Shown here: positions 1 through 64,000 of the stretch, one piece after another
How the letters are laid out: every line of letters begins with the position of its first letter
Numbering within the stretch: position 1 is the first letter of the stretch
Source: Platanthera guangdongensis
Lineage: Eukaryota; Streptophyta; Magnoliopsida; Asparagales; Orchidaceae
Reading direction: 5' to 3'
Assembly (NCBI GenBank): GCA_039583875.1
Contig: CM077165.1
Span: 79,968,757-80,032,756 of the forward strand
DNA length: 64,000 bases
Position numbers and translations under genes: made by a program
The notes under the pieces: generated by a model
Database searches by the model: none
What the model was told of the DNA's origin: nothing
Seen by the model: only the letters and a program-made list of their open reading frames with translations

Positions 1-248
1 ACAACAACAAAAGAAGTTGTGTCGACACCACCAAGGCTAGTGTCGACACTTAGTCCACTTGTGTCGACACTTATTCTATTTTTGTCGACACATAATGAAG
101 ATCAGTCTCGACACTTTCAGACAGAGATAGTGATTTCAAGAAGTGACTGGATGACTTGACAGCCGCCATTTCAATCGGTCTACTGCAACTGTCAAAGATG
201 TCAGAAGGTTGTTAAAAACCGGATCAGCCAGTTACCATGGAGAAAGAC

Positions 249-256
249 TATATAAA
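249..256 (+). promoter_or_regulatory. TATA box of E1 5' LTR
   Basis: TATATAAA lies just after the motif ACCGGATCAGCCAGTT (215-230), an imperfect inverted repeat that recurs in the E6 LTRs. Transcription should start about 30 bp downstream, giving a leader of roughly 870 nt before the primer site. Confidence 0.7.
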
Positions 257-639
257 GGCTTTCTCCTTCAACAGAAAGTGATGATCAATCATTGCAGAAT
301 ACAGATTCTGAGCAATACTGAGAGAAGTAATAATACAGAAGATTTTCGACAGCAGATCTAGAAGAAGTTGGAGAGAGAGAGCTCCATCTAAGAAGAGCAG
401 TTGTTGAACCAGGCTGCCAAGGAAGATTCAGATTGTGATCTGAATCTCAAGTCAAAAGCTGATTGAAGATCATCTTCTCAGAGATTCAACCCTACTGAGT
501 TCAGATTCAAGAAGCTTTGAAGAAAGCTAAGAGAGGTTGATCTCTGCCAAGTTATTCCAAGAACAGTTCAAGAAGTCATCCATCCCTTCTCTTTCTTTCA
601 GGGTGGTGGTCATAAACTTTGTTTAATCAAATTTCTGTA

Positions 640-892
640 AGATCTATTATAGATCTGAGCTGTAAGCCTATATTATAAAGGCTGAGTGTAAGAGATTTAG
701 ATCTCTAAGTGTAGGTCTTGTTGAAGACTGAGGTAGGGCCTTGTGCCTGAGTTGTAGGAGACTGTATTCTCTGAGTGTAGGCCTCGGTGAAGGCTGAGAT
801 AGGGTTGTTTGCCTGAGTTATAGGAGTGGGGACACTCTGAGTTGTAGGAACCTGGTTTGGGTTCTGAGCTACTGTAAGATCTGAGGATCTGA
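640..892 (+). other. Tandem array of about 11 short hairpins in the LTR leader
   Basis: Successive units of about 24 bp read as a linker (TGAG then TGTA or similar) followed by a stem, a short loop and the complementary stem. Examples: AGATCT/AGATCT (640-645 with 651-656), AGCCT/AGGCT, AGAGAT/ATCTCT, GTCTT/AAGAC, GAGA/TCTC, GCCT/AGGC, GAGTG/CACTC, GAACC/GGTTC, AGATC/GATCT. The linker is nearly constant while stem sequences differ, yet each stem pairs with its own partner. The array lies after the TATA box and before the primer site, so it should be in the genomic RNA. E1's 3' LTR and E6's LTRs carry equivalents. Confidence 0.8.
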
Positions 893-930
893 GGAGAAGT
901 GCAGAAGTTAGGCCGAATCTAGTACACTGC

Positions 931-1000
931 TAGATAGGCGAAGGGGGGAAGTGGATGTACCCAGACCTTGGGGAACCACTATAAAAATCTGTGTGCACTC
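931..1000 (+). other. Conserved block near LTR end shared by E1, E2 and E6
   Basis: It holds TAGATAGGCGAAGG, then GTGGATGTACCC, a variable loop, GGGGAACCAC, then TATAAA. GTGG...CCAC and the inner CCC/GGG can pair. Equivalents are at 29538-29605 (E6) and, reverse-complemented, at 12972-13028 (E2). These families otherwise differ, so conservation here suggests a function such as packaging, priming or RNA processing; that is inference. Confidence 0.65.
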
Positions 1001-1158
1001 TGTGTTGAATTATTTTTGTGATTGATGTGTTGTGTAGTAGTAGAATTTGCAAGTTCTGGTTAATTAACTAAATAGAGTTTCTGCCTTAAAAGCAAAAGAA
1101 AAAGTACACATATTCAACCCCCCCCCCCTCTAGGTGGCTAGGCACTAATTCTTTCAAG

Positions 1159-1170
1159 TGCTATCAGAGG
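1159..1170 (+). promoter_or_regulatory. E1 primer-binding site (initiator Met tRNA type)
   Basis: TGCTATCAGAGG differs at two positions from the usual plant Copia site TGGTATCAGAGC and starts three bases after the LTR end. It primes minus-strand DNA synthesis. Confidence 0.8.
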
Positions 1171-1248
1171 CAGGTTTCTCAAAGAAGGACTTAACAGTCA
1201 GAGTGAGATCCTTAAGACAGATTTAATAATCAAGAAAGAATCAAGAAA

Positions 1249-2451
1249 ATGAGTTCAGGTGAAAATCATAAGGAACTAGGTTCAATAAAACTACCCATAT
1301 GCAGAAAGGAGATCTTTGGCATCTGGAAAGAAAGGGTCAGGCTGTTTATGGAGGCTTCTGATCCAAGGATCTATATTACAGTCAAAGAAGGTCCTTATAT
1401 CCCAATGAAGATTTCAATTCTAGATGCTAACCAAAGCATTCCCAAGGATTATTCAGAGATGACCAAGGATGAGATCATCTTGGCAACTATGGATAAGAGG
1501 GCCCATAACATTATAGTAAGTGTCATAGATGATACTACCTTTCAAAATTTGATTCACTGCAGGACTTCAAAGGAAATGTGGGATACTTTGATAGTCTACA
1601 TGGAAGGTTCTGAAGAAGTAAGACAAGATAGAAAATCTATGCTAAACCAGGAGTGTGAGAGTTTCAGACAAGGAAAGTCTGACAGTATCACTGAGTGCTA
1701 CAAAAAGTTTGATAGAATAGTTAATGAGTTGATGTCCTATGGGAGAATCTTCAGTACTTATGAATTGAATGATAAATTCTTAAGATCCTTGACAAAGGAT
1801 TGGGACACTAAGATTTGTGCCATTAGAGAAGTGGCCAAACTTGCAGATATTTCTCCTCCAACCTTGTTTGGAAAGTTGCTGTCATATGAGATGCAACTTA
1901 TGGCTAGGAAAGAGGAAGAGAAGAGTGCAAAAGGTGAGCATAGAGAAAAGTCTGTGGCCTTTAAGGTTGAAGCCCCTAAGAAAAATAGGAGGATGTCTCC
2001 ATCACCTCCTAAGATTGTTGCTGAAACTGCTTCAGAAAATTCAGACAATCAGAATTCAGACAGCAGTGACTCAGATGAGGATTTTGCAGCATTTACTAGA
2101 CAGTTTCAGAGATTTCTGAAGAAGAAGCAGTGGAAGTCTAAGCCTTCCACATCTAAGCCTAAATATGTTTATTATCAAAAGAGGAAGTCATCCAGGAAAG
2201 ACAGGAGCAAGTCTAAGCCAAGCAAGTCTACCACATCAAAGATTGTTTGCTACTATTGTAATAGGCCTGGACATGTAGTGGCTGAATGTCCAGATAAAAG
2301 AAAAGAGTCTGGTGATAAAAAGAAGACTCAACACCAGAGCAAGAAGGAGAAATCCTTTGTTGCTAAGAAGGAGAAGACATTGTCAGATCAGTCATCTTCA
2401 GAGTCAGAATCTGAAGCTGAGGCTTACATTGGTCTGTTTGCTGCAGATTAA
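1249..2451 (+). CDS. gag: E1 Gag, first ORF (capsid region plus CCHC knuckle)
   Basis: A 400-residue ORF starting 78 bp after the primer site. Residues about 15-215 resemble the UBN2/Copia Gag region (KEMWDTL, then ELNDKFLRSLTKDW). A Ser/Asp/Lys-rich linker follows, then a zinc knuckle CYYCNRPGHVVAEC at residues 334-347 (CX2CX4HX4C), which binds nucleic acid. Gag forms the cytoplasmic particle. The ORF stops with TAA at 2449, and the same frame stays open directly afterwards into the second gag ORF, so this stop may be a mutation or a read-through or re-initiation point. This is the best preserved gag of the + strand elements. Confidence 0.9.
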   Translation: MSSGENHKELGSIKLPICRKEIFGIWKERVRLFMEASDPRIYITVKEGPYIPMKISILDANQSIPKDYSEMTKDEIILATMDKRAHNIIVSVIDDTTFQNLIHCRTSKEMWDTLIVYMEGSEEVRQDRKSMLNQECESFRQGKSDSITECYKKFDRIVNELMSYGRIFSTYELNDKFLRSLTKDWDTKICAIREVAKLADISPPTLFGKLLSYEMQLMARKEEEKSAKGEHREKSVAFKVEAPKKNRRMSPSPPKIVAETASENSDNQNSDSSDSDEDFAAFTRQFQRFLKKKQWKSKPSTSKPKYVYYQKRKSSRKDRSKSKPSKSTTSKIVCYYCNRPGHVVAECPDKRKESGDKKKTQHQSKKEKSFVAKKEKTLSDQSSSESESEAEAYIGLFAAD

Positions 2452-2469
2452 GAAGAAGAGTTTTTACAA

Positions 2470-3279
2470 GTGCTGAACTCAATATATGAACAAGAAGACC
2501 ATCAGTGCAAGGGACTCATGGCTGTATCAGAAGAAGACAAGTGCCGGGATCAGCCTGGTCCCAGTAAGGTACAATGTCTTTCAGATTGCAGTACTGAGTC
2601 AGAGTCAGTAACATCTGCATCAAATGATGTGGATGGGTCTGAGTCTGAAGGTGATATTCATCAACTGATAGATGAATATAGAGATTTATTTCAGGCACTT
2701 AAGAAGAGCAAAAACCTGGCCAAATCTCAGGCTAAGGAAATTGCAGACCTTAAGATGGCTGCATTAAATTCAGAGAAGTTGCTAGATCAAAAATTGAATG
2801 AGATTGCCAGATTGAAAAATATAACTGTTATTCAAATGGGCACAATCACTTTCAAGAATGATCAGATTAGAAATCTGGAGGTTAGACTTCAGAAAGAGAA
2901 AGAGATTTTGGCTAGCTTTTCTAAACCTAAATCTGTTTTACCCTTGATTGATGAGTTTGTACCTCAAAAGGGTAAGGCTGGATTAGGGTTTAAAAAACCT
3001 GCCTGGACTGCTAGGTCCAAATATAAAGGCAAAGCCCCAGCACAAAACAAGAAGCCTGCTGTAGATAATTTAGCTAGGGTTGTACCTAAACAAAGGTACA
3101 ATAAGTTTGAGTGCTGGTGTTGTGGCAAGGTAGGCCACTTTGCCTTAGATTGTTGGCACAATTCTAGTGTCAAGGAGAGTAGCAATCTGCCTGCTAGAAG
3201 AGCTACAGGTAGATTTGTTAAAGTACAGACTAACTTGCACCAAGGACCCAAAAGTTATTTGGGTTCTAAGGTTAAGTAA
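2470..3279 (+). CDS. gag: E1 Gag, second ORF (coiled coil plus second CCHC knuckle)
   Basis: In the same frame as the first gag ORF, with only the TAA at 2449 between them. The frame has no ATG until 2518, so separate initiation is doubtful. The first third is acidic. Residues about 60-145 form a heptad-like coiled coil rich in Lys, Glu and Leu. A second knuckle CWCCGKVGHFALDC sits at 215-228. The C-terminus runs into a TAA at 3277. The E2 gag (18296-19867) has the equivalent parts fused in one ORF, which supports a single ancestral Gag. Coiled-coil Gag extensions are known in Sireviruses. Confidence 0.85.
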   Translation: MLNSIYEQEDHQCKGLMAVSEEDKCRDQPGPSKVQCLSDCSTESESVTSASNDVDGSESEGDIHQLIDEYRDLFQALKKSKNLAKSQAKEIADLKMAALNSEKLLDQKLNEIARLKNITVIQMGTITFKNDQIRNLEVRLQKEKEILASFSKPKSVLPLIDEFVPQKGKAGLGFKKPAWTARSKYKGKAPAQNKKPAVDNLARVVPKQRYNKFECWCCGKVGHFALDCWHNSSVKESSNLPARRATGRFVKVQTNLHQGPKSYLGSKVK

Positions 3280-3298
3280 TCTGTGTTGCAGGTGAGTC
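3277..3298 (+). promoter_or_regulatory. Gag stop followed by splice-acceptor-like sequence
   Basis: After the gag stop the sequence is TAATCTGTGTTGCAG then GT. E6 has TAATTCTGTGTTTGCAG then GT (32111 onward), and E2 (-) has TAATTCTTTCTTGCAG then GG just past its gag stop. A T-rich tract ending in GCAG is typical of plant 3' splice sites. It lies just before the protease in E1 and E6. Confidence 0.4.
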
Positions 3299-3597
3299 CA
3301 AGTTGCCATGCCCCAATATGGTACTTGGACAGTGGAAGTTCCAGTCACATGACTGGAACAAGGGGGTTGCTGAAGGACTACACACCTATCATGGATGGCC
3401 CTAAAGTAACCTTTGGTGGTTCTGAAAAAGGAATCACTAAAGGATTTGGTAACATTTCTAGTAACCTAATTACTATCACTCAGGTGGCCTATGTGAAAGG
3501 TTTGAAACATAACCTAATAAGCATAAGTCAGCTGAGTGATTTAGGATATGACATTTCATTTATTAAGAATGGATGTCATATCAAAAGGTCATATTGA
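3283..3597 (+). pseudogene. pol: E1 pol, aspartic protease region
   Basis: The motif WYLDSGSSSHMTG contains the catalytic Asp-Ser-Gly (Asp codon 3328-3330) of Copia proteases, which cut Gag-Pol. The frame is shared with both gag ORFs. It ends at a TGA (3595-3597), where a frameshift near 3585 moves the continuing pol sequence to another frame. Downstream of the shift there is also a TAG at about 3641 before the integrase zinc region. The product is therefore cut off after about 105 residues. Confidence 0.85.
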
Positions 3598-3764
3598 CAG
3601 GATATAGAAAGAGAAATGTTTATTGTCTTAACTTTGAGTGTTAGAACAATGTTTCTCCTATTTGTCTTATAGCTGATGAGAGAGTCTCACATTGTGTTAA
3701 ATGGCACAAGAGGCTGGCTCATCTTAACTATAAGACTATTGGCCAACTCTTTAGCAAAGAGTTA

Positions 3765-5489
3765 GTGAGGAATGGTCCTCAAGTTAAGTGTATAAAAGAT
3801 GGGATTTGCTCAGCTTGTCAAAAAGGCAAGCAGACCAAATCCACCTTTCATAACCTTGAAAACAAGGATTCAATGAGGTGTCTATACCTCTTGCATATGG
3901 ATCTATTTGGTCCTATGCTAGTTCATAGTCTAGGTAGGAAGGGCTACACATTTGTGGTGGTAGATGACTATTCTAGATACTCCTTGGTGTTCTTTCTAAG
4001 ACAAAAATCTGAAACCACAAGTGTCTTATATAGTTTTGTTAAACAAATTCAGAATGATTTGGATAGTACAGTGGTTAAAATCAGAAGTGACCATGGTACT
4101 GAATTTCAGTCTGAAAGTATGATAAAACTGTGTGAAGAATTTGAGATTTTCCATGAATTTTCCTCACCTAGAACACCTCAGCAAAATGGAATTGCTGAAA
4201 GGAAGAATAGAACATTAATAGAGGCTGGCAGAACTCTATTGAGTGACACTTCTCTCCCAGAATATTTCTGGGCTGAGGCAGTAAACACTGCATGTCATGT
4301 GATCAATAGAGCTACTATCACCAAGAGCCACAAAAAGACTCCCTATGAGATTGTGAAGGGAAGAAAACCAAACTTATCCTATTTCAGGATCTTTGGTTTT
4401 AAGTGCTATATACTTAACAATGGCAAGTCTTATCTAACTAAGTTTGCTGTCAAATCCCAAGAGGGGATCTTTGTTGGGTACAACAACAATAGTAAGGCTT
4501 ATAGGGTCTACAACTTGGTTACTCAAGTTGTAGAAGAGTCTGTACATGTAGTCTTTGATGAAACAAGACTAATTAACTGTGAGTTGCCAAGTAGTGTTTG
4601 CAGTTCTACAGGTATAAATGAGAGAATGGACAAGCTTACCATTACAGAAGAATCAACTACAAATCAGGAAGTGGAAAATGGTGGCTGCTGTCCAGGGGGA
4701 GTACAAGACTTACTAAATGCTAAAGAACACCAAGAGGTGCAGCTTAATGAAGAGGCTGGAGGTGTACAACCTGAAGATAGACTACCTCCAGCTAATAGAC
4801 ACTTAAAGGATCATCCAGTAAATCAGATAATTGGTGATCCAAGACAAAGAGTGCAAACAAGAAGTAGGAATCTGAGCACTGTTCTTTGCTCCAGTTTCCT
4901 ATCACAAGTGGAACCAAAGAAATTTGAAGAAGCAGTTCTAGACCCACATTGGATTGATGCCATGCAAGAGGAGCTGAATCAGTTCAGAAGATGCAAGGTC
5001 TGGAAGCTTGTTCCTAAACCAAAAGACCACAATATCATTGGAACAAAGTGGATCTTTAGGAACAAATTGGATGAGAATGGGATCATTGTGAAGAATAAAG
5101 CAAGACTTGTTGCAAAAGGGTATAGGCAGGAAGAAGGTATTGACTTTAATCAAACCTTTGCCCCAGTAGCAAGACTGGAAGCAATGAGGATGTTCCTTGC
5201 TTATGCAACATACAAAGGCTTTAAGGTATTTCAAATGGATGTAAAGTCAACTTTCCTAAATGGAAATCTAAAGGAAGAAGTCTATGTAGAGAAGCCATCA
5301 GATTTTGTTGATCCTTTCAAACCTGATTATGTTTATAGACTTAGGAAAGCATTGTATGGGTTGAAACAAGCCACAAGGTCTTGGTATGAAACCCTGTCTA
5401 GTTTCCTCATTGAGAACAAATTCTCAAGGGGGAAAATAGACAAGACTCTATTCCTTAGGGAATCTAAAGGAAATATAATCCTAGTCTAA
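3765..5489 (+). pseudogene. pol: E1 pol, integrase and N-terminal reverse transcriptase
   Basis: The frame really begins upstream of the first listed codon: WHKRLAH, half of the HHCC zinc site, lies at about 3700 and CSACQKGK completes it. The integrase triad is present: Asp46 in HMDLFGPM, Asp109 in RSDHGTEF and Glu145 in QNGIAERKN, with the expected 35-residue D-to-E spacing. RT begins near residue 385; [13 protein letters not shown] and the catalytic [11 protein letters not shown] are intact. A TAA at 5487-5489 replaces a codon immediately before the active-site motif IYVDD. E6 has TAG at the same codon. Confidence 0.9.
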
Positions 5490-5533
5490 ATATATGTTGA
5501 TGACATAATATTTAGGTGTACTGAAAGTAATCT

Positions 5534-6436
5534 TTGCAGAAAGTTTGCAAAACTTATGCAAGAAAATTTGAAATGAGCAGTATGGGGGAACTTAAGTTCT
5601 TCTTGGGTCTCCAAGTAAGACATACTGAAGATGACTTGTCCATATCCCTGTCTAAGTTCACCCTGGAGTTAATAAAGAAGTATGGTATGGAATCATCCAC
5701 TACCATGAGAACTCCTATGGGGTCAAGTGTGTCTCTTAGCAAAGATGATGCAGGAAAACCTGTAGATGAAACTTTGTATAGAGGGATAGTTGGCTCCCTT
5801 CTATATCTGACTGCTAGTAGACTAGATATAATGTATGTTACATATGTCTGTGCTAGTTACCAAGCATGCCCTAAAGAATCTCATCTAACTGTAGTAAAAA
5901 GGATTTTGAGATATCTTAAGGGCACACCTTATCTAGGCCTTTGGTACCATAGGAATGGAGATTTTCTACTGACAGGCTATTCAGATGCAGATTTTGCAGG
6001 TTGCAAGGAAGATAAGAAAAGTACTACAGGCACCTGTCAATTTCTAGGTGGAAGACTAGTGTCTTGGAGCAGTAAGAAGCAGACCAGTGTGGCAATCTCC
6101 ACAGCTGAATCAGAGTATGTGGCAGCAGGAAGTTGTTGTGCACAACTATTGTGGATTCAGCACCAGCTAGAAGACTATGGTATTCAAGTAAGTAGAACAC
6201 CTTTGCTTTGTGATTCTGCAAGTGCAATTTCTATAGCTAATAATCCTGTCTCACATAGTAGGACTAAGCACATAGAAATTAGATACCATTTTCTTAGAGA
6301 ACATGTAGAGAAAGAGGACATTTCACTAGAATATGTTAAAACTGATTATCAAATTGATGATATGTTTACTAAGCCTTTAGATGAAACTAAATTCAATAAG
6401 TTTAAAATTGAATTAGGAATGTTGAACTTAGAATAG
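5534..6436 (+). pseudogene. pol: E1 pol, C-terminal reverse transcriptase and RNase H
   Basis: YVDDIIF (5493 onward) is read in the frame of the preceding segment; a one-base shift near 5550-5565 moves the rest into this frame. MGELKFFLGLQV and the RT thumb follow, then Copia RNase H with YSDADFAGCKEDKKSTTG, ISTAESEYVAA and CDSASAISIANNP. The end ELGMLNLE then stop matches the E6 pol end at 59185. RNase H removes the RNA template and cuts at the purine tract. Confidence 0.88.
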
Positions 6437-6945
6437 TTTAATAAAATTGGCTAAGTAAAAAGGTTTTGACACAAGAAGTTGTCTGTGTCGACACATAGAA
6501 GTGGTGTCGACAATACAGAGAAATGATGTCGACACATCTAGAAGTCTGTGTCGATACTTCAGAAAAATAGTGTCGACACATCCAGAGTAGGTGTCGACAC
6601 ATCCAGAAGTGGTGTCGACACTTAGGTTCAATACAGATCTCGTCGAGTAGAGTTTCGACTAATCGTCGAGCGTAGATGTATATATGTTGACACATAAATT
6701 TTGTCGACTATATTAGTGTCAACAAATAGTAGTCAACACCATTGTCGAGACTTAAGTAGTCAGTGTCGACACTTTTCAACAGTGTCGACACATTTAGAGG
6801 ATTTTGATGGGTCTTTTCACCTTCATTTTTAGAAAGGTATAAATAGATCTTCAACATTGTTTGTCGACACGCTTTCAATAGTTTCGAGACCAAAACTTTG
6901 TTTCGACATCTCTCTCATCTAAATTCAATATTTCTCTAAACCCTA
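6437..6945 (+). promoter_or_regulatory. E1 internal promoter region upstream of the third ORF
   Basis: Between the pol stop and the third ORF lie about ten copies of the LTR palindrome GTGTCGACAC or close variants (about 6485-6795 and one near 6866). A TATAAATA box follows at 6838-6845, 108 bp before the ATG. The layout (palindromes, TATA, short pyrimidine-rich leader, ATG) copies the LTR promoter. E6 has the same layout at 59320-59781. Inference: the third ORF is transcribed as its own mRNA. Confidence 0.6.
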
Positions 6946-7821
6946 ATGGCACCAAAGCTCGAGGAGAACGTCAATGAAGGATATGAGCTAGTACGCAACG
7001 CATTTGACCGTGCGGAACCAGAAATTAAGGATGTTGTAACCCTAATTACTACAAATGGGTTGGAGTATTTAGTTTCTGAGCCAACCAAGATTTGGAAGAA
7101 GGAAGTACTCGAATTCTGTGGTGCATCTACGTTGGATTCAACTGGACTCAAGATCAAGTCTGCAGTTCATGGTGCAAAAGTTAAACTGACTATGAAGAGT
7201 TTAAGGAAAGTTCTACATCTACCAAGAATTCAAGAGGAAGTAGAAGTGACCACATCTAAGACTAGGGAAGCGCTACAATGGTGTGGTTTGGATCCCACCT
7301 TAAAGATTGGAGCTGCCATGAACAGAAAAGGCATGAATCAACAAGGCAAATTTCTGTCAGAAATAATTGGCAAGGTCATCCTCTGCAAGCCAGGGGGACA
7401 TGATAGGATTTCTGCCTACATGTTCAGCCTAATGACAAGGATCATCTACAGACTCAACACTGACTGGTCAGCAGTGATTTTTGAGAAGATTAAGGAAAGT
7501 CCGAAAAAGCCTAATATGGGTAGGATAATGAGCTTGTACTTGGCTGGAACTATTCCAGAAGTAATGGAACAAGCTACTGGTTCTAAGATAAATCACATGA
7601 GGAGGATGGATATAAGGATTATCTCAAGATGGGATAGGGTGTTAACTAAGGACATGCCTACTCTAGAGAAGGAAACACCTCTACAGAAGAAGAAGAAGAA
7701 AGCCATAATGGCTCCAGAATCCTCCAGTAGTTCAGAGGAGCAAGTAGTTTTCAGTTCTAATGAGGAAGAAGCTGATAATACTAGAAGGTCACCAGTAAGA
7801 GATGAAGATGCACAAGTGTAG
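6946..7821 (+). CDS. E1 third ORF, N-terminal domain
   Basis: 291 codons starting MAPKLEENVNEGYELV. It is clearly homologous to the E2 ORF at 15556-17022 (-) and the E6 remnant from 59782. Shared blocks: KEVLEF, KVAGAKVK-like, a WCGL or FCGL motif, a GMNQQGKFLSEIIGKV block, and GRIMSLYL. The pattern (EFxA, a short beta-rich block, LxLP, then two helical blocks) recalls the domain labelled putative plant transposon protein in Pfam; I suggest that as a lead, not an assignment. It stops at TAG (7819-7821). The frame stays open afterwards, and E6 has CAG at the matching place, so the stop looks like a CAG-to-TAG mutation. No signal peptide or membrane segment is visible, so there is no support for calling it an envelope. 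Confidence 0.8.
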   Translation: MAPKLEENVNEGYELVRNAFDRAEPEIKDVVTLITTNGLEYLVSEPTKIWKKEVLEFCGASTLDSTGLKIKSAVHGAKVKLTMKSLRKVLHLPRIQEEVEVTTSKTREALQWCGLDPTLKIGAAMNRKGMNQQGKFLSEIIGKVILCKPGGHDRISAYMFSLMTRIIYRLNTDWSAVIFEKIKESPKKPNMGRIMSLYLAGTIPEVMEQATGSKINHMRRMDIRIISRWDRVLTKDMPTLEKETPLQKKKKKAIMAPESSSSSEEQVVFSSNEEEADNTRRSPVRDEDAQV

Positions 7822-7887
7822 GGGGAGCAACCATCTGCTTGCCCCATCCACCTGGATTCCCTCCAGGGGGAGCCTCACCATGAGGAA

Positions 7888-8853
7888 GTGCCTACTCACT
7901 TGGACTGTGAAATGACAACACAAACCATCCTTGAGGTAATTAGTGAAGTCAATCAATCAATTTTCAATATTGAGAATGAAATGCTAAATGAAACTTTGTT
8001 TGATATTGATCAGACAACTCAGTTACACAGTCAACCACAAGATGTAATCTTGGAATATACATCTGTTGCTGTTGATGCTCCAGAAATAAGAAACTCTCCA
8101 GTCCCTTCTCAACATGAATTTACCCTAGAAGAGCTATTTCCTGATATTGAGGGGGAGCATGCTGGTTTTGAGGGGGAGAAAACTATCTTTGAGGGAGTGC
8201 AAGCTAATCTTGAGAAAGAGCAAAGTAGAACTGAGACTGAGGAGCAAAGGACTCAGGGGGAGCAACCTAAGATTGCACAGGACTTGCGTCCTAGTCCAAA
8301 GGATAGAGTAGACATAGCTAGTACCTCAGCATCTGAGGATGAAGAAGCTTTAAGAGCTAAAAAGAGGAAGCTACAGGTCTTCAAAAGGAGAAGCCAGAGC
8401 TACAAGAAGGCACTACAAACTGTTGCTCCACAGCCTACACCAACAATTGATTACGGTTCATTGTTAATATCTTTACAAGTAAAGTTGGATGAGCAAAGAA
8501 TAGCAATGGAGAAGTATATGGATGAGACTCACAAAGATCTCCAATTCTCCTTGGCCCAAGACATTAAATCTATAAGATTTGAAGTAAATCAAAATAAGAA
8601 GGAAATGACTGACTGTTTCCACAAAGGAGGTAATGCAGTAGTTTTTCTTGCTTCTCATCAAGAAAAGATAAAGACACAAGTTGATGATATAACAGTGAAG
8701 TATGGATATGTCTTAGAAAATCAGATTAGAATGAATGATAATCTGACTGCATCCCATAATGCCATTGTTACAGAATTGAAAAAAGTTGCAACAGCCCGGC
8801 CTGCTGATAAGTCTCAAGCCAAACCAGAGTTTGATAAGGAAAAAGTTAGATAA
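7888..8853 (+). pseudogene. E1 third ORF, acidic linker and coiled coil
   Basis: It continues the frame of 6946-7821 after one TAG. The linker is acidic and repeats Glu/Gln-Gly-Glu units encoded by tracts such as GAGGGGGAG (7864, 8150, 8170, 8257), which copy the purine tract beside the 3' LTR. A basic stretch KKRKLQVFKRRSQSYKK resembles a nuclear-localisation or nucleic-acid-binding patch; E6 keeps KKRKLSKMKKRSRSYKK. A long coiled coil follows (from about residue 195). The frame is lost near 8830. Confidence 0.75.
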
Positions 8854-9747
8854 GGACTTCCAGGAAGAAATAGCTGATGTCAAAGCAGCTATTACAGATT
8901 CTCAAAAGACTCTTTCTAGACTACTGCTGAAGTTGAGGGGTTTTTATAAGGATGGAGTTAATTTTCTAGATGAACAGATCAGATTTCAGAAGGATGATCT
9001 TAGAGATTATGTGGCTAGAGAAGTCATAAAGGGGGAGAGAGTAATAGTCAAAGCTAGAACTAATCATGCTAAATGGATTTCCAATAGCATTAGAGCCACT
9101 CTTGGATATCCACCCCTGTGTGATGATGACAATGTGGCTGAATCTGGAATAAATCCTGTTATTTTTGGAGGTGAGCCAGCTAAAGTTGCTCAAGTGATTT
9201 ATCCTCTAGCAGATTTTGAAATGATACATCATGAAGTACAATCAATGTATAGCCCTCCAGAGGGTAATAAAAATATTGTCATTGAGAAAGTAGATCAGCC
9301 TGTGCCAGAGGCAGTATTGAAAGAGCAAGAAACTCTTTTGTCCAAGAAGAGATTTAGAGAACAGGCTGAGTTAAAGCCAGATTTTGAGCAGTGGAGCCCT
9401 ACTTCTAGAAATATCATTCTAACTGCTTGGAAAGCTGCAAAGGACAATATCCTAGAGAGGGGTAAATGGTACTCTGAACAAGAGTGGAGAAGGCATGAAG
9501 TCAGACAAGAGGCTATTGTACAGTATAGAAGGAAGGCAAAACTTGGGAAGCTACCTCCTAATGCACAGGAGCCTAGCAAATATTTCCAAAGCCTTACCAT
9601 TATTTTGAAAGACAAAAGATCAGGGCTGAAGAGTTAAAGAAGAAAGATCAAAAAGGCAAGAAGCCAGTTAATGACACTGATGTTCCAGTTCAATCCAAGA
9701 TTCAATCTGGCAATGGCATTGACATCAAGGAGCCAGAGCTGCCTTAG
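8786..9747 (+). pseudogene. E1 third ORF, conserved C-terminal region
   Basis: Read in a shifted frame after about 8830, with another shift near 9590; the last codon before the stop ends at 9744. Conserved blocks shared with E2 and E6: ATLGYP (DTLGYP in E6), then SPTSRNIILTAW (SPVSRNIIL in E2), EQEW with RGKW, KLPPN, YFPKP and a final EPEL before the stop. Total ORF length across the breaks is about 930 codons. Three families keep the same end motifs, so the whole ORF was once under selection. Function unknown. Confidence 0.72.
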
Positions 9748-10000
9748 AATAGATTTACTAGATTTTATAATTGTAAACTTTTATGTTAAAATCTATGTAA
9801 ACTTTTGTTAAAGAAAGTATTGGAAGTTGAAACAAAACTATAATGAATGCTCATTGTGTTAGCATTATTATTATTTGGTGATGTTTTGTTTTATATGTTT
9901 TGTTTAAGTATTTACCCTGTCATATAATGCTGTTATACATCATATTATGTATTTATTATGTATGGTGTATATCATTGACTAAGGGTTATGACTTCTCCAA
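9748..10000 (+). other. E1 3' untranslated region
   Basis: AT-rich, non-coding. Its last part (TATGTATGG, GTATATCATTG, GGGTTATGACTTCTCC) has a counterpart in E6 at about 62750-62845. Confidence 0.6.
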
Positions 10001-10012
10001 ATAGGGGGAGAT
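10001..10012 (+). promoter_or_regulatory. E1 polypurine tract
   Basis: ATAGGGGGAGAT directly abuts the 3' LTR start TGTTGGGTAC. It primes plus-strand DNA. E2 (-) has TAGGGGGAGAT and E6 ATAGGGAGAGAT at the same place. Confidence 0.88.
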
Positions 10013-10149
10013 TGTTGGGTACATTGGAAAATGTGTACCAAATTTGAAGAAGCCTCACCCTACTCAATGATATACATCAAGGTGTATTTGATGTGTTTTG
10101 AGTTTATATGTGCAGGTTAAGTAATTGCAGGAAATGCAGAAAAATTTCT

Positions 10150-10890
10150 AAATCCATATGTCGACACCTAGAGAAGCAGTGTCGACACTTATGAAGGCTT
10201 GTGTCGACACTGGAGAAAAGCTGTGTCGACATTTGAAGTAGACTGTGTCGACACTTGGAAGGGCTGTGTCGACACCAGAAGAAGCTGTGTCGACATACAG
10301 AGGCAGTGTCGACACACAGCAAAGCAAAGTCGACATCAACTGTGTCGACACCAAGAGGCAGTGTCGACACACAGGAATACTTAGTCGACATCAAATGTGT
10401 CGACACCAAGAGGCAGTGTCGACACACAGAAGTATTTGTCAACATCAACTGTGTCGACACACAGGACTTGTGTCGACACACAGCAAAGCTTCAAAAAGTT
10501 AAAGTAAAGAAGTACTTGTGTCGACACAAAGGAGATGTGTCGACACTCAGCAAGCTTCAACAAAGTTAAAGTAAAGAAGTACTTGTGTCGACACAAAGGA
10601 GATGTGTCGACACTCAGCAAGTTTCAACAAAGTTAAAGTAAAGAAGTACTTGTGTCGACACAAAGGAGATGTGTCGACACTCAGCAAGTTTCAACAAAAT
10701 TAAAGAAAAGAAGGCTTGTGTCGACACACAGAATCAGTGTCGACACATTCTGAAGAAGCAGTGTTGAGAAGCTGTTACAACAACAAAGAAGTTGTGTCGA
10801 CACCACCAAGGCTAGTGTCGACACTTAGTCCACTTGTGTCGACACTTAGTCTATTTGTGTCGACACATAATGAAGATCAGTCTCGACACT
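10150..10890 (+). repeat. Array of palindrome GTGTCGACAC in E1 U3
   Basis: I count about 23 exact copies plus variants (GTGTCGACAT, AAGTCGACAT), spaced 18-50 bp. Within it, 10497-10690 has three tandem copies of a 66-bp unit, each carrying two palindromes. Arrays of palindromes in U3 are a reported Sirevirus LTR feature; this motif contains the hexamer GTCGAC. They likely act as protein-binding or enhancer sites. Confidence 0.88.
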
Positions 10891-11023
10891 TTCAGACAGA
10901 GACAGTGATTTCAAGAAGTGACTGGATGACTTGACAGCGGCCATTTCAACCGGTCTAATGCAACTGTCAAAGCTATCAGAAGGTTGTTAGAAACCGGATC
11001 AGCCGGTTACCATGGAGAAAGAC

Positions 11024-11031
11024 TATATAAA
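11024..11031 (+). promoter_or_regulatory. TATA box of E1 3' LTR
   Basis: TATATAAA, preceded by ACCGGATCAGCCGGTT (10992-11007), an imperfect inverted repeat also found in the E6 LTRs. Confidence 0.68.
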
Positions 11032-11410
11032 GGCTTTCTCCTTCAATAGAAAGTGATGATCAATCATTACAGAATACAGATTCTGAGCAATACTGAGAGA
11101 AGTAATAATACAGAATATTTTCGACAGAAGATCTAGAAGAAGTTGAAGAGAGAGAGCTCCATCTAAGAAGAGCAGTTGCTGAACCAGGCTGCCAAGGAAG
11201 ATTCAGATTGTGATCTGAATCTCAAGTCAGAAGCTTATTGAAGATCATCTTCTCAAGAGATTCAACCCTACTAAGTTCAGATTCAAGAAGCTTTGAAGAA
11301 AGCTAAGAGAGGTTGATCTCTGCCAAGTTCTTCCAAGAACAGTTCAAGAAGACATCCATCCCTTCTCTTTCTTTCAGGGTGGTGGTCATAAACTTTGTTT
11401 AATCAAATTT

Positions 11411-11670
11411 CTGTAAGATCTATTATAAATCTGAGTTGTAAGCCTATTTTATAAAGGCTGAGTGTAAGAGATTTAGATCTCTGAGTGTAGGTCTTGTTGA
11501 AGACTGAGGTAGGGCCTTGTGCCTGAGTTGTAGGAGACTGTGTTCTCTGAGTGTAGGCCTTGGTGAAGGATGAGGTAGGGCTGTTTGCCTGAGTTGTAGG
11601 AGTGGGGATACTCTGAGTTGTAGGAACCTGGTTTGGGTTCTGAGCTATTGTAAGATCTGAGGATCTGAGG
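11411..11670 (+). other. Hairpin array in E1 3' LTR
   Basis: The same series of about 11 stem-loops as at 640-892. A few stems carry single mismatches (for example the first stem, AGATCT with AAATCT), as expected from ageing after insertion. Confidence 0.78.
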
Positions 11671-11940
11671 AGAAGTGCAGAAGTTAGGCTGAATCTAGTA
11701 CACTGCTAGATAGGCGAAGGGGGAAGTGGATGTACCCAGACCTTGTGGAACCACTATAAAAATCTGTGTGCACTTTGTGTTGAATTATTTCTGTGATTAC
11801 TGTGTTTGCTGTGTTGTGTAGTAGTAGAATTTGCAAGTTCTGGTTAATTAACTAACCATAGTTTCTTCCTTAAGAGCAAAAGAAAAAGTACACATATTCA
11901 CCCCCCCCCCCCTCTAGGTGGCTAGGCACTAATTCTTTCA

Positions 11941-12793
11941 CATGGCTCGCATAAAAATCAGAGAATTGATGGATCATATATTCCTTGGCATTATTAGTAT
12001 GAATAACCCGAATGGGCACACAAAACTTTGTGGATATCTCATTATAAAATATAGTGAACACAGAGAACAGCTTAGAACGATCTTTCAAGAGATACACCGA
12101 AGTGCATCTTAAGAAATCATCAATGAATGTGACAAAGTATAAGCTTCCTCGACCAACAGTAGCAACAGGAGAAGGACCCCAGATGTCAGAGTGAACTAGT
12201 TCAAATGGACGCGAAGAACAACGACCCGATCGTGCTGGGAAAGAAGAGCGACGATGTTTACCCAACTTACATGCTTCATAATTCAAAGGCAAATCATCTG
12301 AAGGAAGGTCTGGAAAAAGTTGATGAATGATGCTAGAAGGAGGATGACCAAGACGACGATGCCACAGCTGAACAGAGGAAGAAGTAGAAAGAGCAATGTC
12401 ATGGTCAAGATAAGAAAGGCCACCACTAGCAGTACTAGTAGCAATCGTAGCCTTATAGACAAAGCCAGAGAAAAAACAAGTGGCACTAGTAAAAGTAACC
12501 GTGTAATTTAACTTAGTGCAAAGAGCATGAACAGAGAGTACATTGCACAGGGAAGTAGTAACATAGAGAGTGTCCTCTAGCAGCAAAGACAAAGAGAGAT
12601 GCATAGTGTCAATATCATGCATTGGAGCAGAAGTCCCATCAGCAATAACAACAATAGACAGCTTGTGTTGTTCAAGCAAAGAGGAAAATAAACGAGAGTT
12701 GTCAGTCATGTGACAATTGTCACCAGAGTCAATAAGCCACTTATCAGAGGAGGACACAAGAGCACGAGTAGTAAAAGAGAGAGGGGAAGCCAT
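11941..12793 (-). pseudogene. pol: E3 pol fragment: protease to integrase core
   Basis: Reading leftward from MASPLSFTTRAL: protease motif WLIDSGDNCHMTD, then the integrase zinc region (WHRRLGHPPSSII, CKLGKHRR), then the core with HSDIWGPSP and its catalytic Asp. The second catalytic Asp appears changed: HTNNAKEY instead of the usual TDN or SDN. The frame ends at FSDFYASH, where E1 is inserted, so the catalytic Glu segment lies on the other side of E1. This family resembles Tork/Ivana-type Copia more than Sireviruses; lineage is uncertain. Confidence 0.85.
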
Positions 12794-13030
12794 CCTCAAG
12801 AAGAAACCAGAAAGCAGAAAGATAAACCACACGGTTAGAAACTGAAAGTCCACCTAGTGTCAGCTATGTGCACCTATGGGGGGGGAATAGGTGACGTGTC
12901 GCGCTTTTGCGGAATTTACGAATGTACCTGCACAATAAAAATAAAAAACACATCACACAGAATACACAGACAATTTATAGTGGTTCCCCGACTTGGGTAC
13001 ATCCACTTTCCCCCTTCGACCTATCTCCCA

Positions 13031-13172
13031 ACAAGGGACGACTCGGTCTCTTATCCAACAGGATTGAAATCCAATCCCTGCACTATCGGAAGGAACCCTT
13101 CCACACGTGAGAGTCAACACTCCCACAAGACGGGTTGCACCCAACCCTTATAGCACGGAACAAACGTTCCTT
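13031..13172 (-). other. Hairpin array in E2 LTR leader
   Basis: Five perfect stem-loops in a row: GGATTG/CAATCC, GGAAGG/CCTTCC, GAGT/ACTC, GGGTT/AACCC, GGAAC/GTTCC, separated by 8-10-bp linkers, plus a weaker GAC/GTC pair at the left. It lies at the same place in the LTR as the E1 and E6 arrays, with quite different stems and linkers. The 5' LTR has the same series at about 20130-20271. Confidence 0.75.
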
Positions 13173-13819
13173 TACAACAAAAGTAAATATAGAATGTACT
13201 CGAGATACAAACTTCGTTTGGAGACTACGGTGTTCCTCTTCGTTCGACGACGTGTTCGTGAAGTCAACGAAGGGTCTACAACCTTGGTCTCTCTTGGAGA
13301 GGATCTCCTCGGAACCGGCGGCGGCAACACGAGCGGCGGCTAGCTTCGGGATCGGCGGCTATGATGATGAGCGGCTGCTGAACTTGGAGATCCAAACTTC
13401 GTAGCGAAGCTAGCTTGGTCTTCCAACGGTCACCGAGGATCAGTCGTCTCGATCGATTCGGACGGGGAAGTTTTTCCCGATCAACAAATCGAGAGACAAG
13501 GGATCTCTGGATAGACGCGTGAGACTCAAGCTTTGCTAAGCTTCTGTCGCCGGAGATCGGGAAGAAAATCGATCAGCAGCGGCGACCAACTTGCCCGAGC
13601 GCGACGGCGGCGGCGGAGAGGAATCGCGATTTTAGGGTTACGTTGCGGCTCGGTTTCTGATTCCCTGTCCCTGCTTTACTGTTCAAAGTACCCGAATATA
13701 TATACTGTAGATAACTCCAATATGACCGTTTGTGGGACCCACAATAGAAATCCCTAAATCCGGTTCAAACTAGTCCAGCGGCAGAATCCGGTCCAGCAGC
13801 ATCCCGAGAAATTGCTAAG

Positions 13820-14145
13820 TGAAAATCGGCGAGAATCGCAGGTGATTCTCGACGAATCGGCGAGAATCACCAAGTGATTCTCGACGATTCGTCGAGAATC
13901 GCTAGTGATTCTCGCCGAATCACTTATTGATTCTCAGCGATTTTCACTTGATATTCATGAGCTGCTTAACCATTAGTTCGGCGAGAATCACTAGTGATTC
14001 TCGCCGAATCTTACTTGGCACTGTTTTGAGGTAGCCAGAAGGGGTGGGCGAGAATCACTAATGATTCTCGTCGATTCGGCGAGAATCACTAGTGATTCTC
14101 GCCGAATTGGCGAGAATCACTTGGTGATTCTCGTTGAATTTTCCT
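13820..14145 (-). repeat. Long-palindrome array in E2 U3
   Basis: Six or seven copies or variants of a 26-bp palindrome whose half-site is GGCGAGAATCACT; perfect copies lie near 13979-14005 and 14077-14105. Variants replace the ends with TCGTCG or GACGAA but usually stay self-complementary. The 5' LTR equivalent is 20925-21262, where one region has an extra 17 bp that accounts for the LTR length difference. Confidence 0.85.
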
Positions 14146-14473
14146 TGGACGAATTTTCGTCTTCCACCCAGGAGCTGCTCCTTGACCCATCCATGCTCCT
14201 TGTCTTCTCTTGCATATGAACGGCCCTGTACTTGAAAGTAAGTGCACTCCAATAGAGAGAGTACACGTAGGCCAACACACTGATCTGCTCAACGAGGGAT
14301 TACATCTTGTAGACCCGTGTATATTGACCTACTGCACCCTGATATTGGTGTGCACTTAGCGTGGAGGAGCTGCAAGTACAACTTAAGATGTTTCATCAAA
14401 TACATTGTGAATTCATCTTATCTTGACAGGTGGCTTCCTCAAATCCAGGTAATTGTGGATACAATACCCAACA

Positions 14474-14486
14474 ATCTCCCCCTATT
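14474..14486 (-). promoter_or_regulatory. E2 polypurine tract
   Basis: The minus strand reads AATAGGGGGAGAT, directly before the 3' LTR. It is the same core as E1. Confidence 0.88.
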
Positions 14487-14727
14487 TGACAAAGGCAAAA
14501 CCCTACTAGCTAAGATGAATAACACCTATCAAATAATAAACATAGCATTCAGAAATTAAACATGCAGCACAAGAGAATATATGCAACCAGATCAGGACTT
14601 GAGTCATTCACAAATTCAAATATATATACCAATATATATATATACACATATAATCTCAGAATGGTTCATATGATAACAATAATCATTAAATGTTCTTAAG
14701 ACAAAGTGACAAGCTATAAGTTATTGA
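14487..14727 (-). other. E2 3' untranslated region
   Basis: AT-rich, with a TATATATA run near 14630-14645. No coding signal. Confidence 0.5.
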
Positions 14728-15555
14728 CTATTTTTCCTTGGCTACGTCACCCTTAAGATTTTGAGCCAAGTACTTCTTGCTTTGCCTCTCCATGTATTCT
14801 TTGGGCTTCGGGTAATACCTAGGAGGAGGAACTTTATCTGCATCCTTGTTGTTTCTGAAAAAGATGTTGCGTTTCGCTTCAAATGTTTTGTGCGTTTCTC
14901 ACTCATACTGGCTATATACTTCGTTTCGATTGATCTCTCCTCTTTCTTGCAGCCAGAAGGTGTCTAAGATGATGTTCCTTGAAACTGGACTCCATTTTTC
15001 GTTTCGTACGTCCTCCTCACTCATTCTGATCCTCTTTTCAGCTAGTGTCTCCTTGGAGGTCCCTTCCTGAGCTTTTCTCTTGGCCTTGGCTTTTGCTAGG
15101 GCCTCTTGATCAAACATGCTCCTCAGTTTAGCTTTGGAGAGAGCCCTAGCATCAGCTTCACTTATGGGAACATCTGTAGCACTTGCACTTATTCCCTCAG
15201 CAGCACTTACTCCCTCAGCAGCCATAGATGTCTCAGGAGGATGAATATCTGCAGGATTTTCAGCCAAGGGGATGCCTAACGCCTGGTGGAGCATCCACCG
15301 GCAGCTGTCATAGACGTACTTGTTTGACTGTTTGAAGTTTAGGATCATGACTTCTCGGAGCTCAGCCATCTTAGCTAGATACTCTTTCTCCCCCTTTTTG
15401 GCTTCTACAGCTATGAAGTTGGCATAGGAATGTAGGGAGTCATCAATATGCTTCGTGGTCTTGGAGAATTCAGAGACCAAGGCCTGCTGATTGGCGTTGA
15501 GAGTGACCATATTACCGTCAAACTTTTGAATGTTGTTGGCGACAACATGTGCATT
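14728..15555 (-). pseudogene. E2 third ORF, C-terminal part after one stop
   Basis: The same frame as 15556-17022 continues after a single TAG, through a coiled coil, a Ser/Ala-rich linker and the conserved block WSPVSRNIIL. A TGA in that frame lies near 14899; a frameshift around 14870 gives an open frame with YYPKP and a Lys-rich end, stopping at 14728. These blocks match E1 8786-9747 and E6 62170-62562. With the N-terminal part the ORF spans about 760 codons. Confidence 0.7.
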
Positions 15556-17022
15556 CTAATTTACGACAGCAAGAGTATCAGTGTTCTTTTTCAATCCGGC
15601 CATAAGGAGTGTGACAGCTTCGCCGGCCGCGGTATACTTTTCTTCAAATTTCTTGTCCATCACGTCAAGTTTATGATTGATCTCCACCATATTCTTGAGC
15701 ATCAGATTTTCAGAAGTCTTAATCCTTTTCAGCAGTTTATTCTGAGCGTTAGCAAAGGAGTCTTTGAGTTCATTTACAATTCCCTGAATGACATTTACTG
15801 TGTGAGTGGCTAGCTCATCTCGTAATGGAAGAGCCGGAGGCACTTGTGGACCTTGCCCTTCAGCAGACGCATCTGTAGAGCTGGATACAAGCACAGTCTC
15901 TAATGGAGGAATGCTGGCGGCCTCGGTAGATTTATCTGACTCCCCCTCCACTGGTGCATCCTTGTCCGATGGAGGTTCAACAAGATCTGGATCCTCCAAT
16001 ACTTCATGTCCCTCATTCCCATCTTCCTCTCTGTCATCATCCAAGAAATCATCTATATCAGCAGCATCTTCCAACTCATTGTCAGCAGTCTCCATTCCAG
16101 TAGCTTCGGCTCCTTGCTCGTTTCGGTTCGGGGCCTCCCCATGCTCTAGCTCAGGTTCACTTTCTTCGTGTAGATCTGCCACAGCATCTCTGGCCAGCTG
16201 GGAGATGTCAGATACTACATCAGTATGCGAGGGTAGAGGCTCCCCCTCGATTCCTGCAGTCAGGGTATCAGGAATTTCACCGGGGGAGACTGCTGAAGAA
16301 ACTCCCTGTTGCTCTTCCACTGCAGGCTGCCCAATACGTCTCTCCCATCGGTCAAACACACTACAGTCCATCTTCTTCAAGTAGTGGAGAGGAACACCTT
16401 TGCTCATGTCAAACCTGTCTCCGTTTAGCTGATTTAGGTACAGACTTATGATACGACCAAAACTCGGAGAGCCCAAGGTGTCCTTGATCTTCTCGAACAG
16501 CAACTCTCCCCAATTGAACCTCTTACGGCAAACAACAGCTATTAGGGTCTTGAACATATCCGCTGAGATATGGTCATGAGAGCCCGGCTTGCAGATGAGC
16601 ACTTTTCCAATAATGTCAGACAGGAGCTTCCCTTCTTCATTCATATCCTTCCTCTTTATTGACCGAATTCCTCGTGGGAGACCGCAGAATAAGAGAGTTC
16701 TGTTTTTGTCATCGTCCTCCAGATAGTCCTCATGCTCCGAGCTAGAAAGCTGCAGATAGCGGGTCAGCTTGCTGGCAGACATCTTGACCTTTGCCCCAGC
16801 CACCTTGCTTTTGATTAGGGAGTCGCCATTTCGGAGTCTTGCGGTAGCGAAGAACTCCAGCACCTCTTTGTCCAGGATTTTGCAAGGGTGCTCCAGGACG
16901 AAGGTTAGCCCAGCCTCTTCCAGCATCAGAATGATGTTGCGGAATTCGTCCGAGGCGTGAGAAAACCCAGTTCGAACCAGCTCGCAACCAGAGACCAACC
17001 CAGCAGTTGTTCTTGGAGCCAT
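15556..17022 (-). CDS. E2 third ORF, N-terminal and acidic regions
   Basis: 488 codons starting MAPRTTAGLVSGCELV. Residues 1-235 align with E1 6946-7650: KEVLEFFATARL, KVAGAKVKMSASKL, a GL motif after an acidic insert, EEGKLLSDIIGKVLICKPGS, FGRIISLYLNQL and DRWERRI. Residues about 240-390 are very acidic, then a coiled coil. GGGGGAG-type tracts recur in the DNA here too. The ORF is almost open in an element that has lost all of pol, so it may be useful to the element. Function unknown; no membrane segment seen. Confidence 0.82.
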   Translation of the reverse strand: MAPRTTAGLVSGCELVRTGFSHASDEFRNIILMLEEAGLTFVLEHPCKILDKEVLEFFATARLRNGDSLIKSKVAGAKVKMSASKLTRYLQLSSSEHEDYLEDDDKNRTLLFCGLPRGIRSIKRKDMNEEGKLLSDIIGKVLICKPGSHDHISADMFKTLIAVVCRKRFNWGELLFEKIKDTLGSPSFGRIISLYLNQLNGDRFDMSKGVPLHYLKKMDCSVFDRWERRIGQPAVEEQQGVSSAVSPGEIPDTLTAGIEGEPLPSHTDVVSDISQLARDAVADLHEESEPELEHGEAPNRNEQGAEATGMETADNELEDAADIDDFLDDDREEDGNEGHEVLEDPDLVEPPSDKDAPVEGESDKSTEAASIPPLETVLVSSSTDASAEGQGPQVPPALPLRDELATHTVNVIQGIVNELKDSFANAQNKLLKRIKTSENLMLKNMVEINHKLDVMDKKFEEKYTAAGEAVTLLMAGLKKNTDTLAVVN

Positions 17023-17039
17023 TGCAGATCTAGGGAGAG

Positions 17040-17780
17040 AAGCCCTCTTCTACGCTTAATAATAAAAAAAATCAAAAAGGAAGTGATACAAGTGATCAAG
17101 TCCAAGTGCGGGTGAGGGGATACCTAGCGATGTAGACGGTGAGTTAGTTCGAGTGGAGAAGAATCGAAACTTGAAGAGTTTGTCGGTGAAAGCTTCGGCG
17201 GGATTCTTGCGGGAGACCTTTGATGGAGACGGATTTGGCGAGCTTTCCAGCAGGAGTCGGCGAGTTGTCCGCCGGTAAGTTTCCCTTGCGGCGGTTAGTT
17301 GCCCCTCGGCGAGTGTCCAGCGGAGGAGAGTCGGCGAGGTTTGGCGTGCTTCCGCGAGTCGGTGAGAATGGGAAGAGTCGGCGTGATTCGACGGGATTTG
17401 GCGTAGGCGGTGCGACGAGCTTCCTGCGGGTCCGACGGAAGAAACCTTGCAATTCTGCGAAGAGCTTCCTTGCGGGAACTTTGGTGTTGCGGATCCTGGC
17501 GTGGATTCTGCGAAAGTCGGCGGGACTCGTGTAGCTTGCTCCTTCGGCGGGACTCTTGAGGAAGGCGAAGGGTCGGCGAGCCCTTTCGGCGGGATTCTTA
17601 AAAAATGAAATTGAAGGGTTTTCTTTACTAGGAATTGAAAGGTTCCGAGGTTCCGAAATTGAAGGGTTTTCGGCGGTTTTCTTTACTAAGTATAAAAATG
17701 ATACCAAGATTCCGAGTATATAATGGGTCGGCGGGATTTGTCTAATCCGAAATTGAAAGGTTTCTCTACTGGGAATTTTC
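17040..17780 (-). promoter_or_regulatory. E2 repeat-rich region upstream of the third ORF
   Basis: About a dozen direct copies of TCGGCGGGATTC or TCGGCGAG-type motifs (written on the + strand) between about 17187 and 17755. They resemble the half-site of the E2 LTR palindrome (GGCGAGAATC). E1 and E6 likewise repeat their own LTR motif before this ORF. TATA-like runs lie near 17690 and 17715-17724, but no TATA box is convincingly placed close to the ATG. Confidence 0.5.
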
Positions 17781-17824
17781 ACGATAGGAAGCATTGCAAT
17801 ATTTTCGAATTCTTCTGATGTCAA

Positions 17825-18290
17825 GTCAAAATAAGAACGATAAATACATATTTATTGTAAAGACAATCTATTTGGATTTGAGCGAGGCTTCTCCAAACAC
17901 TTCTTGATGTCAATTGTGAGTTGTCGAGATTCACAATCACATATCTTCGTTAACTTTTTATTGATGTATAAAGGTTTGCATGTATCGTGTTAACCTATCC
18001 TTAGATGTGCATACATACACTAATATACAAAGATGTATCTGTATATAAGGATATATATATATAGGTAATTGTCAATTGAAAACGACTCAAGTCTTGGAAC
18101 TGATCATGAGTACCTGGGATTTTGAGAGTCATCGTTTAAGTCCCACAGGTGGAACATTTTAGAAGCTCAATGTGAGTATGCTCAAGTAGATATCACATCT
18201 GTTATTTCAGACGCTTGTTCCAATTTAGTCTTGAGCCACCTACTGTCTAGTTCCCATCATATTCACAGGAACATAGACTACCCTGCAAGA
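17825..18290 (-). other. E2 spacer where pol would be
   Basis: Non-coding and AT-rich, between the gag stop and the repeat region. No Copia enzyme motif in any frame. It begins (reading leftward) with a splice-acceptor-like TTCTTTCTTGCAG just after the gag stop, the same signal that precedes the protease in E1 and E6; pol seems to have been removed close downstream of it. Confidence 0.55.
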
Positions 18291-18295
18291 AAGAA

Positions 18296-19867
18296 TTATT
18301 TTACCTTAGGAACCCAAATCATATTGGGTCCTAGGTTCCTGTTAGCATAAGCACGCAACTGCCTTCCTTCAGAAAACCTGTCTGGAAGACTACCTCTGTC
18401 CCGAGAATGTGGATAAGCCCTTGTCGTGGGCACAGAGGGGTTGTGCCAACAGTCGATGGCAAAGTGCCTCACTTTGCCGCAGCACCAACATGGGTGAATG
18501 TTGTATCGCCGTTTCCGACCTGATCTAGTGACTGATGTAGTCACGGTCCTAGGTCTAAACGGGATAGGGCATGATCTTGTCACAAAAATTCCTCTTCCAT
18601 CGTGACACGTGGAAGGGTGGAAAGAATGCATGTTGTGAGCGTTATGAGGCTGGGAAGGTGGTGCCATTCTTTCAGGCATCCCCCTTCCTGAGGCCCCATA
18701 GAACCTGACATCATGACTTCTATCCTCTCTATCCCGTGTCCTCGAGTGGTGAGAAGTCTTCTGTGAGCGGGGACATGCAAATTCACACTGTGTTGAGGCA
18801 GTGGCAGTGAATACGAAGGGCTCAGAATGAGCCTTAGGTATTTCCTCATGGGTGGCCATGACGGCCCTTGCACTATGGACGTTTCCACATGGGGACAGAT
18901 CACCCTTGCAGTGACCACGACTATTCCTGTGGTCATACCTGAAGGCATGATGAGTTGCCTCCCTGCTTGGAGTGGGGGGTCGGAATACCGTTTCCCCATT
19001 TCTCCGTGCCTGGATAATCCGGGAGATCCACCCGGTTTCTTGCTTTCTCTTTATAGCATCAACTTTGGAAAAGTTTGATACTATACGTTTCTCATTATCT
19101 AGACTACTCTCTAGAGCTGAGATCTTAGAGTCCTTGACCTTGTTGGACGCATATTGGAGAACCAACAAGATCTTCAGTCGAGCAATCTCTCGAGCTTGCT
19201 CCTCAGCAAGTAGGTTGCTTTCCTGAAGGGCTCTCTTCAGGGAATCAGAATTTTCTGGAGGAGAGCAGTTTCTGTCTTCAGAAAGGTCAAAAGATATAGG
19301 GCAGGATGAAGATGTTACCTGCTCATCTGTGTTATTGTCATTAGAATCAGTGACCATTGTTTCATCCTCGTCAGAGCTGCTTTCCTCACTGGTCTCGTCA
19401 GTCTCTGATACGGACACTGGAGCTCTGATGTTGTCCGAGTGATGCTTGCCTTCATCTTCAGAGGTGAGGACCCCCACATAGGCTTCCTCGTCTGGTTGAC
19501 AATATATTCCAGCTTTCTCTGACTCCCCCATCAACTCTGATATCATCACCCACATGGATTTAGCCGTCCTATATTTTTCCAATCTAGAGCGAGAGGCTCC
19601 AGACCAGATATCCATAATAATTTGACGAATCCTCTCGTCCAAGTGAAATAGTGATAGTTCCGTCTCTGACATCTCAGCAATGCCCATGGGCACTTGGATC
19701 CCAGAGTCGGAGGTCTTCATGGGAATAAACGGACCCTCTTCCATGATGAAGGATGCTCGAGGATCAATAGCATCAAGATGAAATGACACTCTCATTCTCC
19801 AGATGGGATAATAATCCTTTGTGCATGCGGAGAGTTTGAGTGGCGGTATCTCATAATCCAGATCCAT
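18296..19867 (-). CDS. gag: E2 Gag, single intact ORF
   Basis: 523 codons, starting 61 bp after the primer site. Residues 1-125 match the start of E1 Gag (YYPIWRMRVSFHLDAIDPR; EEGPFIPMK; AKSMWVMI). It then jumps to the acidic end of the first gag ORF (EEAYVGVL, compare EAYIGLF in E1), so the rest of the capsid region and the first CCHC knuckle are deleted. A coiled coil (about 205-270), a His/Arg-rich region and the second knuckle CWCCGKVRHFAIDC (about 457-470) follow, ending WVPKVK then stop as in E6. The joined form shows that the two E1 gag ORFs belong to one protein. Confidence 0.88.
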   Translation of the reverse strand: MDLDYEIPPLKLSACTKDYYPIWRMRVSFHLDAIDPRASFIMEEGPFIPMKTSDSGIQVPMGIAEMSETELSLFHLDERIRQIIMDIWSGASRSRLEKYRTAKSMWVMISELMGESEKAGIYCQPDEEAYVGVLTSEDEGKHHSDNIRAPVSVSETDETSEESSSDEDETMVTDSNDNNTDEQVTSSSCPISFDLSEDRNCSPPENSDSLKRALQESNLLAEEQAREIARLKILLVLQYASNKVKDSKISALESSLDNEKRIVSNFSKVDAIKRKQETGWISRIIQARRNGETVFRPPTPSREATHHAFRYDHRNSRGHCKGDLSPCGNVHSARAVMATHEEIPKAHSEPFVFTATASTQCEFACPRSQKTSHHSRTRDREDRSHDVRFYGASGRGMPERMAPPSQPHNAHNMHSFHPSTCHDGRGIFVTRSCPIPFRPRTVTTSVTRSGRKRRYNIHPCWCCGKVRHFAIDCWHNPSVPTTRAYPHSRDRGSLPDRFSEGRQLRAYANRNLGPNMIWVPKVK

Positions 19868-19927
19868 GCTTCTGACACTGGTGGCAGGATTCTACTCAAG
19901 GTGTTAACCTTTTTGAAGAGCAACCTC

Positions 19928-19939
19928 GCTCTGATACCA
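19928..19939 (-). promoter_or_regulatory. E2 primer-binding site (Met tRNA)
   Basis: The minus strand reads TGGTATCAGAGC, a full match to the usual plant Copia site, two bases after the 5' LTR. Confidence 0.92.
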
Positions 19940-19941
19940 CT

Positions 19942-21589
19942 TGAAAGTCCACCTAGTGTCAGCTATGTGCACCTATGGGGGGGGAATAGGTGACGTGTCG
20001 CGCTTTTGCAGAATTCACGAATGTACCTGCACAATAAAAATAAAAAGCACAGCACACAGAATACACAGACAATTTATAGTGGTTCCCCGACTTGGGTACA
20101 TCCACTTTCCCCCTTCGACCTATCTCCCAACAAGGGACGACTCGGTCTCTTCTCCAACAGGATTGAAATCCAATCCCTGCACTATCGGAAGGAACCCTTC
20201 CACACGTGAGAGTCAACACTCCCACAAGACGGGTTGCACCCAACCCTTACAACACGGAACAAACGTTCCTTTACAACAAAAGTAAATATAGAATGTACTC
20301 GAGATACAAACTTCGTTTGGAGACTACGGTGTTCCTCTTCGTTCGACGACGTGTTCGTGAAGTCAACGAAGGGTCTACAACCTTGGTCTCTCTTGGAGAG
20401 GATCTCCCCGGAACCGGCGGCGGCAACACGAGCGGCGGCTAGCTTCGGGATCGGCGGCTATGATGATGAGCGGCTGCTAAACTTGGAGATCCAAACTTCG
20501 TAGCGAAGCTAGCTTGGTCTTCCAACGGTCACACAAGGATCGGTCGTCTCGATCGATTCGGACGGGGAAGTTTTTCCCGATCAACAAATCGAGAGACAAG
20601 GGATCTCTGGATAGACGCGTGAGACTCAAGCTTTGCTAAGCTTCTGTCGCCGGAGATCGGGAAGAAAATCGATCAGCAGCGGCGACCAACTTGCCCGAGC
20701 GCGACGGCGACGGCGGAGAGGAATCGCGATTTTAGGGTTATGTTGCGGCTCGGTTTCTAATTCCCTGTCCCTGCTTTACTGTTCAAAGTACCCGAATATA
20801 TATACTGTAGATAACTCCAATATGACCGTTTGTGGGACCCACAATAGAAATCCCTAAATCCGGTTCAAACTAGTCCAGCGGCAGAATCGGGTCCAGCAGC
20901 ATCCCGAGAAATTGCTAAGTGAAAATCGGCGAGAATCGCAGGTGATTCTCGACGAATCGGCGAGAATCACCAAGTGATTCTCGACGATTCGTCGAGAATC
21001 GCTAGTGATTCTCGCCGAATCACTTATTGATTCTCAGCGATTTTCACTTGGTATTCATGAGCTGCTTAACCACTGGTTCGGCGAGAATCACTAGTGATTC
21101 TCGCCGAATCTTACTTGGCACCGTTTTGAGGTAGCCAGAAGGGGTCGGCGAGAAGGGTCGTCGGCGAGAATCACTAATGATTCTCGTCGATTCGGCGAGA
21201 ATCACTAGTGATTCTCGCCGAATTGGCGAGAATCACTTGGTGATTCTCGTCGAATTTTCCTTGGACGAATTTTCGTCTTCCACCCAGGAGCTGCTCCTTG
21301 ACCCATCCATGCTCCTTGTCTTCTCTTGCATATGAACGGCCCTGTACTTGAAAGTAAGTGCACTCCAATAGAGAGAGTACACGTAGGCCAACACACTGAT
21401 CTGCTCAACGAGGGATTACGTCTTGCAGACCCGTGTATATTGACCTACTGCACCCTGACATTGGTGTGCACTTAGCGTGGAGGAGTTGCAAGTACAACTT
21501 AAGATGTTTCATCAAATACATTGTGAATTCATCTTAGCTTGACAGGTGGCTTCCTCAAATCCAGGTAATTGTGGATACAATACCCAACA
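19942..21589 (-). repeat. E2 5' LTR (1,648 bp)
   Basis: Near-identical direct copy of 12843-14473, with the same termini, palindromes (20925-21262), hairpins and conserved block. A TATATATA run at about 20796-20804 could be the TATA box on the minus strand. Confidence 0.93.
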
Positions 21590-22371
21590 GAAACAAGCCG
21601 CACAAGAACAAGTTGGCAAAGAAGGCATAGAAAGAAAGTGACCACAGGAAAGGTCGCAGAAATAGGAGAAATCGTACGGTCACAGTGTCAGCACACCAGT
21701 GGCTGGAAAAGAGGTCGTGACCAAAATGCGGAGAGAGAGGCCGCAGCGACAAAAGGGAAAAGAAAGAGGAAGAGGAGACTATGTGGTCACGGAGTCATCA
21801 CACCTGCGGCAAGGAACACGCCGCGACCAAAATGTGGAACTCGCAGCAAAGAAGAAACAAGCCTCGGGAAGATAACCTGTAGGAAGAAAGGAGATAAAAA
21901 AGAGCAAACAACGAAGAAGATGCGTGAACAGAACAAGTCACAACAAAGGGCGACAAACAAAGGCAGCAAGAGTAAAAGAAGCTGCATAGAAAATCGCGTG
22001 AACACCACAAGTCGCAGAGAGAAGCGACTAGCAAAGAAGCCACGCCAATAAGAAGAAAGAGAAGAGCAAGAGTCCATACAGTCAAGGTGACAACACACCA
22101 ACGTCAAGGAAGAAGTTGTGACCAAAAGGCGAAACTCACAATAGACAAGAGAAACTATGCGAACACAAGTCAAAAAGAAGCGCGGTTACCAAGGAAAGTC
22201 GGGCAAACAAAAAAGACCGGAAGGAATCAAGTCGCAAGCGTAGCGAGAATCAAGGGAGGGAAGGGAAGGGAAAGAAACCGGACAAACTAAAAGAAGTTGG
22301 ACGAAGCCGGAGGAAGAGGTCGCATGGTTAAACCAATAAACCACGATATTTTTGAAGCAAAGGATCGGTTC
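21590..22371 (-). other. E3 leader region, no gene recognised
   Basis: Purine-rich on the + strand. It opens with the E2 target duplication GAAAC. A degenerate motif close to GTCGTGACCAAAATGCGGA recurs at about 21714, 21822 and 22105. Open frames exist on both strands but show no Gag, knuckle or enzyme motif. Confidence 0.5.
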
Positions 22372-22383
22372 GCTCTCATACCA
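22372..22383 (-). promoter_or_regulatory. E3 primer-binding site (Met tRNA type)
   Basis: The minus strand reads TGGTATGAGAGC, one mismatch from TGGTATCAGAGC, two bases from the LTR end at 22386. Confidence 0.8.
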
Positions 22384-22385
22384 AG

Positions 22386-22987
22386 TGAATAATGGACAAA
22401 GAGCTAAATAAACCGCAAACTTTATTGCACTAAAAAGATAATCATTACATAGGTATGCCCCCTTATTTATAGAAATTGGGGGAGATGAGAGAATACAACA
22501 AATGATATGGGACTAAATAATAAACAACAAGCGGCAACACATAAAGTCGTCAATCTGCTCCAGAGAAATTCGTTGACACAGGCCGCCAGTCCGCAACTGC
22601 AGGTTGCCACCAGACCGCAGCTGCGACTACCCATCAGACTGCAACTGCTGCAAGAAATCAGACTGCAACTGCGTGTTACCACTAGATCGCAGTTACGGTT
22701 AACCTCCTGTCCTCTGTTGCGGCTCCAACTAGGCCGCGGTGGCTTCAACCAGGCCGCGGTGGCTTCAACCAGACTGCTCCTGCTTTATCCATACTGCTGC
22801 GGCGGCTCTCTGCAAGACTACAGCATTTTATGCAGACCACTATTATAAACCTCCAGACTGCCATTGTTGATCCTGACCGGAAGCTGAGGTCCACCACCAA
22901 ACAGCGGGACAAAACCTGCCAGGTCGCTAAGACTAGTAGACCGCTGCTGTTAGGCTTAAGTCCACCTGGTCTCTACTACCTCCAACA
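22386..22987 (-). repeat. E3 5' LTR (602 bp)
   Basis: On the minus strand it starts TGTTGGAGGTAG (22987) and ends at 22386 next to the primer site. Minus-strand TATAAATA lies at 22471-22464 and AATAAA at 22426-22421, the order expected of U3-R-U5. U3 contains a GC-rich series of ACYGCAACTGC-type motifs (about 22585-22690) and a 20-bp unit (GGCCGCGGTGGCTTCAACCA) twice at 22732-22771. The outer boundary is inferred from the TG start only. Confidence 0.7.
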
Positions 22988-24325
22988 TTCGTGAAACCAA
23001 GTCAAACATCTTCATATAGAAGAGGGGAGAGGTTGAAGACAACTAATCTCTAGGGCAAGGCCCTAGCATGGTCCATTCCTAGGAAATCTTCATCTCGCAA
23101 GTCAAACTCCTTTGAGTCGACATCTATCCTAGAAAATATCTGTAAATCTAGCACCAAGGGAGAGGGTAGGAAGCACACCTCATTTCCGACGGTTCCGGCC
23201 ATGGATCTCGTTATCCTTCTGGGCGGAATCGTCTCCCTTGTTGGCATTGTTCTTCCCGGAAAGGTAGATCGACCCTTCTCCCAGAAAAATGACTCTGGCA
23301 CAGGTAACGACTCGACAAAAATGACAAAGTAACGGCTAGGGATTTCCGCAAGTCTCTTTTTATAATAGGAATTAGGGTTAAACCGTCTGCCACGTGTCAC
23401 CCTATTATTGGACCGCTTATTATTTCTTTAAATATGACATATTGAACGGACACATCCAATTAAATCATTTTGGGGCAATTCCCAAAATTGCGGTTGAGAC
23501 CGTGTACAGGAATCAGAAAACAATGGTCGAAAATCTTCTAAGTCCAAAGTCGTCGAGTAAACAACCCTTACTCGACGAATCGTCGAGTATCATACACTTA
23601 CTCGACGAATCGTCGAGATTCGTCGTGACCAATCAATGTCATATATAAGTACAACACTTTCTAAGTTAAAATCATCGAGTATACCTTCTTTTCTCGACGA
23701 ATTGGCGAGTGGCGTCAAGTGCACTCAGCGCACTTGATGCCATGGTTCCTAGAATAATTCTAAGTAAAAGCGTTAAGTGGCATCGAGTGCACTCAACACA
23801 CTCGACTCCTTTCAGCTAATGGCATCGAGTGCACTCAACACACTCGACGCCATTCATCCCAGATGTTTTCTAAGTCAAATGGCATTGAGTGGTGTTGAGT
23901 CCACTCAACACCTCAACATAATTCGTCGAATGGCATCGAGTGCACTCAACGCACTCGACAGCAGTAGTTCCAAAAATATTCTAAGTAAAATGGCGTTGAG
24001 TGGTGTTGAGTCCACTCAACACCTTAGCATAATTTGTCGAATGACGTTGAGTGCACTCAACGCACTCAATGCCCTGAGTCCAAAAAATATTCTAAGTCCA
24101 CCTCTGTCAAGTGGTGTTGAGTCCACTTAACTCCTCTAATTCGTGATGATAGTCGACGAATAGTATTGGTCTCAACTCACAATCCATACTCGACGAATTC
24201 TTCGGATATCCGTGATGATATCTGACGAATCTTACTTATCGAGTCTGGTGCACCCTGAGCCCGAGTTAACTCCCTTGACGGAAAACATGTGTGAGGGGTC
24301 TAGCGCAAAATGGGATGTTACATTT
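22988..24325. other. Unclassified LTR-like debris hosting E3
   Basis: The right edge reads GGGATGTTACA on the + strand, that is TGTAACATCCC on the minus strand, a common plant Gypsy LTR start; the E5 LTR begins with the same bases. An open frame on the minus strand (23050-23400) shows no known domain. A palindrome array fills 23548-24200. Confidence 0.4.
23548..24200. repeat. Palindrome-rich array (GAGTGCACTC and CGACGAATCGTCG)
   Basis: 23548-23720 repeats CGACGAATCGTCGAGTA-like units. 23710-24130 repeats GAGTGCACTC, a perfect palindrome, within larger units such as GCATCGAGTGCACTCAACAC, at least five times, alternating with GAGTGGTGTTGAGTCCACTC-like forms. The style matches the U3 arrays of E1 and E2, so this may be the U3 of an old Sirevirus-like or other LTR. 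Confidence 0.6.
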
Positions 24326-24835
24326 AGTACTTAGCCGATTTATTTTTTGAGTTGGCGTTGTGTGAACTATCCTCACTCAACGTATTTGTACTTATACAGA
24401 TTTTCTATCTACATCTTCTGTGGCTTTGACTGAAGCTTGTTCTTTTAACGATTTCTGAGCTTAGCGTTGAGTGAACTGGCTTCACTCAATGCTTCTGAAC
24501 TTAGCCAGATTTCTTCTCAGTTTCTCTAACTTTGACAACTTGGAGCTTTACTCGATGCTTCTGTATTCAGGGATCAATTGAGCTCTCCTCACTCGACGCT
24601 GCTGGTCTTAACCAGAAATCTTCCTTGCGAGTGCTGAAGCTTTGACTGTCTGATCTTTACTCGATGCTTCTTGTTATATGGTGTTGAGTGAACTGCCTTC
24701 ACTTAATGCCTGTGAACTTAACCAAAATTATGCTTTCTCAACAGTCAGGCTTTGACTGTCCATGCTTTACTAAATGCTTCTTGACATCTGGCATTGAGTG
24801 AACTGGCTTCACTCAATGCCTGTGGATTTAGGCTC
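24326..24835. repeat. Second inverted-repeat array (GAGTGAAC...TTCACTC)
   Basis: About four copies or variants of GAGTGAACTGGCTTCACTC (stem GAGTGAA/TTCACTC) spaced about 100 bp: near 24370, 24468, 24685 and 24793, with related ACTCGACGCT and ACTCGATGCTTCT pieces between. No gene seen. Confidence 0.55.
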
Positions 24836-25738
24836 TATTTGTTTGGTCATTTCGCAACTCCGTTTTGGGCAAACTCCGCCGGAAGGAGGGTAAACAAATG
24901 AACCTCCGGCGGCGTTTGCTCCCTTTCCACCCGCCCGCCTTGAGAAAGCCCCCAAAAATCTCTGTTTGGAGCAGCCACCTCCCCTCTCCGGTTCGAACTC
25001 CATGTTTTCACCCGCTAGATCGACCCGCCACCGCTAAAATAAATGAAGCCTTAGACAAATTTTTGTCTTCCCAGCATTCTTCCTTGTGTCCACCTGTCAA
25101 TGTCACTTAGACAACCTGTCTAATCATTGTGATATATAACATCCTGCGCACATTGAACTTAGAGCATGCATTAAATGCATCTATGTGTATACCATTAACT
25201 TGTTTGACTTCTACAAATCTGGGACATTGTGATCAATGGACCAAACACTTGGCGATAGCTACCTTTAGTTCTGTTTTCCATTTTTTGGGGGGTGTTACAA
25301 CTTGTCTCACTGCCATATGCTAAACTATGCCAACCGGTTCCTGGACCAGCACAGGGGTAGGAGGTTGTACTCACCCTTTTGGCTACGCATTGATTAATGC
25401 AAACATGGCTTCAACAACCAACCGTATCATTTCCGCAGAAGGAGTTGTTGGCACCTCTATTAATGCACTACTCTTCGCCGAGCGATGGGGTTCATGCTGC
25501 CCCGCACCACTTTTAGTTGCTATAATTGTGAAACACATAATTAAGTAACTAATAGTATTGCAAAAAGCAATCATATAAACACACAGATTCCACAAACATA
25601 TGTATTTTCATTCCTAAGTGGACATTCATGGGTTTTTATGTTATAACGGTAGCGCACATACACGTGCTCACCACCCCTTAAAAGAATTCGACCACGAATT
25701 CGAATAAGAAAGACTGATACTAGAAGATGATACGAAAT
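24836..25738. other. Unassigned intergenic or old repeat sequence
   Basis: Short open frames only. Two transposon-like signals: 25286-25304 reads TGTAACACCCCCC on the minus strand (LTR start), and 25671-25706 on the minus strand reads GAATTCGTGGTCGAATTC then TTTTAAGGGG, the kind of sequence that ends Gypsy chromovirus interiors. I cannot assemble an element from them. Confidence 0.35.
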
Positions 25739-27765
25739 TGTAACACCTCAATCCGTCATGTAGAATATAATAGAAGGTCCGGTCGGGGCTCCATGCCATA
25801 TTCACAGGCAGTTAGCGGAGATACTCATGGAAACCATTTCATTTTATACGCATCCTAACTTAGAGTGCATTCTAGCGTAAGCAGTATTTTGAGTTGTAGA
25901 ACCCACAAACCAGGAATGTCCACTATGACATACGAATGTATATAAACATACAACATGTTCTGTCCTTAAGGCCTTACACTATTTTCTTTACAAAAAATGT
26001 ATTTCATACATCGGCACACAGGCCGGCGACACAAGGAAACAGTAAAAGTTTGCCTTTTGGGCCTTCAAGGGCCAGCCAATCGCAGCACAAGAGACTTCAG
26101 CCCGCTACTTTCCATTTGGCTCTCCAACACCTGTATAGCACGACCCACCAAAACATGGTAAAACAACGCAACGGTCAGCATTAGCTGACCAAATTATAAC
26201 GACAACACCCCTTACTCGGGGCGGCGGTTAGCCTTCCCTACAAGTAGTGACATATATATCTTTTGGAAATAAAATGTGCATTTAAGCACCATTCGCGATG
26301 GATGCAGGATCGATCAGCCATACACACCATGCACCCAGGGCACATTCTCAGTGTACCGAACTTCTCCGAGTCCTACCACCATCCACATTCCCAAATTTGA
26401 TGATACTCTTGAGCATTCTAGTCTTTCTGGCTTGGGTCCTAAGACTCTCATTATGCCAATAATGAAAGCCCGTTACTTTAGGTGATCTAGTCCGAACGAC
26501 AAAACGCAGGTACAGTTCAGCCACAACCCATTGCTCATATCACCATGTCAATGTCGACGGTCATATCTATTATGGCGACTGACAAGACGCGGGTCAGCAT
26601 CCCCTTTCCCGTTCGACTCTTGGGCCTTTTGGCTAGGCACTTCAGGCTCTCAGAATCAATTGCCACTCACATTATCCCCAGAACCTAAGCCTGTAATGAT
26701 CACATCAATGCTCTCACGACCATAATAGTTGCGTTTTACAGGCTCAACAGCTTCTCATGTTGCGCACCTTGTCTCGCGGACACAAACTTCACAACCACAA
26801 TTAGGATGGATCCGATGGCCACCTTTGTTGGGCTCATAAGTCTCTCAGCTTCAAACAATGGCCCCCAGGTCACCAAGTGATAGGCCCCTCATAGCTCACT
26901 GGAAGATATCACAGGTGGTAGGAATACTGTTGTGCGGTATGGGACAGAAGTCATTTCTTCCCCACTTTTTGTTTTTTTTCCTAGAGGCGACCTCTAGTAC
27001 CATCACTATAGCATCCTGCACACCCCTTCACCCCAGAAACTACATGTTTATCCATGGAGTTTTTCCAGCACGCAAATCAATTATCACCAATCCAGGCCAA
27101 CATGTCTAGATGGGCTTCACTTTGCATGCATATTTCGTACTTTGATTCTGAATTCTAAATGCAATTTATTTCAGGGATTACAATGATCTACACGCTATAA
27201 ACCAGTCTTTTCTTCACCCTTTGGTGAGGGGTTTCATGCACATATACAAACTAAGTACTTCACTTGTCAAGGAGAAAGTCATTACCCTTGTTGATTGCTT
27301 AGGAGCCATTCTCTTGCTCTTGATATGGATGGAAATGATCACCACAGCTTCTTCTCCACATATCTGACTTCGACTCTCGATTTTGATCACATGAATGTAT
27401 CCTCAATAGGGCTAGAACACCCTTGGTCTTGCTTCCTAGCTTTCCCCTTCTCCTTCCTCAAGATCCAAGAGAGAGAGAATGAGAGAAAAATGAGAAAAGA
27501 ATCTCACTCACAACCATTATGATGCTACCGCTGTGCGGTAACTAGTTATCGCCGCTCAATAATGTTTGGCATTGGCGCTGGACTCATCCTGCACTGCTCT
27601 GCCGCTCCTACTACCGTTATGCAGTAACTTACTGCCATTGAGCAGTATTGACCAGAGACCTTGGCCAATTAATTCAGCTAGCTACCGCTAGCGACAAGAT
27701 TATCACCGCGCAGTAACCTACAGTGACCAATTCCCTATCGTTTTCAGGAACTTTGGGGCATTACA
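25739..27765 (-). repeat. Probable old Gypsy LTR related to the E4 LTR
   Basis: Ends read TGTAACACCTC (25739) and GGGGCATTACA (27765). 25985-26220 shares a run of short blocks in the same order with 41548-41730 in the E4 LTR: TTTCATAC, CGGCACRCAG, GGCCTTC, AGCCCGCTACT, CAACACCTGTA, CGGTCAGC and TCGGGGC. No coding. The orientation and the right boundary are tentative. Confidence 0.45.
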
Positions 27766-27769
27766 TATG

Positions 27770-28240
27770 GCCTTAATGACTCGAACCTTATATGTCTTGT
27801 CCCTTCCTGTGATTAATTGCCAGAATTCATTGGGCGAGGCTTTGTTGGGGAACTCGTAGGGGACGTAATAGAAATCCTCCTCTTGGAGTTCTTCCTAAGA
27901 GTAGCGCCAGGCGTAGACGGAGTCGAGAATGTGAAGGGTGAAGAGGAATTCAAGCGTAAGATCGTGGAAACCATCCTCTTTAGTGTCAAAGAGTTTCTTC
28001 CAATTTCCTACCTCAAAAAGCATCTCTGCATCCGTCGTCAACTTCACAATCGCGAGTGTGACATCACAAGGATAATGACAATCCAAAAAGCTCTTTTGAT
28101 GAGGTTGTTCATACCTCTCGATGTGTTCTGGATGCTATAAGCTCGCCATCATATCTGCGGAGAATGTTGGCCGAGAGGAAGTTACATCTATGCAAAGCGC
28201 CTTCTTAACTAACCTCTTGTGATCTATAGAATCTGGAGTA
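27770..28240 (-). pseudogene. Short retroelement ORF relic, cut by E6
   Basis: The minus strand reads through DSIDHKRLVKKALCIDV, then WKKLFDTKEDGFHDLTLEFL and TLHILDSVYAW, broken by stops at about 28140 and 27893. The block W-x-x-LF ... L-T-x-EFL resembles the N-terminal region of Athila-like and related plant retrotransposon ORFs. The fragment ends at the E6 5' LTR. Assignment is weak. Confidence 0.35.
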
Positions 28241-28369
28241 TATGTTGGGTACATTGGTCACAATATACTTGATTTGAAAAAGTCATTTTAGCTCAATGAT
28301 ATACATATAGTTGTATTTGATGAATGTCAAGTTCTTGTGTGCAGGAAAATAAAGCTAAGTACAAAATTG

Positions 28370-28690
28370 TCGATACACTAGGCAAGTGCCGACACCTTTG
28401 TCAAAGATGTGCTGAGATAAGAAGTAGCTATGTCGACACTCAGGACTAGTGTCGACACTCTTAAACAAGAAGTGCTGAGTCAAGTAGAAAGTTGTGTCGA
28501 CACCTGGGACTTGGGTTGACACTATGATACAAGAAAGCAATTATGTCGGCACTCAGGAGTAGTGTCGACGCACACTACATCAGATTTGTCAATACAAGAT
28601 GAAGTCTATTTCGACACATTCAGAAGTATGTCGACATCACTAAAAGAGTAGTGTCGACATCTAGGACTAGTGTTGACACATCCAACAGTA
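28370..28690 (+). repeat. GTGTCGACAC-type array in E6 U3
   Basis: About ten copies, few of them exact; many are mutated (ATGTCGGCAC, GGGTTGACAC), consistent with age. The 3' LTR (62980-63300) keeps more exact copies. Confidence 0.8.
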
Positions 28691-29192
28691 AAGTTCCAAC
28701 ACTTAAAGCAGAGTTGTTTCCTAAGTGCAGAAATCAAGCTAGAGGATCTGATAATTATAATAACTATCAGATGTCAGTAATTAACCGAATCAGCCGGTTA
28801 CCTTTGACAGAGCCTGTATAATGGGATCAACTCTATGGAAACAATGCGTGAAAAAGTGGAAAGTGAACAGATCATAGAAAAAAGAAGTAGAATAAGAAGA
28901 AGATCAAGGAGCTTTCAATTCAAAATCTCTTCCCAGATCTAAAAGTAAACTGCTAGAATTCAGAAGGTGGAGAGAAGCTAGATTAAGAATCGACATCAAC
29001 ATTCTTCAGCCTAGATCTACCCTAATTTCATCTTCAAGAAGCTTTGAAAAACAAAAGAAGGGTTGGATCAAATCCATTACAATAAGGATCAAAGGAAGCT
29101 GATTTATCAATGTCAGTTCAAGAAGCAGTCACCCATTTCTCTCTTTCTGGGTGACTAATTCAAAATTTATTTTGTTTCACCATTATAAATCT

Positions 29193-29503
29193 TGTAAGAT
29201 CTAATTGTAGATCTGAGTGTAGAAAAGTCAATTTCTCTGAGTTGTAAGGTTGTGTTATAAAGGCTGAGGTAAGGCTGAGTGCCTGAGGTAAGAGAAGTGG
29301 GTATTTCTCTAAGTTGTAGGAACTGATTGTTCTTAGAAGTATGGCAGGAGTTGCTTGAGGAGTAGGAGTGTGGATTCACTCTGAGGTAGAGTTCTTTGAA
29401 AGAACTTGAGGTGTAGGATCTTGGTGATCTGAGTGGTAAGTCTTGAAAAGACTGAGTTATAGGAGCCAGCTGGACTCTGAGCTGCAAGATCTGAGGATCT
29501 GAG
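29193..29503 (+). other. Hairpin array in E6 5' LTR
   Basis: Twelve or so units with TGAG...GTA linkers. Clear stems: AGATCT/AGATCT, AGAAA/TTTCT, AGGC/GCCT, AGAGAAA-type/TTTCTCT, GAGTG/CACTC, AGTTCT/AGAACT, GATC/GATC, AGTCTT/AAGACT, AGATC/GATCT. Several stems differ from those at the same rank in E1, while pairing is kept. Confidence 0.78.
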
Positions 29504-29800
29504 TAAAGAAAGAAGGAGTTTGGCCGAATCTAGTTAATTGCTAGATAGGCGAAGGCGGAAAGTGGATGTACCCATAAATTGGCGAACCACTATAAATCTG
29601 TGTGTACTGTGTTGTGATTGCTATGTTGTGATTGTTTTAAATTACTGAATAGTTTTTCTTGTTATATCTGACTGGGGTAATAAACATAAAAAAGTAAATT
29701 TTAGAATATAAAAATTAGCCAAGATTTAAATTGTACCTATTCACCCCCACCCCCCACCCCCCTCTAGGTCACTCTCAATTCTAAAACAAAAATTTACGAT

Positions 29801-29811
29801 TGGTATCAGAG
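29801..29811 (+). promoter_or_regulatory. E6 primer-binding site (Met tRNA)
   Basis: TGGTATCAGAG, followed by G where C is usual. Confidence 0.9.
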
Positions 29812-29876
29812 GGAGGTTTACTGAGAGGGCATAACAGCCTAGTGAGAATCCAAAGGATTGCAGAGAAAGATAAATC

Positions 29877-31125
29877 ATGGCTTAGAGGGAAAACAATTCC
29901 ATCAAGCTCCTAGTCTGTTCCAAAGAGAATTTTGGAATTTTGAAGGAGAGAGTCAGATTATTAATGGAGGTAGCAGATCTAAGAATACACATCACAGTGG
30001 TTGAAGGACCTTTCATTCTCATTAAAGTGTCAGTTATTGATGCAAACATCAAGAAACCAAAGACCTACATGGAGATGGATAAGTTTGAAATCATTCCGGC
30101 CTCTATGGACAAGAGGGCTTGAAATATTATAGTTAGTGCAATAGATGATTCCACTTTTCAAAACCAGATTCATTCTAAAACATCAAAAGAAATATGGGAG
30201 TCACTGATTGTCTATATGGAAGGAACGGATGAGGTCAAAGATGATAGAAAATCTCTGCTAAATCAACAGTATGAAGCCTTCAGACAGGATAAGAAAGACT
30301 CAACGACTGAATGTTTTGAAAAGTTCTTCAGAATTGTAAACAACCTGAGGACTTATGGCAGGAGCTTCACTAACTATGAACTTAATGACAAGTTCTTGAC
30401 GTCCCTGAACAAGAAATGAGATATCAAGATCTGTGCAATAAGAGAAATGGGTAATTTAGCCAACATAGACCCCCAGGCTCTATTTGGCAAGCTGTTATCC
30501 CATGAGTTACAGCTCAATATCTGGAAGACTGAAGAAGATTCAGCTAGAGCACATAGTAGAGAAAAGTCCTTGGCCCTAAAGGCTGAGACTTCCAGGAAGG
30601 TCAGAGAAAAGTCAACACTCTCAGAGAGACAAGACACAGTATCTGAGTGTACATAATCATCCTCATCAGGAGGAGACCCGACTGAGGAGGAACTATCTCT
30701 CTTCTCTAGATAGTTCGAGAAGATGTTGAAGAGAAGAAGGCAGGGCAGCTGGAAGGGTCCAATTGGAGACTCTTCTCTCAAGAAGATCAATCATCCAGAG
30801 AAACTCAGGAAGAAGATATCTGGGGATAGGTATGGATCTTCACAGAACAAATATGTTAAGACTAATATTGTGTGTTATTATTGCAACATGCAAGGGCATG
30901 TCATAGCTGATTACCCAACAAAAAGAAAGGAGAAAAAGTCAAAAAACTGGAAGACTAGACAGCACAAGAAGGTTGATAAAAGCCTCTTGGCAAAGAAACA
31001 AAATACATTGTCTGATAGTGAGTCAAATTCATTAGAATCAGAAGAGGAGGAGGCTCTAATGGGCTTGATGGCTACTGAGGAGACCCAATTAGGAGAAGGA
31101 GATCAAGATTGTTCAAGTCCTGCTA
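29877..31125 (+). pseudogene. gag: E6 gag, first part
   Basis: Homologous to E1 1249-2451 (KERVRLLME, MDKRA, YMEGTDEV, FEKFFRIVNNLRTYGR, LFGKLLSHE). The third codon is TAG, and further stops lie at about 30119, 30417, 30654 and 30707. A CYYCNMQGHV knuckle survives at about 30872-30901, with its last Cys changed (DYP for ECP). It ends in an acidic EEEEALMGLMATEE block. Confidence 0.82.
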
Positions 31126-31149
31126 AGGTAAAACCAATCTCTCCTAGTT

Positions 31150-32113
31150 TTGCCTCAATTTTGTTTTGTATCGAAAAATGAATCATGTTTACACTCCTCT
31201 AATAATAGAGAACATGATTCAGACACTAAAGTTGATTTCAATACCCTTATCAACAAATATGGGAAGTTATTAAAGGACTTGATTGCAAATAAAGAGCTTG
31301 CTGAGGATCAGGACAGAGAATTAGAATCTCTGAGGGGAGTATCTTTTCAGTTGGAGAGGGCAAACATAAAGTTGGACCTACAAAAACTGAAGCTTATAGA
31401 TCTAACTAATAAGATAGATAGCCAAGCATAGGTAATAGCACAATAGGTCAAGACTGTCAAGGACCTGGAAGCAAAGCTTACCCAGGAAAGACAGCTCTTG
31501 ACTCAGTTCTCAAAACCCAAGTCAGTGCTACCTATCATAGATACCTTTTCAGCACCATTTAGAAGTGGTGTATGCTATGAAAATACCAAAAAGGTTATTA
31601 AGAAGTCTGAACCTAAGGGTAAAGCCCTAATGGGTCTAGTTAAGCTACCTCCTAAGCATTTGACTTCTAACAGATGCAATGGATCATGTGTTCCAGTTCA
31701 CATGAGTTCTAAGTGCACTACCAGCAAGGTAAATAAAGAGCCTTGTTGGAAGGGACAGACATCTAAAGGCAATAAAGGCCAAAAACCACCACAAAGGGTG
31801 ATCAATCAAAGAAGCCAAGGAATTCTTGGAGCTGGTCCAAGTGCACCACACCAAAACCTGAAAGGTAAGGGTGTAAATTTTGCACCACTACCTTGGAAGC
31901 TGGATGTTAAGTCAGTTGCACAAAAGATACAATCGATTAAAGTGTTGGTGTTGTGGGAAGGTTAGGCATTTTGCACTAGATTGTTGGTATAATCCAACAA
32001 CACCTTCATATAAGACTCAACCAGTTTTGTTTAGAAAACCTGTTGTGTTTCACACAGCAAGGCTTTATAGGAACCAAGGCTCCAAAACTATTTGGGTGCC
32101 TAAGGTGAATTAA
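31150..32113 (+). pseudogene. gag: E6 gag, second part (coiled coil and second knuckle)
   Basis: Coiled coil 31230-31500 with TAG codons at 31429 and 31444, where Gln codons are expected. FSKPKSVLP (31507 onward) matches E1. A frameshift near 31940 precedes the knuckle CWCCGKVRHFALDC (31941-31982). It ends WVPKVN then TAA at 32111, followed by the splice-acceptor-like tract. Confidence 0.8.
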
Positions 32114-32157
32114 TTCTGTGTTTGCAGGTGGAACCAAGTACCACATGAAGGCCAGTA

Positions 32158-33578
32158 TGGTACTTGGATAGTGGCTGTTCCAAGCACATGACTGGAACAA
32201 GGAGTCTGCTAGGGGATTACACTCTAGTTAAGAATGGACCAAAAGTCATCTTTGGAGGGTCAGATAAAGGACTCACCAAGGGATATGGTAACATTTCTAA
32301 TGGTCTTGTTTCCATCACAAAAGTGGCTTATGTGGAAGGACTAGACCACAATCTAATAAGCATAAGCCAACTTTGTGATATAGGTTATGAAATTGTTTTT
32401 CACAATGACAAGTGTCAGATAAGGAATCCAAGTGATCAAGATATCATCTTGTCAGGCACTAGGAGTGGGAACATTTATTTTCTAAATTTCTTAAGTGTAA
32501 ATGAGAAATCACATGTATGTCTAGTAGCTAGTGAGAAAGACCCATTGTATGTACAATGGTACAAGAGGCTACCTCACTTAAACTATAAAAGTATGAGCAA
32601 GCTATTCTCTATGGACTTAGTTAGAAACAGTCCACAACTCAAATGCTCCAAAGAAGGCTTATGTCAAGCATGTCAAAAATGCAAACAGATAAAATTCTTC
32701 TTTAAGAGCATTCAGTCCAAATACACTGAGAGGTATCTGTACTTACTTCATATAGATCTATTTGGTCCTATGCAAGTTCTTAGTTTGGGCAGGAAGTCCT
32801 ATACCTATGTGATTATGGATGATCACTCTAGGTTTGCTTGGGTAATCTTCCTAACGAGAAAGTATGAAACACTAGACACCCTTGCTAATTTTGTCAGACA
32901 AGTTTAGAATGAGATGGGATGTTCTGTGGTCAAGCTTAGAAGTGACCATAGTATAGAATTTTAATCTGAAAAGATGTCAAATTTCTGTATGGAACTAGGG
33001 ATCTTTCAGAAGTTCTCTTCTCCAAGAACACCACAGTAAAATGAAGTTGCTGAGAGGAAAAAAAGAACTCTTATTGAGGCAGCTAGAAAAATATTGAGTG
33101 ATACATCTCTCGCAGAATATTTATGGCCTGAGGTTGTAAACACAGCATGCTATGTTCAGAATAGAGCCTTGATCAATAAGAATCACAACAAGATTCCCTA
33201 TGAACTAGTGAAAGGCAGAAAATCAAATCTGTCCTACTTAAATTTTTTTGGTAGTAAGTGTTATGTATTGGACAAAGAGAAAACTTATCTAACTATGTTT
33301 TTAGAGAAATCCTATGCAGGAATCTTTATAGGGTATAGTGTACATAGCAAAGCATACACGATCTATAACTTGAAATATCAAGTTGTAGAGGAATCAATTA
33401 ATGTAATTTTTGATGAAACTTCTGTACTTTATAATGAAATTTCTAGCAACTCTAGTCTAGGTGTTGTAGACTCTCGGATGGAAAAGTTAAATATAGGTGA
33501 TTCACCTGATCTAAAGTTACACACTAGAGATAATGCACAAATTCCTATAGAATATATAGTAACTGCCCAGGGGGAGGA
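32158..33578 (+). pseudogene. pol: E6 pol, protease and integrase, cut by E5
   Basis: WYLDSGCSKHMTG protease motif, then RLPHLNYKSM with CQACQKCK (zinc region), DLFGPMQVL (first Asp), RSDHSIEF (second Asp) and AERKK (Glu). TAG at 32905, TAA at 32961 and TAA at 33037 each replace a Gln codon. The frame ends in the linker after integrase at AQGED, where E5 is inserted (GAGGA, 33574-33578). The sequence resumes at 57477. Confidence 0.86.
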
Positions 33579-36500
33579 TGTAAGATCCCCCTCCCCCTTA
33601 CCAAGGAGGGCTACCGGATCTTATGCCCAGAACCGCCGTCTTACGGTGACACTAACTCACGGGTTAGTCGACACCGCAATACGCCGATTCTGCCGGCTAG
33701 TACGATCATTAACCTGTAGGCCAACATGAGAAGAAAGAAGTAAACTGTATATAAAAACCATCAGTCCACAAGCCACAGTACAATCATGTAAAAGAAATGA
33801 ATAGTACATCACAATAGTCCACTACAAAGTACAAATGAAAGAGTAAAAAGAGCTTATGCCCAGTACATCAAATCTCTCTCTCACAAAATCATAAATGCGG
33901 AAGCTATGCTAGAACATCAGATCTCGTCCCACCTGAGGACGCACAGTAGTGGTAGTAGCCTGCTGAAGCGGTATCTGCTCCTCATGTCCTGCCTCCTCGA
34001 CGTGCTGGTGCTCCATCTCCACGGGCTCCTAAAAATAGTTGGTCACTGACCATTAGTCAAAAAGACTAAGTCGTTTCCTCCGCACCTCGCCCCGCAGCTC
34101 CTAGGCACCGAGCGGGAGGACGAAGCGGAGGACAACAAGGGGTAGCAAAGTGGAAGCAGGTGACAATATCTAACTAGAGTTGTAATAAGTAATGTAATCC
34201 TACTCTAGCAATTCCAAGTACGGTACAAGTAGTAAATAAGAGCAGTGCAGTAAAGGAAAGTAAAGAGAACAGTAGTATGAACAAGTAAATAAGCTAAGCT
34301 ATCACTATGCTATCATCACAAACGTACCCTAACTTATATAAATGCCCATACAAATATATAAGTTAGGATTTCCAGGAAATTTAACTTATCATATAAAAGA
34401 GCTCATACAAATTTATATGATAAGGATCTATGAAGCGTATGACCTAATATGAATGAATGATATGATGCAATTTTATGCGCAGGCAAGTGCAACTCACACA
34501 CAACGACTCTATGATCACAGACCTTTAGTTCCCACTTTTTGAGAGCTAGCATCACTCTCGGGTACCACCGCTGTGGCTACGGCAGCAGCGGAGCGGGCGT
34601 CTCCGCTTCTAGACCGGTATGCACACTACCAAGCCTTAGACCCCTCTCATACGCCTCTGTACACGTCCAAGGTGCACTCTAGAGTCTCGCGTACGTACTT
34701 TGCTGACAAACCCGTCAGTCTTGTTGGGTCGGATGTGTGTTATCGGGGATCGTCCTCCAGACCGCAGTGTAAAACAACCCACTGGCCCCTCTAACTCCCA
34801 CAACCGCCTGGTGCACCGTACTGCCATCGGTGTGACGAACGACCAGTACCGCATGCCCCGCCACGATATTTATGCACATGCAAGTAATTCATACCGAGCC
34901 TCCCGCTCGCAGGACCAAAACCCATCCTGAATCCCTCAAACCCAAACCCGGGTGAGAACGCACATTAGTGCCTTTATACCAACTCCCTCAAACCCCAAAC
35001 GGGTGAGCATATATCATGAATCTCTCCAACCCCACACGGGCGAGAAGGTACAACAATTTCCTAACCTTTTAAACTACTCTTGTCTACGGTTTATTATACT
35101 TAGAGATTTAAGGTTAATCCCAGGACTGCCCCCGGTATTCCCTGTGAAGGGCTCTCAAGGGGCACTAGGAACTGTGTTGGGATTATGCCCAGCGTTCCCT
35201 TTCACAAGGATATTTATTTTAGTTGATGGCTACCCATGTATCTCCCCAGCTCTCCTTATTGCTTTAGTACAACCCTAGTGACTTAAGGTATTATCGGGAA
35301 AACCGACGGTCTTCCGCCGATCCTCACTCCAGTTGCTAGCTAAGACTTGCACTTTTGATCCCTCACTAAGACAACTCTACCCACCAGGGTTACTCATGTT
35401 GAACTCTCTCTTATTTCTGCCGATAAAATCCCCTGGTAATCCCCTAGGGCAAGACCTATTTGTGTTATATGCAGACCATGACCTATGATTACCCTAAAAA
35501 TGTGATCTTCCAAACCTTAAGGCATCTTGCCTCTAAATATTTATCCTAAGGTGTTATGGACTAAGGGAACTACCCTAAGAATTCTCATAATTTTTCTTGG
35601 CCAAATAGTCCTTTAATTAATTCTTTTAATTTAAATGCTAGGTCACTTTACACATGAAGTAGTTTGATTATGTATCCACTGACCTAGGGAGTTTTTCCTG
35701 AGATGTATATTGACACAATATTGCTGCCTACAGAATTTCATAATTTTCCTTAAATTATTTATTATCATTTTCTATTTAATATCAATTCCACACAAATTCC
35801 ATTTTCCAAATGAAGTATAGGCATTATGTACTCAAAATTTCCAGGAAAATTACAGAACTTTTAGGACACTAATTTATGACTATTGGCAGAGTATCATCAA
35901 CATTTATGGTGAAATGGCCTATAAAATTCCATTATAAGATATTTACCAAAATGTCATTGTATTAATTTAACTACAAACAATGCATCCATTAATTCTGAGA
36001 AATTTATGCAAAACTAATAATAACATTTTATACCAGTAGAATAAATTCCAAATTTTTTAGAGGTATAAATCCATTATTTCAAGAATTAACAAGATAAGGG
36101 TAAAATGGGGAATTTAGGGTATCTACTCCAAAAGTTCTTCAAAACAGAGACATCATATTTTTCCTAAGTCAAATGTGATGTTATCTATGACTTGGCAAAA
36201 TTGTTTGGATTTGTACTTGAATAAATCCTATTTTCCAATTTTATTTCCAAAATAGCTATATTTAAAATAAATTCCAATAAATGGCATTTTGATTCCAAAA
36301 ATTCCATTGTTAATTTGAGGGATGAAATTTACCCTAATGAACCACTGTAAATAATCTCATGACCTTTGCATGTCACCATTGGGCTAAATACACCAATTTG
36401 CATTTTTGTTATTTGCACACCAAGGCTTAACATAGGCTAGCACATGCAAGTGGATTCTCCAACATGCAGTGAACCCAAGGTACTGAAACTTTTATCATGC

Positions 36501-38273
36501 ACCAAGGATGACCCCACTGACCTACCACCAAAATTTGGGGCCATGGGGAGGAGTAGAACTCCATATATGTCATTTATTTATATTTTGCTATTTTACCAAA
36601 AACTTTAGGAAAATATTCTCTAAAAATTCCTAACTTTTGGCAGGAGCTAAGTATGCCCTAATCATGCATGTGCCCAAAATTTGGGGCCATGGTGACTAAT
36701 ATTTTGACCTGGGCATCCAATTTAATTTCTACCCTACTCTAGGACCAGTCCTAGGAGAAATGTCCTACAGGACTGTACACTACACCATAATATATGTTTA
36801 GGGTGGCATATTAAAGGTAAGACCCTTGGCTACATTTGTCATTAAGGGACTAAGTTCTGGAAATGCATTTATGAGGCCTAAATTTAACATGCAAGGTGAC
36901 TGTAAAAGTGTGACAGAAATCATACTATTCATCAAATATTAAAATTTAAAAAAAACATTTAATCCTCTGCACGAATCTTAAAGCTACTTGAACGGCATCC
37001 GTTCATCTCCTACCTCCAGCCAACGGCTGAGATCGAGCCGACCTGGAGCAACTTCACTGGCGATTTCCGGCCAGCTGAGGCGGCGCCACCTCCGGCCAAC
37101 GGTGCCATCACCTTCACGGTGGTGGTGGCTATCATTTCCCGGCGATGGGGCGGCGGGAGACGGCGGCGACGGCGAACCCGAGCGGTTTCAAAAGCTTGGA
37201 AATTTCTCATTTTTCTCACATGGCATCGGGCTCAGTTGAGCCCGATATCTCTCCTAATCGATCTAAGATGCTAGTACGGGTAGAGGTGAAGTGAAACGCA
37301 CCTGAATCGAAGCTTGACTGCGGGTCAGGCGGCGGTTTGCCGTGGTGGTGGTGCGTCGGCGAGCTCCACCACGAAAGCTCAAATCTCCACGGTTCTCCAT
37401 GATTAAGCAGTCGAATTCCACTCCTTTCGGCCTTCTGAAGCTAATGGAGGGGTTATTTGGGGCTGAGAGGGGGTGTATGGGGAGATAAGCCCAATGTGAG
37501 CTCGGTTTGAGCTTTGGTTGTGTCACCATGGGTGCCATGTGGCCAGCATGCTACCAAAAATTCTCTGGAATATCAGAGGGGGCCGGCTAGCATGTGATGG
37601 GCAGAGAGTTGCAGCTGAAGGGGTGGCCATGTGGCCAACATTCCCCTTCATCCCCATTTCTCTCTCCTCTTTTCCTAAAAATCCCAATTTTACCCCCTTG
37701 CATGTACTCTCTCTCCTGATTTAGAGGGGTAGGACTGGTCTTGTTCACTTGGGCTGACTTTGGGCCAATTTTAGTGGGCTTGGTCCAAGGGGAAATGGCT
37801 TGGCCTTCATTTTCTCTCTTTTAGGTCAATTGTTGACTTGTTGACTTGGGGAGTTGACTTGGTCAACCATGGTGGGTGGACTGACCCTACTTGGTGGAAA
37901 TGGGTCTAGTGGCACCACCCAACTTAGTTTGGGTCAAGGGGGTGCCCCACTTAGGTTAATTAGGCCTATGAGTGTGGGTTTGACCAAATTAAGCCCAAGG
38001 TTGACCTTGGTCAACTGGGGTCAAAATGTTGACCAAGTGACATACCCTAGGGTCCACTTAGATTGTTTTTAGGGTTAGGGCAATGTGGTGGGGTCATGGT
38101 GTGGCTAGGGTCCCTAATTAGGCTAGTTTGACCTAGTTTGACTTGGTCCTATAGTGGGCTCCACATGGCTACCACCCACTACCTAGGGTCAAACCTAGTT
38201 GATCTCCTTAAGTCTCACCCCATGCCTAACCCAATCTAAGTTGAGGGGTCCAGAAGTAACATGGGATGTTACA
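33579..38273 (-). repeat. E5 left LTR arm (4,695 bp)
   Basis: + strand ends: TGTAAGATCC at 33579 and GGGATGTTACA at 38273. It is the reverse complement of 52783-57476 over its full length with few differences. Read on the minus strand it starts TGTAACATCCC, a common plant Gypsy LTR start, right after the pol 3' tail GGGGACGAAATTATTTT, so this arm looks correctly placed as the 3' LTR. No clear purine tract abuts it. The arm holds no gene; short ORFs recur in both arms without a known domain. Confidence 0.88.
37827..38225. promoter_or_regulatory. TTGAC (W-box-like) cluster in left E5 arm
   Basis: More than a dozen TTGAC or GTCAA pentamers in about 400 bp, several followed by C or T as in WRKY-factor sites (TTGACC/T). 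On the minus strand this lies within the first 450 bp of the LTR, that is early U3. Confidence 0.5.
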
Positions 38274-38358
38274 AATTCCAATAAACAAGAAAATAATTTC
38301 GTCCCCAAAATTTAAGTTCGGGTCTACGGGGTTCTATTTGCAAGAATCATCAAGAAAT

Positions 38359-39990
38359 TTAAAGACATAACTTAAATGTACCTGATGCGAATAGCTCCGG
38401 GTGTTGCTCCAGCATCAGATCCCTCGGCTCCCAAGTGTGCTCCTCCCGTCCATGGTTGGACCACAGCACCTTCACAAGAGGGACCTTCTTCTTCCGCAAC
38501 ACTCGGATGGCTGTGTCGTCAATCCGGATCGGCTCCAATCTCACTGATCTGTCAGGCTCTACCGGTCCGGCTGTAGTAGTGATGTGCTGCTCCGGCCGAA
38601 GGAGAGCTCTTCGCAAGGAAGAGACATGGAAGACGTCATGTAATGCACCCAACTCCGATGGCAGCTGCAGTCGGTAAGCCAAGGGGCCGATCCGCTCCAG
38701 GATCAGGTAGGGCCCCATGTATCGTGGACTGAGCTTCTTGTGCCTCCGCACCCGAGAAACACCGTGTACTGGACGTATCTTCAAGAATACCCTGTCTCCA
38801 ACCTGGAACTCCACCTTCCGGTGCCGAGCATCATAATACTTTGTCTGCCTGCTCTGGGCCTCCAGTAGCCGATCCCTGATCAATCGAATCTGAGCCTCAG
38901 TATCCTCTATATAATCAGATCCCAGAGCCCTGGTATCCACATCCTGAACCCATGATAGCGGTGTCCGGCATCTCCTCCCATAAAGCGCCTCGTATGGAGC
39001 CATCCTGATGCTAGCCTGGTGGCTGTTATTATACGAGAACTCGATCAATGGCAGCAGCCTCTCCCAAGGCTTCCCCGTATCCAATATGCATAGTCTGAGC
39101 AGGTCCTCCATAGTCCGGATGGTCCGCTCGGTCTGTCCGTCAGTCTGCGGGTGGAAGGCGGTACTAAAAGTAAGCCGAGATCCCAAGTAAGCATGCACGG
39201 CCCTCCACTCGCTCGAAGTGAACCGACCATCACGGTCCGAAACAATCGTCCTGGGGATGTCATGATATCTGACGTACTGCTCTACAAATAGTCTCACCAG
39301 AACTGCAACTGGGGCATCCTTTCGAACTGGAATAAACCGCGCCACCTTGGTCAATCTGTCCACTATAACCCATATAGAATCATGCCCAGAGTGGGAGCGA
39401 GGCAATCCGTGTACAAAGTCCATAGCAATGTCCTCGAACTTCCACTCTGGAACTGGCAGTGGCTGTAGTAAACCTCCTGGGCTCTTGCATTCCGCCTTCA
39501 CACGCTGGCAGGTCTCGCAATGGGTCACAAAATTCGTGATCTCCCTCTTCATCCCGGGTCAATACATAGATCTCCGCAAATCTGCCCACATCTTGGTGAT
39601 GCCGGGGTGCACTGAATATCTCGAGCAATGTGCCTCTCGGAGTATGTCCTCCCGGATACTGCCTCCTGCTGGTATGTAGATGCGTCCCCGGAACCTAAGA
39701 AGATCACCCTGTAGCATGTAGTCCTCGACCTTGCCCCTCTCTAAGGCACTGAAAATCGGCTGTAACGCAGCATCCAGCCTCTGATGTGCTCGGATGCGCT
39801 CCTGTATATCATCGTCGCTGATCACTGAGCTCAAATACTCTCTATATACAACTGGCTCGGTCTCAGACACCATGGTAATGTGCATGTCCTCCATCATCTG
39901 TAGCAGCTCTATAGACATCAATCGGGGCTCCGGTCCAGAAGTGCCGGCCCTCCTGCTCAAAGCATCCACAACCGTGTTCGCTTTCCCCGG
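38359..39990 (-). pseudogene. pol: E5 pol: end of RNase H linker, integrase and chromodomain
   Basis: Reading leftward from a frameshift near 39985: DALSRRAG, then the integrase zinc domain (H...H, CETCQRVKAEC), catalytic MDFVHGLP, VSDRDGRFTSSEW and QTDGQTERTIRTMED. The GPY-like region (KLSPRYMGPYLIL) and a C-terminal chromodomain (VLRKKKVPLVKVLW, EEHTWEP) follow. A TGA near 39558 replaces a Trp codon in the RRSMY/PGMK segment. Chromodomains direct integration toward certain chromatin. The frame from 39552 to the stop at 38359 is otherwise open for 397 codons. Confidence 0.9.
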
Positions 39991-40976
39991 GTGATAGTGG
40001 ATTTATAATCATAATCACAAAGGAACTCCAACCACCTCCTCTGTCTCAGGTTTAGGTCCTTCTGCGTATCGATATACTTGAGATTCTTATGATCTGAAAA
40101 GATGTCACAATGAATCCCATATAAGTAATGTCTCCATATCTTTAGGGCGAAAACCACAGCCCCGAGCTCTAGATCATGTACTGGATAGTTATGCTCATGC
40201 TTCTTCAACTGTCTCGAAGCATAAGCGATAACGTGTCCATGCTGCATCAGGACTGCACCCATCCCCTGGTAAGAGGCGTCCGTGTAGATCTGGAATCCTT
40301 CGCTCCCGGATGGAAGCGCAAGAATGGGGGATGAGATGAGTCGGTCCTTCAACTCCTGAAAAGCCGTTTCACACCGCTCTGACCAAACAAAATCTGTGTC
40401 CTTCTTCGTCAAGGACGTGAGGGGGAGTGCTATCCTCGAGAACCCCTCCACGAACTTGCGGTAATACCCTGCTAGTCCCAAGAAACTGCGGATGTCAGAA
40501 GCGGTCTTCGGCCGTGGCCAATCCCTCACTGTCTCTATCTTGGCCGGGTCCACTGCTAACCCAGCCCCACTGATCGTGTGCCCCAGGAAAGCCACCTCCT
40601 GCAACCAGAACTGGCACTTCGAAAATTTTGCGTACATCTGTGTCTCCCTCAACCTCTGCAGGACATGTGCCAAGTGCTCCGTATGCTCCTCCTGAGTCCG
40701 AGAATATATAAGGATGTCGTCGATGAACACAATCACGAAGCGGTCTAAGAAAGGCTCGAATACACGGTTCATTAGACTCATGAATGCAGCAGGAGCATTC
40801 GTGAGCCCAAAAGGCATCACCGTGAACTCGTATAATCCATAGCGCGAACTGAATGACGTCTTCGGTATGTCCTCTTCCCTGATACGGAGCTGATAGTAGC
40901 CGGATCACAGATCTAACTTGGAGAACCAGAAGGCTCCCTGTAGCTGGTCAAATAACTCATCTATCCGAGGCAGAGG
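39957..40976 (-). pseudogene. pol: E5 pol: reverse transcriptase (C-terminal) and RNase H
   Basis: It resumes after E4 with PRIDELFDQLQGAFWFSKLDL; the next codon is TGA (40903-40905) where Arg is usual. Then [14 protein letters not shown], the active site FIDDILIYS and [16 protein letters not shown]. RNase H follows with [31 protein letters not shown] and [10 protein letters not shown] frameshift near 39985 moves the continuation into the frame of the preceding entry. Confidence 0.9.
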
Positions 40977-42269
40977 TGTTGAAGCCAAATTTGACCTCTG
41001 TGGAGTTCGGGGTCCCAAAATAGGGGTGACCGCGCACCTACTACCCTCAAGCGAACGATCTAGGCACAAGATTAGGAACACAAGGGACAGACCCAAGGTC
41101 TCAGCGTGGAGGACCCACCGCATACCCGGAAGACTAACAAACTCTTCCCCTCCCAAGCCAAAGGCTGAGCTAAGACACCTTCGGAGGGCGCTCTTGGCCG
41201 ACCGGAACATCTAAGGAGGATCTCAAGAACAACTCTCTCCTATCCAGATGTGTCTCCTTGGGTCTACACAAAAATGCTCCTCACCCGCCCTACTGATGGC
41301 GCAAACTCGCCGAGCAATGCCACGACACGCTGCCCAAACTGGGCCACTAACAACGTAATTCCGCTATTCTGACTGGCTGTCAACAGGCCATGAGGGGCTT
41401 CCCGGCAACTATACCTCGGGGCCCCTACGGGGCGAGCGGTTCTCGAGAACACCGCCTGCCTAATAAAAAGAAGAAACCTACACATCCTCAGAGCATCACA
41501 GATATTAAAAGAATATTACAGGAATATGAATTTCATACTTCGGCACGCAGTCCGGCATATAAATAAAAAAGGCCTTCGAGGGCCGGCACAAGCTTGGGCT
41601 TAAGCCCGCTACTCCCCGCCTGGTACTGCAACACCTGTACGTCAACGTCTCGACAAGCGGCGGTCAGCTAAACGCCAGTTGGTCAACATAAGCTGGCCGA
41701 ACATATTGCGTGTACCCCTTTTTCGGGGCTATGGTGCGCATTCCCTGCAAATGGAAAATATACAACATCCTCGGAGTCTTCTCCGGGATCCCCAGAACAT
41801 CACCAATCCGGCTCACACGTCCGGATGGGCTTCACACAGCATGCCTAAACCCGTACTCTCGCTTCCGGGTGCTAACACAGTTAATTGCGGGGACGTACAC
41901 GTCAACCCGTCGGAGAGCTCCCTTCCTCCACCCGTTGGTGGAGAGGGGCTTCCATGCAAATATGGAAATTGAGGGCTTCACCTGCCTAAGTAGAAATTTC
42001 GTTACCCTTGACGCGTGTTTGGCGGGGCCGCAACCGCGCTCATGGCCCGAGGCTCCACGTCTAGCATCCGTAGTGGTTGTCCGTGCCCGGATCCGACCAC
42101 CGTGGGAGAGTTTAAAGCTCCGAATGATTTTTTCCCTCCATGGTCGAGCCTCTCCAAGGCCGACCGTGCTCCACGTGACACCGAGGAAGTCAATCCCGGC
42201 CTCCACGACTTCAGGCGGCGTCGGGGAAGCTGATCCCGATTGGCCTAGCTCCAAACGGCGCCGGGAGAG

Positions 42270-42450
42270 GAGCTCCCGGTCGACCTAGCTGTAGGCGGCG
42301 CCGGGAGAGGAGCTCCCGGCCGGCCTCGCTTTAGGCGGCGCCGGGGGAGGAGCTCCCGGCCGGCCTCGCTTTAGGCGGCGCCGGGAGAGGAGCTCCCGGC
42401 CGTCCTCGCTGTAGGCGGCGCCGGGAGAGGAGCTCCCGGCCGGCCTTGCT
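42270..42450. repeat. 40-bp tandem repeat with hairpin GCCGGGAG/CTCCCGGC
   Basis: About five units. Each has a stem CCGGGAG, a four-base loop and CTCCCGG, followed by GGCCGGCC in most. The right LTR has the same array at about 48410-48501 and 49284-49375, split by E7. Confidence 0.8.
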
Positions 42451-42514
42451 TTGCCCTAGGCGGTGGCGACGAAGAGAGAACAAAGAGAGAGAGAGAGAGC
42501 CGAGGTGGGGTGCT

Positions 42515-42950
42515 GCTCCGGGCGGCCGGAGAAAGAAGAGAAATGGGGCGGGGTGTTGCTGCTCCTCGCGGCCGGAGAAAGAAAAGAAATGGGGCGGGGT
42601 GGTGCTGCTCCTCGCGGCCGGAGAAAGAAAAGAAACGGGGCGGGGTGGTGCTGCTCCTCGCGGCCGGAGAAAGAAAGGGCCGAGGCAGGGTGTTTCTGCT
42701 CCTCGCGGCCGGAGAAAGAAAAGAAACGGGGCGGGGTGGTGCTGCTCCTCACGGCCGGAGAAAGAAAGGGCCGAGGCGGGGTGTTGCTGCTCCTCGCGGC
42801 CGGAGAAAGAAAGGGCCGAGGCGGGGTGTTGCTGCTCCTCGCGGCCGGAGAAAGAAAGGGCCGAGGCGGGGTGTTGCTGCTCCTCGCGGCCGGAGAAAGA
42901 AAAGAAACGGGGCGGGGTGGTGCTGCTCCTCGCGGCCGAAGAAAGAGAAG
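42515..42950. repeat. 45/48-bp tandem repeat in E4 left LTR
   Basis: About nine or ten units containing GCGGCCGGAGAAAGAAA and GGGGCGGGGTG, of two length types (45 and 48 bp). Right LTR copy: about 49440-49870. Unit lengths divisible by three keep several frames open on both strands, so the long ORFs here are by-products. Confidence 0.82.
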
Positions 42951-43423
42951 AGGGGGCGGCTTGCTGCTGTAGACGGCCGGAGGGAGAGGAAGAGGGGGGC
43001 GGGCGGCCTGCTCCTGGCCGAAAGGGAGAGAGAGAGAGAGAGGCGGTGCTGCTTCTCCTCTAGCCGACGAGAGAGAGAGAGAGGGCGGGGTGGGGTTCTT
43101 CTGCTCTAGCCGATGAGAGAGGGAGAGACTGGCGGCCGGATTCCGCTCCAGGCCCAACCCTAGCCAGGAAATCCCGCTCCACCTCCTGCTTCCCTCCCCC
43201 TTTTTTTATTTCCTTCTTTTTTATTTCTCTGCCTCGCCCGTACCCGAGCCCACCCCCCAGCCTCCCTCTTCTCTCCTTTTTTTATTTGCCTCTTTTCTTC
43301 TTTTTCCTGCTGTACCCCCCTATCATGAGCCCACATGCTATTTTAATTGCTTCCCATGCTTTTTCCTGTACCGCCCATCCATCCCCCTCCTCTTTCTTTC
43401 TTCATCCCTCATGCATATATAAT

Positions 43424-43542
<119 letters not shown>

Positions 43543-43725
43543 TATTTAATATATACATAAATATATATATATATATATGTTTAAAGTCTATATAAATAGA
43601 ACCTCTGCACGCACGCACGAGGACCCGCACGAGCTCGAACGAGGCTGCACCAAAACGTCGCTCATAACATGTCCCGAGCGCGTCACTTGGGGAGGATCCC
43701 ACTCGGCCGGATATGGGGTTGTACA

Positions 43726-44098
43726 CAATCCCCGCTCTTTTCGAGGTTGGCACAAGCTCGGAAAGAAATGTCCAACCCCAAGTATCCGGCGAGTGGGAGC
43801 CGACCCAAAGAAAAATTTTGGGAGAAACTGAAAATTGCACTTATGCAGTTATGCCCACTAATCTTTTCATGCCCCTTCTGATCTTGTTGAACCACTCGAT
43901 ACATTTTTTTTTCTCACTGCTATTGGATTGCTCTTATACCTTTACTTACCATAACTGTTGAAGCCAAATATTTTGCAATCTCTTGAGCACGCGGAGCTAA
44001 TCCTTTCCCCCCAGGTGTGTCTACCGCCCTGCCCAGCTAATGAGAGCCTGAGCAGCGAGTCTACCCAGGACCGAGCAGTACTCGGGGTCCCTTACCCC
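43726..44098. other. E4 interior, left unique part
   Basis: No gene. At 43950-43972 the sequence ACCATAACTGTTGAAGCCAAAT repeats the last bases before the right LTR plus that LTR's first 14 bases (47113-47134), as if a second LTR start were embedded here. Confidence 0.55.
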
Positions 44099-46028
44099 CA
44101 CAGGAGAGCCTACGGACCTGCCGGCTAGATGAGAGCCTGCGCAGCGGGTCTACCTGGGGCCGAGCCGAGCTCGGGGTGTCGATGACGATCTCAAACCAAA
44201 CCTATCCCCCACAAGCGAGCCTACGGACCTGCCAGCTAGATGAGAGCCTGCGCAGCGGGTCTACCTGGGGCCGAGCCGAGCTCGGGGTGCCGATGACGAT
44301 CTCAAACCAAAACCTATCCCCCACAGGCGAACCTACGGACCTGCCAGCTAGATGAGAGCCTGCGCAGCGGGTCTACCTGGGGCCGAGCCGAGCTCGGGGT
44401 GCCGATGACGATCTCAAACCAAACCTATCCCCCACAGGCGAGCCTACGGACCTGCCAGCTAGATGAGAGCCTGCGCAGCGGGTCTACCTGGGGCCGAGCC
44501 GAGCTCGGGGTGCCGATGACGATCTCAAACCAAAACCTATCCCCCATAGGCGAGCCTACGGACCTGCCAGCTAGATGAGAGCCTGCGCAGCGGGTCTACC
44601 TGGGGCCGAGCCGAGCTCGGGGTGCGATGATGATCTCAAACCAAAACCTATCCCCCACAGGCGAGCCTACGGACCTGTCAGCTAGATGAGAGCCTGCGCA
44701 GCGGGTCTTCCTGGGGTCGAGCCGAGCTCGGGGTGCCGATGACGATCTCAAACCAAAACCTATCCCCCACAGGCGAACCTACGGACCTGCCAGCTAGATG
44801 AGAGCCTGCGCAGCGGGTCTACCTGGGGCCGAGCCGAGCTCGGGGTGCCGATGACGATCTCAAACCAAACCTATCCCCCACAGGCGAGCCTACGGACCTG
44901 CCAGCTAGATGAGAGCCTGCGCAGCGGGTCTTCCTGGGGCCGAGCCGAGCTCGGGGTGCCGATGACGATCTCAAACCAAAACCTATCCCCCACAGGCGAG
45001 CCTACGGACCTGCCAGCTAGATGAGAGCCTGCGCAGCGGGTCTACCTGGGGCCGAGCCGAGCTCGGGGTGCCGATGACGATCTCAAACCAAAACCTATCC
45101 CCCACAGGCGAGCCTACGGACCTGCCAGCTAGATGAGAGCCTGCGCAGCGGGTCTACCTGGGGCCGAGCCGAGCTCGGGGTGCCGATGACGATTCCACAA
45201 ACCTAACCTAACCTATCTTAACCTATCCTAACCTATCACGCACAAACCAAACCTATCCCCCACAGGCGAGCCTACGGACCTGCCAGCTAGATGAGAGCCT
45301 GCGCAGCGGGTCTTCCTGGGGCCGAGCCAAGCTCGGGGTGCCAATGAAGATCTCAAACCAAAACCTATCCCCCACAGGCGAGCCTACGGACCTGCCAGCT
45401 AGATGAGAGCCTGCGCAGCGGGTCTACCTGGGGCCGAGCCGAGCTCGGGGTGCCGATGACGATCTCAAACCAAAACCTATCCCCCACAGGCGAGCCTACG
45501 GACCTGCCAGCTAGATGAGAGCCTGCGCAGCGGGTCTACCTGGGGCCGAGCCGAGCTCGGGGTGCCGATGACGATTCCACAAACCTAACCTAACCTATCT
45601 TAACCTTTCCTAACCTATCACGCACAAACCAAACCTATCCCCCACAGGCGAGCCTACGGACCTGCCAGCTAGATGAGAGCCTGCGCAGCGGGTCTTCCTG
45701 GGGCCGAGCCGAGCTCGGGGTGCCGATGACGATCTCAAACCAAAACCTATCCCCCACAGACGAGCCTACGGACCTGCCAGCTAGATGAGAGCCTGCGCAG
45801 TGGGTCTACCTGGGGCCGAGCCGAGCTCGGGGTGCCGATGACGATCTCAAACCAAAACCTATCCCCCACAGGCGAGCCTACGGACCTGCCAGCTAGATGA
45901 GAGCCTGCGCAGCGGGTCTACCTGGGGCCGAGCCGAGCTCGGGGTGCCGATGACGATTCCATAAACCTAACCTAACCTATCTTAACCTATCCTAACCTAT
46001 CACGCACAAACCAAACCTATCCCCCACA
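44099..46028. repeat. Minisatellite array A, 111-112-bp units with higher-order pattern
   Basis: Sixteen units beginning GCGAGCCTACGGACCTGCC. The first seven are 111 or 112 bp. From 44883 on they form three 382-bp higher-order units of 112+112+158 bp (44883-45264, 45265-45646, 45647-46028). The 158-bp unit has a 46-bp insert with repeats of AACCTAACCTATC. Confidence 0.9.
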
Positions 46029-46860
46029 GGCGAGCCTACGGACCTGCCAGCTAGTAGGAGCCAGGCAGCGGGTCTACCTGGGGCCGAGCCGCGCTCGGGG
46101 TAGTGCAGAACTAAGAACCAGGACCTCTCCCCCACAGGCGAGCCTACGGACCTGCCAGCTAGTAGGAGCCAGGCAGCGGGTCTACCTGGGGCCGAGCCGC
46201 GCTCGGGGTAGTGCAGAACCAAGAACCCGGACCTCTCCCCCACAGGCGAGCCTACGGACCTGCCAGCTAGTAGGAGCCAGGCAGTGGGTCTACCTGGGGC
46301 CGAGCCGCGCTCGGGGTAGTGCAGAACCAAGAACCAGGACCTCTCCCCCACAGGCGAGCCTACGGACCTGCCAGCTAGTAGGAGCCAGGCAGCGGGTCTA
46401 CCTGGGGCCGAGCCGCGCTCGGGGTAGTGCAGAACCAAGAACCAGGACCTCTCCCCCACAGGCGAGCCTACGGAACTGCCAGCTAGTAGGAGCCAGGCAG
46501 CGGGTCTACCTAGGGCCGAGCCGCGCTCGGGGTAGTGCAGAACCAAGAACCAGGACCTCTCCCCCACAGGCGAGCCTACGGACCTGCCAGCTAGTAGGAG
46601 CCAGGCAGCGGGTCTACCTGGGGCCGAGCCGCGCTCGGGGTAGTGCAGAACCAAGAACCAGGACCTCTCCCCCACAGGCGAGCCTACGGACCTGCCAGCT
46701 AGTAGGAGCCAGGCAGCGGGTCTACCTGGGGCCGAGCCGCGCTCGGGGTAGTGCAGAACCAAGAACCAGGACCTCTCCCCCACAGGCGAGCCTACGGACC
46801 TGCCAGCTAGTAGGAGCCAGGCAGCGGGTCTACCTGGGGCCGAGCCGCGCTCGGGGTAGC
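46029..46860. repeat. Minisatellite array B, eight 108-bp units
   Basis: Starts at 46029, 46137, 46245, 46353, 46461, 46569, 46677 and 46785. Units share their first half with array A; the second half (GTAGTGCAGAACCAAGAACC) differs. 108 is divisible by three, so the minus strand is open across all eight copies (45992-46873) and would encode a 36-residue repeat. I do not regard it as a gene. Confidence 0.9.
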
Positions 46861-47120
46861 TCTCCCCGGTCAATCTCTACCCACTACGGGGCACATCTAC
46901 CCGCTACATCCACCCTCCTGAGAACGAGGGTCGATCATATAATATTCTCCCTAAGGTACGTTTTGATCTCCAGGATCGAACATCCTACCGACAAAAGGGA
47001 AATGGGAGGGGACTTCTTTCATCACATGACCCTGGTCGTCACTTGGTTCCTATTCTATATCCACGACGTTCGACTGAGTTTTTCTGTACTGGTCACTCTC
47101 CATGCTCACCGCACCATAAC
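46861..47120. other. E4 interior, right unique part
   Basis: Non-coding and not repeated. No primer-site or purine-tract signal is clear next to the LTR at 47121. Confidence 0.5.
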
Positions 47121-48518
47121 TGTTGAAGCCAAATTTGACCTCTGTGGAGTTCGGGGTCCCAAAATAGGGGTGACCGCGCACCTACTACCCTCAAGCGAAC
47201 GATCTAGGCACAAGATTAGGAACACAAGGGACAGACCCAAGGTCTCAGCGTGGAGGACCCACCGCATACCCGAAAGACTAACAAACTCTTCCCCTCCCAA
47301 GCCAAAGGCTGAGCTAAGACACCTTCGGAGGGCGCTCTTGGCCGACCGGAACATCTAAGGAGGATCTCAAGAACAACTCTCTCCTATCCAGATGTGTCTC
47401 CTTGGGTCTACACAAAAATGCTCCTCACCCGCCCTACTGATGGCGCAAACTCGTCGAGCAATGCCACGACACGCTGCCCAAACTGGGCCACTAACAACGT
47501 AATTCCGCTATTCTGACTGGCTGTCAACAGGCCATGAGGGGCTTCCCGGCAACTATACCTCGGGGCCCCTACGGGGCGAGCGGTTCTCGAGAACACCGCC
47601 TGCCTAATAAAAAGAAGAAACCTACACATCCTCAGAGCATCACAGATATTAAAAGAATATTACAGGAATATGAATTCCATACTTCGGCACGCAGGCCGGC
47701 ATATAAATAAAAAAGGCCTTCGAGGGCCGGCACAAGCTTGGGCTTAAGCCCGCTACTCCCCGCCTGGTACTGCAACACCTGTACGTCAACGTCTCGACAA
47801 GCGGCGGTCAGCTAAACGCCAGTTGGTCAACATAAGCTGGCCGAACATATTGCGTGTACCCCTTTTTCGGGGCTATGGTGCGCATTCCCTGCAAATGGAA
47901 AATATACAACATCCTCGGAGTCTTCTCCGGGATCCCCAGAACATCACCAATCCGGCTCACACGTCCGGATGGGCTTCACACAGCATGCCTAAACCCGTAC
48001 TCTCGCTTCCGGGTGCTAACACAGTTAATTGCGGGGACGTACACGTCAACCCGTCGGAGAGCTCCCTTCCTCCACCCGTTGGTGGAGAGGGGCTTCCATG
48101 CAAATATGGAAATTGAGGGCTTCACCTGCCCAAGTAGAAATTTCGTTACCCTTGACGCGTGTTTGGCGGGGCCGCAACCGCGCTCATGGCCCGAGGCTCC
48201 ACGTCTAGCATCCGTAGTGGTTGTCCGTGCCCGGATCCGACCACCGTGGGAGAGTTTAAAGCTCCGAATGATTTTTTCCCTCCATGGTCGAGCCTCTCCA
48301 AGGCCGACCGTGCTCCACGTGACACCGAGGAAGTCAATCCCGGCCTCCACGACTTCAGGCGGCGTCGGGGAAGCTGATCCCGATTGGCCTAGCTCCAAAC
48401 GGCGCCGGGAGAGGAGCTCCCGGTCGACCTAGCTGTAGGCGGCGCCGGGAGAGGAGCTCCCGGCCGGCCTCGCTTTAGGCGGTGCCGGGGGAGGAGCTCC
48501 CTGTAACAACCCCATCCG

Positions 48519-48585
48519 GTTAAGCGTGCTCGGGCTGGAGTAGTACTGGGATGGGTGACCTCCTGGGAAGTCCCCGTAGTGCGGG
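48519..48585 (+). other. 5S rRNA-like segment, copy A
   Basis: GTTAAGCGTGCTCGGGC then AGTAGTACTGGGATGGGTGACC and CTCCTGGGAAGTCC match the 3' half of plant 5S rRNA, with its internal Pol III control region (A-box and C-box). The 5' half is absent. It is part of E7, not a functional rRNA gene. Confidence 0.88.
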
Positions 48586-48914
48586 CTTGACTATCGAGTT
48601 TACCTCATCAAAGGGAGGCTGCGGCCACCAACAACCCGCCTGTGGATGGAGAGGGGTTGGGGTGCTTGGGCTGCAGCCCGGTAGGGTCGCCTAGAGCGGA
48701 GCCGTGACGCTGTCACGTTGGATCGGCTAGGGGCCTTACAATAAAAAGTGCACTTTTTATTGTAACGTCCCTAGCCGATCCAACGTGACAGCGTCACGGC
48801 TCCGCTCTAGGCGACGCTACCGGGCTGCAGCCCAAGCACCCCAACCCCTCTCCCTCCACAGGCGGGTTGTTGGTGGCCACAGCCTCCCTTTGATGAGGTA
48901 AACTCGATAGTCAA

Positions 48915-48991
48915 GCCCGCACTACGGGGACTTCCCAGGAGGTCACCCATCCCAGTACTACTCCAGCCCGAGCACGCTTAACTATGGAGTT
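48915..48991 (-). other. 5S rRNA-like segment, copy B
   Basis: Reverse-complement copy within E7, slightly longer than A, including the preceding AGAACTCC, which is also 5S-like. Confidence 0.88.
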
Positions 48992-49046
48992 CTTTCAACT
49001 CTCATCACCAATTGAGCTGCAGCTCAATTGGTGATGAGAGTTGAAA

Positions 49047-49124
49047 GAACTCCATAGTTAAGCGTGCTCGGGCTGGAGTAGTACTGGGATGGGTGACCTC
49101 CTGGGAAGTCCCCGTAGTGCGGGC
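49047..49124 (+). other. 5S rRNA-like segment, copy C
   Basis: + strand copy mirroring B. Just upstream, AGCTCAATTGGTGATGAG resembles a tRNA A-box region; no B-box follows. Confidence 0.85.
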
Positions 49125-50344
49125 TTGACTATCGAGTTTACCTCATCAAAGGGAGGCTGTGGCCACCAACAACCCGCCTGTGGAGGGAGAGGGGTTGGGG
49201 TGCTTGGGCTGCAGCCCGGTAGCGTCGCCTAGAGCGGAGCCGTGACGCTGTCACGTTGGATCGGCTAGGGACGTTACACTCCCGGCCGGCCTCGCTTTAG
49301 GCGGCGCCGGGAGAGGAGCTCCCGGCCGTCCTCGCTGTAGGCGGCGCCGGGAGAGGAGCTCCCGGCCGGCCTTGCTTTGCCCTAGGCGGTGGCGACGAAG
49401 AGAGAACAGAGAGAGAGAGAGCCGAGGTGGGGTGCTGCTCCGGGCGGCCGGAGAAAGAAGAGAAACGGGGCGGGGTGTTGCTGCTCCTCGCGGCCGGAGA
49501 AAGAAAAGAAACGGGGCGGGGTGGTGCTGCTCCTCGCGGCCGGAGAAAGAAAAGAAACGGGGCGGGGTGGTGCTGCTCCTCGCGGCCGGAGAAAGAAAGG
49601 GCCGAGGCGGGGTGTTGCTGCTCCTCGCGGCCGGAGAAAGAAAAGAAACGGGGCGGGGTGGTGCTGCTCCTCGCGGCCGGAGAAAGAAAGGGCCGAGGCG
49701 GGGTGTTGCTGCTCCTCGCGGTCGGAGAAAGAAAGGGCCGAGGCGGGGTGTTGCTGCTCCTCGCGGCCGGAGAAAGAAAGGGCCGAGGCGGGGTGTTGCT
49801 GCTCCTCGCGGCCGGAGAAAGAAAAGAAACGGGGCGGGGTGGTGCTGCTCCTCGCGGCCGGAGAAAGAGAAGAGGGGGCGGCTTGCTGCTGTAGACGGCC
49901 GGAGGGAGAGGAAGAGGGGGGCGGGCGGCCTGCTCCTGGCCGAAAGAGAGAGAGAGAGAGAGGGGCGGTGCTGCTTCTCCTCTAGCCGACGAGAGAGAGA
50001 GAGAGGGCGGGGCGGGGTTCTTCTGCTCTAGCCGATGAGAGAGGGAGAGACTGGCGGCCGGATTCCGCTCCAGGCCCAACCCTAGCCAGGAAATCCCGCT
50101 CCACCTCCTGCTTCCCTCCCCCTTTTTTTATTTCCTTCTTTTTTATTTCTCTGCCTCGCCCGTACCCGAGCCCACCCCCCAGCCTCCCTCTTCTTTCCTT
50201 TTTTTATTTGCCTCTTTTCTTCTTTTTCCTGCTGTACCCCCCTATCATGAGCCCACATGCTATTTTAATTGCTTCCCATGCTTTTTCCTGTACCGCCCAT
50301 CCATCCCCCTCCTCTTTCTTTCTTCATCCCTCATGCATATATAA

Positions 50345-50409
<65 letters not shown>

Positions 50410-50593
50410 ATTTAATATATACATAAATATATATATATATATATATGTTTAAAGTCTATATAAATAGAACCTCTGCACGCACGCACGAGGACCCGCACGA
50501 GCTCGAACGAGGCTGCACCAAAACGTCGCTCATAACATGTCCCGAGCGCGTCACTTGGGGAGGATCCCACTCGGCCGGATATGGGGTTGTACA

Positions 50594-51380
50594 AGAGGAT
50601 AGGTGTTGCGGACCGTCAACCGGTTCAGCTCCCGGTAATATATACATAATCGCAGTGATCCGTCCTTCTTCTTCACAAAGAGAACTGGCGCTCCCCATGG
50701 CGATGAACTAGGCCGCACAAATCCTGATTCGACTAGCTCCTGTAGTTGAGTCCTGAACTCTGCTAACTCCCTAGGAGCCATCCTGTAGGGTGCCCGGGAC
50801 ACCGGCTTCGCTCCCGGTACTAGCTGAATCCTGAAATCCAAATCTCTAGCAGGCGGTAGCCCGGGCAATTTCTCCGGGAATACGTCGGAGAAATCCCGGA
50901 CCACCGGAATATCTGAGATAGTCGCCTCTGTTCCCACCATCTCGAAGCAGACAACATAAACTTCTTCACCCTGCTCATGGGCCTTCACAGCCTGTATAGA
51001 AGATAACAGTAGGTGGCAGATAGGCTGGATACCTTCAAAGATGACATGAGAGTCGCCATGCCTTAGCGTGTTCCTCCTGGACAGGCAATCTATCTGGGCA
51101 TGGTTCCGATGCAACCAGGCCATGCCCAAGATCAAATCAAAGTCCTGCAGCTTCAGAATAGTTGTCGGCGCCTCAAATGCCTTGCCGCCAATCTCGGCCT
51201 CCATATCGCAATGTGTAGTGGTCCGCAGCTCCGACCCATCGGGTAGACGTACCCTCATCTCTAGTCCAGGGAACCTCTCCACGCCTTCGAGTCCGTCGAT
51301 GAAGGCCTCGGATACGAACGAGTGTGAAGCACCTGTGTCGAAAAGAGTATGAGCGGGCTTGCCGCTGATCATAACTATGC
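50594..51380 (-). pseudogene. pol: E5 pol: protease and N-terminal reverse transcriptase, cut by E4
   Basis: Starts after the predicted intron. Protease motif [20 protein letters not shown] ends the protease. RT starts at about 50830 with [38 protein letters not shown] and CIYYRELN (Tyr where Asp is usual). The frame breaks after VRNTYP at the E4 insertion and resumes at 40976. Confidence 0.9.
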
Positions 51381-51482
51381 CTGAGGTTTGTTTATGTGAA
51401 AGTTAATTGTTATCCTATAGTTCCAGGTACTAAATATATATCATTGGAAATCAAAGAAAAATTCATAATTAACTTCAAGTAC
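51381..51482 (-). other. Predicted 102-bp intron between E5 gag and protease
   Basis: The minus strand reads CACAG then GTACTTGAAG at the left splice site, and AACCTCAG then GCATAG at the right. It is AT-rich, has a TGA three codons in, and its removal keeps the frame. The flanking codons then match the usual gag-protease join in this lineage. Confidence 0.6.
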
Positions 51483-52602
51483 CTGTGATAACCTCCTCGG
51501 GATTCCTCGGCTCTGTGAGGTCCAAGGCGTATATCTGCTCCTGCTCGCGCCTCCTGCCATGATATCCCCGACCTCGGCCTCGTCCTCGGCCTCGTCCTCG
51601 GCCCTGCTGTACTGGGGCCACTGGAGGTGGAGGAGGAGGAGGGGGATGGAATCGGTGTGGGCACTCCGACCTGATGTGCCCGGGCTGGCGGCATCCGTAA
51701 CAAACCACTTGTCGATGGCCTCGGTCATCCTATCTCCTTGGATCATGCATCTGTAGAGGTGGGGGAGCCAATGCTGGAGGAGGTACCTGCTCCTGCCTGA
51801 AGTTGGGACGACGACGTCCCCCACCCCTCCTGTATCTGATGGTCCTACCTCTCTGAGAGCCCCTACTGCTCTCACCTGATGTCGATCCATCAAATGGTCT
51901 CTTCCCTCCGGCTCGCACCATCAGCTGGTCAGCCTCCAGCTTCTTCGCCATCTCGATGATCTGCCTGGATGTGCCATGAGAAATGAATAGCAAAGCCTGC
52001 CTCAAATCATCCCGGAGGCCCCGGTAGAACCTCTTCGCATACCTCCTATCGTCGGTGTCCTGAATCCCCGCGAACCTGGCCAAGTGGGAGAACTCTCTAT
52101 GGTACTCTATCACTGATCTAGTCCCCTGCTTGAGGTTCAAAAACCTCTCCTCCAAAGCATCTCTGTCCGTAGCAGAGACGAAGTGCTCCAGAAACACATC
52201 GCCAAACTCCTCCCAAGATATCTCTGACAGCTCAAAGTCCACATAAGTAGACTCCCGGACTGATTTCCACCATCTCTTTGCATGAGCCTCTAGCACAGAG
52301 GTAGCTAGGTGTACTGCCTGGCCGACTGGGCAGCTGATGCTCGCTAAGATCTCGTGTATGGCCTCCAGCCATTCTTTCGTCTTCACCGCATCCTCTGTCC
52401 CGCGGTACGTCGGTGGGGACAGGCTCTTGAATGCACTCAGCCAGCTCGACCCCGGATTTGGCTGTGGAGCCGGGACTTGCTGGGCTCTAAAGGCATCCAA
52501 AATCGCCGTCAGGGTCTGCCCCATCTCCGTATGTAGGAATGGAGTGACAGCTGGAGGGGGAGGAGCCACATTTTGCGGCGCTGCGACCTGTGGAGGTTGC
52601 AT
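51483..52602 (-). pseudogene. gag: E5 Gag with one internal stop
   Basis: Starts at MQPPQVAAPQ (52602). The retrotransposon Gag domain spans residues about 60-190 (PPTYRGTEDAVKTKEWL; WWKSV; SWEEFGDVFLEHF; SVIEYHREFSHLARF). An Arg/Gly-rich stretch precedes the knuckle CYGCRQPGHIRSEC. A TAG (51730-51732) lies just before the knuckle; otherwise the frame is open from the primer site to the intron. A GR dipeptide run and a proline run follow the knuckle. Confidence 0.88.
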
Positions 52603-52770
52603 AAAGGTAAGGTTAGAGCAAAATTGGCCTAACAAATTGTACTTTGTGGACCATTTATGTGACTTTACACATGGGCACACCACTGCTTCCGCTGCATAGT
52701 TTGTCCGCAAACTAATGCTGGGGCGGGGGTGGTCCCATGTTGTGGACTTCTTTCTCATATGATCGTTGTT

Positions 52771-52782
52771 CAAGTGATACCA
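52771..52782 (-). promoter_or_regulatory. E5 primer-binding site remnant
   Basis: The minus strand reads TGGTATCACTTG, whose first eight bases match the Met-tRNA site TGGTATCAGAGC, directly beside the right LTR arm. It confirms that the 5' end of E5 is on the right. Confidence 0.7.
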
Positions 52783-55700
52783 GTAACATCCCATGTTACT
52801 TCTGGACCCCTCAACTTAGATTGGGTTAGGCATGGGGTGAGACTTAAGGAGATCAACTAGGTTTGACCCTAGGTAGTGGGTGGTAGTCATGTGGAGCCCA
52901 CTATAGGACCAAGTCAAACTAGGTCAAACTAGCCTAATTAGGGACCCTAGCCACACCATGACCCCACCACATTTCCCTAACCCTAAAAACAATCTAAGTG
53001 GACCCTAGGGTATGTCACTGGGTCAACATTTTGACCCCAGTTGACCAAGGTCAACCTTGGGCTTAATTTGGTCAAACCCACACTCATAGGCCTAATTAAC
53101 CTAAGTGGGGCACCCCCTTGACCCAAACTAAGTTGGGTGGTGCCACTAGACCCATTTCCACCAAGTAGGGTCAGTCCACCCACCATGGTTGGCCAAGTCA
53201 ACTCCCCAAGTCAACAAGTCAACAACTGACCTAAAAGAGAGAAAATGAAGGCCAAGCCATTTCCCCTTGGACCAAGCCCACTAAAATTGGCCCAAAGTCA
53301 GCCCAAGTGAACAAGACCAGTCCTACCCCTCTAAATCAGGAGAGAGAGTACATGCAAGGGGGTAAAATTGGGATTTTTAGGAAAAGAGGAGAGAGAAATG
53401 GGGATGAAGGGGAATGTTGGCCACATGGCCACCCCTTCAGCTGCAACTCTCTGCCCATCACATGCTAGCCGGCCCCCTCTGATATTCCAGAGAATTTTTG
53501 GTAGCATGCTGGCCACATGGAACCCATGGTGACACAACCAAAGCTCAAATCGAGCTCACATTGGGCTTATCTCCCCATACACCCCCTCTCAGCCCCAAAT
53601 AACCCCTCCATTAGCTTCAGAAGGCCGAAAGGAGTGGAATTCGACTGCTTAATCATGGAGAACCGTGGAGATTTGAGCTTTCGGGGTGGAGCTCGCCGGC
53701 GCACCACCACCACGGCAAACCGCCGCCTGACCCGCAGTCAAGCTTCGATTCAGGTGCGTTTCACTTCACCTCTACCCGTACTAGCATCTTAGATCGATTA
53801 GGAGAGATAACAGGCTCAACTGAGCCCGATGCCATGTGAGAAAAATGAGAAATTTCCAAGCTTTTGAAACCGCTCGGGTTCGTCGTCGCCGCCGTCTCCC
53901 GCCGCCCCATCGTCGGGAAATGATAGCCACCACCACCGTGAAGGTGATGGCACCGTTGGCCGGAGGTGGCGCCGCCTCAGCTGGCCGGAAACCGCCAGTG
54001 AAGTTGCTCCAGGTCTGCTCGATCTCAGCCGTTGGCTGGAGGTAGGAGATGAACGGATGCCGTTCAAGTAGCTTTAAGATTCGTGCAGAGGATTAAATGT
54101 TTTTTTTTAATTTTAATATTTGATGAATAGTATGATTTCTGTCACACTTTTATAGTCACCTTGCATGTTAAATTTAGACCTCATAGAGGCATTTCCAGAA
54201 CTTGGTCCTTTAATGAAAAATGTAGCCAAGGGTCTTACCTTTAATATGTCACCATAAACATATATTTTGGTGTAGTGTACAATCCTGTAGGACATTTCTC
54301 CTAGGACTGGTCCTAGAGTAGGGAAGAAATTAAATTGGATGCCCAGGTCAAACTATTAGTCACCATGGCCCCAACGTTTGGGCACATGCATGATTAGGGC
54401 ATACTTAGCTTCTGCCAAAATTTAGGAATTTTTAGAGAATATTTTCCTATAGTGTTTGGTAAAATAGCAAAATATAAATAAATGATATATATGGAGTTCT
54501 ACTCCTCCCCATGGCCCCAAATTTTGGTGGTAGGTCAGTGGGGTCATCCTTGGTGCATGATAAAATTTTCAGTACCTTGGGTTCACTGCATGTTGGAGAA
54601 TCCACTTGCATGTGCTAGCCTATGTTAAGCCTTGGTGTGCAAATAGCAAAAATGCAAATTGGTGTATTTAGCCCAATGGTGACATGCAAAGGTCATAAAA
54701 TTATTTACAGTGGTTCATTAGGGTAAATTTCATCCCTCAAATTAACAATGGAATTTTTGGAATCAAAATTCCATTTATTGGAATTTATTTTAAATATAGC
54801 TATTTTGGAAATAAAATTGGAAAATAGGATTTATTCAAGTACAAATCCAAACAATTTTGCCAAGGCATAGATAACATCACATTTGACTTAGGAAAAATAT
54901 GATTTCTCTGTTTTGAAGAACTTTTGGAGTAGATACCCTAAATTCCCCATTTTACCCTTATCTTGTTAATTCTTGAAATGATGGATTTATACCTCTGAAA
55001 AATTTGGAATTTATTCTACTACTATAAAATGTTATTATTAGTTTTGCATAAATTTCTCAGAATTAATGGATGCATTGTTTGTAGTTTAATTAATACAATG
55101 GCATTTTGGTAAATATCTTATAATGGAATTTTATAGGCTATTTCACAATAAATGTTGATGATACTCTGCCAATAGTCATAAATTAGTGTCCTAAAAGTTC
55201 GGTAATTTTCCTTGAAATTTTGAGTACATAATGCCTATACTTCATTTGGAAAATGGAATTTGTGTGGAATTGATATTAAATAGAAAATGATAATTAATAT
55301 TTTAAGGAAAATTATGAAATTCTGTAGGCAGAAATATTTTGTCAATATACATCTCAGGAAAAATTCCCTAGGTCAGTGGATACTTAATCAAACTACTTCA
55401 TGTGTAAAGTGACCTAGCATTTAAATTAAAAGAATTAATTAAAGGACTATTTGGCCAAGAAAAATTATGAGAATTCTTAGGGTAGTTCCCTTAGTCCATA
55501 ACACCTTAGGATAAATATTTAGAGGCAAGATGCCTTAAGGTTTGGAAGATCACATTTTTAGGGTAATCATAGGTCATGGTCTGCATATAACACAAATAGG
55601 TCTTGCCCTAGGGGATTATCAGGGGATTTTATCGGCAGAAATAAGAGAGAGTTCAACATGAGTAACCCTGGTGGGTAGAGTTGTCTTAGTGAGGGATCAA

Positions 55701-57476
55701 AAGTGCAAGTCTTAGCTAGCAACTGGAGTGAGGATCGGCGGAAGACCGTCGGTTTTCCCGATAATACCTTAAGTCACTAGGGTTGTACTAAAGCAATAAG
55801 GAGAGCTGGGGAGATACATGGGTAGCCATCAACTAAAATAAATATCCTTGTGAAAGGGAACGCTGGGCGTAATCCCAACACAGTTCCTAGTGCCCCTTGA
55901 GAGCCCTTCACAGGGAATACCGGGGGCAGTCCTGGGATTAACCTTAAATCTCTAAGTATAATAAACCGTAGACAAGAGTAGTTTAAAAGGTTAGGAAATT
56001 GTTGTACCTTCTCGCCCGTGTGGGGTTGGAGAGATTCATGATATATGCTCACCCGTTTAGGGTTTGAGGGAGTTGGTATAAAGGCACTAATGTGCGTTCT
56101 CACCCGGGTTTGGGTTTGAGGGATTCAGGACGGGTTTTGGTCCTGCGAGCGGGAGGCTCGGTATGAATTACTTGCATGTGCATAAATATCGTGGCGGGGC
56201 ATGCGGTACTGGCCGTTCGTCACACCGATGGCAGTACGGTGCACCAGGCGGTTGTGGGAGTTAGAGGGGCCATTGGGTTGTTTTACACTGCGGTCTGGAG
56301 GACGATCCCCGATAACACACATCCGACCCAACAAGACTGACGAGTTTGTCAGCAAAGTACGTACGTGAGACTCTAGAGTGCACCTTGGACGTGTACAGAG
56401 GCGTATGAGAGGGGTCTAAGGCTTGGTAGTGTGCATACCGGTCTAGAAGCGGAGACGCCCGCTCCGCTGCTGCCGTAGCCACAGCGGTGGTACCCGAGAG
56501 TGATGCTAGCTCTCAAAAAGTGGGAACTAAAGGTCTGTGATCACAGAGTCATTGTGTGTGAGTTGCACTTGCCTGCGCATAAAATTGCATCATATCATTC
56601 ATTCATATTAGGTCATACGCTTCATAGATCCTTATCATATAAATTAGTATGGGCTCTTTTATATGATAAGTTAAATTTCCTGGAAATCCTAACTTATATA
56701 TTTGTATGGGGATTTATATAAGTTAGGGTACGTTTGTGATGATAGCATAGTGATAGCTTAGCTTATTTACTTGTTCATACTACTGTTCTCTTTACTTTCC
56801 TTTACTGCACTGCTCTTATTTACTACTTGTACCGTACTTGGAATTGCTAGAGTAGGATTACATTACTTATTACAACTCTAGTTAGATATTGTCACCTGCT
56901 TCCACTTTGCTACCCCTTGTTGTCCTCCGCTTCGTCCTCCCGCTCGGTGCCTAGGAGCTGCGGGGCGAGGTGCGGAGGAAACGACTTAGTCTTTTTGACT
57001 AATGGTCGGTGACCAACTATTTTTAGGAGCCCGTGGAGATGGAGCACCAGCACGTCGAGGAGGCAGGACATGAGGAGCAGATACCGCTTCAGCAGGCTAC
57101 TACCACTACTGTGCGTCCTCAGGTGGGACGAGATCTGATGTTCTAGCATAGCTTCCGCATTTATGATTTTGTGAGAGAGAGATTTGATGTACTGGGCATA
57201 AGCCCTTTTTACTCTTTCATTTGTACTTTGTAGTGGACTATTGTGATGTACTATTCATTTCTTTTACATGATTGTACTGTGGCTTGTGGACTGATGGTTT
57301 TTATATACAGTTTACTTCTTTCTTCTCATGTTGGCCTACAGGTTAATGATCGTATTAGCCGGCAGAATCGGCGTATTGCGGTGTCGACTAACCCGTGAGT
57401 TAGTGTCACCGTAAGACGGCGGTTCTGGGCATAAGATCCGGTAGCCCTCCTTGGTAAGGGGGAGGGGGATCTTACA
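52783..57476 (+). repeat. E5 right LTR arm (4,694 bp), inverted relative to the left arm
   Basis: + strand ends: GTAACATCCC at 52783 (first T lost) and GGATCTTACA at 57476. For a minus-strand element both LTRs should read the same way on one strand; here the right arm reads TGTAACATCC to GATCTTACA on the + strand and the left arm does so on the minus strand. Confidence 0.88.
52830..53230. promoter_or_regulatory. TTGAC (W-box-like) cluster in right E5 arm
   Basis: Mirror copy of 37827-38225. Confidence 0.48.
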
Positions 57477-59185
57477 GAGGAAGAGAATCATCATAATCCT
57501 CTTGTAGAACTAGGTGATGGTAGGAACCTACATATAGCAGTTAGACACCTTAGAGATCATCCTATTGATCAAATAATAGGTGATGTCAGGCTAGGAGTGA
57601 CTACTAGGAGTAGACACCGCAATGAGGTTCTATACTCTAGCTTTCTTTCTCAAATAGAACCTAAAAATTTTGAGGAATCCAATTCAGACCCCAACTGGAT
57701 TATGGCTATGTAAGAAGAGCTCAATCAATTTGAGAGATACAAAGTCTGGAGTCTAGTTCCTGGACCTAGTGATCAAAATATCATAAGAACTAAGTGGATT
57801 TATAATAATAAACTAGATGTGTTTGGGGTTATAGTTAAGAACAAAGCTAGATTAGTGGCTAAATGATATAGACAAGAGAAAGGGACAGACTTTGACCAAA
57901 CCTTTACTCCTGTAGCTAGGCTAGAATCCATAAGGTTGTTTTTAGCTCATACAGAATACAAAAGATACAATGTATATCAGATGGATGTAAAGTCAGCATT
58001 CCTCAATGGTACACTGAAGGAGGAAGTCTATGTAGAGCATTCACCAGGTTTTTTTTAACCCTAAACTCAACTCCAATGTCTTCAGATTGCATAAAGCTTT
58101 GTATGGGTTAAAATAGACACCTAGATTTTGGTATGAGACACTGTCTACCTTTCTTATAGAGAACAAGCTCTCTAGAGGAAAGATAGACAAGACATTATTC
58201 CTTAGGGACATCAAAGGATCAAGCATCTTAGTCTAGATATATGTAAATGACATAAAATTTGGGTCTACTAATGAGAAGCTGTGTAGAAAATTTGTTAGGC
58301 TTATGTAAGGCAAGTTTGAAGTGAGCAGCATGAGTGAACTAAAGTTCTTCTTGGGATTCCAAGTCAGGCAATCTGAGGATGGTAAATCCATCTCTCAGTC
58401 TAAGTTCACTAAGGAATTGATTAAGAGGTATGGTATGGAGAATTCTTCTACCATGCGAACTCCAATGGGCTCGACTGTGTCACTACACAAGGATGAATCT
58501 AGGAAACCAGTTGATGAAATCTTGTATAGAGACATCATTGGATCACTCCTGTATTTGACTGTTAGTAGGCCAGATATTATGTTCTCAACATGTGTCTGTG
58601 CTAGGTACCAGGCATGCCCCAAAGAGTCTTATTATACTATTGTAAAGAGAACACTGAGATATCATAAGGGAACACCCAATCTTGGGCTTTTGTATCCTGG
58701 GGATAGTGATTTTGAACTCACAAGGTACACAGATGCAGATTTTGCAGGGTGTAAAGAAGATAGAAAGAGTACTTATGGAACTTGTTAGTTTCTAGGGAAA
58801 AGACTCATAAGTTGGAGCAGCAAGAAGCAAACAATTGTTGCAATTTCTACAACACAATCTGAGTACATATCTGCTGGAAGCTAGTGTGCACAGTTACTGT
58901 GAATTCAGCATCAACTACCTGACTACAGTGTACAGCTAAGTAAATCTGTTATGTTTTGTGATTCTACTAGTGCAATTTCTATTGCTAATAATCATGTTTC
59001 ACACAGTAGAACCAAACATATAGAAATTAGATATCTCTTTCTCAGAGAAAATGTTGAAAAAGAAAATATTAGCTTACAATATACTCTAACAGAAAGACAA
59101 GTTGCTGACATTTTTTACAAAACCCCTAGATGAAAGCAAGTTCAATTACTTTAAATTTGAACTAGGTATGTTGAACATTGAGTAA
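57477..59185 (+). pseudogene. pol: E6 pol, reverse transcriptase and RNase H after E5
   Basis: It resumes the linker and RT. QMDVKSAFLNG is intact; the active site reads YVND for YVDD. Stops: TAA near 57711, TGA 57863, TAG 58114, TAG near 58235 (the codon just before IYV, as in E1), TAA near 58307, TAG near 58786 and 58882. A frameshift lies near 58050 and others in RNase H. MSELKFFLGFQV, TDADFAGCKEDRKST and SASAI-like blocks mark RNase H. It ends ELGMLNIE then TAA. Confidence 0.86.
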
Positions 59186-59319
59186 ACATTTTTAATTAGT
59201 AACAACAAAAGTTTGTACAACTTATAAAATATGATTAACCATGTCAACAAATCTAAATAACCAAGAAAGACCTTATATAAGTCAAGAAATTATATTCAGA
59301 ACACAAACTTGGTCTAAGT

Positions 59320-59781
59320 CAAAGGATTGTGTCGAGACAACATTGTGTGTGTCGAGAGAATTAGTAAAGTGTCGAGACACCATAGTGTTCGTCGACACAA
59401 TAGGTAATCGTGTGTCGCGACACAAGACAGTGTATCGACACTAATTAGATGTAGTGTGTCGAGACATTAAAATTTAGTGTCAAGACATAAGGTTGTTGAG
59501 ACCCTGAGGTCAGTGTCGAGAGATATGAACCTTTTGTCGACTTAATTCGACACATCTCGATAGAGTAGATTTTCCATGTCGACACTAGACATTTCCGGAA
59601 TATTTAGAAAATTACTAAATGTAGCGCTCCTTCTAGCCTTTAGCAGATAGTTACTATAAATAAGAGGTGTAAGGAGTTGTCGACTACACTTACCAAAAAA
59701 CTTAAGAGACTGTTCGTTGAGTGTCGAGACCTAGAAATCCTTAGTCGACACCTCTCAATCTTAAGCTCTCTCTCAACTTAA
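59320..59781 (+). promoter_or_regulatory. E6 internal promoter region before the third ORF
   Basis: About a dozen GTGTCGAGAC, GTCGACAC or variant motifs (59328-59755), then TATAAATA at 59655-59662, 127 bp before the ATG at 59782, with a pyrimidine-rich leader. Same plan as E1 6437-6945; the motif is again related to the element's own LTR motif. Confidence 0.58.
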
Positions 59782-62562
59782 ATGGCACCCAGGTTGGGCG
59801 ACAACATCAACCAGGGTTATGAACTGGTGTGAAACGCATTCGTCTCTGCACAAGAAGAGATCAAAATGCGATATACCTTGTCAATGAGGCAGGTCTCGAA
59901 TATCTGCTTTCTTAACCAACCAAGATATTGAAGAGAGAAGTATCTAAGTTCTATTCCAATTCTTCACTAAATCCAAAGACGGTCAAGATAAAATATAGAG
60001 TAAATGGATCAAGTGTAAAGGTCACAATCAAAAGACTGGCTGAAGTCATTCAGATTCCTAGAAGTGCATAGGAAGATAAACTGGATTCCAATAAGACTGC
60101 AGAGGCCATAGAGTGGTGTGGACTGGCTCCAACCATTAGGTTTGATAGTTCACTAAACAGGAAGGGAATGAATGCTCAGGGCAAGTTTCTGTCATAAGTG
60201 ATAGGAAAGGTCCTCCTCTGCAAGGCTGGAGCACATGACAGGATTTCAACCTTCATGTTTAGCCTGAGGACAAGAATTATTTTTTAGAATAAAGACTGAT
60301 TGGAATAGGGTTGTGTTTGATAAGATTGCAGAAGGGATTCAGAAGCCCAATATGTGCAGAATTGTTAGTCTGTATCTGGTTAAAACAATTTCAGATAATA
60401 TCAACCAGAAAGTTGGAACAAAGATCAACCACATGAGGAGAATGGACCTAATGATTTTATCAAGATGGGACAGGGTCTTGTCTAAAGAGACTCCAGAACC
60501 CAAGAAGACAAAGGAGGTAAAAAGGAAGAAAGTAGTGGTAGAGGAAGTTGTGTTCTCAAGTGATTTTAAGGAACAAGTGGAGTTTAGTTCAGATAAGGAT
60601 GCTGAGGAAGAACAAAGAAAATCTCCAAGACTCCCACCAGGAACAATTGATCAGGTGCAGGGGAGAACATTCCATGAAAATAACCAATTAAGGGGGAGAA
60701 CCTCATTAATCTGCCTGAAACTTAAATGGATGCAGTAGATGTTATGATTATGGATGTTTTACAAGAACTGGAACAATCAAAGATTCCTGAATAGGAACTG
60801 TCTGAGAAAGAGATGGAGGATGAATTCCCCAAAGAGACTGATGTAGAAATACTTAAGAATAAAGTTGGGGGAGAAGCTGAGACACTTGCACAAGATGTGC
60901 AGATTACTGAGAAAGAGTATGAAGATTCTGCCTCTAAAGAAGTAGTGGAAGAAATTCTTTTGTTTAAAGAAAATAACATCTAGGGGGAGATAGCTGAAAT
61001 TCCACGGATTGAAGTTCCTGATGCTGAAATTCAACATGCAGATGTTAACTTAGAAAGTATCAATATTAATGAGAAAGGTACAAGAGTTGAAGGGGGGTTG
61101 GACCCAGATACTGACAAAGCCAAGGAGACACCAATAGTTGAAGAGTTAAATTCTTCTAGATCTGAAGAAAAAGTGTCTCAACTAAAGAAGAGAAAGTTAT
61201 CTAAAATGAAAAAGAGAAGTAGGAGTTATAAAAAGCTTATTCAGTCTGCACCAACTTTAGCAAATCCAATGGACACAAGCTCTATGCCGGTGCAACTATA
61301 AATTATGCTTGATCAACATAGACAACAACTTGAAAAGTATGTAGATGAAAGGAATAAAGAGCTGCAATTTCAACTGGCTTAGGATATAAAGTCCATAAGA
61401 TTTGAAGTAAATCTCCTGAAAACAGACATGACTACTTTCTTTGAGAAGGGAGATAATGCTATAGTATATATTGATAAACAGCAGCAGGAAACCAAGAAGA
61501 CTGAAGATGAAATGATTGTCAAACAAGGTTATGTCCTTGAAAATCAAAGAATCTTGGATGCAAACATGACATCATGCATACAGAAATAATGGTTAAGCTG
61601 ACTAAGCAGACTATTGAGTTAGAAAACAAAATAGCTACTGCTACTCAAAACATGGACACTCAGCTGACAACCTGTTCAGCCTCATTACTTATAGATATAA
61701 AAGAATCTGACAAAAAGTTAGATGAACATTTACTTAAAATCAAGAACTCTTTAACATCAGGAATTAATTATCTATATGAATAGGTAAGGTTTCATAAGAA
61801 TGATCTGAGAGATCATGTTGAAAGATAAGTCATAAAGGGGGAGAGGGTAATGATAAGGGCCAGTTCTGAATATGCTACCAGGATATCAAACAATATTAGA
61901 GACACTTTAGGCTATCCTCACCTATGGTATGATGGAGATCAAACTACTGAGTATAGTTGTCTACCAGCTCAATTTGAAGCCATTCAAGCACCTGGTCTAT
62001 CCATGTACAATCCTGCAGCACAAGTTTCATTTGTGGATATCCAAGCTGTTGTCCAACACATGTACAGTCCTCCACCACCAGTTCAAAATGTTATATATGA
62101 GGAGGTGGAGATGTCTGAATTTGCTATGATTAAAGAAAAAAGAAGCTCAACAATCAAAGAAAAGGTTTAGGGAACAAGATAAAACTAGACCAGACTTTGA
62201 GTAAGGGAGCCCAACCTCCAGATCAATAATCCTCAATGCATGGAAAGCAGTTAAAGCTAATGTTATAGATCGGGGAAAATGGAACCAAGAGCAAGAATGG
62301 GCTAAACATTTGAAGCAGCAAGAGGTTATCCAGAAGTTCAGACATGATCTAAAGAAAGGAAAGATTCCTACTAATTTAGTTGAGCCTAGTAAATATTTCC
62401 CCAAGCCTTATCACTATTTTGAAATACAGGATGAAAGAGAGAGGAATTGCAAAGTCTAAGGATGACAAATGAGAGAAGGTTACTGATGACAAGGGACCTG
62501 AGGTTAAATCCAAAGTCCAATTTATAAAGGGCATTGTCATCATAGAACCAGAGTTGGCATAA
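59782..62562 (+). pseudogene. E6 third ORF, degraded
   Basis: It starts MAPRLGDNINQGYELV then TGA, and carries many stops and shifts. Homologous blocks in order: EWCGLAPT (60112), MNAQGKFLS (60169), an N-terminal domain end (SRWDRVLSKE, 60459), acidic linker, basic KKRKLSKMKKRSRSYKK (61183), coiled coil 61320-61790, DTLGYPH (61898), MYSPPPPVQN (62060), SPTSRSIILNAWKA (62209), PSKYFPKP and a final EPEL before TAA. The order and spacing equal E1 6946-9747. Confidence 0.78.
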
Positions 62563-62844
62563 GATGTTCTTAGTTTTGAATCTCATGTAAAATTTGTTCT
62601 GTAAACCTTTTGACAAAGAATTAATAAAAATTTTGGTTTGCACAACATTTCTTATGCTATTAATTAGGATTGCAATTATTTGCTTTACTTTCTATTCATC
62701 ATTATTGTTGTTAATGTCAAATAAAATATGTGTTTTTATTTGTGTTATTTCACATATTGTACATCACTGCTATCTTAATTTCTTAATCATAATATTTTTG
62801 GTATCATGTTGTATATCATTGAATTGGGGTTATGACTTATCCAT
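62563..62844 (+). other. E6 3' untranslated region
   Basis: AT-rich and non-coding. GTATATCATTGAATTGGGGTTATGACTTATCC near its end corresponds to E1 9968-9998. Confidence 0.55.
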
Positions 62845-62856
62845 ATAGGGAGAGAT
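62845..62856 (+). promoter_or_regulatory. E6 polypurine tract
   Basis: ATAGGGAGAGAT, one change from the E1 tract, directly before the 3' LTR. Confidence 0.82.
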
Positions 62857-64000
62857 TATTGGGTACATTGGTCACAATGTACTTGATTTAAAGAAGTCCT
62901 TTCAGTTCAATGATATACAAATAGTTGTATTTGATGAATGTTAAGTTCTTATGTGTAGGCAAATAAAGCTAAGTACAAAAGTGTCGAGACACTAGGCAAG
63001 TGTCGACACCTTTGTCAAAGATGTGCTGAGACAATAAGTAGTTGTGTCGACACTCAGAACTAGTGTCGACACACTTAAACAAGAAGTGTTGAGTCAAGGA
63101 GAAAGTTGTGTCAACACCTAGGACTTAGGTCGACACTATGATAAAAGAAAGAAACTGTGTCGACACTCAAGACTAGTGTCGACACATACTACATCAGCTA
63201 CGGCGAGACAAGGTGAAGGCTATGTCGACACATTCAGAAGTATATCGACATCACTACAAGAGTAGTGTCGACACCCGGGACAGGTGTTGACACATCCGAC
63301 AGTAAAGTTCCAACACTTCAAGCAGAGTTATTTCCTAAGTGCAGAAATCAAGCAAGAGGATCTAACAACTGTCAGAACTTTCAGATGTCAGTAATTAATC
63401 GGATCAGTCAGTTACCTTTGACAGAGTCTATATAAAGGGATCAACTCTATAGAAATAGTGTGTGAAAAAGTGAAAAAGTGAGCAGATCACAGAAAAAGAA
63501 GCAGAATAAGAAGAAGATCAAGGAGCTTTCAATTCAAAATCTCTTCCCAGATATAAAAGTAAACAACTAGAATTTAGAAGGTGGAGAGAAGCCAGATCAA
63601 GAATCGACTTCAACATTCTCCAACCTAGATCTACCCTAATTTGATCTTCAAGAATCTTTGAAAAGCAAAGAAGGGTTGGATCAAATCCATTATAATAAGG
63701 ATCAAGGGAAGCTGACTTATCAAGATCAGCTCAAGAAGCAGTCACCCGTTTCTCTCTTGCTGGGTGACTAATTCAGAATTTATTTCTTTTCACCATTATA
63801 AATCTTATAAGATCTAATTGTAGATCTGAGGGTAGGAGAATCAATTTCTCTGAGTTGTAAGCATGTGTTATAAAGGCTGAGGTAAGGCTGAGTGTCAGAG
63901 GTAGGAGAAGTGGGTATTTCTCTGAGTTATGGGAACTGATTGCTCTGAGTTGTAGGGCAGAAGTTGTCGGAGGAGTATGAGTGTGGATTCACTCTGAGGT
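62857..64000 (+). repeat. E6 3' LTR, first 1,144 bp (cut by window end)
   Basis: It starts TATTGGGTACATTGG (second base changed from G). Palindrome array 62980-63300, intact TATATAAA at 63429-63436, hairpin array from 63807. It diverges from 28243-29788 by scattered substitutions, far more than E1 or E2 LTR pairs, so E6 is older. Confidence 0.9.
63807..64000 (+). other. Hairpin array in E6 3' LTR (incomplete)
   Basis: AGATCT/AGATCT, GAGAA-type/TTCTC, AGC/GCT, AGAGAAG-type/TTCTCT and GAGTG/CACTC stems with TGAG...GTA linkers, matching 29193-29400. Confidence 0.72.

Follow-up and report, generated by a model that had tools for sequence, protein, structure and literature searches.

The window analysed here is a 64,000-nucleotide stretch of the orchid Platanthera guangdongensis (C19:79968757-80032756 of a 4.25-Gb genome). 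At its left end lies a Sirevirus-type Ty1/copia element, E1, whose 5′ LTR is cut by the window start and ends at about position 1156. The gag ORF on the forward strand (1249..2451) gave Pfam matches to Retrotran_gag_2 (5.7e-18) and to one zf-CCHC domain (1.5e-05); an earlier, sequence-only reading of the locus had assumed a two-knuckle Gag, which has to be corrected, as Pfam gives a single CCHC zinc knuckle. The pol ORF carries the integrase before the reverse transcriptase (rve 42-138 and RVT_2 411-572 in one ORF, Pfam). A copia-type Gag containing CCHC and this order of domains mark E1 as Sirevirus-type (Ty1/copia). The 3′ LTR was found at 10013-11941; where the window includes the 5′ LTR, the two share 95.2% identity.

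Three marks of Sireviruses are given in the part of PMC2829016 drawn on here: palindromic boxes that precede the TATA box, a run of C close to where the LTR ends, and a primer site of the form TATCAGAG. In the 5′ LTR of E1 the TATA box lies at 249..256 on the forward strand, and a stretch poor in AUG starts about 32 nt below it. Upstream, at 18..117 (forward strand) and separate from the hairpin array described below, there are GTGTCGACAC-like palindromic boxes with a TCGA core in place of CGG-CCG; Tnd-1 is likewise described as being without the CGG-CCG core (Bousios et al., 2010, PMC2829016). A run of C at 1118..1128 (forward strand) is close to the LTR end, as expected of the Sirevirus integrase signal (Bousios et al., 2010), and the core of the primer-binding site, TATCAGAG, follows at 1162..1169 (forward strand). 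Compared with the Sirevirus sequence TATCAGAGC, E1 reads TATCAGAGG (8 of 9 positions match), while E3, a third element in the window, has TATCAGAGC itself. Long arrays of TGTCGACA palindromic boxes were also seen at 10159-10866, in the U3 of E1, and at 6484-6621, upstream of ORFs without a Pfam match; they resemble those reported for env-bearing Sireviruses. At 42256-50446 a GC-rich block in two copies (40-/46-bp tandem repeats and an AT run) surrounds 108-112-bp tandem arrays at 44095-46859.

The hairpin array and its relatives

The hairpin array occupies 636..893 of the forward strand in the 5′ LTR of E1, where a row of about 11 mini-hairpins had been noticed at 640..892. The observation was confirmed and is wider than described. 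We counted 11 units, beginning with a core at 640-656 and closing with the core AGATCTGAGGATCT, and the same array is present in the 3′ LTR (11412..11669, forward strand). The units are 19-27 nt long, with stems of 4-7 bp and loops of 3-9 nt, and follow one plan: a GAG..GTA linker, a closing R.U pair, a near-invariant G-C pair, variable inner pairs and the loop. The linker consists of GAG (or AAG), usually 0-2 and at most 5 further nucleotides, and GTA or ATA; when all arrays were pooled, the most frequent linkers were GAGGTA, GAGTGTA, GAGTTGTA and GAGCTGTA. A reading of the linkers as decoy splice donors (e.g., GAG|GTAAG in E2) was considered and set aside; many linkers have bases between GAG and GTA. 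No common loop motif was seen across units.

When each E1 unit was folded singly, a linker-flanked hairpin was obtained for 10 of the 11, unit 7 taking a different register. Single units of E1 and E2 had energies between -0.9 and -7.8 kcal/mol, and those of E3 between -5.2 and -12.0. All six stem pairs cited in the sequence-only reading were recovered. Its statement that nearly every stem differs from its neighbours needs correcting in that not all stems are distinct: AGATC(T) arms occur in both the first and the last unit, and a diverged duplication seems to relate units 4-6 to units 7-9. This tandem duplication covers approximately these units (702..848, forward strand, period 66 bp) and, by eye, shows compensating stem differences between its two parts.

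Two further elements in the window carry such arrays. The second, divergent element E2, whose 5′ LTR starts at 28243, has 13 units at 29192..29503 (forward strand); its first and last stems resemble those of E1, while the stems between them differ. An E2-type 3′ LTR starting at about 62859 contains a damaged array at 63806..64000 (forward strand), which is cut by the window end and continues in the stretch L029. The two E2-type LTR starts have the same orientation and are about 34.6 kb apart (28243-64000), with other repeats, perhaps nested insertions, between them. E3 has six hairpins on the reverse strand at 20128..20279, with borders set by eye and another kind of linker (e.g., GTG-TTGTAA), and the same array in its other LTR (13029..13180, reverse strand).

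We also surveyed 20 arbitrary 10-kb stretches taken at round-number positions of the genome. Arrays of the same plan with other stems were found in six of them (L034, L038, L040, L045, L047, and L049); two clusters returned by the unit scan in L033 were set aside because they look like AT-rich false positives. Across the linker-parsed arrays the number of units varied from 5 to 23. The longest rows were in L040 (7093-7614, reverse strand, 23 linker-parsed units) and L045 (7965-8445, 21 linker-parsed units), which are 92% alike over aligned columns. These two represent one family with many perfect 6-7 bp stems and are perhaps the best material for RNA probing. Protein and pattern scans of viral_contigs and genome_contigs gave no relatives, and the only Rfam match in window positions 1-1300 was an antisense one at 1092-1131 (E 0.41, 19.3 bits, compared with a gathering score of 50).

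Below the array of E1 lies a conserved element, GTGGATGTACCC..GAACCACTATAAA (951..985, forward strand), which is common to E1, E2, and E3. It matched five times in the window and not once in shuffled sequence, the further copies being at 11726-11760 and 29562-29596 and, on the reverse strand, at 20105-20073 and 13006-12974. In 11 of 12 arrays it was located 24-90 nt below the array; in L047 it was not found. Its sequence is conserved among families whose LTRs align only piecewise. Three stretches of the genome (L037, L039, and L050) contain a similar element with no such array in the 260 nt above it, and the array is therefore not universal. By eye, the element could form a GTGG/CCAC hairpin. 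It also carries one of the few AUGs of the leader, which opens a 9-codon frame in E1, L034, and L049 and other frames in E2, E3, and L038.

Pairing within the stems

In the arm-swap test the units of an array were halved, the right halves were permuted among the units, and the summed fold energy was compared with that of the native order. None of 100,000 permutations of the E1 array reached the native energy (native -59.0; permuted mean -26.6, lowest -55.9), whereas 2932 of 20,000 did so for a control, the leader stretch 281-540 cut to the same lengths. For E2 the result was again 0 of 100,000. For E3 none of 100,000 permutations was lower and 137 were equal, about the frequency at which the native order alone should turn up among 720 possible orders. 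The nine linker-parsed arrays all gave low counts, from 0 to 191 of 20,000.

Folding against shuffled controls, a check suggested with the first observation, had a mixed outcome. The E1 array, tested in its 3′ copy, was not more stable than dinucleotide shuffles (four windows, z +0.6 to -1.0); windows over the E2 array passed in part (z -0.1 to -3.3), and the two main windows of E3 passed (z -4.3 and -3.9). As the E1 3′ copy was non-significant, energy relative to shuffles was dropped as a proof of structure, while the arm-swap and cross-family checks succeeded. The minimum free energy structure of the whole array differs from a simple row of hairpins, since unconstrained folding prefers longer-range pairings. 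In the seven arrays examined, unit stems had a mean probability of only 0.27-0.48 when pairs of any span were allowed, with three to nine units per array above 0.5; when pairs were limited to 30 nt it was 0.49-0.81. Because the energy of the E1 array (3′ copy) is not unusual and long-range folds are preferred, our claim rests on comparison and not on energy.

Individual pair positions were counted in a parse based on the linkers only. It covered nine arrays, among them E2_3 and L045, and yielded 110 units with none dropped; E3, with its borders set by eye, was left out. This parse superseded an earlier one of 103 units, 84 of which had passed a pairing filter. Because it chained just seven units in E2_3 and misplaced some borders (e.g., that of E1 unit 9), the pairing counts come out too low. 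The closing position was G.U in 78 units, A-U in 20 and G-C in four, and the second pair was G-C in 97 of 110. The third pair was Watson-Crick in 97 of 110 units (A-T 41, G-C 21, T-A 19, C-G 16), compared with a mean of 37.5 and a maximum of 53 in 5000 within-array swaps; for the fourth pair, with all four types present, the count was 99 of 110 (mean 36.4, maximum 57 in 5000 swaps). Excluding E2_3, L045, and repeated cores left 68 of 76 and 69 of 76 units paired at these two positions, against 25.8 and 26.4 in swaps. A comparison of G.U with A.C at pairs 3-6 as a strand test gave 42 vs. 9 (Fisher p 0.011 against swaps, the units being non-independent). The excess came mainly from pair 6 (27 vs. 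1); pairs 3-5 contributed 15 vs. 8, and mismatches between flanking pairs 5 vs. 4. With its signal mostly at pair 6, the strand test is weak, and we did not retain it.

Copies of E1 were compared in 29 rows, the two window LTRs and 27 copies from the best 40 places of one search, which makes them a close set. The commonest base at each site gave standard pairs, G.U included, at 60 of 60 pairs. Private changes per site amounted to 0.0083 in stems, 0.0125 in loops and 0.0050 in linkers, and 21 of the 29 private stem changes broke a pair. Stem variants shared between copies were of five types: pairing is preserved in three of them (15 copies) and disrupted in the other two (5 copies). The consensus thus pairs while most private stem changes break pairs, and pairing is accordingly kept in the replicating lineage but not after insertion.

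Covariation across family members, which the sequence-only reading had named as a check, was absent from the 29 E1 rows, which are too alike, and whose changes are too largely private, to be informative; across families it was present to a modest degree. The cross-family comparison used the seven of the eleven E1 helices that aligned, with the pairs drawn, in five arrays. Six two-sided pair changes were found, a number reached by 5 of 500 shuffles and by none of the versions in which the alignment was slid (0-3). Cells were paired in 92.2% of cases, vs. 89.8% in shuffles (1 of 500), and additional pair types were not raised in this set (12 vs. 13.3). The claim that pairing and linker are conserved while the stem sequence is free was supported, and pairing holds across families with different stems. 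To judge from these comparisons, the ability to pair, and not the letters of the stem, seems to be what evolution keeps.

Perfect palindromes might also be maintained without any selection on structure. Template switching within hairpins is known as quasi-palindrome correction; if reverse transcriptase switched templates inside the hairpins it would keep the palindromes perfect, and the row would grow by tandem duplication. Such duplication is visible in the 66-bp period of E1 and in two identical neighbouring units in L034, and a single switching step would give two-sided changes. The kept linkers and the fixed place of the array, below the TATA box and above the 951-985 element, are left unexplained in this way, and so are the predominance of G.U and A-U at the closing position and the one-sided G.U intermediates, so that we regard this origin as quite improbable.

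Position of the array in the presumed leader

AUG is strongly depleted between the TATA box and gag. The E1 leader (282-1248) contains two AUGs vs. 20.9 expected, with one more at 281; in the E3 leader (20775-19869, reverse strand) we found one vs. 14.1, and in the E2 leader (28851-29876), where the TATA box is damaged and two further AUGs lie within 16 bases above the start of the count, four vs. 22.7. Controls were near expectation, both in the U3 regions of the same LTRs (14 vs. 18.4, 9 vs. 12.5, and 10 vs. 11.1) and in E1 gag (24 vs. 24.8). The leaders were short of CAT as well, but to a smaller extent than of ATG (7 vs. 13.6 in E1, and 8 vs. 13.5 and 10 vs. 14.7 in the others).

From the TATA box through the array there were seven AUGs vs. 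76.9 expected in 12 arrays, LTR pairs included. Between the TATA match and the array, eight loci together had one vs. about 51.5 expected; placing the E1 match two bases further up adds one. The TATA match preceded the array by 369-397 nt in E1, the E2 3′ LTR, L034, L038, L040, L047, and L049, and by 516 nt in E3; some loci have extra TATA-like matches, which were not used, and no fitting match was found in the E2 5′ LTR or L045. Such a pattern would be expected if transcription began close to the TATA box and ribosomes scanned through the array, and it bears on the refuting condition set with the first observation, a transcript start downstream of the array. The AUG shortage over leaders of about 900-1000 nt offers a way to place the transcript starts of silent elements from sequence. 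The array had been described as a leader feature, downstream of the TATA box and upstream of the primer site. The sequence layout fits this, with the TATA box at 249-256, the AUG shortage reaching to gag and TATCAGAG at 1162-1169.

The same shortage across the whole leader suggests that scanning matters, and the array might then act in translation: a long, AUG-poor and modestly folded leader could slow, store or shunt ribosomes, or bind a host translation factor via its UGUA linkers. The weak folding energies of single units would suit such a role. A leader lacking structure could achieve this more simply, and the free number of units fits a binding platform at least as well; we consider a role in translation unlikely.

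In ten arrays TGTA occurred 78 times vs. about 24 expected, and its complement TACA 0 times, a bias that any explanation of the linker must meet. UGUA is the site bound by CFIm25 according to the part of PMC7457121 consulted, and repeated UGUAs, gathered by the hairpins, could enhance 3′-end processing if the 3′ LTR had a poly(A) site downstream of them, close to TATAAA. A TATAAA does end the 951-985 element, although it is not kept in L037, L039, and L050. For Sire, Benachenhou et al. (in the part of PMC3601003 consulted), working by comparison with Tnt1 and on Sireviruses other than these, place the poly(A) site close to the TATA box, with an R of about 10 bp. An R of this length would leave the array outside the 3′ end of the RNA, and we judge an enhancer of 3′-end processing to be quite improbable.

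Possible function and known systems

Repeated inverted repeats in the same LTR of the same kind of element are known from the Sirevirus RM boxes (Bousios et al., 2010, in the part of PMC2829016 used here), and similar boxes (GTGTCGACAC) precede the TATA box of E1 itself and recur in tandem near 6485-6621. As that source presents them, RM boxes repeat a single palindrome in any one element, are located either before the TATA box or close to env, and are interpreted as cis-elements of the DNA, whereas the E1 array lies downstream of the TATA box, has changing stems and fixed linkers, and differs from what defines an RM box. By analogy with the palindromic boxes upstream of TATA in maize and other Sireviruses, the array could be a regulatory or chromatin feature at the DNA level, or give rise to small RNAs; the parts of PMC5311732 and PMC10760457 consulted do report that small RNAs are attracted to LTR regions rich in palindromes in maize Sireviruses. 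Against this, the known boxes have one sequence per element and another position, a free stem sequence would hardly be tolerable to a DNA-binding protein, and the stems are far shorter than the stretches of at least 21 nt called miRNA-like in one of these sources. We regard a DNA-level or small-RNA role as remote.

Structured leaders are known from other retroelements. In the part of PMC5454406 drawn on here, the TIPIRT domain at the 5′ end of the RNA of Ty1, another Ty1/copia element, is described as carrying signals for translation initiation, packaging and reverse transcription, and in this it is like the array. It differs in being built from a pseudoknot in the first 326 nt and two kissing hairpins, with no serial row of free stems.

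Retroviral packaging signals have short hairpins in a row upstream of gag, with unpaired guanosines for nucleocapsid. Their hairpins are few and each has an individual identity, in contrast to the 5-23 equivalent linker-parsed units found here. The location of a packaging signal (psi) in the leader upstream of gag is fitted by the layout and the AUG shortage, as far as sequence alone can tell.

In the parts of the Sirevirus literature consulted (PMC2829016, PMC5311732, PMC10760457, and PMC3601003), palindromes upstream of the TATA box or a hairpin at the polypurine tract are described; in the text of PMC2829016 the words 'hairpin' and 'stem-loop' occur 0 times, and the stem loop it names surrounds the polypurine tract. 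Among the matches listed in searches for Sirevirus palindromes and hairpins, leader hairpins and packaging, and tandem hairpins, titles and the beginnings of abstracts gave no published description of such an array. We think it quite conceivable, almost an even call, that the array represents a class of retroelement RNA not described before: equivalent hairpins, 5 to 23 or more of them, strung serially like 'beads-on-a-string', selected for pairing and not for stem sequence, and together forming a multivalent platform to which Gag or a host protein binds.

In the sequence-only reading, Gag binding and packaging, dimerisation, translation control and masking from silencing had been named as candidate roles. 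Equal units in free number, with fixed linkers and free but paired stems, are what a multivalent binding platform would look like. We tentatively propose, as a possibility somewhat short of probable, that the array is an RNA-level device in the Sirevirus-type 5′ leader, offering multivalent sites mainly to the element's own Gag in packaging. The array would be transcribed and would stay in the RNA scanned by ribosomes towards gag, as the TATA box about 370-400 nt upstream and the AUG shortage suggest. The small hairpins may act as spacers that fold during RNA synthesis and keep the purine/U linkers single-stranded, and the RNA would thereby present a large number of equivalent binding sites at regular intervals. 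Their ligand would most likely be the element's own Gag, with its one CCHC knuckle, which might load cooperatively and mark the RNA for packaging. Being individually weak, the hairpins could be melted by scanning ribosomes, and one leader would thus serve both messenger and genome. Gag is favoured because the part of the leader that holds the array precedes both the primer site and gag. The case for Gag is one of analogy, and its docking for packaging is our best guess; the tests made would be compatible with another protein as partner of the linker.

How the RNA of plant LTR retrotransposons is marked for packaging is, as far as we know, a subject on which there is little information, and the words 'plant retrotransposon' did not occur among the matches listed in a search on packaging. 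The array is a concrete, testable candidate for a packaging signal, and a common one, present in 6 of 20 arbitrary 10-kb stretches of a 4.25-Gb genome. It is also a clean case of pairing kept with free sequence, in which the inserted copies provide a neutral control. If the proposal is true, a very abundant lineage of plant retrotransposons would carry a multivalent platform in its leader.
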